Shown: piece after piece, positions 1-64,000 of the stretch
How positions within the stretch are numbered: position 1 is the first letter of the stretch
How the letters are laid out: every line of letters starts with the position of its first letter
Assembly (NCBI GenBank): GCA_963680875.1
Contig: OY804588.1
Coordinates: 75,106,829-75,170,828 of the forward strand
Direction of reading: 5' to 3'
From: Bathymodiolus brooksi
Taxonomy: Eukaryota > Mollusca > Bivalvia > Mytilida > Modiolidae
DNA: 64,000 nucleotides
Translations under genes and position numbers: made by a program
Notes under the pieces: model-generated
Told to the model about the DNA's origin: nothing
Database searches by the model: none
What the model saw: only the letters and a program-made list of their open reading frames with translations

Positions 1-535
1 TCCTTCAATGGATTTTGACCAAACTTGATACAAACTTAGTCCCTATAAGAGTCTGGAATCCTGTTGATTTTCAAGTTCGTAGGTCAAAGGTCAAGGCCAC
101 ATGGTCTAATTTTTACCATGTGACATCTTTGTGAACACTAGAATCAACATCTTTCAATGGATATTCACAAAACTAGGTACAGACTTAGTCCTTAAGAAAA
201 TATGGAACCCTACTGATTTTCAAGGTCAAAGGTCAAGGTCACCAGGTCAAATTGTTTACCACATAACATCCTTGTGAACACTCTTGAATCAACATCTTTC
301 AATGGATTTTCACCAAACCTGGTGCATACTTAGTCCTGAAGAAAATATTGATTTTCAAGGTCACAGGTCAAGGTCACTGGGTCAATTTGTTCTACTGCAT
401 AACATCCTTGTGAACACTCTAGAATCGACATCCTTCAATGGATTTTGACCAAACTTGGTACATATTTAGTCCTTAAGAGAATCTGGAACCCTATTGATTT
501 TCAAGGTCATAGGTCAAAGGTCACGGTCACCAGGA
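1..535 (+). repeat. AGGTCA-rich tandem repeat, about 145-bp period
   Basis: The phrase TTCAATGGATTTTGACC or a close variant recurs near 3, 153, 297 and 433, giving 3.7 diverged copies of an approximately 145-bp unit. Each copy continues through a TTAGTCC block and TGATTTTCAAG into one or more AGGTCA words, then a TGTGAACACT block. The left edge is cut by the window. It is non-coding, with stops in all frames. Repeats of this AGGTCA-rich character are, to my knowledge, common and dispersed in bivalve genomes; that is recollection, not a search result. Confidence 0.8.
504..523 (+). promoter_or_regulatory. Possible DR1 nuclear-receptor sites inside the 145-bp repeat
   Basis: Three AGGTCA hexamers sit at one-base spacing here (504-509, 511-516, 518-523). 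Exact DR1 pairs also occur at 81-93, 223-235 and 358-370, one per repeat copy. Direct repeats of AGGTCA with one-base spacing are the classical binding pattern for RXR, HNF4 and COUP-type receptors. The sequence match is direct; any binding or regulatory effect is inference, and the sites may only reflect the repeat consensus. Confidence 0.25.
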
Positions 536-1220
536 CATTTTTTTAGGCGAGGGGATACGCCACGCTTTGCATTGCCCTTGTTAATATTTGTATTTTGTCT
601 TACAAACACGTATCGTGTTACTGAGATAATAAATATACCATTTTTTACCTTTCACATCGTCAGCCAATATCATACATTAATCTAACAGCTACATGATTTG
701 TTTTATTTAACCAATGGATAAAGAAAAAATATCTGATTGATCTTGGCTGGTTAGATTTAGACCATAAGTTAAAATTAACCATTAGATAACATTTTGAGCT
801 AGATGTGCTCAGTTCGGGTAGCTAATAAATTGCCGGGAAATATTACAAAGTACAAAATAATTCTAGAGATATCATTTTCCGGCCATCATTCATCGTTCTT
901 TTTCTCTTCTCATTATTATTGCCTCATGATCACTTGATTTTTTTTTAGAACATTTTCTATATGCAATATTCAGGGATGATGTTTTCCAGTTACTTAACTG
1001 ATTTCAGCTATTTTCCTCTGGAGAGAAATTGCCGAAAGTAGCTGGATAGAGTAAAAACAGGTCAAAACTTACCATTTTGAAAGGGGGTGTAGATGGCTTC
1101 AGCTATTTTTCATTGATTTTCAGTTATTTTACTTTCTTTAGAACCAGAATCATTCCTGAATATTAAGATAATTCATTGTTTTGATTAAAAAAGTATCTAA
1201 TATTCTCACATCTTTTGCAG
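536..1220. other. AT-rich non-coding sequence upstream of first visible exon
   Basis: No coding segment, RNA gene or clear repeat is seen. A 63-codon open stretch at 494-685 overlaps the repeat edge and has no recognisable protein features. The segment ends in a pyrimidine-rich tract and TTTTGCAG at 1213-1220, which reads as a 3' splice site, so it is probably the end of an intron whose upstream exon lies outside the window. Confidence 0.5.
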
Positions 1221-1361
1221 GAAACGGCAATGTATTCACTGACTCAAGCACATTATACTTTTGTAAGCCTGAGTTTTATGAGTTTGTCATGGGACTTCAA
1301 GGAAAGTTGATGTATTTATCTGTGTATCATTGGTATACGGATGATTCGTCACGATGGGAAG
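1221..1361 (+). CDS. Putative internal exon 1 of the zinc-finger gene (partial)
   Basis: The 141-nt open segment is bounded by TTTTGCAG (acceptor ends at 1220) and GGGAAG|GTAAAT (donor begins at 1362). In the open frame both ends are phase 1, matching the phase needed to join the later exons at 4735 or 8667. The encoded 47-residue block contains FCKPEFYEF, LQGKLMYLSVYHW and TDDSSRWE. It is rich in aromatic residues and looks like part of a folded domain, but I do not recognise a family. The phase 1-1 symmetry means it could be skipped or duplicated without a frameshift. The open frame extends upstream of the acceptor to a non-ATG codon at 1181, so no start codon is supported here and an upstream exon is expected. 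A chance open segment is possible; the agreement of splice signals and phase is the main support. Confidence 0.6.
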
Positions 1362-1483
1362 GTAAATGATATGATTAAAGAATGTCATGTGTAATTACCA
1401 TGATTGTATTCTGTATTAGAATGGCAGTGTTAAGTAGCTAGGTGCTATAAATACACTTCCACTAGTTGACATATTAGTGAGTG

Positions 1484-1880
1484 GGCATACATCGATTGTC
1501 GTTATCACAGAAGGTAGGGGATTCTATTATGGGTATTGAGAAGATTTACGTATGCTACGCAAACAGTAAATGGTGGTTTTACATAATGTCATTTTTTTCG
1601 GCTTGCTGGCTCCATTCATGTTAAATACCAAAAGATAAACATTCTAATGAAAGATATTTTTGTGAGTGATTGTTGTTTAATCTCAAATGTGTAAATTGTT
1701 AGCTATATCTTGATGAAAACAAGTTACATGAGATGAGAACGATATCTGCTTTATACTATACCAACACTCATGATTGGATATTTATTGCTATTTCACTGTG
1801 TGCCTAGCGGAGAAGTAACAAATTCCATTTTCATACTCGATTATTTGACTCGACCGGGGCTTGAATCTACCGAATTAAAA
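1484..1880 (+). repeat. Intronic spacer repeat, full-length copy 1
   Basis: About 400 bp beginning GGGCATACATCGATTGTCG and ending at GAATCTACCGAATT, directly before a 29-bp satellite array. It is the most diverged of three long copies (others 3200-3597 and 7268-7664); two shorter copies lie at 4333-4530 and 8266-8462. It is AT-rich and non-coding. Its constant position immediately 5' of the satellite suggests spacer and satellite move or amplify together. Confidence 0.75.
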
Positions 1881-3199
1881 CAAAACATGACTGATAGCAC
1901 ATTCTGGGAAAAAACATGATTGGTAGCGCATTCTGGGAAACACATGATTGGTAGCACATTCTGGGACAAACTATGATTGGCAGCACATTCTGGGAAAAAA
2001 ACATAATTGGCAGCAGCACATTCTGGGAAAAAAACATTATTGGCAGCACATTCTGGGAAAAAACATAATTGGCAGCAAATTCTGAGGGAAAAACATGACT
2101 GATAGCACATCTGGGAAAACCATGATTGGCAGCTCATCCTGGAAATGATTGACAGCATATTCTGGGAAAAACATTATTGACAGCACATTCTGGGAAAAAA
2201 CATGAGTAGCAGCACAATCTTGGAAAAAAACATAATTGGCAGCAAATTCTGTGGGAAAAACATGATTGGCAGCAAATTATGAGGGAAAAACATGACTGAT
2301 AGCACATCTGGGAAAACCATGATTGGCAGCACATCCTGGAAATGATTGACAGCACATTCTGGGAAAAACATGAATGACAGCACATTCTGGGAAAAAAACA
2401 TGAGTGACAGTATATTCTGGGATAAAAACATAATTGGCAGCAAATTCTGTGGGAAAAACATGATTGACAGCACATTCTGGGAAAAGAACATAATTGGCAG
2501 CAAATTCTGAGGGAAAAACATGACTGATAGCACATCTGGGAAAACCATGATTGGCAGCACATTCTGGGAAAAACATTATTGGCAGCAGCACATTCTGGGA
2601 AAAACCATGATTGGCAGCACATTCTGGGGAAAAAACATGATTGGCAGCACATCCTGGAAATGATTGACAGCACATTCTGGGAAAAACATGATTGGCAGCA
2701 CATTCTGAGAAAAAAAACATGAGTGGCAGCATATTCTGGGAAAAAACATAATTGGCAGCAAATTCTGTGGGAAAAACATGATTGGCAGCACATTCTGCGA
2801 AAAGAACATAATTGACCGCAAATTCTGAGGGAAAAACATGACTGATAGCATATCTGGGAAAACCATGATTGGCAGCACATTCTGGGAAAAAAACATTATT
2901 GGCAGCGGCACATTCTGGGAAACAAACATTATTGGCAGCACATTCTGGTAAAAACCATGATTGGCAGCACATTCTGGGAAAAAAACATGTTTAGCAACAC
3001 ATTCTAGGAAAAAAACCATGGTTGGTAGCACATTCTGGGGAAAAAACATGATTAGCAGCACATTCTGGCAAAAATAAACATGATAGGCAGGTGATTCTGT
3101 AAAAAAAAAATACGTGATTGCAACACATATTGAAAAAAACATGATTGCGAAACATTCGTATTCTGGGAAAAAACACGATTACAATATATTCTGTGTAAG
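1880..3199 (+). repeat. 29-bp satellite array a
   Basis: About 45 tandem units of roughly 29 bp built on ACATGATTGGCAGCACATTC followed by TGGGAAAAA. Variation is mainly in the A-run length and in a few alternating subtypes, such as one with GCAAATTCTGAGG and one with a shortened CACATCTGGG. It ends in degenerate units and a distinctive CACGATTACAATATATTC segment before the next spacer. The reverse complement lacks stop codons in all three frames, which produces long spurious Cys-rich ORFs. Confidence 0.92.
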
Positions 3200-3597
3200 T
3201 TTGCATACAGTGATTGTGGTTATCGCAGAAGGTAGGGGATTCTATTATGGGTATTGAGAAAATTTACGTATGCTACACAAACAGTAAATGGTGGTTTTAC
3301 ATAATGTAATTTTTTTCGGCTTGCTGGTTCCATTCATGTTAAATACCAAAAGACAAACATTCTAAAAAAAGAAACTTTTTTGAGTGATTGTTGTTTAATC
3401 TCAAATGTGCAAATTGTTAGCTATATCTTGATGAAAACAAGTTACATGAGATGAGAACGATATCTGCTTTATACTATACCAACACTCATGATTGGATATG
3501 TATTGCTAGTTCACTGTGTGCCTAGCGGAGAAGTAACAAATTCCAATTTCATATTCGATTATTTAACTCGACCGGGGTTTGAATCTACCGAATTGAA
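3200..3597 (+). repeat. Intronic spacer repeat, full-length copy 2
   Basis: Second long spacer, starting GCATACAGTGATTGTGG and ending at the CGACCGGGG...GAATCTACCGAATT segment. It differs from the copy at 7268-7664 by about one base but is more diverged from the copy at 1484. No open frame of note. Confidence 0.85.
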
Positions 3598-4335
3598 AAA
3601 AAACATGACTGAGAGCACATTCTGGGAAAAAACATGATTGGCAGCGCATTCTGGGAAAAACATGATTGGCAGCACATTCTGAGAAAAACCATGATTGGCA
3701 GCATATTCTGGGAAAAAAACATAATTGGCAGCAGCACATTCTGGGAAAAAACATGATTGGCAGCACATTCTGGAAAAAAACATGATTAGCAGCACATTCA
3801 TGGAGAAAACATGGCTGGCAGCACATTCTGGATAAAAAACATGATTAGCAGCACATTCTGGGAAAAAAACATGATTGGCAGATTCTGGAGGAAAAACATG
3901 ATGGACAGCAAATTCTGTGGGAAAAAACATGATTGGCAGCACATTTTGGGAAAAAACATAATTGGGAGCAAATTCTGAGGGAAAAACATGACTGATAGCA
4001 CATCTGGGAAAACCATGATTGGCAGCACATCCTGGAAATGATTGACAGCACATTCTGGGAAAAAAACATGAGTGTCAGCATATTATGGGAAAAAACATAA
4101 TTGGCAGCAAATTATGAGGGAAAACATGACTGATAGCACATCTGGGAAAACCATGATTGGCAGCACATCCTGGAAATGATTGACAGCACATTCTGGGAAA
4201 AAAAACACGAGTGACAGCATATTCTGGGAAAAAACATAATTGGCAGCAAATTCTGTGGGAAAAACATGATTGGCAGCACATTCTAGGAAAAGAATATAAT
4301 TGGCAGCAAATTCTGAGGGAAAAATATGACTGTTG
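3597..4335 (+). repeat. 29-bp satellite array b
   Basis: About 25 tandem units of the same 29-bp satellite as at 1880-3199. It contains an internal duplication of a block of about 135 bp (units near 3985-4060 resemble those near 4110-4190) that is absent from the paralogous array at 7665-8268. It ends AAAAATATGACTG before the short spacer. Confidence 0.9.
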
Positions 4336-4530
4336 GCATACAGCGATTGTAGTTATCGCAGAAGGTAGGGGAATGTATTATGGATATTGAGAAGATTTAG
4401 GTATGCTACACAAACAGTAAATGGTGGTTTTACATAATGTCATTTTTTTCGGCTTGCTGGCTCCATTCATGTTAAATACCAAAAGACAAACATTCTAAAA
4501 AAAGATATTTTTGTGAGTGATTGTTGTTTT
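4333..4530 (+). repeat. Short spacer repeat, copy 1
   Basis: About 200 bp matching the first half of the long spacer (CATACAGCGATTGTAG, then AGAAGGTAGGGGAATG and AAATGGTGGTTTTACATAATG). After GTGAGTGATTGTTGTTT it diverges into sequence flanking the 66-nt exon instead of reaching the satellite. This truncation distinguishes it from the long copies. Confidence 0.8.
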
Positions 4531-4734
4531 TTCTTACTGAAATTAGCTTTGTTACATTTTTTTGGATTTTGCATGGTTTTCTGTGAGACAGACACTTAAA
4601 AAGAATGCTACAATATGTTTTTATCACGAAGTTCTTTATTTGTCTTTACTTGTAAATCACATGACTGGGTTATTTCATATAATGCTTTCTGTAATTATAT
4701 AATAAAAATAAGAACGTACATTTGTTTCTTTCAG

Positions 4735-4800
4735 AAGGATTAGAGCTCGAAAATACCTCATCAGATGAAGGAAATAATTCATTCTTTGAGAGTGAAACGG
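4735..4800 (+). CDS. Putative exon 2, acidic Ser/Asn-rich, duplicated copy a
   Basis: A 66-nt segment lies between TTTCTTTCAG (ends 4734) and ACGG|GTAATA (donor begins 4801). Joined in phase 1 to the exon at 1221 it stays open and encodes about 22 residues including ELENTSSDEGNN and FFESET, an acidic Ser/Asn-rich linker with no recognised domain. Both ends are phase 1, so it can be included once, twice or not at all without shifting the frame. An identical copy lies at 8667-8732. Such a linker next to a zinc-finger segment is typical of disordered regions in nuclear proteins. Because the exon is short, the call rests on splice signals and phase consistency with its neighbours rather than on homology. 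Confidence 0.6.
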
Positions 4801-5214
4801 GTAATAATTTTACGAATAACTGATAAATACAGGAAATATAAAATATTGAAAACATTGTGATAATTTTGTATAACAAAATTACCTTTTGAAATAACCAAGT
4901 GTACAAACAAAATATAGTAACATTATCTACTGGTAGGATGGTAAGCGTCTGTCATGGCGTCTTTCATACAGAGTTACGTGACAAAAGGTCAAATATTCGT
5001 ATTCTGTTTGTAGTGTACCGTGGAGTACGTCTGACTTTTCTTTTATCGTGTCTGGCGTAACATACATTTATAAAATGAAATCCATTGACACAGTGAGATA
5101 AATATCTTTCTTAACACCTTTGGGTACTACTTAAAGATTTTAAAATACCGAGTGGTGTGTTATGATTTGTACTCGGTAATCTTCGAATCGAAAACTGTGA
5201 GCGTACCTGATAAA
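4801..5214. other. Unique intronic sequence after exon 2
   Basis: AT-rich and non-coding, with no RNA gene or repeat seen. It is duplicated with very few changes at 8733-9147 as part of the 4-kb tandem duplication. A 78-codon open stretch on the opposite strand across the exon is a shadow. Confidence 0.6.
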
Positions 5215-7265
5215 GGTGGGAAAAACATGATTGGCAGCACATTCTGCGAAAAACGTGATTGGCAGTGCATTCTGAGAAGAAACACATGAGTGGCAGCACA
5301 TTCTGGGAAAAACATGATTGGCAGCACATTCTTGGGAGAAAAACATGATTGACAGCACATTCTGGGAAAAAAACATGAGTGGCAGCACACTCGGGGAAAA
5401 AACATAATTGGCAGCAAATTATGTGGGAAAAACATGATTGGCAGCACATTCTAGAAAAAAACATGATTCGTAGCACATTCTGAGAAAGAATAATGAATGA
5501 CAGCACATCCTGGGGAAAAAACATAATTGGCAGCAAATCATGTGGGAAAAACATGATTGGCAGCACATTCTGGGAAAAAAATACATAATTAACAGCAAAT
5601 TCTGGGAGAAAAACATGACTGGCATCACATTCTGGGAAAAACATGATTGGCAGCATATTCTGGGAAAAAGAAACATGATGGGCAGCATACTCTGGGAAAA
5701 AACATAACTGATAGCACATTCTGGGAAAAAAACATAACTGATAGCACATTCTGGGAAAAAACATGATTGGCAGCACATTCTGGGAAAAACCATGATTGGC
5801 AGTACATTCTGGGAAAAAAACATGATTAGCAGCACATTCTGGGAAAAAAACATGGTTGGCAGCACATTCGTGGGAAAAAAACATGTTTAGCAGTATATTC
5901 TGGGAATAAACATGAGTGACAGCACATCATGGGGAAAACATGATTAGCAGCACATTCTGGGAAAAAACATAATTGACGCACACTCTGGGAGAAAAAAAAC
6001 ATGACTGATAGCACTTCTGGGAAAATCATGATTGGCAGCACATCCTGGGGAAAAAACATGATTGACAGCACATTCTGAGAAAAACCATGATTGGCAGCAC
6101 ATCCTGGGAAAAAAAACATGATTGACAGCACATTCTGGGAAAAACATGATTGGCAGCACATTCTTGGGAGAAAAACATGATTGACAGCACATTCTGGGAA
6201 AAACATGATTGACAGCACATTCTGGGAAAAACATGATTGGTAGCACATTTTGGGAAAAGATATATAATTGGCAGCAAATTCTGTGGGAAAAACATGATTG
6301 GCAGCACATTCTGGGAAAAAACATAATTGGCAGCAAATTCTTGGGGAAAAACATGACTGAAAGTACATTCTGGGAGGAAAACATGATTGGTAGCGCATTC
6401 CGAGAAAAACATGATTGACAGCATATTCTGGGAAAAACCATGATTGGCAGCACATTCTGGGGAAAATAACATGATTAGCAGTACATTCTGGGAAAAAAAC
6501 ATGGTTGGGAGCACATTCTGGGGAAAACATGATTAGCAGCACATTCTGGGAAAAGAACATAATTGGCAGCAAATTCTGAGGGAAAAACATGACTGATAGC
6601 ACATCTGGGAAAACCATGATTGGCAGCACATTCTGGGAAAAACATTATTGGCAGCAGCACATTCTGGGAAAAACCATGATTGGCAGCACATTCTGGGGAA
6701 AAACATGATTGGCAGCACATCCTGGAAATGATTGACAGCACATTCTGGGAAAAACATGATTGGCAGCACATTCTGAGAAAAAAAACATGAGTGGCAGCAT
6801 ATTCTGGGAAAAAACATAATTGGCAGCAAATTCTGTGGGAAAAACATGATTGGCAGCACATTCTGCGAAAAGAACATAATTGACAGCAAATTCTGAGGGA
6901 AAAACATGACTGATAGCACATCTGGGAAAACCATGATTGGCAGCACATTCTGGGAAAAAAACATTATTGGCAGCGGCACATTCTGGGAAACAAACATTAT
7001 TGGCAGCACATTCTGGGAAAAACCATGATTGGCAGCACATTCTGGGAAAAAAACATGTTTAGCAACACATTCTAGGAAAAAAACCATGGTTGGTAGCACA
7101 TTCTGGGGAAAAAACATGATTAGCAGCACATTCTGGCAAAAATAAACATGATAGGCAGGTGATTCTGTAAAAAAAAATACGTGATTGCAACACATATTGA
7201 AAAAAACATGATTGCGAAACATTCGTATTCTGGGAAAAAACACGATTACAATATATTCTGTGTAA
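5215..7265 (+). repeat. 29-bp satellite array c (crosses the duplication junction)
   Basis: About 70 units of the 29-bp satellite. Up to about 6540 it matches the array at 9148-10480; beyond that it matches 2475-3195, so the array contains the junction of the 4-kb tandem duplication. It ends in the CACGATTACAATATATTC terminal segment. Confidence 0.9.
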
Positions 7266-7267
7266 GT

Positions 7268-7664
7268 TTGCATACAGTGATTGTGGTTATCGCAGAAGGT
7301 AGGGGATTCTATTATGGGTATTGAGAAAATTTACGTATGCTACACAAACAGTAAATGGTGGTTTTACATAATGTAATTTTTTTCGGCTTGCTGGTTCCAT
7401 TCATGTTAAATACCAAAAGACAAACATTCTAAAAAAAGAAATTTTTTTGAGTGATTGTTGTTTAATCTCAAATGTGCAAATTGTTAGCTATATCTTGATG
7501 AAAACAAGTTACATGAGATGAGAACGATATCTGCTTTATACTATACCAACACTCATGATTGGATATGTATTGCTAGTTCACTGTGTGCCTAGCGGAGAAG
7601 TAACAAATTCCAATTTCATATTCGATTATTTAACTCGACCGGGGTTTGAATCTACCGAATTGAA
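7268..7664 (+). repeat. Intronic spacer repeat, full-length copy 3
   Basis: Nearly identical to 3200-3597 (one substitution noticed, C/T in the GAAACTTTT/GAAATTTTT segment), as expected for the second copy of the 4-kb duplication. Non-coding. Confidence 0.88.
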
Positions 7665-8268
7665 AAAAAACATGACTGAGAGCACATTCTGGGAAAAAAC
7701 ATGATTGGCAGCGCATTCTGGGAAAAACATGATTGGCAGCACATTCTGAGAAAAACCATGATTGGCAGCATATTCTGGGAAAAAAACATAATTGGCAGCA
7801 GCACATTCTGGGAAAAAACATGATTGGCAGCACATTCTGGAAAAAAACATGATTAGCAGCACATTCATGGAGAAAACATGGCTGGCAGCACATTCTGGAT
7901 AAAAAACATGATTAGCAGCACATTCTGGGAAAAAAACATGATTGGCAGCAGATTCTGGAGGAAAAACATGATTGACAGCAAATTCTGTGGGAAAAAACAT
8001 GATTGGCAGCACATTTTGGGAAAAAACATAATTGGGAGCAAATTCTGAGGGAAAAACATGACTGATAGCACATCTGGGAAAACCATGATTGGCAGCACAT
8101 CCTGGAAATGATTGACAGCACATTCTGGGAAAAAAAACACGAGTGACAGCATATTCTGGGAAAAAACATAATTGGCAGCAAATTCTGTGGGAAAAACATG
8201 ATTGGCAACACATTCTGGGAAAAGAATATAATTGGCAGCAAATTCTGAGGGAAAAATATGACTGTTGG
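7665..8268 (+). repeat. 29-bp satellite array d
   Basis: About 21 units of the 29-bp satellite, paralogous to 3597-4335 but shorter by about 135 bp because one block of units is missing (or was not yet duplicated). It ends AAAAATATGACTG before the short spacer. Confidence 0.9.
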
Positions 8269-8462
8269 CATACAGCGATTGTAGTTATCGCAGAAGATAG
8301 GGGAATGTATTATGGATATTGAGAAGATTTAGGTATGCTACACAAACAGTAAATGGTGGTTTTACATAATGTCATTTTTTTCGGCTTGCTGGCTCCATTC
8401 ATGTTAAATACCAAAAGACAAACATTCTAAGAAAAGATATTTTTGTGAGTGATTGTTGTTTT
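8266..8462 (+). repeat. Short spacer repeat, copy 2
   Basis: Paralogue of 4333-4530 within the second copy of the tandem duplication, with only a few substitutions (for example AGAAGATAGGGG for AGAAGGTAGGGG). It leads into the second copy of the 66-nt exon. Confidence 0.82.
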
Positions 8463-8666
8463 TTCTTACTGAAATTAGCTTTGTTACAATTTTTTGGATT
8501 TTGCATGGTTTTCTGTGAGACAGACACTTAAAAAGAATGCTACAATATGTTTTTATCACGAAGTTCTTTATTTGTCTTTACTTGTAAATCACATGACTGG
8601 GTTATTTCATATAATGCTTTCTGTAATTATATAATAAAAATAAGAACGTACATTTGTTTCTTTCAG

Positions 8667-8732
8667 AAGGATTAGAGCTCGAAAATACCTCATCAGATGA
8701 AGGAAATAATTCATTCTTTGAGAGTGAAACGG
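8667..8732 (+). CDS. Putative exon 2, duplicated copy b
   Basis: This 66-nt segment is identical base for base to 4735-4800, including the TTTCTTTCAG acceptor and the GGGTAATAATTTTACG donor region. It is phase 1 at both ends, so splicing exon copy a to copy b would insert the same 22 acidic residues twice in frame. It joins equally well to the zinc-finger exon at 10968 (split codon G|AC). Whether transcripts use one copy, either copy or both cannot be told from DNA. The absence of any change in 66 nt fits either very recent duplication or purifying selection; the flanks, with only about four changes in 675 bp, make recency sufficient. Confidence 0.55.
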
Positions 8733-9147
8733 GTAATAATTTTACGAATAACTGATAAATACAGGAAATATAAGATATTGAAAACATTGTGATAATTTTG
8801 TATAACAAAATTACCTTTTGAAATAACCAAGTGTACAAACAAAATATAGTAACATTATCTACTGGTAGGATGGTAAGCGTCTGTCATGGCGTCTTTCATA
8901 CAGAGTTACGTGACAAAAGGTCAAATATTCGTATTCTGTTTGTAGTGTACCGTGGAGTACGTCTGACTTTTCTTTTATCGTGTCTGGCGTAACATACATT
9001 TATAGAATGAAATCCATTGACACAGTGAGATAAATATCTTTCTTAACACCTTTGGGTACTACTTAAAGATTTTAAAATACCGAGTGGTGTGTTATGATTT
9101 GTACTCGGTAATCTTCGAATCGAAAACTGTGAGCGTACCTGATAAAG
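8733..9147. other. Unique intronic sequence after exon 2 copy b
   Basis: Second copy of 4801-5214, differing at a few positions (for example AAATATAAGATATTG for AAATATAAAATATTG). No coding or RNA feature seen. Confidence 0.6.
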
Positions 9148-10685
9148 GTGGGAAAAACATGATTGGCAGCATATTCTGCGAAAAACGTGATTGGCAGTGC
9201 ATTCTGAGAAAAAAAACATGAGTGGCAGCACATTCTGGGAAAAACATGATTGGCAGCACATTCTTGGGAGAAAAACATGATTGACAGCACATTCTGGGAA
9301 AAAAAACATGAGTGGCAGCACACTCGGGGAAAAAACATAATTGGCAGCAAATTATGTGGGAAAAACATGATTGGCAGCACATTCTAGAAAAAAACATGAT
9401 TCGTAGCACATTCTGAGAAAGAATAATGAATGACAGCACATCCTGGGAAAAAAACATAATTGGCAGCAAATCATGTGGGAAAAACATGATTGGCAGCACA
9501 TTCTGGGAAAAAAATACATAATTAACAGCAAATTCTGGGGGAAAAACATGACTGGCAGCACATTCTGGGAAAAACCATGATTGGCAGCATATTCTGGGAA
9601 AAAGAAACATGATGGGCAGCATACTCTGGGAAAAAACATAACTGATAGCACATTCTGGGAAAAAAACATAACTGATAGCACATTCTGGGAAAAAACATGA
9701 TTGGCAGCACATTCTGGGAAAAACGATGATTGGCAGTACATTCTGGGAAAAAAACATGATTAGCAGCACATTCTGGGAAAAAAACATGGTTGGCAGCACA
9801 TTCGTGGGGAAAAAACATGTTTAGCAGTATATTCTGGGAATAAACATGAGTGACAGCACATCATGGGAAAAACATGATTAGCAGCACATTCTGGGAAAAA
9901 ACATAATTGACCGCACACTCTGGGAAAAAAAAAACATGACTGATAGCACTTCTGGGAAAATCATGATTGGCAGCACATCCTGGGGAAAAAACATGATTGA
10001 CAGCACATTCTGAGAAAAACCATGATTGGCAGCACATCCTGGGAAAAAAAACATGATTGACAGCACATTCTGGGAAAAACATGATTGGCAGCACATTCTT
10101 GGGAGAAAAACATGATTGACAGCACATTCTGGGAAAAACATGATTGACAGCACATTCTGGGAAAAACATGATTGGTAGCACATTTTGGGAAAAGATATAT
10201 AATTGGCAGCAAATTCTGTGGGAAAAACATGATTGGCAGCACATTCTGGGAAAAAACATAATTGGCAGCAAATTCTTGGGGAAAAACATGACTGAAAGTA
10301 CATTCTGGGAGGAAAACATGATTGGTAGCACATTCCGGGAAAAACATGATTGACAGCATATTCTGGGAAAAACCATGATTGGCAGCACATTCTGGGGAAA
10401 ATAACATGATTAGCAGTACATTCTGGGAAAAAAACATGGTTGGGAGCACATTCTGGGGAAAACATGATTTGCAGCACATTCTGGGAAAAAAACATGGTTG
10501 GCAGCATATTCTGGGGAAAAAAATATGATTGGCATTTTATTCTGTAAAAAAACATGATTGCACCACATATTGAAAAAAAAAATGATTGCGACACATTCTA
10601 GAAAAAAATGATTGACAGAACATTCGGGAAAAACATGATTACAATGTATTCTGGGAAAAAACACGATTGCAATATATTCTGTGTA
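9148..10685 (+). repeat. 29-bp satellite array e
   Basis: About 53 units of the 29-bp satellite, matching 5215-6540 up to about 10480, then ending in degenerate units and the CACGATTGCAATATATTC terminal segment. It is the last array of this family; none is seen after 10685. Confidence 0.9.
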
Positions 10686-10967
10686 AGTTAGTTAAGGATT
10701 AACATTGACACCTTGCCCAAAAAGCCCCAATAAGAAGAATAGCATATCCAATAAAATACAAATGCTGCATCCACAGGGAGGGTAGAATGGTTTTTAATAA
10801 TCACAGTCAAATGTATTTTTTGGAAAATCGATATCAACACGATTATCAGAAATATTGGAAAGCAACCTTGTATCATTTTCAATTAAAACGTATCTGCGGA
10901 TATCATTTTAAACTATTGTCTGGTTCTGGTTACTAGTAAAATACATGTACTAAATAATTATTTTTAG
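10686..10967. other. Intron segment before zinc-finger exon
   Basis: AT-rich non-coding sequence ending in TAATTATTTTTAG, a usable 3' splice site at 10967. An opposite-strand open stretch at 10688-10882 has no recognisable features. Confidence 0.5.
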
Positions 10968-11092
10968 ACGAGGAAGAGGTACAAGATAGCCATACATGTG
11001 GAGGATGTGGAGAGGCCTATGCTACTTTAGATCTGTTTGTTAATCATAAAATAGTGTGCAAATCGAAGAAAAAAACAACTGAACATGGGAAG
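10968..11092 (+). CDS. Putative exon 3 encoding a C2HC zinc finger
   Basis: A 125-nt open segment between TATTTTTAG (ends 10967) and GGGAAG|GTAAAA (donor begins 11093). It enters in phase 1, matching the upstream exons, and leaves in phase 0. An acidic start (DEEEVQDS) is followed by a zinc-finger core HTCGGCGEAYATLD ending in FVNHKIVC. The spacing is Cys-X2-Cys-X12-His-X3-Cys, with Tyr four residues after the second Cys and Phe three before the His, which is the classical C2H2 pattern with Cys as last ligand. A basic tail (KSKKK) follows. Single fingers of this kind bind nucleic acid or protein partners in the nucleus. Ligand spacing and splice signals together make this, with the 12404 exon, the firmest coding call in the window. 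The parent gene family is not identified. Confidence 0.77.
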
Positions 11093-11348
11093 GTAAAACA
11101 TTAATATTAAATCATAAGATAATTAATGAAGTCATACAAATATGTATTCCTTACTCCACAGAACTCCACTCAGGGTAGATTATTGCTATGAAAATATGAC
11201 CTGTGGTAAAATCTTATGGGCTAAGTGTGGTAACTTTATCTTTGTTCATATTCAGCTAATATTTTGAATTGTTTATAAATTACTTCTTTTAAGCATCTGT
11301 ATGTTTATGTTTAATGAAACATAATATTTAGAAATTATCTAATTTCAG

Positions 11349-11385
11349 CCAAATTCATCCAGCAAAGGCGTACATACAAAACAAG
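11349..11385 (+). CDS. Putative exon 4, small linker exon
   Basis: A 37-nt segment between TCTAATTTCAG (ends 11348) and ACAAG|GTATAC (donor begins 11386). Entered in phase 0 from the zinc-finger exon it encodes PNSSSKGVHTKQ and leaves in phase 1, exactly the phase needed for the exon at 12404. It has no domain and reads as a Ser-rich linker. A microexon this short could be a chance AG...GT pair. The phase conversion from 0 to 1, without which the zinc-finger exon and the 12404 exon would not join in frame, argues that it is real. Confidence 0.55.
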
Positions 11386-11915
11386 GTATACAACTAATAT
11401 GCTAAGATTACTAATGTAGTATATATCCATACGAAATAAGACTATTCCTCAAATCTTTTTCAAAATACTACATAAACCATAACAAGCACAAATTGACAAC
11501 ATCACAATAAACCTTTTGCTGAAAACGTCATAGATTGGTCATTGGCAATGGTGTCGTTCATTTACGACACAAATTCGGATCTTTGTAGTACATATTCGTT
11601 CTGGAAATAAAATAGTATGTGTCGTCCCGTGGTTAATTTACGACTTTACCATGGGTTAGTCTCATATTTAATCCTTTCTTCACAGAACTCCACTCTCCAA
11701 TAAACAATGAGCTGACATAAATTAATTATTATTTTTACAATTATTGAGGTATGAATTATTGTCATAAATGAATCCCCTACTCAAGATATATTATCTCAGA
11801 GAGAATAATAACTTTATTCCTGTACAGATATTTATTTCTCACTGTCATTTCCTTATATTATCCTGATGAATAAATGGTTGCACTTGGAAAGTTTCACGTA
11901 GCCACAATGACCGTC
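11386..11915. other. Intron sequence, no feature seen
   Basis: AT-rich and non-coding. A 14-bp word, CACAGAACTCCACT, near 11683 also occurs in the preceding intron near 11157, a minor dispersed similarity. No RNA gene or transposon ends recognised. Confidence 0.5.
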
Positions 11916-12090
11916 GAGTAATACATATTACTTTAATTGTTTGGACAGGATATATGTGTCTTTAGAGTAATACATATTACATTAAGGATTGAGACAGGGT
12001 GCATGTGTTCTTTAGAGTAATACATATTACAGTAAGGGTTGAGACATGGTGTATGCATTCTTAGAGTAATAAGTATTACAGTAACTGTTA
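11916..12090 (+). repeat. 49-50-bp tandem repeat with small palindrome
   Basis: GAGTAATACATATTAC occurs at 11916, 11965 and 12015, and a variant (GAGTAATAAGTATTAC) at 12064, a period of 49-50 bp over four copies. The core GTAATA-CA-TATTAC is an inverted repeat with 6-bp arms. Each is followed by a GTTGGACAGG/ATTGAGACAGG-like segment. No function known. Confidence 0.8.
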
Positions 12091-12403
12091 GGGTGTGTGC
12101 TATATTTTATTTTTTACTGGCATAAATATACCACATACTTCCTGTATAAATAATTTCAAAATCTGATGTTAACACAATCTAAGGACATGCTACTGTATGA
12201 TTCTTGATTCAGATTTGGCACGACATACAACTCGTCTAAGCTTAATGCATTTCTAATACCAAATACTGCACAACACTAACGAAGATAAATGGCGATATGT
12301 GTTGTATATGGCAACTAAAAATAGAAATGATAATAGGACAACGAAATCTGAAACATTAAGTAAATATGCTCAGAATATTAAACTCAGTTTTTGCCTTTAA
12401 CAG

Positions 12404-12676
12404 TTAGAATGGTATTTGATGGAAATGATAACGTTGTTCGCAGAATGAATCAGATTCAACCACAGAAATTGTCATCCAAATCCATTACAACAGATTTCAC
12501 AGAAAAGGGTAGTTTAGTCCTGTGGACTAAAATGTCGTCATCTGTTATAAAAAAGAAAGAATCTTTCATGAAAGAAGTTGACGAGTTTGTTTTCAAACTG
12601 ATGGACAAGTGTCCAGTGGAGACTGATGAGAAAACAACACTGACAGTGAAAATCGATGTAATAGAGAACTTGGAAG
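12404..12676 (+). CDS. Putative exon 5; its 3' end is a satellite unit
   Basis: A 273-nt open segment between TTTGCCTTTAACAG (ends 12403) and TTGGAAG|GTTAGT (donor begins 12677), phase 1 at both ends and in frame with the 11349 exon through a split GTT codon. It encodes about 91 residues, including RMVFDGNDNVVRRM, GSLVLWTKMSSS, KEVDEFVFKLMDK and the end VKIDVIENLE. The mix of hydrophobic strands and charged residues suggests a folded domain; I do not recognise the family. If unspliced, translation stops at once at TAG (12679-12681). The last 25 nt (12652-12676) and donor belong to the 47-bp satellite that fills the rest of the window, so about eight C-terminal residues of this exon are encoded by a satellite unit. 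The next exon is not in this window, which implies an intron over 51 kb long. Confidence 0.75.
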
Positions 12677-12838
12677 GTTAGTTGTCCTATGCTTTGATAT
12701 CTATGTTACAGAGGACTTGGAACGTTAGTTGTCCTATATTTTGTTATCGATGTTATAGAGGACTCGGAAGGTTAGTTGTCCTATATTTTGCTATCGATGT
12801 TATATAGGACTTGGAAGGTTAGTTGTCCTATGCTTTGC
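12652..12838 (+). repeat. 47-bp satellite, gene-proximal segment
   Basis: Four units, with GTTAG starts at 12677, 12724, 12771 and 12818, exactly 47 bp apart. The first unit overlaps the exon. The segment is cut by the hAT element at 12839; beyond it the array continues in register after subtracting 1,535 bp (GTTAG at 14400). Confidence 0.95.
12671..12682 (+). other. 5' splice donor of exon 5, shared with the satellite
   Basis: TTGGAAG|GTTAGT. The GT is followed by T at +3 and by the favourable A, G, T at +4 to +6. Most satellite units downstream repeat the same AG|GTTAGT. The immediately following unit has AAC|GTTAG at 12721-12728, so its -1 G is lost and it is a weaker competitor. Confidence 0.6.
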
Positions 12839-12853
12839 CAGTGTTCCAGCTAG
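12839..12853 (+). repeat. hAT left terminal inverted repeat
   Basis: CAGTGTTCCAGCTAG, a perfect inverted match to 14353-14367. CAGTG is a common start for hAT elements. Confidence 0.9.
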
Positions 12854-12865
12854 ACCAAAATAGAG

Positions 12866-13058
12866 GGGTGCTGTGCCCCGCCCCCGAAATTGTTCACCCC
12901 TCTGCCCTTTTTAGTCATCATGCTGTGCCCCGCCCCCGAAATTGTTCACCCCTCTGCCCTTTTTAGTCATCCCTTGCACCCCTCTGCCCTTTCTATCCTT
13001 CTCTTGCACCCCTCTGCCCTTTCTATCCTTCTCTTGCACCCCTCTGCCCTTTTCATGC
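12866..13058 (+). repeat. C-rich subterminal minisatellite within the hAT element
   Basis: A 52-bp block beginning CTGTGCCCCGCCCCCGAAAT occurs at 12871 and again at 12923. It is followed by nearly three copies of a 30-bp unit built on TTGCACCCCTCTGCCCTTTC. This is the only markedly GC-rich stretch in the window. Both strands read open through part of it, giving spurious repetitive ORFs (12890-13129 plus, 12911-13114 minus). Confidence 0.85.
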
Positions 13059-13746
13059 AGTACATGAATCCCAAATGTGTACGCTTGTGTTGTCCACTCG
13101 TGACATTGTCTCAAAACCTTTCCAATTAATTTCTAATTAAATGTGTACAGGTTTAATGCTTTTAACAACAATCACCTGTTGTCCGCTAATTAGTAATTTC
13201 CTGCCCTCACCAAGTGATCAGTATATGACTTTGGTAATCCTGAACAGTGCAATATGTCCTTAGGTCATTGTAAAAAATTGCCGAGACATATAGACCAATT
13301 TGATTTAAACATCTAAACAGCCCTTTTAAGGGCTACCAAAATATTTCAAAAACATTCTAAATTGTTGTTGCAAAAATCACGAGGATTGATGAAAAAAAAT
13401 TAGGTCGTAAAATTATTATCTCCCCTGCCATTTCTCCATATTTAAGTAATATAGTTTTAATTTTTCTAATTGCTTTCATATTATTTAAACATTCAAATAA
13501 TCATATACCTGCACAATTAAAAACAAAAGACTTTGTTATTCATCTTTGTTCTCCATTTGGACCAGTCTTTATTGATATATGCTTGCAATACTAATTAGAT
13601 CCAACACAATATAAACATTACTGGAACAATTCTGGTACATAATGCATTGTTGCCAAGTTCAAGTGATCCAACATTTAAACATTTATTAAAAATTATTAAA
13701 ATCTCGCACATACCTTTATATATATCCACTTCTGTGGAAGTACCTA
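13059..13746. other. hAT element interior, eroded
   Basis: AT-rich sequence inside the transposon with stops in all frames. It presumably replaces or derives from the missing body of the transposase gene. I cannot identify N-terminal BED-finger or catalytic regions. Confidence 0.5.
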
Positions 13747-14004
13747 GTGACCTACTTGAATGAACTATTTCAGTCAGTAGATCACAAAGACAATAATGTT
13801 TCTTCAATGTATCCACTTGTCTCCAAATTGTACAGCATTGCTGTCATACAGCCCTTGAGCACTGCAGAAGTTGAGATACTTTTCTCTCAAGTTGCCTTAA
13901 TCAAAACCAGCCACAGAGCTAACATTAAAAATGAGACACTTTCCAAAATTTTGAACATTAAGTACAACTGTGATCTGTACACTCTCAAAATTATACATGT
14001 ATGA
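13747..14004 (+). pseudogene. hAT transposase remnant, C-terminal dimerisation (hATC) domain
   Basis: An 85-codon open stretch with no ATG start (first codon GTG) carries the C-terminal hATC signature: YPLVSKLYSIAVIQPLSTAE at residues 22-41, continuing to VEILFSQVALIKT at 42-54 and RANIKNETLSKIL at 57-69. The order hydrophobic segment, S-T-A-E-x-E, x-F-S, I-K-T, R, E-T-L is the dimerisation-domain pattern I know from hAT transposases, especially those related to ZNF862/KIAA1586-like proteins. The stretch ends at TGA shortly after, as expected for the transposase C-terminus. The rest of the transposase, with the catalytic D-D-E residues, is missing, so it cannot encode an active enzyme. It lies in the same orientation as the host gene. 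Confidence 0.78.
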
Positions 14005-14352
14005 GACAAGTGTGTACATGCCTTTTTTATACACAAAAACAGAAGACTTGTAAACACAGTGTGACTTTTATTTTAGTTAAAATTGTATCTGGAACATTCA
14101 TAACACTAATATTCATTTTAGCACATGTCTTTTTATTGATCTGCAGATTTTAACGTACATTTCTGTACATATGTAATAAAATATATATAAACAATGAGTC
14201 ATGTAGATGCATTGATGCACAGAGCTGAAAATGTAGTGCTGAAAGACATTTTTAATATTAAGTAACCGAAAATAACTATATTGCCCTTTTTCATAGTTTT
14301 TGACGTGCTGAAGTGCCCTTTTTCCAAAGTCGCGCCCCTCCATTTTCAATTC
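14005..14352. other. hAT element 3' region
   Basis: AT-rich non-coding end of the transposon. Subterminal TTGCCCTTTTTC and GTGCCCTTTTTCC words echo the CTGCCCTTTTT words near the left end, as expected for transposase-binding subterminal repeats. Confidence 0.55.
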
Positions 14353-14367
14353 CTAGCTGGAACACTG
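14353..14367 (-). repeat. hAT right terminal inverted repeat
   Basis: CTAGCTGGAACACTG, the reverse complement of 12839-12853. It is directly followed by the CTTTGC target-site copy and resumed satellite. Confidence 0.9.
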
Positions 14368-17300
14368 CTTTGCTATCTATGCTATAGAGGACTTGGAAGG
14401 TTAGTTGTCCTATTATTCTTTGTTATCTATGTTATAGAGGACTTGGAAGGTTAGTTGTCCTATATTTTGTTATCGATGTTATAGAGGACTTGGAAGGTTA
14501 GTTGTCCTACACTTTGTTATCTATGTTATAGAGAACTTGGAGGGTTAGTTGTGCTATACTTTGCTATCTATGTTATGGAGGACTTGGAGGGTTAGTTTTC
14601 CTATACTTTGTTATTTATGTTATAGAGAACGTGAAAGGTTAGTTGTCCTATACTTTGTTGTCTATGTTATAGAGGACTTGGAAGGTTAGTTTTCCTATAC
14701 TTTGTTATCGATGTTATAGAGGACTTGGAAGGTTAATTGTCCTGTACTTTTGTATCTATGTTATAGAGAACTTCGAGGGTTATTTGTTCTATACTTTGCT
14801 ATATATGTTATAGAGGACTTGGAGGGTTAGTTGTCCTATACTTTGTTATCGATGTTATTGAGGATTTGGAAGGTTAGTTGTCCTATAGTTTTCTATCTAT
14901 GTAATAGAGAACCTGGAAGGTTAGTTGTCCTATATTTTTCTATCTATGTTATAGAGAACTTGGAAGGTTAGTTGTCCTATACTTTGTTATCTATGTTATA
15001 GATGCCTTGGAGGGTTAGTTGTCTTATACTTTGCTATCTATGTTATATAGGACTTGGAAGGATTGTTGTGCTATACCTTGCTATCGATGTTATAGAGGAC
15101 TTGGAAGGATTGTTGTCATATACTTTGTTATCTATCTTATTGAGGACTTGGAAGGTTAGTTGTCCTATATTTTGTTATTGATCTTATAGAGGACTTGGAG
15201 GGTTAGTTGTCCTATATTTTGTTTTCGATGCTGTAGAGGACTTGGAATGTTAGTTGTCCTATGCTTTTCTATCTATGTTATAGTGAACTTGGAAGGTTAG
15301 TTGTCCTATATTTTGTTATTTATGATATAGAGGACTTGGAGGGTTACTTGTCCTATATTTTGTTATCGATGTTATAGAAGACTTGGAAGGTTAGTTGTCC
15401 TATACTTTGTTATTTATGTTATAGAGGACTTGGAAGGTTAGTTGTCCTATATTTTGTTATCGATGTTATAGAGGACTTGGAATGTTAATTTTCCTATACT
15501 TTGTTATTTATGTTATAGAGGACTTGAAAGGTTAGTTGTCCTATACTTTGTTACCGATGTTGTAGAGGACTTGGAGGGTTAGTTGTCCTATATTTTTCTA
15601 TCTATGTTATAGAGAACTTGGAAGGTTAGTTGTCCTATAATTTTCTATCTATGTTATACAGAACTTGGAAGGTTAGTTGTCCTATACTTTGTTATCTATG
15701 TAATAGAGGTCTTGGAGGGTTAGTTGTCCTATACTTTGCTATCTATGTTATAGAGAACTTGGAAGGTTAGTTGTTCTATATTTTGTTATCTATGTAATAG
15801 AGGTCTTGGAGGGTGAGTTGTCCTATACTTTGCTATCTATGTTATACAGAACTTGGAAGGTTAGTTGTCCTATACTTTGTTATCTATGTAATAGAGGTCT
15901 TGGAGGGTCAGTTGTCCTATACTTTGTTATCGATGTTATAGAGAACTTGAAAGGTTAGTTGTCCTATACTTTTCTATCTATGTTATAGAGAACTTGGAAG
16001 GATTGTTGTCCTATACTTTGTTATCTATCTTATTGATGACTTGGAAGGATTGTTGTCCTATACTTTGTTATCTATCTTATTGATGACTTGGAAGGTTAGT
16101 TGTTTTATACTTTGTTATCGATGTTATAGAGGACTTGGAAGGATTGTTGTCCTATACATTATTATCGATGTTATAGAGGATTTGGAAGGATTGTTGCCGT
16201 ATACTTTGCTATCAATGTTATAGAGGACTTGGAGGGTTAGTTGTCCTATGCGTTGTTATCTATGCTATAGAGGAATTGAAAGGATTGTTGTCCTACACTT
16301 TGTTATCTATGTTATGGAGGACTTGGAAGGTTAGTTGTCCTATACTTTGTTATCTATGTTATAGAGGACTTGGAAGGTTAGTTGTCCTATACTTTGTTAT
16401 CTATGTTATAGAGGACTTGGAAGGTTAGTTGTCCTATACTTTGTTATCTATGTTATAGAGGACTTGGAGGGTTAGTTGTCCTATACTTTGTTATCGATGT
16501 TATAGAGGACTTGGAGGGTTAGTTGTCCTATACTTTGTTATCTATGTTATAGAGTAATTGGAAGGATTGTTGTACTATACTTTGTTATCTATGTTATAGA
16601 GGACTTGGAAGGATAGTTGTGCTATAATTTGTTATCTGTGTTATAGAGTAATTGGAAGGATTGTTGTGATATACGTTGTTTTCTATGTAATAGAGGACTT
16701 GGAAGGATAATTGTGCTATACGTTGTTATCGATGCTATAGAGGACTTGGAGGGTTACTTGTTCTATCATTTGTTATATATGTAATAGAGGACTTGGAAGG
16801 ATAGTTGTGCTATAATTTGCTATCTGTGTTATAGAGGACTTGGAAGGTTAGTTGTCGTATACTTTTTTATCTATGTTATAGAGGACTTGGAAGGTTAGTT
16901 GTCCTATACTTTTCTATCTATGTTATAGATAAATTGGAAGGTTAGTTGTCCTACACTTTGTTATCTATGTTATAGAGGACTTGGAATGTTAATTGTCCTG
17001 TATTTTTTTATCTATGTTATAGAGAACCTGGAGGGTTAGTTGTCATATACTTTGCTATCGATGTTATAGAGGACTTGGAGGGTTAGTTGTCCTATACTTT
17101 GTTATCGATGTTATTGAGGACTTGGAGGGTTAGTTGTCCTATTCTTTGTTATCTATGTTATAGAGGACTTGGAGGGTTAGTTGTCCGATACTTTATTATC
17201 GATGTTATAGAGGATCTGGAGCGTTAGTTGTCCTATACTTTGTTATCTATGTTATAGGGGACTTGGAGGGTTAGTTTTCCAATATTTTGTAATCGATGTT

Positions 17301-17699
17301 ATAGAGGACTTGGAAGGTTAATTGTCCTGTACTTTTGTATCTATGTTATAGAGAACTTCGAGGTTTATTTGTCGTAAACTTTGCTATCTATGTTATAGAG
17401 GACTTGGAGGGTTAGTTCTCCTATACTTTGTTATCGATGTTATTGAGGACTTGGAAGGTTAGTTGTCCTATAGTTTTCTATCTATGTTATAGAGAACCTG
17501 GAAGGTTAGTTGTCCTATATTTTTCTATCTATGTTATAGAGAACTTGGAAGGTTAGTTGTCCTATACTTTGCTATCTATGTTATAGATGACTTGGAAGGA
17601 TTGTTTTGCTATACCTTGTTATCGATGTTATAGAGGACTTGGAAGGATTGTTGTCCTATACTTTGTTATCTATCTTATTAAGGACTTGGAAGGTTAGTT

Positions 17700-20600
17700 G
17701 TCCTATATTTTGTTATTGATGCTATAGAGGACTTGGAAGGTTTGTTGTCCTATGCTTTTCTATCTATGTTATAGTGGACTTGGAAGTTTAGTTGTCCTAT
17801 ATTATGTTATTTATGTTATAGAGGACTTGGAGGGTTAGGTGTCCTATATTTTGTTATCGATGTTATAGAGGACTTGGAAGGTTAGTTGTTCTATACTTTG
17901 TTATCTATGTTATAGAGTAATTGGAAGGATTGTTGTACTATACTTTGTTATCTATGTAATAGAGGACTTGGAAGGATAGTTGTGCTATAATTTGTTATCT
18001 GTGTTATAGAGTAATTGGAAGGATTGTTGTGATATACGTTGTTATCTATGTAATAGAGGACTTGGAAGGATAATTGTGGTATACGTTGTTATCGATGCTA
18101 TAGAGGACTTGGAGGGTTACTTGTTCTATACTTTGTTATCTATGTAATAGAGGACTTGGAAGGATAGTTGTGCTATAATTTGCTATCTGTGTTATAGAGG
18201 ACTTGGAAGGTTAGTTGTCGTATACTTTTTTATCTATGTTATAGAGGACTTGGAAGGTTAGTTGTCCTATACTTTTCTATCTATGTTATAGATAAATTGG
18301 AAGGTTAGTTGTCCTATACTTTGTTATCTATGTTATAGAGAACTTGGAAGGTTAGTTTTCCTATACTTTGTTATCGATGTTATAGAGGACTTGGAATGTT
18401 AATTGTCCTGTACTTTTTTATCTATGTTATAGAGAACCTGGAGGGTTAGTTGTCATATACTTTGCTATCGATGTTATAGAGGACTTGGAGGGTTAGTTGT
18501 CCTATACTTTGTTATCGATGTTATTGAGGATATGAAAGGTTAATTGTCCTGTACTTTTTTATCTATGTTATAGAGAACTTGGAAGGTTAGTTGTCCTATT
18601 CTTTGTTATCTATGTTATAGAGGACTTGGAGGGTTAGTTGTCCTATACTTTATTATCGATGTTATAGAGGATCTGGAGGGTTAGTTGTCCTATACTTTGT
18701 TATCTATGTTATAAGGGACTTGGAGGGTTAGTTTTCCAATATTTTGTTATCGATGTTATAGAGGACTTGGAAGGTTAATTGTCCTGTACTTTTGTATCTA
18801 TGTTATAGAGAACTTCGAGGGTTATTTGTCGTAAACTTTGCTATCTATGTTATAGAGGACTTGGAGGGTTAGTTCTCCTATACTTTGTTATCGATGTTAT
18901 TGAGGACTTGGAAGGTTAGTTGTCCTATTGTTTTCTATCTATGTTATAGAGAACCTGGAAGGTTAGTTGTCCTATATTTTTCTATCTATGCTATAGAGAA
19001 CTTGGAAGGTTAGTTGTCCTATAATTTGCTATCTATGTTATAGATGACTTAAAAGGATTGTTGTGCTATACCTTGTTATCGATGTTATAGAGGACTTGGA
19101 AGGATTGTTGTCCTATACTTTGTTATCTATCTTATTGAGGACTTGGAAGGTTAGTTGTCCTATATTTTGTTATTGATCTTATAGAAGACTTGGAGGGTTA
19201 GTTGTCCTATATTTTGTTATCGATGCTATAGAGGACTTGGAAGGTTTGTTGTCCTATGCTTTTCTATCTATGTTATAGTGGACTTGGAAGGTTAGTTGTC
19301 CTATATTATGTTATTTATGTTATAGAGGACTTGGAGGGTTAGGTGTCCTATATTTTGTTATCGATGTTATAGAGGACTTGGAAGGTTAGCTGTTCTATAC
19401 TTTGTTACCGATGTTATAGAGGACTTGGAAGGATAATTGTCCTATGCTTTGTTATCGATGCTATAGAGGACTTGGAGGGTTACTTGTCCTATACTTTTCT
19501 ATCTATGTTATAGAGAACTTGGAAGGTTAGTTGTCCTAAAATTTTCTATCTATGTTATACAGAACTTGGAAGGTTAGTTGTCCTATATTTTGTTATCTAT
19601 GTAATAGAGGTCTTGGAGGGTTAGTTGTCCTATATTTTGTTATCGATGCTATAGAGGACTTGGAAGGTTTGTTGTCCTATGCTTTTCTATCTATGTTATA
19701 GTGGACTTGGAAGTTTAGTTGTCCTATATTATGTTATTTATGTTATAGAGGACTTGGAGGGTTAGGTGTCCTATATTTTGTTATTGATGTTATAGAGGAC
19801 TTGGAAGGTTAGTTGTTCTATACTTTGTTATCTATGTTATAGAGTAATTGGAAGGATTGTTGTACTATACTTTGTTATCTATGTAATATAGGACTTGGAA
19901 GGATAGTTGTGCTATAATTTGTTATCTGTGTTATAGAGTAATTGGAAGGATTGTTGTGATATACGTTGTTATCTATGTAATAGAAGACTTGGAAGGATAA
20001 TTGTGGTATACGTTGTTATCGATGCTATAGAGGACTTGGAGGGTTACTTGTTCTATACTTTGTTATCTATGTAATAGAGGACTTGGAAGGATAGTTGTGC
20101 TATAATTTGCTATCTGTGTTATAGAGGACTTGGAAGGTTAGTTGTCGTATACTTTTTTATCTATGTTATAGAGGACTTGGAAGGTTAGTTGTCCTATACT
20201 TTTCTATCTATGTTATAGATAAATTGGAAGGTTAGTTGTCCTATACTTTGTTATCTATGTTATAGAGGACTTGGAAGGTTAGTTTTCCTATACTTTGTTA
20301 TCGATGTTATAGAGGACTTGGAATGTTAATTGTCCTGTACTTTTTTATCTATGTTATAGAGAACCTGGAGGGTTAGTTGTCATATACTTTGCTATCGATG
20401 TTATAGAGGACTTGGAGGGTTAGTTGTCCTATACTTTGTTATCGATGTTATTGAGGACATGAAAGGTTAATTGTCCTGTACTTTTTTATCTATGTTATAG
20501 AGAACTTGGAAGGTTAGTTGTCCTATTCTTTGTTATCTATGTTATAGAGGACTTGGAGGGTTAGTTGTCCTATACTTTATTATCGATGTTATAGAGGATC

Positions 20601-22255
20601 TGGAGGGTTAGTTGTCCTATACTTTGTTATCTATGTTATAAGGGACTTGGAGGGTTAGTTTTCCAATATTTTGTTATCGATGTTATAGAGGACTTGGAAG
20701 GTTAATTGTCCTGTACTTTTGTATCTATGTTATAGAGAACTTCGAGGGTTATTTGTCGTAAACTTTGCTATCTATGTTATAGAGGACTTGGAGGGTTAGT
20801 TCTCCTATACTTTGTTATCGATGTTATTGAGGACTTGGAAGGTTAGTTGTCCTATAGTTTTCTATCTATGTTATAGAGAACCTGGAAGGTTAGTTGTCCT
20901 ATATTTTTCTATCTATGTTATAGAGAACTTGGAAGGTTAGTTGTCCTATAATTTGCTATCTATGTTATAGATGACTTAAAAGGATTGTTGTGCTATACCT
21001 TGTTATCGATGTTATAGAGGACTTGGAAGGATTGTTGTCCTATACTTTGTTATCTATCTTATTGAGGACTTGGAAGGTTAGTTGTCCTATATTTTGTTAT
21101 TGATCTTATAGAAGACTTGGAGGGTTAGTTGTCCTATATTTTGTTATCGATGCTATAGAGGACTTGGAAGGTTTGTTGTCCTATGCTTTTCTATCTATGT
21201 TATAGTGGACTTGGAAGGTTAGTTGTCCTATATTATGTTATTTATGTTATAGAGGACTTGGAGGGTTAGGTGTCCTATATTTTGTTATCGATGTTATAGA
21301 GGACTTGGAAGGTTAGTTGTTCTATACTTTGTTACCGATGTTATAGAGGACTTGGAAGGATAATTGTCCTATGCTTTGTTATCGATGCTATAGAGGACTT
21401 GGAGGGTTACTTGTCCTATACTTTTCTATCTATGTTATAGAGAACTTGGAAGGTTAGTTGTCCTAAAATTTTCTATCTATGTTATACAGAACTTGGAAGG
21501 TTAGTTGTCCTATATTTTGTTATCTATGTAATAGAGGTCTTGGAGGGTTAGTTGTCCTATATTTTGTTATCGATGCTATAGAGGACTTGGAAGGTTTGTT
21601 GTCCTATGCTTTTCTATCTATGTTATAGTGGACTTGGAAGTTTAGTTGTCCTATATTATGTTATTTATGTTATAGAGGACTTGGAGGGTTAGGTGTCCTA
21701 TATTTTGTTATCGATGTTATAGAGGACTTGGAAGGTTAGTTGTTCTATACTTTGTTATCTATGTTATAGAGTAATTGGAAGGATTGTTGTACTATACTTT
21801 GTTATCTATGTAATAGAGGACTTGGAAGGATAGTTGTGCTGTAATTTGCTATCTGTGTTATAGAGGACTTGGAAGGTTAGTTGTCATATACTTTTTTATC
21901 TATGTTATAGAGGACTTGGAAGGTTAGTTGTCCTATACTTTTCTATCTATGTTATAGATAAATTGGAAGGTTAGTTGTCCTATACTTTGTTATCTATGTT
22001 ATAGAGGACTTGGAAGGTTAGTTTTCCTATACTTTGTTATCGATGTTATAGAGGACTTGGAATGTTAATTGTCCTGTACTTTTTTATCTATGTTATAGAG
22101 AACCTGGAGGGTTAGTTGTCATATACTTTGCTATCGATGTTATAGAGGACTTGGAGGGTTAGTTGTCCTATACTTTGTTATCGATGTTATTGAGGACATG
22201 AAAGGTTAATTGTCCTGTACTTTTTTATCTATGTTATAGAGAACTTGGAAGGTTA
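17700..22255 (+). repeat. 1,927-bp higher-order repeat (41 units)
   Basis: Matching positions 17881, 19808 and 21735 are exactly 1,927 bp (41 x 47) apart. Copies run about 17700-19626, 19627-21553 and 21554-22255. The third copy lacks 188 bp (four units) after about 21830 and is truncated. Copies differ at few positions (for example ATCGATG/ATTGATG near 19783). Confidence 0.88.
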
Positions 22256-25200
22256 GTTGTCCTATATTATGTTATTTATGTTATAGAGGACTTGGAGGGT
22301 TAGGTGTCCTATATTTTGTTATCGATGTTATAGAGGACTTGGAAGGTTAGTTGTTCTATACTTTGTTACCGATGTTATAGGGGACTTGGAAGGATAATTG
22401 TCCTATGCTTTGTTATCGATGTTATAGAAGACTTGGAGGGTTACTTGTCCTATACTTTTCTATCTATGTTATAGAGAACTTGGAAGGTTAGTTGTCCTAA
22501 AATTTTCTATCTATGTTATACAGAACTTGGAAGGTTAGTTGTCCTCTATTTTGTTATCTATGTAATAGAGGTCTTGGAGGGTTAGTTGTCCTATACTTTG
22601 CTATCTATGTTATAGAGAACTTGGAGGGTTAGTTGTCCTATACTTTTCTATCTATGTTATAGAGAACTTGGAAGGTTAGTTGTCCTATACTTTGTTATAT
22701 ATGTTATAGAGGACTTGGAGGGTTAGTTGTCTTATACTTTGTTATCTATGTTATATAGGACTTGGAAGGATTGTTGTGCTATACCTTGTTATCGATGTTA
22801 TAGAGGACTTGGAAGGATTGTTGTCCTATTCTTTGTTATCTATCTTATTGATGACTTGGAAGGTTAGTTGTCTTATACCTTGTTATACATGTTATAGAGG
22901 ACTTGGAAGGATTGTTGTCCTATACTTTATTATCGATGTTATAGAGGATTTGGAAGGATTGTTGCCGTATACTTTGCTATCAATGTAATAGAGGACTTGG
23001 AGGGTTAGTTGTCCTATACGTTGTTATCTATGCTATAGAGGAATTGAAAGGATTGTTGTCCTACACTTTGTTATTTATGTTATGGAGGACTTGGAAGGTT
23101 AGTTATCCTATACTTTGTTATCTATGTTATAGAGGACTAGGAAGGTTAGTTGTCCTATACTTTGTTATCTCTGTTATAGAGTAATTGGAAGGATTGTTGT
23201 ATGATACTTTGTTATCTATGTAATAGAGGACTTGGAAGGATAGTTGTGCTATAATTTGCTATCTGTGTTATAGAGTAATTGGAAGGATTGCTGTGATATA
23301 CGTCGTTATCTATGTAATAGAGGACTTGGAAGGATAATTGTGCTATACTTTGTTATCGATGTTATAGAGGACTTGGAGGGTTAGTTGTCCTATACTTTGT
23401 TATCTATGTAATAGAGGACTTGGAAGGATAGTTGTGCTATAATTTGCTATCTGTGTTGTAGAGGACTTGGAAGGTTAGTTGTCGTATAATTTTTTATCTA
23501 TGTTATAGAGAACTTGGAAGGTTAGTTGTCCTATACTTTTCTATCTATGTTATAGATAAATTGGAAGGTTAGTTGTCCTATGCTTTGTTAATTATGTTAT
23601 AGAGGACTTGGAAGGTTAGTTGTCCTACACTTTGTTATCTATGTTGTAGAGGACTTGGAGGGTTAGTTGTGCTATATTTTGTTATCGATGTTATAGAGGA
23701 CTTGGAAGGTGAGTTGTCCTATACTTTGTTATCGATGTTATAGAGAACTTGGAAGGATTGTTGTACTATACCTTGTTATCGATGTTTTAGAGGACTTGGA
23801 AGGATTGTTGTCCTATATTTTGTTATTGATCTTATAGAGGACTGGAAGGTTAGTTGTCCTATATTTTGTTTTCGATGCTATAGAGGACTTGGAAGGTTAG
23901 TTGTCCTATGCTTTTCTATCTATGTTATAGTGAACTTGGAAGGTTAGTTGTCCTATGTTTCGTTATTTATGCTATAGAGGACTAGGAGGGTTACTTGTCC
24001 TATATTTTGTTATCGATGTTATAGAGGACTTGGAAGGTTAGTTGTCCTATACTTTGTTATCTATGTTATAGAGGACTTGGAGGGTTAGTTGTCCTATACT
24101 TTGTTATCGATGTTATAGAGGACTTGGAGGGTTAGTTGTCCTATACTTTGTTATCTATGTTATAGAGTAATTGGAAGGATTGTTGTACTATACTTTGTTA
24201 TCCATGTAATAGAGGACTTGGAAGGATAGTTGTGCTATAATTTGTTATCTGTGTTATAGAGTAATTGGAAGGATTGTTGTGCTATACGTTGTTATACATG
24301 TTATAGAGGACTTGGAGGGTTAGTTGTTCTATACTTTGTTATCTATGTAATAGAGGACTTGGAAGGATAGTTGTGCTATAATTTGCTATCTGTGTTATAG
24401 AGGACTTGGAAGGTTAGTTGTCGTATACTTTTTTATCTATGTTATAGAGAACTTGGAAGGTTAGTTGTCCTATACTCTTCTATCTATGTTATAGATAAAT
24501 TGGAAGGTTAGTTGTCCTACACTTTGTTATCTATGTTATAGAGGACTTGGAAGGTTAGTTTTCCAATACTTTGTTATCGATGTTATAGAGGACTTGGAAT
24601 GTTAATTGTCCTGTACTTTATATCTATGTTATAGAGAACCTGGAGTGTTAGTTGTCATATACTTTGCTATCGATGTTATAGAGGACTTAGAAGGTTAGTT
24701 GTCCTATAATTTTCTATCTATGTTATACAGAACCTGGAAGGTTAATTGTCCTGTACTTTGTTCTCGATGTTATATAGGACTTGGAAGGTTAGTTGTCCAA
24801 TACTTTATTATCGATGTTATAGAGGATCTGGAGGGTTAGTTGTCCTATACTTTGTTATCTATGTTATAGGAGACTTGGAGGGTTAGTTGTCCTATACTTT
24901 GTTCTCGATGTTATATAGGACTTAGAAGAATAGTTGTCCTATACTTTATTATCGATGTTATAGAGGATCTGGAGGGTTAGTTGTTCTATACTTTGTTATC
25001 TATGTTATAGGGGACTTGGAGGGTTAGTTTTCCAATATTTTGTTATCGATGTTATAGAGGACTTGGAAGGTTAATTGTCCTGTACTTTTGTATCTATGTT
25101 ATAGAGAACTTCGAGGGTTATTTGTCGTAAACTTTGCTATTTATGTTATAGAGGACTTGCAGGGTTATTTCTCCTATACTTTGTTATCGATGTTATTGAG

Positions 25201-28200
25201 GACTTGGAAGGTTAGTTGTCCTATAGTTTTCTATCTATGTTATAGAGAACCTGGAAGGTTAGTTGTCCTATATTTTTTGTATCTATGTTATAGAGAACTT
25301 GGAAGGTTAGTTGTCCTATACTTTGCTATCTATGTTATAGATGACTTGGAAGGATTGTTGTGCTATACCTTGTTATCGATGTTATAGAGGACTTGGAAGG
25401 ATTGTTGTCCTATACTTTGTTAACTATCTTATTGAGGACTTGGAAGGTTAGTTGTCCTATATTTTGTTATTGATCTTATAGAGGACTTGGAGGGTTAGTT
25501 GTCCTATATTTTGTTATCGATGCTATAGAGGACTTGGAATGTTTGTTGTCGTATGCTTTTCTATCTATGTTATAGAGAACTTGGAAGGTTAGTTGTCCTA
25601 TTCGTTGTTATCTATGTTATAGAGAACCTGGAGGGTTAGTTGTCATATACTTTGCTATCGATGTTATAGAGGACTTGAAAGGTTAGTTTTCCTATAATTT
25701 TCTATCTATGTTATACAGAACTTGGAAGGTTAATTGTCCTGTACTTTGTTCTCGATGTTATATAGGACTTGGAAGGTTAGTTGTCCAATACTTTATTATC
25801 GATGTTATAGAGGATCTGGAGGGTTAGTTGTCCTATACTTTGTTATCTATGTTATAGGAGACTTGGAGGGTTAGTTGTCCTATACTTTGTTCTCGATGTT
25901 ATATAGGACTTGGAAGGTTAGTTGTCCTATACTTTATTATCGATGTTATAGAGGATCTGGAGGGTTAGTTGTCCTATACTTTGTTATCTATGTTATAGGG
26001 GACTTGGAGGTTTAGTTTGCCAATATTTTGTTATCGATGTTATAGAGGACATGGAAGGTTAATTGTCCTGTACTTTTGTATCTATGTTATAGAGAACTTC
26101 GAGGGTTATTTGTCGTAAACTTTGCTATTTATGTTATAGAGGACTTGCAGGGTTAGTTCTCCTATACTTTGTTATCGATGTTATTGAGGACTTGGAAGGT
26201 TAGTTGTCCTATAGATTTCTATCTATGTTATAGAGAACCTGGAAGGTTAGTTGTCCTATATTTTTCTATCTATGTTATTGAGAACTTGGAAGGTTAGTTG
26301 TCCTATACTTTGCTATCTATGTTATAGATGACTTGGAGGGTTAGTTGTCCTATACTTTGTTATCTATCTTATTGAGGACTTGGAAGGACAGTTGTCCTAT
26401 ATTTTGTTATTGATCTTATAGAGGACTTGGAGGGTTATTTGTCCTATATTTTGTTATCGATGCTATAGAGGACTTGGAAGGTTAGTTGGCCTATGCTTTT
26501 CTATCTATGTTATAGTGAACTTGGAAGGTTAGTTGTCTTATATTTTGTTATTTATGTTATAGAGGACTTGGAGGGTTAGTTGTCCTATATTTTGCTATCG
26601 ATGTTATAGAGGACTTGGAAGGTTAGTTGTCCTATACTTTGTTACCGATGTTATAGAGGACTTGGAAGGATAATTGTCCTATGCTTTGTTATCGATGTTA
26701 TAGAGGACTTAGAGGGTTACTTGTCCTATGCTTTTCTATCTATGTTATAGAGAACTTGGAAGGTTAGTTGTCCTAAAATGTTCTATCTATGTTATACAGA
26801 ACTTGGAAGGTTAATTGTCCTATATTTTGTTTTCTATGTAATAGAGGTCTTGGAGGGTTAGTTGCCCTATACTTTGCTATCTATGTTATAGAGAACTTTG
26901 AAGGTTAGTTGTTCTATACTTTTCTATCTATGTTATAGAGAACTTGGAAGGTTAGTTGTCCTATACTTTGTTATATATGTTATAGAGGACTTGGAGGGTT
27001 AGTTGTCCTATATTTTGTTATCGATGTTATAGAGGACTTGGAAGGTTAATTGTCCTATACTTTTCTATCTATGTTATAGAGAACTTGGAAGGTTAGTTGT
27101 CCTATACGTTGTTATCTATGTTATAGAGGACTTGGAGGGTTAGTTGTCTTATACTTTGTTATCTATGTTATATAAGACTTGGAAGGATTGTTGTGCTATA
27201 CCTTGTTATCGATGTTATAGAGGACTTGGAAGGATTGTTGTCCTATACTTAGTTATCTATCTTATTGATGACTTGGAAGGTTAGTTGTGTTATACCTTGT
27301 TATCGATGTTATAGAGGACTTGGAAGGATTGTTGTCCTATACTTTATTATCGATGTTATAGAGGATTTGGAAGGATTGTTGCCGTATACTTTGCTATCAA
27401 TGTTATAGAGGACTTGGAGAGTTAGTTGTCCTATACGTTGTTATCTATGCTATAGAGGAATTGAAAAGATTGTTGTCCTACACTTTGTTATCTATGTTAT
27501 GGAGGACTTGGAAGGTTAGTTGTCCTATGCTTTGTTATCTATGTTATAGAGGACTTGGAAGGTTAGTTGTCCTATACTTTGTTATCTATGTTATAGAGTA
27601 ATTGGAAGGATTGTTGTATTATACTTTGTTATCTATGTAATAGAGGACTTGGAAGGATAGTTGTGCTATAATTTGTTATCTGTGTTATAGAGTAATTGGA
27701 AGGATTGTTGTGATATACGTTGTTATCTATGTAATAGAGGACTTGGAAGGATAATTGTGCTATACTTTGTTATCGATGTTATAGAGGACTTGGAGGGTTA
27801 GTTGTCCTATACTTTGTTATCTATGTAATAGAGGACTTGGAAGGATAGTTGTGCTATTATTTGCTATCTGTGTTGTAGAGGACTTGGAAGGTTAGTTGTC
27901 GTATAATGTTTTATCTATGTTATAGAGAACTTGGAAGGTTAGTTGTCCTATACTTTTCTATCTATGTTATAGATAAATTGGAAGGTTAGTTGTCCTATAC
28001 TTTGTTAATTATGTTATAGAGGACTTGGAAGGTTAGTTGTCCTACACTTTGCTATCGATGTTATAGAGAACTTGGAAGGATTGTTGTACTATACCTTGTT
28101 ATCGATGTCTTAGAGGACTTGGAAGGATTGTTGTCCTATACTTTGTTATCTATCTTATTGAGGACTTGGAAGGTTAGTTGTCCTATATTTTGTTATTGAT

Positions 28201-30580
28201 CTTATAGAGGACTTGGAGGGTTAGTTGTCCTATATTTTGTTTTCGATGCTATAGAGGACTTGGAAGGTTAATTGTCCTATAAATTTTTATCTATTTTATA
28301 GAGAACTTGGAAGGTTAGTTGTCCTATACTTTTTTATCTATGTTATAGAGAACTTGGAAGGATTGTTGTGCTATACCTTGTTATCGATGTTATAGAGGAC
28401 TTGGAAGGATTGTTGTCCTATACTTTGTTATCTATCTTATTGATGACTTGGAAGGTTAGTTGTCTTATACTTTGTTATCGATGTTATAGAGGACTTGGAA
28501 GGATTGTTGTCCTATACTTTATTATCGATGTTATAGAGGATTTGGAAGGATTGTTGCCGTATACTTTGCTATCAATGTTATAGAGGACTTGGAGGGTTAG
28601 GTGTCCTATGCGTTGTTTTCTATGCTATAGAGGAATTGAAAGGATTGTTGTCCTACACTTTGTTATCTATGTTATGGAGGACTTGGAAGGTTAGTTGTCC
28701 TATACTTTGTTAGCTATGTTATAGAGGACTAGGAAGGTTAGTTGTCCTATACTTTGTTATCTATGTTATAGAGGACTTGGAAGATTAGTTGTTCTATACT
28801 TTGTTATCTATGTTATAGAGGACTTTGAGGGTTAGTTGTCCTATACTTTGTTATCGATGTTATAGAGGACTTGGAGGGTTAGTTGTCCTATGCTTTTCTA
28901 TCTATGTTATAGTGAACTTGGAAGGTTAGTTGTCCTATATTTTGTTATTTATGCTATAGAGGACTTGGAGGGTTACTTGTCCTATATTTTGTTATCGATG
29001 TTATAGAGGACTTGGAAGGTTAGTTGTCCTATACTTTGTTATTTATGTTATAGAGGACTTGGAGGGTTAGCTGTCCTATACTTGGTTATCTATGTTATAG
29101 AGTAATTGGAAGGATTGTTGTATTATACTTTGTTATCTATGTAATAGAGGACTTGGAAGGATAGTTGTGCTATAATTTGTTATCTGTGTTATAGAGTAAT
29201 TGGAAGGATTGTTGTGATATACGTTGTTATCTATGTAATAGAGGACTTGGAAGGATAATTGTGCTATGCTTTGTTATCGATGTTATAGAGGACTTGGAGG
29301 GTTAGTTGTCCTATACTTTGTTATCTATGTAATAGAGGACTTGGAAGGATAGTTGTGCTATAATTTTTATCTATGTTATAGAGAACTTGGAAGGTTAGTT
29401 GTCCTATACTTTGTTATATATGTTATAGAGGACTTGGAGGGTTAGTTGTCCTATATTTTGTTATCGATGTTATAGAGGACTTGGAAGGTTAATTGTCCTA
29501 TACTTTTTTATCTATTTTATAGAGAACTTGGAAGGTTAGTTGTCCTATACTTTGTTATCTATGTTATAGAGAACTTGGAAGGATTGTTGTGCTATACCTT
29601 GTTATCGATGTTATAGAGGACTTGGAAGGATTGTTGTCCTATACTTTGTTATCTATCTTATTGATGACTTGGAAGGTTAGTTGTCTTATACTTTGTTATC
29701 GATGTTATAGAGGACTTGGAAGGATTGTTGTCCTATACTTTATTATCGATGTTATAGAGGATTTGGAAGGATTGTTGCCGTATACTTTGCTATCAATGTT
29801 ATAGAGGACTTGGAGGGTTAGTGCGTTGTTTTCTATGCTATAGAGGAATTGAAAGGATTGTTGTCCTACACTTTGTTATCTATGTTATGGAGGACTTGGA
29901 AGGTTAGTTGTCCTATACTTTGTTATCTATGTTATAGAGGACTTGGAAGATTAGTTGTCCTATACTTTGTTATCTATGTTATAGAGGACTTTGAGGGTTA
30001 GTTGTCCTATACTTTGTTATCGATGTTATACAAGACTTGGAGGGTTAGTTGTCCTATGCTTTTCTATCTATGTTATAGTGAACTTGGAAGGTTAGTTGTC
30101 CTATATTTTGTTATTTATGTTAAGAGGACTTGGAGGGTTACTTGTCCTATATTTTGTTATCGATGTTATAGAGGACTTGGAAGGTTAATTGTCCTGTACT
30201 TTTGTATCTATGTTATAGAGAACTTCGAGGGTTATTTGTCGTAAACTTTGCTATTTATGTTATAGAGGACTTGCAGGGTTAGTTCTCCTATACTTTGTTA
30301 TCGATGTTATTGAGGACTTGGAAGGTTAGTTGTCCTATAGTTTTCTATCTATGTTATAGAGAACCTGGAAGGTTAGTTGTCCTATACTTTGCTATCTATG
30401 TTATAGATGACTTGGAGGGTTAGTTGTCCTATACTTTGTTATCTATCTTATTGAGGACTTGGAAGGATAGTTGTCCTATATTTTGTTATTGATCTTATAG
30501 AGGACTTGGAGGGATAGTTGTCCTATATTTTGTTATCGATGTTATAGAGGACTTGGAAGGTTAGTTGTCCTATACTTTGT

Positions 30581-33500
30581 TACCGATGTTATAGAGGACT
30601 TGGAAGGATAATTGTCCTATGCTTTGTTATCGATGTTATAGAGGACTTAGAGGGTTACTTGTCCTATACTTTTCTATCTATGTTATAGAGAACTTGGAAG
30701 GTTAGTTGTCCTAAAATTTTCTATCTATGTTATACAGAACTTGGAAGGTTAATTGTCCTATATTTTGTTATCTATGCAATAGAGGTCTTGGAGGGTTAGT
30801 TGCCCTATACTTTGCTATCTATGTTATAGAGAACTTTGAAGGTTAGTTGTTCTATACTTTTCTATCTATGTTATAGAGAACTTGGAAGGTTAGTTGTCCT
30901 ATACTTTGTTATATATGTTATAGAGGACTTGGAGGGTTAGTTGTCCTATATTTTGTTATCGATGTTATAGAGGACTTGGAAAGTTAATTGTCCTTTACTT
31001 TTCTATCTATGTTATAGAGAACTTGGAAGGTTAGTTGTCCTATACGTTGTTATCTATGTTATAGAGGACTTGGAAGGTTAGTTGTCCTATACTTTGTTAT
31101 CTATGTTATAGAGTAATTGGAAGGATTGTTGTATTATACTTTGTTATCTATGTAATAGAGGACTTGGAAGGATAGTTGTGCTATAATTTGTTATCTGTGT
31201 TATAGAGTAATTGGAAGGATTGTTGTGATATACGTTGTTATCTATGTAATAGAGGACTTGGAAGGATACTTGTGCTATGCTTTGTTATCGATGTTATAGA
31301 GGACTTGGAGGGTTAGTTGTCCTATACTTTGTTATCTATGTAATAGATGACTTGGAAGGATAGTTGTGCTATAATTTGCTATCTGTGTTATAGAGGACTT
31401 GGAAGGTTAGTTGTCGTATAATGTTTTATCTATGTTATAGAGAACTTGGAAGGTTAGTTGTCCTATACTTTTCTATCTATGTTATAGATAAATTGGAAGG
31501 TTAGTTGTCCTATACTTTGTTAATTATGTTATAGAGGACTTGGAAGGTTAGTTGTCCTACACTTTGCTATCGATGTTATAGAGAACTTGGAAGGATTGTT
31601 GTACTATACCTTGTTATCGATGTCTTAGAGGACTTGGAAGGATTGTTGTCCTATACTTTGTTATCTATCTTATTGAGGACTTGGAAGGTTAGTTGTCCTA
31701 TATTTTGTTATTGATCTTATAGAGGACTTGGAGGGTTAGTTGTCCTATATTTTGTTTTCGATGCTATAGAGGACTTGGAAGGTTAGTTGTCCTATGCTTT
31801 TCTATCTATGTTATAGTGAACTTGGAAGGTTAGTTGTCCTATACTTTTCTATCTATGCTATAGAGAACTTGGAAGGTTAGTTGTCCTATACTTTGTTATA
31901 TATGTTATAGAGGACTTGGAGGATTAGTTGTCCTATATTTTGTTATCGATGTTATAGAGGACTTGGAAGGTTAATTGTCCTATAAATTTTTATCTATTTT
32001 ATAGAGAACTTGGAAGGTTAGTTATCCTATACTTTCTTATCTATGTTATAGAGAACTTGGAAGGATTGTTGTGCTATACCTTGTTATCGATGTTATAGAG
32101 GACTTGGAAGGATTGTTGTCCTATACTTTGTTATCTATCATATTGATGACTTGGAAGGTTAGTTGTCTTATACTTTGTTATCGATGTTATAGAGGACTTG
32201 GAAGGATTGTTGTCCTATACTTTATTATCGATGTTATAGAGGATTTGGAAGGATTGTTGCCGTATACTTTGCTATCAATGTTATAGAGGACTTGGAGGGT
32301 TAGTTGTCCTATGCGTTGTTTTCTATGCTATAGAGGAATTGAAAGGATTGTTGTCCTACACTTTGTTATCTATGTTATGGAGGACTTGGAAGGTTAGTTG
32401 TCCTATACTTTGTTATCTATGTTATAGAGGACTAGGAAGGTTAGTTGTCCTATACTTTGTTATCTATGTTATAGAGGACTTGGAAGATTAGTTGTCCTAT
32501 ACTTTGTTATCTATGTTATAGAGGACTTTGAGGGTTAGTTGTCCTATACTTTGTTATCGATGTTATAGAGGACTTGGAGGGTTAGTTGTCCTATGCTTTG
32601 TTACCGATGTTATAGAGGACTTGGAAGGATAATTGTCCTATGCTTTGTTATCGATGTTATAGAGGACTTAGAGGGTTACTTGTCCTATACTTTTCTATCT
32701 ATGTTATAGAGAACTTGGAAGGTTAGTTGTCCTAAAATTTTCTATCTATGTTATACAGAACTTGGAAGGTTAATTGTCCTATATTTTGTTATCTATGCAA
32801 TAGAGGTCTTGGAGGGTTAGTTGCCCTATACTTTGCTATCTATGTTATAGAGAACTTTGAAGGATAGTTGTTCTATACTTTTCTATCTATGTTATAGAGA
32901 ACTTGGAAGGTTAGTTGTCCTATACTTTGTTATATATGTTATAGAGGACTTGGAGGGTTAGTTGTCCTATATTTTGTTATCGATGTTATAGAGGACTTGG
33001 AAAGTTAATTGTCCTTTACTTTTCTATCTATGTTATAGAGAACTTGGAAGGTTAGTTGTCCTATTCGTTGTTATCTATGTTATAGAGGACTTGGAAGGTT
33101 AGTTGTCCTATACTTTGTTATCTATGTTATAGAGTAATTGGAAGGATTGTTGTATTATACTTTGTTATCTATGTAATAGAGGACTTGGAAGGATAGTTGT
33201 GCTATAATTTGTTATCTGTGTTATAGAGTAATTGGAAGGATTGTTGTGATATACGTTGTTATCTATGTAATAGAGGACTTGGAAGGATAATTGTGCTATG
33301 CTTTGTTATCGATGTTATAGAGGACTTGGAGGGTTAGTTGTCCTATACTTTGTTATCTATGTAATAGAGGACTTGGAAGGATAGTTGTGCTATAATTTGC
33401 TATCTGTGTTATAGAGGACTTGGAAGGTTAGTTGTCGTATAATGTTTTATCTATGTTATAGAGAACTTGGAAGGTTAGTTGTCCTATACTTTTCTATCTA

Positions 33501-36453
33501 TGTTATAGATAAATTGGAAGGTTAGTTGTCCTATACTTTGTTAATTATGTTATAGAGGACTTGGAAGGTTAGTTGTCCTACACTTTGCTATCGATGTTAT
33601 AGAGAACTTGGAAGGATTGTTGTACTATACCTTGTTATCGATGTCTTAGAGGACTTGGAAGGATTGTTGTCCTATACTTTGTTATCTATCTTATTGAGGA
33701 CTTGGAAGGTTAGTTGTCCTATATTTTGTTATTGATCTTATAGAGGACTTGGAGGGTTAGTTGTCCTATATTTTGTTTTCGATGCTATAGAGGACTTGGA
33801 AGGTTAGTTGTCCTATGCTTTTCTATCTATGTTATAGTGAACTTGGAAGGTTAGTTGTCCTATACTTTTCTATCTATGTTATAGAGAACTTGGAAGGTTA
33901 GTTGTCCTATACTTTGTTATATATGTTATAGAGGACTTGGAGGGTTAGTTGTCCTATATTTTGTTATCGATGTTATAGAGGACTTGGAAGGTTAATTGTC
34001 CTATAAATTTTTATCTATTTTATAGAGAACTTGGAAGGTTAGTTATCCTATACTTTTTTATCTATGTTATAGAGAACTTGGAAGGATTGTTGTGCTATAC
34101 CTTGTTATCGATGTTATAGAGGACTTGGAAGGATTTTTGTCCTATACTTTGTTATCTATCATATTGATGACTTGGAAGGTTAGTTGTCTTATACTTTGTT
34201 ATCGATGTTATAGAGGACTTGGAAGGATTGTTGTCCTATACTTTATTATCGATGTTATAGAGGATTTGGAAGGATTGTTGCCGTATACTTTGCTATCAAT
34301 GTTATAGAGGACTTGGAGGGTTAGTTGTCCTATGCGTTGTTTTCTATGCTATAGAGGAATTGAAAGGATTGTTGTCCTACACTTTGTTATCTATGTTATA
34401 GAGGACTTGGAAGGTTAGTTGTCCTATACTTTGTTATCTATGTTATAGAGGACTAGGAAGGTTAGTTGTCCTATACTTTGTTATCTATGTTATAGAGGAC
34501 TTGGAAGATTAGTTGTCCTATACTTTGTTATCTATGTTATAGAGGACTTTGAGGGTTAGTTGTCCTATACTTTGTTATCGATGTTATAGAGGACTTGGAG
34601 GGTTAGTTGTCCTATGCTTTGTTACCGATGTTATAGAGGACTTGGAAGGATAATTGTCCTATGCTTTGTTATCGATGTTATAGAGGACTTAGAGGGTTAC
34701 TTGTCCTATACTTTTCTATCTATGTTATAGAGAACTTGGAAGGTTAGTTGTCCTAAAATTTTCTATCTATGTTATACAGAACTTGGAAGGTTAATTGTCC
34801 TATATTTTGTTATCTATGCAATAGAGGTCTTGGAGGGTTAGTTGCCCTATACTTTGCTATCTATGTTATAGAGAACTTTGAAGGTTAGTTGTTCTATACT
34901 TTTCTATCTATGTTATAGAGAACTTGGAAGGTTAGTTGTCCTATACTTTGTTATATATGTTATAGAGGACTTGGAGGGTTAGTTGTCCTATATTTTGTTA
35001 TCGATGTTATAGAGGACTTGGAAAGTTAATTGTCCTTTACTTTTCTATCTATGTTATAGAGAACTTGGAAGGTTAGTTGTCCTATACGTTGTTATCTATG
35101 TTATAGAGGACTTGGAAGGTTAGTTGTCCTATACTTTGTTATCTATGTTATAGAGTAATTGGAAGGATTGTTGTATTATACTTTGTTATCTATGTAATAG
35201 AGGACTTGGAAGGATAGTTGTGCTATAATTTGTTATCTGTGTTATAGAGTAATTGGAAGGATTGTTGTGATATACGTTGTTATCTATGTAATAGAGGACT
35301 TGGAAGGATAATTGTGCTATGCTTTGTTATCGATGTTATAGAGGACTTGGAGGGATAGTTGTCCTATACTTTGTTATCTATGTAATAGAGGACTTGGAAG
35401 GATAGTTGTGCTATAATTTGCTATCTGTGTTATAGAGGACTTGGAAGGTTAGTTGTCGTATAATGTTTTATCTATGTTATAGAGAACTTGGAAGGTTAGT
35501 TGTCCTATACTTTTCTATCTATGTTATAGATAAATTGGAAGGTTAGTTGTCCTATACTTTGTTAATTATGTTATAGAGGACTTGGAAGGTTAGTTGTCCT
35601 ATATTTTGTTTTCGATGCTATAGAGGACTTGGAAGGTTAGTTGTCCTATGCTTTTCTATCTATGTTATAGTGAACTTGGAAGGTTAGTTGTCCTATACTT
35701 TTCTATCTATGTTATAGAGAACTTGGAAGGTTAGTTGTCCTATACTTTGTTATATATGTTATAGAGGACTTGGAGGGTTAGTTGTCCTATATTTTGTTAT
35801 CGATGTTATAGAGGACTTGGAAGGTTAATTGTCCTATAAATTTTTATCTATTTTATAGAGAACTTGGAAGGTTAGTTGTCCTATACTTTTTTATCTATGT
35901 TATAGAGAACTTGGAAGGATTGTTGTGCTATACCTTGTTATCGATGTTATAGAGGACTTGGAAGGATTGTTGTCCTATACTTTGTTATCTATCATATTGA
36001 TGACTTGGAAGGTTAGTTGTCTTATACTTTGTTATCGATGTTATAGAGGACTTGGAAGGATTGTTGTCCTATACTTTATTATCGATGTTATAGAGGATTT
36101 GGAAGGATTGTTGCCGTATACTTTGCTATCAATGTTATAGAGGACTTGGAGGGTTAGTTGTCCTATGCGTTGTTTTCTATGCTATAGAGGAATTGAAAGG
36201 ATTGTTGTCCTACACTTTGTTATCTATGTTATGGAGGACTTGGAAGGTTAGTTGTCCTATACTTTGTTATCTATGTTATAGAGGACTAGGAAGGTTAGTT
36301 GTCCTATACTTTGTTATCTATGTTATAGAGGACTTGGAAGATTAGTTGTCCTATACTTTGTTATCTATGTTATAGAGGACTTTGAGGGTTAGTTGTCCTA
36401 TACTTTGTTATCGATGTTATAGAGGACTTGGAGGGTTAGTTGTCCTATGCTTT
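30581..36453 (+). repeat. 2,021-bp higher-order repeat (43 units)
   Basis: The marker TACCGATG occurs at 30581, 32602 and 34623, exactly 2,021 bp (43 x 47) apart; TCCTTTACTT at 30991, 33012 and 35033 gives the same offset. The third copy lacks 188 bp (four units) near 35590, so the next landmark spacing is 1,833 bp (39 x 47). Copies are nearly identical. Confidence 0.88.
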
Positions 36454-39400
36454 TCTATCTATGTTATAGTGAACTTGGAAGGTTAGTTGTCCTATATTTT
36501 GTTATTTATGCTATAGAGGACTTGGAGGGTTACTTGTCCTATATTTTGTTATCGATGTTATAGAGGACTTGGAAGGTTAGTTGTCCTATACTTTGTTATT
36601 TATGTTATAGAGGACTTGGAGGGTTAGCTGTCCTATACTTGGTTATCTATGTTATAGAGTAATTGGAAGGATTGTTGTATTATACTTTGTTATCTATGTA
36701 ATAGAGGACTTGGAAGGATAGTTGTGCTATAATTTGTTATCTGTGTTATAGAGTAATTGGAAGGATTGTTGTGATATACGTTGTTATCTATGTAATAGAG
36801 GACTTTGAAGGATAATTGTGCTAAGCTTTGTTATCGATGTTATAGAGGACTTGGAGGGTTAGTTGTCCTATACTTTGTTATCTATGTAATAGAGGACTTG
36901 TAAGGATAGTTGTGCTATAATTTGCTATCTGTGTTATAGAGGACTTGGAAGGTTAGTTGTCGTATACTTTTTTATCTATGTTATAGAGAACTTGGAAGGT
37001 TAGTTGTCCTATACTTTGTTATATATGTTATAGAGGACTTGGAGGGTTAGTTGTCCTATATTTTGTTATCGATGTTATAGAGGACTTGGAAGGTTAATTG
37101 TCCTATACTTTTTTATCTATTTTATAGAGAACTTGGAAGGTTAGTTGTCCTATACTTTTTTATCTATGTTATAGAGAACTTGGAAGGATTGTTGTGCTAT
37201 ACCTTGTTATCGATATTATAGAGGACTTGGAAGGATTGTTGTCCTATACTTTGTTATCTATCTTATTGATGACTTGGAAGGTTAGTTATCTTATACTTTG
37301 TTATCGATGTTATAGAGGACTTGGAAGGATTGTTGTCCTATACTTTATTATCGATGTTATAGAGGATTTGGAAGGATTGTTGCCGTATACTTTGCTATCA
37401 ATGTTATAGAGGACTTGGAGGGTTAGTTGTCCTATGCGTTGTTTTCTATGCTATAGAGGAATTGAAAGGATTGTTGTCCTACACTTTGTTATCTATGTTA
37501 TGGAGGACTTGGAAGGTTAGTTGTCCTATACTTTGTTATCTATGTTATAGAGGACTTGGAAGGTTAGTTGTCCTATACTTTGTTATCTATGTTATAGAGG
37601 ACTTGGAAGATTAGTTGTCCTATACTTTGTTATCTATGTTATAGAGGACTTTGAGGGTTAGTTGTCCTATACTTTGTTATCGATGTTATAGAAGACTTGG
37701 AGGGTTAGTTGTCCTATGCTTTTCTATCTATGTTATAGTGAACTTGGAAGGTTAGTTGTCCTATATTTTGTTATTTATGTTAAGAGGACTTGGAGGGTTA
37801 CTTGTCCTATATTTTGTTATCGATGTTATAGAGGACTTGGAAGGTTAATTGTCCTGTACTTTTGTATCTATGTTATAGAGAACTTCGAGGGTTATTTGTC
37901 GTAAACTTTGCTATTTATGTTATAGAGGACTTGCAGGGTTAGTTCTCCTATACTTTGTTATCGATGTTATTGAGGACTTGGAAGGTTAGTTGTCCTATAG
38001 TTTTCTATCTATGTTATAGAGAACCTGGAAGGTTAGTTGTCCTATATTTTTCTATCTATGTTATTGAGAACTGGGAAGGTTAGTTGTCCTATACTTTGCT
38101 ATCTATGTTATAGATGACTTGGAGGGTTAGTTGTCCTATACTTTGTTATCTACCTTATTGAGGACTTGGAAGGATAGTTGTCCTATATTTTGTTATTGAT
38201 CTTATAGAGGATTTGGAGGGTTAGTTGTCCTATATTTTGTTATCGATGCTATAGAGGACTTGGAAGGTTAATTGTCCTATACTTTTTTATCTATTTTATA
38301 GAGAACTTGGAAGGTTAGTTGTCCTATACTTTTTTATCTATGTTATAGAGAACTTGGAAGGATTGTTGTGCTATACCTTGTTATCGATGTTATAGAGGAC
38401 TTGGAAGGATTGTTGTCCTATATTTTATTATCGATGTTATAGACGATTTGGAAGGATTGTTGCCGTATACTTTGCTATCAATGTTATAGAGGACTTGGAG
38501 GGTTAGTTGTCCTATGCGTTGTTTTCTATGCTATAGAGGAATTGAAAGGATTGTTGTCCTACACTTTGTTATCTATGTTATGGATGACTTGGAAGGTTAG
38601 TTGTCCTATACTTTGTTATCTATGTTATAGAGGACTTGGAAGGTTAGTTGTCCTATACTTTGTTATCTATGTTATAGAGGATTTGGAAGATTAGTTGTCC
38701 TATACTTTGTTATCTATGTTATAGAGGACTTTGAGGGTTAGTTGTCCTATACTTTGTTATCGATGTTATAGAAGACTTGGAGGGTTAGTTGTCCTATGCT
38801 TTTCTATCTATGTTATAGTGAACTTGGAAGGTTAGTTGTCCTATATTTTGTTATTTATGTTAAGAGGACCTGGAGGGTTACTTGTCCTATATTTTGTTAT
38901 CGATGTAATAGAGGACTTGGAAGGTTAATTGTCCTGTACTTTTGTATCTATGTTATAGAGAACTTCGAGGGTTATTTGTCGTAAACTTTGCTATTTATGT
39001 TATAGAGGACTTGCAGGGTTAGTTCTCCTATACTTTGTTATCGATGTTATTGAGGACTTGGAAGGTTAGTTGTCCTATAGTTTTCTATCTATGTTATAGA
39101 GAACCTGGAAGGTTAGTTGTCCTATATTTTTCTATCTATGTTATTGAGAACTGGGAAGGTTAGTTGTCCTATACTTTGCTATCTATGTTATAGATGACTT
39201 GGAGGGTTAGTTGTCCTATACTTTGTTATCTATCTTATTGAGGACTTGGAAGGATAGTTGTCCTATATTTTGTTATTGATCTTATAGAGGATTTGGAGGG
39301 TTAGTTGTCCTATATTTTGTTATCGATGCTATAGAGGACTTGGAAGGTTAGTTGTCCTATGCTTTTCTATCTATGTTATAGTGAACTTGGAAAGTCAGTT

Positions 39401-40451
39401 GTCTTATATTTTGTTATTTATGTTATAGAGGACTTGGAGGGTTAGTTGTCCTATATTTTGTTATCGATGTTATAGAGGACTTGGAAGGTTAGTTGTCCTA
39501 TACTTTGTTACCGATGTTATAGAGGACTTGGAAGGATAATTGTCCTATGCTTTGTTATCGATGTTATAGAGGACTTAGAGGGTTACTTGTCCTATACTTT
39601 TCTATCTATGTTATAGAGAACATGGAAGGTTAGTTGTCCTAAAATTTTCTATCTATGTTATACAGAACTTGGAAGGTTAATTGTCCTATATTTGTTATCT
39701 ATGTAATAGAGGTCTTGGAGGGTTAGTTGCCCTATACTTTGCTATCTATGTTATAGAGAACTTTGAAGGTTAGTTGTTCTATACTTTTCTATCTATGTTA
39801 TAGAGAACTTGGAAGGTTAGTTGTCCTATACTTTGTTATATATGTTATAGAGGACTTGGAGGGTTAGTTGTCCTATATTTTGTTATCGATGTTATAGAGG
39901 ACTTGGACAGTTAATTGTCCTATACTTTTCTATCTATGTTATAGAGAACTTGGAAGGTTAGTTGTCCTATACGTTGTTATCTATGTTATAGAGGACTGGG
40001 AGGGTTAGTTGTCTTATACTTTGTTATCTATGTTATATAAGACTTGGAAGGATTGTTGTGCTATACCTTGTTATCGATGTTATAGAGGACTTGGAAGGAC
40101 TGTTGTCCTATACTAGGTTATCTATCTTATTGAGAACTTGGAAGGTTAGTTGTCCTATACTTTTCTATCTATGTTATAGAGAACTTGGAAGGTTAGTTGT
40201 CCTATACTTTGTTATATATGTTATAGAGGACTTGGAGGGTTAGTTGTCCTATATTTTGTTATCGATGTTATAGAGGACTTGGAAGGTTAATTGTCCTATA
40301 CTTTTTTTATCTATTTTATAGAGAACTTGGAAGGATTGTTGTGCTATACCTTGTTATCGATGTTATAGAGGACTTGGAAGGATTGTTGTCCTATACTTTG
40401 TTATCTATCTTATTGATGACTTGGAAGGTTAGTTGTCTTATACTTTGTTAT

Positions 40452-43400
40452 CGATGTTATAGAGGACTTGGAAGGATTGTTGTCCTATACTTTATTATCG
40501 ATGTTATAGAGGATTTGGAAGGATTGTTGCCGTATACTTTGCTATCAATGTTATAGAGGACTTGGAGGGTTAGTTGTCCTATGCGTTGTTTTCTATGCTA
40601 TAGAGGAATTGAAAGGATTGTTGTCCTACACTTTGTTATCTATGTTATGAAGGACTTGGAAGGTTAGTTGTCCTATACTTTGTTATCTATGTTATAGAGG
40701 ACTAGGAAGGTTAGTTGTCCTATACTTTGTTATCTATGTTATAGAGGACTTGGAAGATTAGTTGTCCTATACTTTGTTATCTATGTTATAGAGGACTTTG
40801 AGGGTTAGTTGTCCTATACTTTGTTATCGATGTTATAGAGGACTTGGAGGGTTAGTTGTCCTATGCTTTTCTATCTATGTTATAGTGAACTTGGAAGGTT
40901 AGTTGTCCTATATTTTGTTATTTATGTTATAGAGGACTTGGAGGGTTACTTGTCCTATATTTTGTTATCGATGTTATAGAGGACTTGGAAGGTTAGTTGT
41001 CCTATACTTTGTTATTTATGTTATAGAGGACTTGGAGGGTTAGCTGTCCTATACTTTGTTATCTATGTTATAGAGTAATTGGAAGGATTGTTGTATTATA
41101 CTTTGTTATCTATGTAATAGAGGACTTGGAAGGATAGTTGTGCTATAATTTGTTATCTGTGTTATAGAGTAATTGGAAGGATTGTTGTGATATACGTTGT
41201 TATCTATGTAATAGAGGACTTGGAAGGATAATTGTGCTATGCTTTGTTATCGATGTTATAGAGGACTTGGAGGGTTAGTTGTCCTATACTTTGTTATCTA
41301 TGTAATAGAGGACTTGGAAGGATAGTTGTGCTATAATTTGCTATCTGTGTTATAGAGGACTTGGAAGGTTAGTTGTCGTATACCTTTTTATCTATGTTAT
41401 AGAGAACTTGGAAGGTTAGTGGTCTTATATTTTGTTATTTATGTTATAGAGGATTTGGAGGGTTAGTTGTCCTATATTTTGTTATCGATGTTATAGAGGA
41501 CTTGGAAATTTAGTTGTCCTATACTTTGTTATCTATGTTATAGAGGACTTGGAAGGATAATTGTCCTATGCTTTGTTATCGATGTTATAGAGGACTTAGA
41601 GGGTTACTTGTCCTATACTTTTCTATCTATGTTATAGAGAACTTGGAAGGTTAGTTGTCCTAAAATGTTCTATCTATGTTATACAGAACTTGGAAGGTTA
41701 ATTGTCCTATATTTTGTTATCTATGTAATAGAGGTCTTGGAGGGTTAGTTGCCCTATACTTTGCTATCTATGTTATAGAGAACTTGGAAGGTTAGTTGTT
41801 CTATACTTTTCTATCTATGTTATAGAGAACTTGGAAGGTTAGTTGTCCTATACTTTGTTATATATGTTATAGAGGACTTGGAGGGTTAGTTGTCCTATAT
41901 TTTGTTATCGATGTTATAGAGGACTTGGAATGTTAATTGTCCTATACTTTTCTATCTATGTTATAGAGATCTTGGAAGGTTAGTTGTCCTATACTTTGTT
42001 ATCTATGTTATAGAGGACTGGGAGGGTTAGTTGTCTTATACTTTGTTATCTATGTTATATAGGACTTGGAAGGATTGTTGTACTATACCTTGTTATCGAT
42101 GTCTTAGAGGACTTGGAAGGATTGTTGCCCTATACTTTGCTATCTATCTTATAGAGAACTTGGAAGGTTAGTTGTTCTATACTTTTCTATCTATGTTATA
42201 GAGAACTTGGAAGGTTAGTTGTCCTATACTTTGTTAATTATGTTATAGAGGACTTGGAAGGTTAGTTGTCCTACACTTTGTTATCTATGTTGTAGAGTAT
42301 TTGGAGGGTTAGTTGTGCTATATTTTGTTATCGATGTTATAGAGGACTTGGAAGGTTAGTTGTCCTATATTTTTCTATCTATGTTATTGAGAACCTGGAA
42401 GGTTAGTTGTCCTATATTTTGTTACCTATGTTATAGAGGACTTGGAAGGTTAGTTTTCCTATACTTTGCTATCGATGTTATAGAGAACTTGGAAGGATTG
42501 TTGTACTATACCTTGTTATCGATGTCTTAGAGGACTTGGAAGGATTGTTGTCCTATACTTTGTTATCTATCTTATTGAGGACTTGGAAGGTTAGTTGTCC
42601 TATATTTTGTTATTGATCTTATAGAGGACTTGGAGGGTTAGTTGTCCTATATTTTGTTTTCGATGCTATAGAGGACTTGGAAGGTTAGTTGTCCTATGCT
42701 TTTCTATCTATGTTATAGTGAACTTGGAAGGTTAGTTGTCCTATACTTTTCTATCTATGTTATAGAGAACTTGGAAGGTTAGTTGTCCTATACTTTGTTA
42801 TATATGTTATAGAGGACTTGGAGGGTTAGTTGTCCTATATTTTGTTATCGATGTTATAGAGGACTTGGAAGGTTAATTGTCCTATACTTTTTTATCTATT
42901 TTATAGAGAACTTGGAAGGTTAATTGTCCCTATACTTTTTTATCTATGTTATAGAGAACTTGGAAGGATTGTTGTGCTATACCTTGTTATCGATGTTATA
43001 GAGTACTTGGAAGGATTGTTGTCCTATACTTTGTTATCTATCTTATTGATGACTTGGAAGGTTAGTTGTCTTATACTTTGTTATCGATGTTATAGAGGAC
43101 TTGGAAGGATTGTTGTCCTATACTTTATTATCGATGTTATAGAGGATTTGGAAGGATTGTTGCCGTATACTTTGCTATCAATGTTATAGAGGACTTGGAG
43201 GGTTAGTTGTCCTATGCGTTGTTTTCTAAGCTATAGAGGAATTGAAAGGATTGTTGTCCTACACTTTGTTATCTATGTTATGAAGGACTTGGAAGGTTAG
43301 TTGTCCTATACTTTGTTATCTATGTTATAGAGGACTAGGAAGGTTAGTTGTCCTATACTTTGTTATCTATGTTATAGAGGACTTGGAAGATTAGTTGTCC

Positions 43401-46400
43401 TATACTTTGTTATCTATGTTATAGAGGACTTTGAGGGTTAGTTGTCCTATACTTTGTTATCTATGTTATAGAGGACTTGGAGGGTTAGTTGTCCTATGCT
43501 TTTCTATCTATGTTATAGTGAACTTGGAAGGTTAGTTGTCCTATATTTTGTTATTTATGTTATAGAGGACTTGGAGGGTTACTTGTCCTATATTTTGTTA
43601 TCGATGTTATAGAGGACTTGGAAGGTTAGTTGTCCTATACTTTGTTATTTATGTTATAGAGGACTTGGAGGGTTAGCTGTCCTATACTTTGTTATCTATG
43701 TTATAGAGTAATTGGAAGGATTGTTGTATTATACTTTGTTATCTATGTAATAGAGGACTTGGAAGGATAGTTGTGCTATAATTTGTTATCTGTGTTATAG
43801 AGTAATTGGAAGGATTGTTGTGATATACGTTGTTATCTATGTAATAGAGGACTTGGAAGGATAATTGTGCTATGCTTTGTTATCGATGTTATAGAGGACT
43901 TGGAGGGTTAGTTGTCCTATACTTTGTTATCTATGTAATAGAGGACTTGGAAGGATAGTTGTGCTATAATTTGCTATCTGTGTTATAGAGGACTTGGAAG
44001 GTTAGTTGTCGTATACTTTTTTATCTATGTTATAGAGAACTTGGAAGGTTAGTGGTCTTATATTTTGTTATTTATGTTATAGAGGACTTGGAGGGATAGT
44101 TGTCCTATATTTTGTTATCGATGTTATAGAGGACTTGGAAAGTTAGTTGTCCTATACTTTGTTACCGATGTTATAGAGGACTTGGAAGGATAATTGTCCT
44201 ATGCTTTGTTATCGATGTTATAGAGGACTTAGAGGGTTACTTGTCCTATACTTTTCTATCTATGTTATAGAGAACTTGGAAGGTTAGTTGTCCTAAAATT
44301 TTCTATCTATGTTATGCAGAACTTGGAAGGTTAATTGTCCTATATTTTGTTATCTATGTAATAGAGGTCTTGGAGGGTTAGTTGCCCTATACTTTGCTAT
44401 CTATGTTATAGAGAACTTGGAAGGTTAGTTGTTCTATACTTTTCTATCTATGTTATAGAGAACTTGGAAGGTTAGTTGTCCTATACTTTGTTATATATGT
44501 TATAGAGGACTTGGAGGGTTAGTTGTCCTATATTTTGTTATCGATGTTATAGAGGACTTGGAATGTTAATTGTCCTATACTTTTCTATCTATGTTATAGA
44601 GAACTTGGAAGGTTAGTTGTCCTATACTTTGTTATCTATGTTATAGAGGACTGGGAGGGTTAGTTGTCTTATACTTTGTTATCTATGTTATATAGGACTT
44701 GGAAGGAATGTTGTACTATACCTTGTTATCGATGTCTTAGAGGACTTGGAAGGATTGTTGCCCTATACTTTGCTATCTATGTTATAGAGAACTTGGAAGG
44801 TTAGTTGTTCTATACTTTTCTATCTATGTTATAGAGAACTTGGAAGGTTAGTTGTCCTATACTTTGTTATATATGTTATAGAGGACTTGGAGGGTTAGTT
44901 GTCCTATATTTTGTTATCGATGTTATAGAGGACTTGGAATGTTAATTGTCCTATACTTTTCTATCTATGTTATAGAGAACTTGGAAGGTTAGTTGTCCTA
45001 TACTTTGTTATCTATGTTATAGAGGACTTGGAGGGTTAGTTGTCCTATATTTTGTTTTCGATGCTATAGAGGACTTGGAAGGTTAGTTGCCCTATACTTT
45101 GCTATCTATGTTATAGAGAACTTGGAAGGTTAGTTGTTCTATACTTTTCTATCTATGTTATAGAGAACTTGGAAGGTTAGTTGTCCTATACTTTGTTATA
45201 TATGTTATAGAGGACTTGGAGGGTTAGTTGTCCTATATTTTGTTATCGATGTTATAGAGGACTTGGAATGTTAATTGTCCTATACTTTTCTATCTATGTT
45301 ATAGAGAACTTGGAAGGTTAGTTGTCCTATACTTTGTTATCTATGTTATAGAGGACTGGGAGGGTTAGTTGTCTTATACTTTGTTATCTATGTTATATAG
45401 GACTTGGAAGGATTGTTGTACTATACCTTGTTATCGATGTCTTAGAGGACTTGGAAGGATTGTTGCCCTATACTTTGCTATCTATGTTATAGAGAACTTG
45501 GAAGGTTAGTTGTTCTATACTTTTCTATCTATGTTATAGAGAACTTGGAAGGTTAGTTGTCCTATACTTTGTTATCTATGTTATAGAGGACTTGGAAGGT
45601 TAGTTGTCCTACACTTTGTTATCTATGTTGTAGAGGATTTGGAGGGTTAGTTGTGCTATATTTTGTTACCTATGTTATAGAGGACTTGGAAGGTTAGTTT
45701 TCCTATACTTTGCTATCGATGTTATAGAGAACTTGGAAGGATTGTTGTACTATACCTTGTTATCGATGTCTTAGAGGACTTGGAAGGATTGTTGTCCTAT
45801 ACTTTGTTATCTATCTTATTGAGGACTTGGAAGGTTAGTTGTCCTATATTTTGTTATTGATCTTATAGAGGACCTGGAGGGTTAGTTGTCCTATATTTTG
45901 TTTTCGATGCTATAGAGGACTTGGAAGGTTAGTTTTCCTATGCTTTTCTAACTATGTTATAGTGAACTTGGAAGGTTAGTTGTCCTATACTTTTCTATCT
46001 ATGTTATAGAGAACTTGGAAGGTTAGTTGTCCTATACTTTGTTATATATGTTATAGAGGACTTGGAGGGTTAGTTGTCCTATATTTTGTTATCGATGTTA
46101 TAGAGGACTTGGAAGGTTAATTGTCCTATACTTTTTTATCTATTTTATAGAGAACTTGGAAGGTTAGTTGTCCTATACTTTTTTATCTATGTTATAGAGA
46201 ACTTGGAAGGATTGTTGTGCTATACCTTGTTATCGATGTTATAGAGGACTTGGAAGGATTGTTGTCCTATACGATGTTATAGAGGACTTGGAAGGATTGT
46301 TGTCCTATACTTTATTATCGATGTTATAGAGGATTTGGAAGGATTGTTGCCGTATACTTTGCTATCTATCTTATAGAGAACTTGGAAGGTTAGTTGTCCT

Positions 46401-49400
46401 ATACTTTGTTATCTATGTTATAGAGGACTTGGAGGGTTAGTTGTCCTATATTTTGTTTTCGATGCTATAGAGGACTTGGAAGGTTAGTTGCCCTATACTT
46501 TGCTATCTATGTTATAGAGAACTTGGAAGGTTAGTTGTTCTATACTTTTCTATCTATGTTATAGAGAACTTGGAAGGTTAGTTGTCCTATACTTTGTTAT
46601 ATATGTTATAGAGGACTTGGAGGGTTAGTTGTCCTATATTTTGTTATCGATGTTATAGAGGACTTGGAATGTTAATTGTCCTATACTTTTCTATCTATGT
46701 TATTGAGAACTTGGAAGGTTAGTTGTCTTATACTTTGTTATCTATGTTATATAGGACTTGGAAGGATTGTTGTACTATACCTTGTTATCGATGTCTTAGA
46801 GGACTTGGAAGGATTGTTGCCCTATACTTTGCTATCTATGTTATAGAGAACTTGGAAGGTTAGTTGTTCTATACTTTTCTATCTATGTTATAGAGAACTT
46901 GGAAGGTTAGTTGTCCTATACTTTGTTATCTATGTTATAGAGGACTTGGAAGGTTAGTTGTCCTACACTTTGTTATCTATGTTGTAGAGGATTTGGAGGG
47001 TTAGTTGTGCTATATTTTGTTATCGATGTTATAGAGGACTTGGAAGGTTAGTTGTCCTATATTTTTCTATCTATGTTATTGAGAACCTGGAAGGTTAGTT
47101 GTCCTATATTTTGTTACCTATGTTATAGAGGACTTGGAAGGTTAGTTTTCCTATACTTTGCTATCGATGTTATAGAGAACTTGGAAGGATTGTTGTACTA
47201 TACCTTGTTATCGATGTCTTAGAGGACTTGGAAGGATTGTTGCCCTATACTTTGCTATCGATGCTATAGAGGACTTGGAAGGTTAGTTGTCCTATGCTTT
47301 TCTATCTATGTTATAGTGAACTTGGAAGGTTAGTTGTCCTATACTTTTCTATCTATGTTATAGAGAACTTGGAAGGTTAGTTGTCCTATACTTTGTTATA
47401 TATGTTATAGAGGACTTGGAGGGTTAGTTGTCCTATATTTTGTTATCGATGTTATAGAGGACTTGGAAGGTTAATTGTCCTATACTTTTTTATCTATTTT
47501 ATAGAGAACTTGGAAGGTTAGTTGTCCTATACTTTTTTATCTATGTTATAGAGAACTTGGAAGGATTGTTGTGCTATACCTTGTTATCGATGTTATAGAG
47601 GACTTGGAAGGATTGTTGTCCTATACGATGTTATAGAGGACTTGGAAGGATTGTTGTCCTATACTTTATTATCGATGTTATAGAGGATTTGGAAGGATTG
47701 TTGCCGTATACTTTGCTATCAATGTTATAGAGGACTTGGAGGGTTAGTTGTCCTATGCGTTGTTTTCTATGCTATAGAGGAATTGAAAGGATTGTTGTCC
47801 TACACTTTGTTATCTATGTTATGAAGGACTTGGAAGGTTAGTTGTCCTATACTTTGTTATCTATGTTATAGAGGACTAGGAAGGTTAGTTGTCCTATACT
47901 TTGTTATCTATGTTATAGAGGACTTTGAGGGTTAGTTGTCCTATACTTTGTTATCGATGTTATAGAGGACTTGGAGGGTTAGTTGTCCTATGCTTTTCTA
48001 TCTATGTTATAGTGAACTTGGAAGGTTAGTTGTCCTATATTTTCTTATTTATGTTATAGAGGACTTGGAGGGTTACTTGTCCTATATTTTGTTATCGATG
48101 TTATAGAGGACTTGGAAGGTTAGTTGTCCTATACTTTGTTATTTATGTTATAGAGGACTTCGAGGGTTAGCTGTCCTATACTTTGTTATCTATGTTATAG
48201 AGTAATTGGAAGGATTGTTGTATTATACTTTGTTATCTATGTAATAGAGGACTTGGAAGGATAGTTGTGCTATAATTTGTTATCTGTGTTATAGAGTAAT
48301 TGGAAGGATTGTTGTGATATACGTTGTTATCTATGTAATAGAGGACTTGGAAGGATAATTGTGCTATGCTTTGTTATCGATGTTATAGAGGACTTGGAGG
48401 GTTAGTTGTCCTATACTTTGTTATCTATGTAATAGAGGACTTGGAAGGTTAGTTGTCCTACACTTTGTTATCTATGTTGTAGAGGATTAGGAGGGTTAGT
48501 TGTGCTATATTTTGTTATTGATGTTATAGAGGACTTGGAAGGTTAGTTGTCCTATATTTTTCTATCTATGTTATTGAGAACCTGGAAGGTTAGTTGTCCT
48601 ATATTTTGTTACCTATGTTATAGAGGACTTGGAAGGTTAGTTTTCCTATACTTTGCTATCGATGTTATAGAGAACTTGGAAGAATTGTTGTACTATACCT
48701 TGTTATCGATGTCTTAGAGGACTTGGAAGGATTGTTGTCCTATACTTTGTTATCTATCTTATTGAGGACTTGGAAGGTTAGTTGTCCTATATTTTGTTAT
48801 TGATCTTATAGAGGACTTGGAGGGTTAGTTGTCCTATATTTTGTTTTCGATGCTATAGAGGACTTGGAAGGTTAGTTGTCCTATGCTTTTCTATCTATGT
48901 TATAGTGAACTTGGAAGGTTAGTTGTCCTATACTTTTCTATCTATGTTATAGAGAACTTGGAAGGTTAGTTGTCCTATACTTTGTTATATATGTTATAGA
49001 GGACTTGGAGGGTTAGTTGTCCTATATTTTGTTATCGATGTTATAGAGGACTTGGAAGGTTAATTGTCCTATACTTTTTTATCTATTTTATAGAGAACTT
49101 GGAAGGTTAGTTGTCCTATACTTTTTTATCTATGTTATAGAGAACTTGGAAGGATTGTTGTGCTATACCTTGTTATCGATGTTATAGAGGACTTGGAAGG
49201 ATTGTTGTCCTATTCGATGTTATAGAGGACTTGGAAGGATTGTTGTCCTATACTTTATTATCGATGTTATAGAGGATTTGGAAGGATTGTTGCCGTATAC
49301 TTTGCTATCAATGTTATAGGGGACTTGGAGGGTTAGTTGTCCTATGCGTTGTTTTCTATGCTATAGAGGAATTGAAAGGATTGTTGTCCTACACTTTGTT

Positions 49401-52400
49401 ATCTATGTTATGAAGGACTTGGAAGGTTAGTTGTCCTATACTTTGTTATCTATGTTATAGAGGACTAGGAAGGTTAGTTGTCCTATACTTTGTTATCTAT
49501 GTTATAGAGGACTTTGAGGGTTAGTTGTCCTATACTTTGTTATCGATGTTATAGAGGACTTGGAAGGTTAGTTGTCCTATACTTTGTTATTTATGTTATA
49601 GAGGACTTCGAGGGTTAGCTGTCCTATACTTTGTTATCTATGTTATAGAGTAATTGGAAGGATTGTTGTATTATACTTTGTTATCTATGTAATAGAGGAC
49701 TTGGAAGGATAGTTGTGCTATAATTTGTTATCTGTGTTATAGAGTAATTGGAAGGATTGTTGTGATATACGTTGTTATCTATGTAATAGAGGACTTGGAA
49801 GGATAATTGTGCTATGCTTTGTTATCGATGTTATAGAGGACTTGGAGGGTTAGTTGTCCTATACTTTGTTATCTATGTAATAAAGGACTTGGAAGGTTAG
49901 TTGTCCTACACTTTGTTATCTATGTTGTAGAGGATTAGGAGGGTTAGTTGTGCTATATTTTGTTATCGATGTTATAGAGGACTTGGAAGGTTAGTTGTCC
50001 TATATTTTTCTATCTATGTTATTGAGAACCTGGAAGGTTAGTTGTCCTATATTTTGTTACCTATGTTATAGAGGACTTGGAAGGTTAGTTTTCCTATACT
50101 TTGCTATCGATGTTATAGAGAACTTGGAAGGATTGTTGTACTATACCTTGTTATCGATGTCTTAGAGGACTTGGAAGGATTGTTGTCCTATACTTTGTTA
50201 TCTATCTTATTGAGGACTTGGAAGGTTAGTTGTCCTATATTTTGTTATTGATCTTATAGAGGACTTGGAGGGTTAGTTGTCCTATATTTTGTTTTCGATG
50301 CTATAGAGGACTTGGAAGGTTAGTTGTCCTATGCTTTTCTATCTATGTTATTGTGAACTTGGAAGGTTAGTTGTCCTATACTTTTCTATCTATGTTATAG
50401 AGAACTTGGAAGGTTAGTTGTCCTATACCTTGTTATATATGTTATAGAGGACTTGGAGGGTTAGTTGTCCTATATTTTGTTATCGATGTTATAGAGGACT
50501 TGGAAGGTTAATTGTCCTATACTTTTTTATCTATTTTATAGAGAACTTGGAAGGTTAGTTGTCCTATACTTTTTTATCTATGTTATAGAGAACTTGGAAG
50601 GATTGTTGTGCTATACCTTGTTATCGATGTTATAGAGGACTTGGAAGGATTGTTGTCCTATTCGATGTTATAGAGGACTTGGAAGGATTGTTGTCCTATA
50701 CTTTATTATCGATGTTATAGAGGATTTGGAAGGATTGTTGCCGTATACTTTGCTATCAATGTTATAGGGGACTTGGAGGGTTAGTTGTCCTATGCGTTGT
50801 TTTCTATGCTATAGAGGAATTGAAAGGATTGTTGTCCTACACTTTGTTATCTATGTTATGAAGGACTTGGAAGGTTAGTTGTCCTATACTTTGTTATCTA
50901 TGTTATAGAGGACTAGGAAGGTTAGTTGTCCTATACTTTGTTATCTATGTTATAGAGGACTTGGAAGATTAGTTGTCCTATACTTTGTTATCTATGTTAT
51001 AGAGGACTTTGAGGGTTAGTTGTCCTATACTTTGTTATCGATGTTATAGAGGACTTGGAGGGTTAGTTGTCCTATGCTTTTCTATCTATGTTATAGTGAA
51101 CTTGGAAGGTTAGTTGTCCTATATTTTGTTATTTATGTTATAGAGGACTTGGAGGGTTACTTGTCCTATATTTTGTTATCGATGTTATAGAGGACTTGGA
51201 AGGTTAGTTGTCCTATACTTTGTTATTTATGTTATAGAGGACTTGGAGGGTTAGCTGTCCTATACTTTGTTATCTATGTTATAGAGTAATTGGAAGGATT
51301 GTTGTATTATACTTTGTTATCTATGTAATAGAGGACTTGGAAGGATAGTTGTGCTATAATTTGTTATCTGTGTTATAGAGTAATTGGAAGGATTGTTGTG
51401 ATATACGTTGTTATCTATGTAATAGAGGACTTGGAAGGATAATTGTGCTATGCTTTGTTATCGATGTTATAGAGGACTTGGAGGGTTAGTTGTCCTATAC
51501 TTTGTTATCTATGTAATAGAGGACTTGGAAGGATAGTTGTGCTATAATTTGCTATCTGTGTTATAGAGGACTTGGAAGGTTAGTTGTCGTATACCTTTTT
51601 ATCTATGTTATAGAGAACTTGGAAGGTTAGTGGTCTTATATTTTGTTATTTATGTTATAGAGGATTTGGAGGGTTAGTTGTCCTATATTTTGTTATCGAT
51701 GTTATAGAGGACTTGGAAATTTAGTTGTCCTATACTTTGTTATCTATGTTATAGAGGACTTGGAAGGATAATTGTCCTATGCTTTGTTATCGATGTTATA
51801 GAGGACTTAGAGGGTTACTTGTCCTATACTTTTCTATCTATGTTATAGAGAACTTGGAAGGTTAGTTGTCCTAAAATGTTCTATCTATGTTATACAGAAC
51901 TTGGAAGGTTAATTGTCCTATATTTTGTTATCTATGTAATAGAGGTCTTGGAGGGTTAGTTGCCCTATACTTTGCTATCTATGTTATAGAGAACTTGGAA
52001 GGTTAGTTGTTCTATACTTTTCTATCTATGTTATAGAGAACTTGGAAGGTTAGTTGTCCTATACTTTGTTATATATGTTATAGAGGACTTGGAGGGTTAG
52101 TTGTCCTATATTTTGTTATCGATGTTATAGAGGACTTGGAATGTTAATTGTCCTATACTTTTCTATCTATGTTATAGAGATCTTGGAAGGTTAGTTGTCC
52201 TATACTTTGTTATCTATGTTATAGAGGACTGGGAGGGTTAGTTGTCTTATACTTTGTTATCTATGTTATATAGGACTTGGAAGGATTGTTGTACTATACC
52301 TTGTTATCGATGTCTTAGAGGACTTGGAAGGATTGTTGCCCTATACTTTGCTATCTATCTTATAGAGAACTTGGAAGGTTAGTTGTTCTATACTTTTCTA

Positions 52401-55400
52401 TCTATGTTATAGAGAACTTGGAAGGTTAGTTGTCCTATACTTTGTTAATTATGTTATAGAGGACTTGGAAGGTTAGTTGTCCTACACTTTGTTATCTATG
52501 TTGTAGAGTATTTGGAGGGTTAGTTGTGCTATATTTTGTTATCGATGTTATAGAGGACTTGGAAGGTTAGTTGTCCTATATTTTTCTATCTATGTTATTG
52601 AGAACCTGGAAGGTTAGTTGTCCTATATTTTGTTACCTATGTTATAGAGGACTTGGAAGGTTAGTTTTCCTATACTTTGCTATCGATGTTATAGAGAACT
52701 TGGAAGGATTGTTGTACTATACCTTGTTATCGATGTCTTAGAGGACTTGGAAGGATTGTTGTCCTATACTTTGTTATCTATCTTATTGAGGACTTGGAAG
52801 GTTAGTTGTCCTATATTTTGTTATTGATCTTATAGAGGACTTGGAGGGTTAGTTGTCCTATATTTTGTTTTCGATGCTATAGAGGACTTGGAAGGTTAGT
52901 TGTCCTATGCTTTTCTATCTATGTTATAGTGAACTTGGAAGGTTAGTTGTCCTATACTTTTCTATCTATGTTATAGAGAACTTGGAAGGTTAGTTGTCCT
53001 ATACTTTGTTATATATGTTATAGAGGACTTGGAGGGTTAGTTGTCCTATATTTTGTTATCGATGTTATAGAGGACTTGGAAGGTTAATTGTCCTATACTT
53101 TTTTATCTATTTTATAGAGAACTTGGAAGGTTAATTGTCCCTATACTTTTTTATCTATGTTATAGAGAACTTGGAAGGATTGTTGTGCTATACCTTGTTA
53201 TCGATGTTATAGAGTACTTGGAAGGATTGTTGTCCTATACTTTGTTATCTATCTTATTGATGACTTGGAAGGTTAGTTGTCTTATACTTTGTTATCGATG
53301 TTATAGAGGACTTGGAAGGATTGTTGTCCTATACTTTATTATCGATGTTATAGAGGATTTGGAAGGATTGTTGCCGTATACTTTGCTATCAATGTTATAG
53401 AGGACTTGGAGGGTTAGTTGTCCTATGCGTTGTTTTCTAAGCTATAGAGGAATTGAAAGGATTGTTGTCCTACACTTTGTTATCTATGTTATGAAGGACT
53501 TGGAAGGTTAGTTGTCCTATACTTTGTTATCTATGTTATAGAGGACTAGGAAGGTTAGTTGTCCTATACTTTGTTATCTATGTTATAGAGGACTTGGAAG
53601 ATTAGTTGTCCTATACTTTGTTATCTATGTTATAGAGGACTTTGAGGGTTAGTTGTCCTATACTTTGTTATCTATGTTATAGAGGACTTGGAGGGTTAGT
53701 TGTCCTATGCTTTTCTATCTATGTTATAGTGAACTTGGAAGGTTAGTTGTCCTATATTTTGTTATTTATGTTATAGAGGACTTGGAGGGTTACTTGTCCT
53801 ATATTTTGTTATCGATGTTATAGAGGACTTGGAAGGTTAGTTGTCCTATACTTTGTTATTTATGTTATAGAGGACTTGGAGGGTTAGCTGTCCTATACTT
53901 TGTTATCTATGTTATAGAGTAATTGGAAGGATTGTTGTATTATACTTTGTTATCTATGTAATAGAGGACTTGGAAGGATAGTTGTGCTATAATTTGTTAT
54001 CTGTGTTATAGAGTAATTGGAAGGATTGTTGTGATATACGTTGTTATCTATGTAATAGAGGACTTGGAAGGATAATTGTGCTATGCTTTGTTATCGATGT
54101 TATAGAGGACTTGGAGGGTTAGTTGTCCTATACTTTGTTATCTATGTAATAGAGGACTTGGAAGGATAGTTGTGCTATAATTTGCTATCTGTGTTATAGA
54201 GGACTTGGAAGGTTAGTTGTCGTATACTTTTTTATCTATGTTATAGAGAACTTGGAAGGTTAGTGGTCTTATATTTTGTTATTTATGTTATAGAGGACTT
54301 GGAGGGATAGTTGTCCTATATTTTGTTATCGATGTTATAGAGGACTTGGAAAGTTAGTTGTCCTATACTTTGTTACCGATGTTATAGAGGACTTGGAAGG
54401 ATAATTGTCCTATGCTTTGTTATCGATGTTATAGAGGACTTAGAGGGTTACTTGTCCTATACTTTTCTATCTATGTTATAGAGAACTTGGAAGGTTAGTT
54501 GTCCTAAAATTTTCTATCTATGTTATGCAGAACTTGGAAGGTTAATTGTCCTATATTTTGTTATCTATGTAATAGAGGTCTTGGAGGGTTAGTTGCCCTA
54601 TACTTTGCTATCTATGTTATAGAGAACTTGGAAGGTTAGTTGTTCTATACTTTTCTATCTATGTTATAGAGAACTTGGAAGGTTAGTTGTCCTATACTTT
54701 GTTATATATGTTATAGAGGACTTGGAGGGTTAGTTGTCCTATATTTTGTTATCGATGTTATAGAGGACTTGGAATGTTAATTGTCCTATACTTTTCTATC
54801 TATGTTATAGAGAACTTGGAAGGTTAGTTGTCCTATACTTTGTTATCTATGTTATAGAGGACTGGGAGGGTTAGTTGTCTTATACTTTGTTATCTATGTT
54901 ATATAGGACTTGGAAGGAATGTTGTACTATACCTTGTTATCGATGTCTTAGAGGACTTGGAAGGATTGTTGCCCTATACTTTGCTATCTATGTTATAGAG
55001 AACTTGGAAGGTTAGTTGTTCTATACTTTTCTATCTATGTTATAGAGAACTTGGAAGGTTAGTTGTCCTATACTTTGTTATATATGTTATAGAGGACTTG
55101 GAGGGTTAGTTGTCCTATATTTTGTTATCGATGTTATAGAGGACTTGGAATGTTAATTGTCCTATACTTTTCTATCTATGTTATAGAGAACTTGGAAGGT
55201 TAGTTGTCCTATACTTTGTTATCTATGTTATAGAGGACTTGGAGGGTTAGTTGTCCTATATTTTGTTTTCGATGCTATAGAGGACTTGGAAGGTTAGTTG
55301 CCCTATACTTTGCTATCTATGTTATAGAGAACTTGGAAGGTTAGTTGTTCTATACTTTTCTATCTATGTTATAGAGAACTTGGAAGGTTAGTTGTCCTAT

Positions 55401-58400
55401 ACTTTGTTATATATGTTATAGAGGACTTGGAGGGTTAGTTGTCCTATATTTTGTTATCGATGTTATAGAGGACTTGGAATGTTAATTGTCCTATACTTTT
55501 CTATCTATGTTATAGAGAACTTGGAAGGTTAGTTGTCCTATACTTTGTTATCTATGTTATAGAGGACTGGGAGGGTTAGTTGTCTTATACTTTGTTATCT
55601 ATGTTATATAGGACTTGGAAGGATTGTTGTACTATACCTTGTTATCGATGTCTTAGAGGACTTGGAAGGATTGTTGCCCTATACTTTGCTATCTATGTTA
55701 TAGAGAACTTGGAAGGTTAGTTGTTCTATACTTTTCTATCTATGTTATAGAGAACTTGGAAGGTTAGTTGTCCTATACTTTGTTATCTATGTTATAGAGG
55801 ACTTGGAAGGTTAGTTGTCCTACACTTTGTTATCTATGTTGTAGAGGATTTGGAGGGTTAGTTGTGCTATATTTTGTTACCTATGTTATAGAGGACTTGG
55901 AAGGTTAGTTTTCCTATACTTTGCTATCGATGTTATAGAGAACTTGGAAGGATTGTTGTACTATACCTTGTTATCGATGTCTTAGAGGACTTGGAAGGAT
56001 TGTTGTCCTATACTTTGTTATCTATCTTATTGAGGACTTGGAAGGTTAGTTGTCCTATATTTTGTTATTGATCTTATAGAGGACCTGGAGGGTTAGTTGT
56101 CCTATATTTTGTTTTCGATGCTATAGAGGACTTGGAAGGTTAGTTTTCCTATGCTTTTCTAACTATGTTATAGTGAACTTGGAAGGTTAGTTGTCCTATA
56201 CTTTTCTATCTATGTTATAGAGAACTTGGAAGGTTAGTTGTCCTATACTTTGTTATATATGTTATAGAGGACTTGGAGGGTTAGTTGTCCTATATTTTGT
56301 TATCGATGTTATAGAGGACTTGGAAGGTTAATTGTCCTATACTTTTTTATCTATTTTATAGAGAACTTGGAAGGTTAGTTGTCCTATACTTTTTTATCTA
56401 TGTTATAGAGAACTTGGAAGGATTGTTGTGCTATACCTTGTTATCGATGTTATAGAGGACTTGGAAGGATTGTTGTCCTATACGATGTTATAGAGGACTT
56501 GGAAGGATTGTTGTCCTATACTTTATTATCGATGTTATAGAGGATTTGGAAGGATTGTTGCCGTATACTTTGCTATCTATCTTATAGAGAACTTGGAAGG
56601 TTAGTTGTCCTATACTTTGTTATCTATGTTATAGAGGACTTGGAGGGTTAGTTGTCCTATATTTTGTTTTCGATGCTATAGAGGACTTGGAAGGTTAGTT
56701 GCCCTATACTTTGCTATCTATGTTATAGAGAACTTGGAAGGTTAGTTGTTCTATACTTTTCTATCTATGTTATAGAGAACTTGGAAGGTTAGTTGTCCTA
56801 TACTTTGTTATATATGTTATAGAGGACTTGGAGGGTTAGTTGTCCTATATTTTGTTATCGATGTTATAGAGGACTTGGAATGTTAATTGTCCTATACTTT
56901 TCTATCTATGTTATTGAGAACTTGGAAGGTTAGTTGTCTTATACTTTGTTATCTATGTTATATAGGACTTGGAAGGATTGTTGTACTATACCTTGTTATC
57001 GATGTCTTAGAGGACTTGGAAGGATTGTTGCCCTATACTTTGCTATCTATGTTATAGAGAACTTGGAAGGTTAGTTGTTCTATACTTTTCTATCTATGTT
57101 ATAGAGAACTTGGAAGGTTAGTTGTCCTATACTTTGTTATCTATGTTATAGAGGACTTGGAAGGTTAGTTGTCCTACACTTTGTTATCTATGTTGTAGAG
57201 GATTTGGAGGGTTAGTTGTGCTATATTTTGTTATCGATGTTATAGAGGACTTGGAAGGTTAGTTGTCCTATATTTTTCTATCTATGTTATTGAGAACCTG
57301 GAAGGTTAGTTGTCCTATATTTTGTTACCTATGTTATAGAGGACTTGGAAGGTTAGTTTTCCTATACTTTGCTATCGATGTTATAGAGAACTTGGAAGGA
57401 TTGTTGTACTATACCTTGTTATCGATGTCTTAGAGGACTTGGAAGGATTGTTGCCCTATACTTTGCTATCGATGCTATAGAGGACTTGGAAGGTTAGTTG
57501 TCCTATGCTTTTCTATCTATGTTATAGTGAACTTGGAAGGTTAGTTGTCCTATACTTTTCTATCTATGTTATAGAGAACTTGGAAGGTTAGTTGTCCTAT
57601 ACTTTGTTATATATGTTATAGAGGACTTGGAGGGTTAGTTGTCCTATATTTTGTTATCGATGTTATAGAGGACTTGGAAGGTTAATTGTCCTATACTTTT
57701 TTATCTATTTTATAGAGAACTTGGAAGGTTAGTTGTCCTATACTTTTTTATCTATGTTATAGAGAACTTGGAAGGATTGTTGTGCTATACCTTGTTATCG
57801 ATGTTATAGAGGACTTGGAAGGATTGTTGTCCTATACGATGTTATAGAGGACTTGGAAGGATTGTTGTCCTATACTTTATTATCGATGTTATAGAGGATT
57901 TGGAAGGATTGTTGCCGTATACTTTGCTATCAATGTTATAGAGGACTTGGAGGGTTAGTTGTCCTATGCGTTGTTTTCTATGCTATAGAGGAATTGAAAG
58001 GATTGTTGTCCTACACTTTGTTATCTATGTTATGAAGGACTTGGAAGGTTAGTTGTCCTATACTTTGTTATCTATGTTATAGAGGACTAGGAAGGTTAGT
58101 TGTCCTATACTTTGTTATCTATGTTATAGAGGACTTTGAGGGTTAGTTGTCCTATACTTTGTTATCGATGTTATAGAGGACTTGGAGGGTTAGTTGTCCT
58201 ATGCTTTTCTATCTATGTTATAGTGAACTTGGAAGGTTAGTTGTCCTATATTTTCTTATTTATGTTATAGAGGACTTGGAGGGTTACTTGTCCTATATTT
58301 TGTTATCGATGTTATAGAGGACTTGGAAGGTTAGTTGTCCTATACTTTGTTATTTATGTTATAGAGGACTTCGAGGGTTAGCTGTCCTATACTTTGTTAT

Positions 58401-61163
58401 CTATGTTATAGAGTAATTGGAAGGATTGTTGTATTATACTTTGTTATCTATGTAATAGAGGACTTGGAAGGATAGTTGTGCTATAATTTGTTATCTGTGT
58501 TATAGAGTAATTGGAAGGATTGTTGTGATATACGTTGTTATCTATGTAATAGAGGACTTGGAAGGATAATTGTGCTATGCTTTGTTATCGATGTTATAGA
58601 GGACTTGGAGGGTTAGTTGTCCTATACTTTGTTATCTATGTAATAGAGGACTTGGAAGGTTAGTTGTCCTACACTTTGTTATCTATGTTGTAGAGGATTA
58701 GGAGGGTTAGTTGTGCTATATTTTGTTATTGATGTTATAGAGGACTTGGAAGGTTAGTTGTCCTATATTTTTCTATCTATGTTATTGAGAACCTGGAAGG
58801 TTAGTTGTCCTATATTTTGTTACCTATGTTATAGAGGACTTGGAAGGTTAGTTTTCCTATACTTTGCTATCGATGTTATAGAGAACTTGGAAGAATTGTT
58901 GTACTATACCTTGTTATCGATGTCTTAGAGGACTTGGAAGGATTGTTGTCCTATACTTTGTTATCTATCTTATTGAGGACTTGGAAGGTTAGTTGTCCTA
59001 TATTTTGTTATTGATCTTATAGAGGACTTGGAGGGTTAGTTGTCCTATATTTTGTTTTCGATGCTATAGAGGACTTGGAAGGTTAGTTGTCCTATGCTTT
59101 TCTATCTATGTTATAGTGAACTTGGAAGTTTAGTTGTCCTATACTTTTCTATCTATGTTATAGAGAACTTGGAAGGTTAGTTGTCCTATACTTTGTTATA
59201 TATGTTATAGAGGACTTGGAGGGTTAGTTGTCCTATATTTTGTTATCGATGTTATAGAGGACTTGGAAGGTTAATTGTCCTATACTTTTTTATCTATTTT
59301 ATAGAGAACTTGGAAGGTTAGTTGTCCTATACTTTTTTATCTATGTTATAGAGAACTTGGAAGGATTGTTGTGCTATACCTTGTTATCGATGTTATAGAG
59401 GACTTGGAAGGATTGTTGTCCTATTCGATGTTATAGAGGACTTGGAAGGATTGTTGTCCTATACTTTATTATCGATGTTATAGAGGATTTGGAAGGATTG
59501 TTGCCGTATACTTTGCTATCAATGTTATAGGGGACTTGGAGGGTTAGTTGTCCTATGCGTTGTTTTCTATGCTATAGAGGAATTGAAAGGATTGTTGTCC
59601 TACACTTTGTTATCTATGTTATGAAGGACTTGGAAGGTTAGTTGTCCTATACTTTGTTATCTATGTTATAGAGGACTAGGAAGGTTAGTTGTCCTATACT
59701 TTGTTATCTATGTTATAGAGGACTTTGAGGGTTAGTTGTCCTATACTTTGTTATCGATGTTATAGAGGACTTGGAAGGTTAGTTGTCCTATACTTTGTTA
59801 TTTATGTTATAGAGGACTTCGAGGGTTAGCTGTCCTATACTTTGTTATCTATGTTATAGAGTAATTGGAAGGATTGTTGTATTATACTTTGTTATCTATG
59901 TAATAGAGGACTTGGAAGGATAGTTGTGCTATAATTTGTTATCTGTGTTATAGAGTAATTGGAAGGATTGTTGTGATATACGTTGTTATCTATGTAATAG
60001 AGGACTTGGAAGGATAATTGTGCTATGCTTTGTTATCGATGTTATAGAGGACTTGGAGGGTTAGTTGTCCTATACTTTGTTATCTATGTAATAAAGGACT
60101 TGGAAGGTTAGTTGTCCTACACTTTGTTATCTATGTTGTAGAGGATTAGGAGGGTTAGTTGTGCTATATTTTGTTATCGATGTTATAGAGGACTTGGAAG
60201 GTTAGTTGTCCTATATTTTTCTATCTATGTTATTGAGAACCTGGAAGGTTAGTTGTCCTATATTTTGTTACCTATGTTATAGAGGACTTGGAAGGTTAGT
60301 TTTCCTATACTTTGCTATCGATGTTATAGAGAACTTGGAAGGATTGTTGTACTATACCTTGTTATCGATGTCTTAGAGGACTTGGAAGGATTGTTGTCCT
60401 ATACTTTGTTATCTATCTTATTGAGGACTTGGAAGGTTAGTTGTCCTATATTTTGTTATTGATCTTATAGAGGACTTGGAGGGTTAGTTGTCCTATATTT
60501 TGTTTTCGATGCTATAGAGGACTTGGAAGGTTAGTTGTCCTATGCTTTTCTATCTATGTTATTGTGAACTTGGAAGGTTAGTTGTCCTATACTTTTCTAT
60601 CTATGTTATAGAGAACTTGGAAGGTTAGTTGTCCTATACCTTGTTATATATGTTATAGAGGACTTGGAGGGTTAGTTGTCCTATATTTTGTTATCGATGT
60701 TATAGAGGACTTGGAAGGTTAATTGTCCTATACTTTTTTATCTATTTTATAGAGAACTTGGAAGGTTAGTTGTCCTATACTTTTTTATCTATGTTATAGA
60801 GAACTTGGAAGGATTGTTGTGCTATACCTTGTTATCGATGTTATAGAGGACTTGGAAGGATTGTTGTCCTATTCGATGTTATAGAGGACTTGGAAGGATT
60901 GTTGTCCTATACTTTATTATCGATGTTATAGAGGATTTGGAAGGATTGTTGCCGTATACTTTGCTATCAATGTTATAGGGGACTTGGAGGGTTAGTTGTC
61001 CTATGCGTTGTTTTCTATGCTATAGAGGAATTGAAAGGATTGTTGTCCTACACTTTGTTATCTATGTTATGAAGGACTTGGAAGGTTAGTTGTCCTATAC
61101 TTTGTTATCTATGTTATAGAGGACTAGGAAGGTTAGTTGTCCTATACTTTGTTATCTATGTTA
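40452..61163 (+). repeat. 10,211-bp tandem duplication inside the satellite
   Basis: Sequence from 40452 to about 50952 matches 50663 to about 61163 at a constant offset of 10,211 bp at every point checked (40621/50832, 41041/51252, 46261/56472, 49201/59412, 50641/60852). Rare markers are shared, including an extra C in TTAATTGTCCCTATAC (42924 and 53135) and TTTTCTAAGCTATAG (43223 and 53434). I noticed only two substitutions (about 40554/50765 and 48918/59129). The length is not a multiple of 47 because it includes short units. Confidence 0.88.
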
Positions 61164-64000
61164 TAGAGGACTTTGAGGGTTAGTTGTCCTATACTTTGTT
61201 ATCGATGTTATAGAGGACTTGGAGGGTTAGTTGTCCTATGCTTTTCTATCTATGTTATAGTGAACTTGGAAGGTTAGTTGTCCTATATTTTCTTATTTAT
61301 GTTATAGAGGACTTGGAGGGTTACTTGTCCTATATTTTGTTATCGATGTTATAGAGGACTTGGAAGGTTAGTTGTCCTATACTTTGTTATTTATGTTATA
61401 GAGGACTTCGAGGGTTAGCTGTCCTATACTTTGTTATCTATGTTATAGAGTAATTGGAAGGATTGTTGTATTATACTTTGTTATCTATGTAATAGAGGAC
61501 TTGGAAGGATAGTTGTGCTATAATTTGTTATCTGTGTTATAGAGTAATTGGAAGGATTGTTGTGATATACGTTGTTATCTATGTAATAGAGGACTTGGAA
61601 GGATAATTGTGCTATGCTTTGTTATCGATGTTATAGAGGACTTGGAGGGTTAGTTGTCCTATACTTTGTTATCTATGTAATAGAGGACTTGGAAGGATAG
61701 TTGTGCTATAATTTGCTATCTGTGTTATAGAGGACTTGGAAGGTTAGTTGTCGTATACTTTTTTATCTATGTTATAGAGAACTTGGAAGGTTAGTAGTCT
61801 TATATTTTGTTATTTATGTTATAGAGGACTTGGAGGGTTAGTTGTCCTATATTTTGTTATCGATGTTATAGAGGACTTGGAAAGTTAGTTGTCCTATACT
61901 TTGTTACCGATGTTATAGAGGACTTGGAAGGATAATTGTCCTATGCTTTGTTATCGATGTTATAGAGGACTTAGAGGGTTACTTGTCCTATACTTTTCTA
62001 TCTATGTTATAGAGAACTTGGAAGGTTAGTTGTCCTAAAATTTTCTATCTATGTTATACAGAACTTAGAAGGTTAATTGTCCTATATTTTGTTATCTATG
62101 TAATAGAGGTCTTGGAGGGTTAGTTGCCCTATACTTTTCTATCTATGTTATAGAGAACTTGGAAGGTTAGTTGTCCTATTCTTTGTTATATATGTTATAG
62201 AGGACTTGGAGGGTTAGTTGTCCTATATTTTGTTATCGATGTTATAGAGGACTTGGAATGTTAATTGTCCTATACTTTTCTATCTATGTTATAGAGAACT
62301 TGGAAGGTTAGTTGTCCTATACTTTGTTATCTATGTTATAGAGGACTTGGAGGGTTAGTTGTCCTATATTTTGTTTTCGATGCTATAGAGGACTTGGAAG
62401 GTTAGTTGCCCTATACTTTGCTATCTATGTTATAGAGAACTTGGAAGGTTAGTTGTCCTATACTTTGTTATCTATGTTATAGAGGACTGGGAGGGTTAGT
62501 TGTCTTATACTTTGTTATCTATGTTATATAGGACTTGGAAGGATTGTTGTACTATACCTTGTTATCGATGTCTTAGAGGACTTGGAAGGATTGTTGCCCT
62601 ATACTTTGCTATCTATGTTATAGAGAACTTGGAAGGTTAGTTGTTCTATACTTTTCTATCTATGTTATAGAGAACTTGGAAGGTTAGTTGTCCTATACTT
62701 TGTTATATATGTTATAGAGGACTTGGAGGGTTAGTTGTCCTATATTTTGTTATCGATGTTATAGAGGACTTGGAATGTTAATTGTCCTATACTTTTCTAT
62801 CTATGTTATAGAGAACTTGGAAGGTTAGTTGTCCTATACTTTGTTATCTATGTTATAGAGGACTTGGAGGGTTAGTTGTCCTATATTTTGTTTTCGATGC
62901 TATAGAGGACTTGGAAGGTTAGTTGCCCTATACTTTGCTATCTATGTTATAGAGAACTTGGAAGGTTAGTTGTTCTATACTTTTCTATCTATGTTATAGA
63001 GAACTTGGAAGGTTAGTTGTCCTATACTTTGTTATATATGTTATAGAGGACTTGGAGGGTTAGTTGTCCTATATTTTGTTATCGATGTTATAGAGGACTT
63101 GGAATGTTAATTGTCCTATACTTTTCTATCTATGTTATAGAGAACTTGGAAGGTTAGTTGTCCTATACTTTGTTATCTATGTTATAGAGGACTGGGAGGG
63201 TTAGTTGTCTTATACTTTGTTATCTATGTTATATAGGACTTGGAAGGATTGTTGTACTATACCTTGTTATCGATGTCTTAGAGGACTTGGAAGGATTGTT
63301 GCCCTATACTTTGCTATCTATGTTATAGAGAACTTGGAAGGTTAGTTGTTCTATACTTTTCTATCTATGTTATAGAGAACTTGGAAGGTTAGTTGTCCTA
63401 TACTTTGTTATCTATGTTATAGAGGACTTGGAAGGTTAGTTGTCCTACACTTTGTTATCTATGTTGTAGAGGATTTGGAGGGTTAGTTGTGCTATATTTT
63501 GTTATCGATGTTATAGAGGACTTGGAAGGTTAGTTGTCCTATATTTTTCTATCTATGTTATTGAGAACCTGGAAGGTTAGTTGTCCTATATTTTGTTACC
63601 TATGTTATAGAGGACTTGGAAGGTTAGTTTTCCTATACTTTGCTATCGATGTTATAGAGAACTTGGAAGGATTGTTGTACTATACCTTGTTATCGATGTC
63701 TTAGAGGACTTGGAAAGATTGTTGTCCTATACTTTGTTATCTATCTTATTGAGGACTTGGAAGGTTAGTTGTCCTATATTTTGTTATTGATCTTATAGAG
63801 GACTTGGAGGGTTAGTTGTCCTATATTTTGTTTTCGATGCTATAGAGGACTTGGAAGGTTAGTTGTCCTATGCTTTTCTATCTATGTTATAGAGAACTTG
63901 GAAGGTTAGTTGTCCTATACTTTGTTATATATGTTATAGAGGACTTGGAGGGTTAGTTGTCCTATATTTTGTTATCGATGTTATAGAGGACTTGGAAGGT
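61164..64000 (+). repeat. Distal part of the 47-bp array, right of the 10.2-kb duplication
   Basis: Continuous 47-bp units resembling the blocks at about 43.7-46.0 kb and 53.9-56.0 kb but in a shuffled order, with near-identical repeats of about 0.4-0.5 kb at 62150-63350. No change of unit type or decay is seen at the window edge, so the array continues. Confidence 0.85.

Follow-up and report, generated by a model that had tools for sequence, protein, structure and literature searches.

How does a coding exon come to end inside the first unit of a satellite? In the window, by which we mean the whole 64,000-bp stretch of DNA analysed here, a 47-bp tandem array starts at 12652, so that it takes in the final 25 nt of a predicted coding exon, and reaches the window end at 64000, interrupted by a hAT-like element that was inserted later. 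The array comprises ~1,050 units and exceeds 50 kb. A sequence-only reading of this DNA had offered two explanations: either an exon–intron junction founded the satellite, or a satellite unit was recruited as the exon end and donor. These stand as fair alternatives, but neither is proved, and a terminal exon and intron gain by AGGT duplication must be added to them. On indirect evidence, from sequence alone, we regard the proposal that the junction founded the array, which would make it a giant counterpart of the lancelet 'mirages' described below, as about evenly balanced in probability, and as more likely than recruitment of a satellite that already existed.

The exon is the fourth in a plus-strand chain of predicted coding exons that together have 192 open codons, with all three internal junctions in matching phase. 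The first exon, at 1221-1361 (phase 1-1), was read from the sequence; it follows the acceptor TTGCAG and ends at the donor AAG/GTAAAT (score 8.65), and its frame continues into the next exon, at 10968-11092 (phase 1-0; donor score 7.03). This second exon encodes a C2H2-like zinc finger, a weak one that falls under the curated Pfam cut-off of 25.2 (zf-C2H2, E = 0.0077, 17.1 bits). A 37-nt exon at 11349-11385 (phase 0-1; donor score 4.55) then precedes the 273-nt exon at 12404-12676 (phase 1-1; acceptor TTTAACAG), the end of which is repeat unit 1. This fourth exon is contained in an open frame at 12382-12681 that closes with an in-frame TAG at 12679-12681 (plus strand), a stop that is read only if the donor at 12676/12677 is unused. 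A run of 90 open codons in a given frame has a chance of ~0.0008 when the non-repeat DNA around it is modelled to first order. The open frame, the phase match across four exons and the position of the best donor at 12676 make 12404-12676 a well-supported prediction of a real coding exon.

We then considered what this exon might encode. The Pfam search assigned no family to the exon itself, its peptide gave a single match among PDB sequences (E = 1.1), and none of the 233 Foldseek matches to its model reached an E value of 0.001 or better. The AlphaFold model, made from the single sequence without an alignment, had a mean pLDDT of 58.8; over residues 81-90 the mean was 46, and the model is therefore too poor to tell if a fold is completed by the exon's final eight residues. 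We draw no conclusion from these results. Pattern searches for relatives of the exon returned 8 matches in viral and 81 in prokaryote contigs with none confirmed, as expected for an animal gene. The helix-loop-strand pattern of the exon (...LTVKID...) may resemble a domain of invertebrate immune-type proteins, and serves as a lead only. Searches with Rfam (1-20000) and for tRNA genes (the whole window) gave no matches.

Other tandem repeats are present in this part of the window. A ~30-bp minisatellite, AAAACATGATTGGCAGCACATTCTGGGAA (1882-10681), fills most of the intron that separates predicted exons one and two, and holds large repeated blocks (3746-6710 and 7665-10640, 95% identity). Another minisatellite of the same predicted gene, a 49-bp repeat of 3.4 copies at 11916-12084, lies in the intron just upstream of the last exon. 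A 136-bp tandem repeat at 4-524 (TTCAATGGATTTTCACCAAACTTGG..., 3.6 copies) presumably resembles a bivalve repeat.

The exon's last 25 nt and the bases that follow do form a satellite unit, as the sequence-only reading had stated. Unit 1 (12652-12698, plus strand) consists of 25 exonic nt (IDVIENLE plus G) and 22 nt past the predicted donor, and matches the consensus at 42 of 47 positions. The spacing of the first units is exactly 47 bp, also as claimed, with starts at 12652, 12699, 12746 and 12793 and consensus matches of 42, 44, 43 and 42 of 47 (array mean, 0.912); in the fourth unit, the last counted base (12839) is already part of the insertion. TRF described these first four units, left of the insertion (12652-12838, plus strand), as 47 bp × 4.0 with 87% matches. 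The remaining array (14374-64000, plus strand) leaves the window. A copy number above 1,000 had been proposed, and both counts agree with it: TRF gave 1057.7 copies for 14368-64000, and a consensus scan with a threshold of 30/47 gave 1,052 units, 4 to the left and 1,048 to the right of the insertion.

The left edge of the array is sharp, since the 47 bp preceding 12652 match the consensus at 12/47 positions and the last 24 nt at 5/24. This edge sits between the codons AAA and ATC of the exon frame, and the exon end is made of eight repeat codons (IDVIENLE) and one further base. Unit 1 thereby spans the predicted exon–intron boundary at 12676/12677, which is the anatomy of a mirage. The unit has no close relative in the other parts of the window searched, where the best 47-mer scored 25 (plus strand) and 28 (minus strand) in 1-12630 and 25 in 12850-14350 (plus strand only), against 27 for a single letter-shuffled control. 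A 28-base word of the unit had no matches among collected contigs of prokaryotes and viruses, as expected for animal sequence. Within the 47-bp unit no internal half-repeat was found (282 of 400 shuffles scored equal or better), and the predicted RNA fold at the array edge was no more stable than those of shuffles (z 0.10).

What breaks the array between 12838 and 14374 is an inserted hAT-like element, and an array ending at 12838 was ruled out. The element (12839-14367, plus strand, 1,529 bp), whose ends were read by eye from a sequence printout, has 15-bp perfect terminal inverted repeats (CAGTGTTCCAGCTAG) and is flanked by the target copies CTTTGC at 12833-12838 and 14368-14373. A frame at 13690-14004 matches Dimer_Tnp_hAT (E = 4.7e-07, 30 bits versus a cut-off of 21.4) as a C-terminal transposase remnant, and the element also holds two tandem repeats, one of 52 bp and one of 30 bp. 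The target copies of hAT elements are usually 8 bp, and because the copy is only 6 bp here we name the element 'hAT-like'. Once the element and one target copy are removed, the 46 bases at 12793-12838 and base 14374 make up a full unit, and the next unit begins at 14375. Unit register is kept across the element, and before the element arrived the array therefore ran unbroken from 12652.

The predicted 5′ splice site in unit 1 is GTTAGT (AAG/GTTAGT, 12677-12682, plus strand). It scored 8.43, compared with 8.65, 7.03 and 4.55 at the three upstream donors and 3.6 at the next best site in the exon, on a vertebrate-like table of 5′ splice-site positions. As no GT in 12404-12651 scored above 3.6, there is no visible remnant of a native exon end, an argument that is not watertight given that one accepted upstream donor scores 4.55. 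In 5,670 bp of non-repeat plus-strand DNA, 7 of 325 GTs scored 8.43 or more (the real donor at 1361 included), a background of ~0.0012 per bp. At this rate an unrelated 47-bp unit would carry such a donor on this strand ~6% of the time, whereas a junction-derived unit would always carry one.

Many units of the array bear copies of the splice signal, as in mirage minisatellites. To the right of the insertion the GT position is retained in 752 of 1,048 units, and in 402 of the 1,048 the score equals that of unit 1 or better. In unit 2, a change at the last exon-like base weakens the donor to 4.09, a change seen in 1 of the 1,048 other units; units 3 and 4 retain a full-strength donor. Across 14375-64000, some units read GGATTG in place of GGTTAG and have lost the donor (A27 in 276 and T29 in 203 of 1,048), and such units are present in every bin. 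Splicing at 12676/12677 is predicted from the sequence.

The interior of the array has the character of a satellite. Nearest-neighbour identity was 0.975 for the 45 units that directly follow the insertion versus 0.996 for the rest; by bin, it was 0.982 in 14375-18374 and again 0.982 in 22375-26374, a second divergent stretch. Identity to the consensus was flat throughout (0.900-0.923 per bin). A long array with a homogenised interior and a more divergent edge is what is expected of a satellite and what we found, though 22375-26374 is also divergent. There are near-identical blocks inside the array, and its high interior identity is partly due to large recent duplications. A near-perfect duplication with a period of 10,211 bp occupies 40558-61000, with an exact run of 8,360 bp (40558-48917 versus 50769-59128) and 2 mismatches across the 10,400 bp compared from 40501; it is either a very recent event or an assembly artefact. 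On the sense strand, the array right of the insertion contains 2 AATAAA, 0 ATTAAA, 0 AGTAAA and 4 TATAAA (28, 0, 3 and 20, respectively, on the other strand). Such sparse sense-strand poly(A)-like signals would at least not hinder transcription through the array, but they follow from unit composition and give no evidence of selection.

How the exon relates to the other units bears on its origin. Read in the exon frame, the 1,048 units most often encode IDVIEDLE (196 units), which agrees with the earlier observation that units read IDVIEDLEG where the exon has IDVIENLEG; IYVIEDLE (169) and IYVIENLE (155) follow, and the exon's own IDVIENLE is found in 15. The exact 25-nt exon end was present in 0 of the 1,048 units, and the best of them matched it at 24/25. 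The exon's A9 occurs in 78 units, only one of which has the exon's G4 and only one its A16, and we therefore read A9 as what is probably a separate, synonymous change. Units 1-4 find best matches elsewhere in the array of just 43, 45, 45 and 43 of 47.

If the junction was the founder, a 47-bp segment made up of the exon's last 25 nt and the intron's first 22 nt would have been duplicated in tandem. Unit 1 would have been held fixed, as it encodes IDVIENLE and supplies the donor. The downstream copies, being intronic and without coding constraint, could then have multiplied by unequal exchange to >50 kb. The exon-proximal donor would be the one used, and the array, including its ~750 GT-bearing copies, would be spliced out as an intron. 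On this proposal the exon would be older than the array, and a further exon would lie downstream, beyond the window.

Several observations favour this origin. The array begins in a frame-consistent exon, with a sharp edge between two codons, and the exon's only good donor lies in unit 1, which would be expected of an unrelated unit only ~6% of the time. A single 47-bp duplication would suffice, because there is no older half-repeat inside the unit. The best matches of units 1-4 are as expected of an edge that was not homogenised with the interior, although ordinary satellites also form divergent edges and 22375-26374 is a second divergent stretch. A precedent comes from lancelet PGBD5, in which a first repeat is reported to abut a 5′ splice site (PMC3902484). 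We put forward more tentatively, as slightly more apt to fail than to hold, the full proposal that a coding exon end and its donor founded a >50-kb satellite at its own locus, that protein selection pins unit 1 and that ~1,000 copies form the intron.

The array need not descend from the exon, however, because unit 1 differs from the consensus at 5/47 positions and at two of these, G4 (Asp) and A16 (Asn), it has the allele that fewer units of the array carry. Instead, an existing 47-bp satellite could have entered the gene by insertion or rearrangement, the original exon end being removed or displaced and unit 1 serving as the new end and donor. The alleles of unit 1 do vary inside the array (G4 in 31%, A16 in 26% and G40 in 8%), and the lack of homology left of the edge is what a breakpoint would leave. 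Moreover, two of the three frames of the consensus unit are free of stops up to the donor, so that in-frame recruitment is not improbable once a satellite is present. For recruitment, nevertheless, the exon must have been broken, its native end and donor must have been lost, and the satellite must have happened to carry a good donor (~6%); on balance we think it unlikely.

Intron gain is a less probable explanation again. Here a wholly exonic 47-bp segment with the proto-splice site GGAAG/GTTAG would have been duplicated, with the first AG/GT becoming the donor and that of a later copy the acceptor, and the array would be a new intron bounded at both ends by one and the same site of the repeat. 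The GT is kept at the same place in 752 of 1,048 units, in line with such an origin. It is accepted that introns can arise when AGGT segments are duplicated in tandem (PMC3443670), and human genes show an 8.4-fold enrichment of introns with a length that is a multiple of the repeat around them (PMC10809524). Against this, the AG before GTTAG in the consensus is preceded by 9/20 pyrimidines, compared with 11 to 15 at the predicted acceptors (the first counted one base off), which makes it only somewhat weaker. In addition, with this acceptor the frame would resume at LEG followed by TAG, which would require the old stop and 3′ UTR to come after the array.

A terminal or truncated exon is scarcely as probable. 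Left unspliced at 12676, the protein would end in IDVIENLEG at the TAG at 12679-12681, where the frame closes, and the satellite would be part of the gene's 3′ end or lie past it. The inserted element could supply poly(A) signals, since it contains six AATAAA/ATTAAA between 13136 and 14175. But the unit 1 donor is comparable to the upstream ones (8.43 versus 8.65, 7.03 and 4.55), in-frame stops just within introns are ordinary, and the first poly(A)-like signals after the TAG sit in the later insertion, with 2 AATAAA and 0 ATTAAA in the almost 50 kb of array to its right. Finally, an assembly error or misjoin, in which gene and satellite are not truly adjacent or the array length is wrong, is very improbable: the 10,211-bp-period duplication is a kind of place where assemblers err, but units 1-4 and those that follow share register across the later transposon insertion and the edge units carry private changes, and for these reasons we take the 12652 junction to be probably genuine and of some age.

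Satellites are seldom caught at birth with the founder still attached, and an array founded by the junction would connect mirage repeats with satellite DNA proper. With the exon as founder, the locus would fix the starting point of the array and explain why one edge is immovable. The same origin would raise the question of how the spliceosome picks one donor ahead of ~750 GT-retaining copies, and would extend the lancelet mirages to satellite scale and, if the host is a bivalve, to another phylum.

The earlier statement that no satellite of such origin had been described was too strong, since mirages (PMC3087553, PMC3902484) and the CapA satellite (PMC7210261, PMC8210747) are in print, going by the parts of these papers cited. 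Among the matches listed from open-licence papers, we found no satellite-size array starting in a coding exon, and one may still exist in print. Mirages, as presented in those parts, are tandem repeats across exon–intron boundaries in lancelet Adh3, the globins BflGb6 and BflGb9, troponin C and PGBD5, with units of 10-160 bp and, where a number is given, 2 to 7 copies (PMC3087553, PMC3902484). Splicing is reported there to be undisturbed for Adh3, globin and TnC, whereas here it is predicted from sequence. Repeated splice signals are common to the mirages and our array, the boundary units of BflGb6 are excluded from homogenisation (PMC3087553, PMC3902484), and the first repeat of PGBD5 meets the 5′ splice site as unit 1 does (PMC3902484). 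They differ in number, 2-7 copies against ~1,050 over >50 kb, though low copy number is not part of the definition as given.

A second comparison is with introns that arose by AGGT tandem duplication and with the dual-specific splice sites of UBC and VCX3A, which share a repeated AG/GT at the exon border (PMC3443670, PMC10809524); as far as these accounts go, UBC and VCX3A have short coding-repeat arrays, in contrast to the long array with stops found here. The third is CapA of New World monkeys, a satellite likewise traced to part of a single-copy gene, an intron of NOS1AP, in the passages cited (PMC7210261, PMC8210747). Its unit is ~1,500 bp and purely intronic and it makes up ~5% of the Sapajus apella genome, whereas our unit, seen at one locus in the window, would combine a splice site with coding sequence. 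Junction-spanning repeats (PMC3087553, PMC3902484), AGGT intron gain (PMC3443670), human repeat-unit introns (PMC10809524) and a gene-derived satellite (PMC7210261, PMC8210747) are thus already in print, and the unusual part here is the size. We file the array as one that combines mirage-like anatomy with satellite-like scale, with predicted splicing and a candidate origin in the predicted exon–intron junction that its first unit spans.
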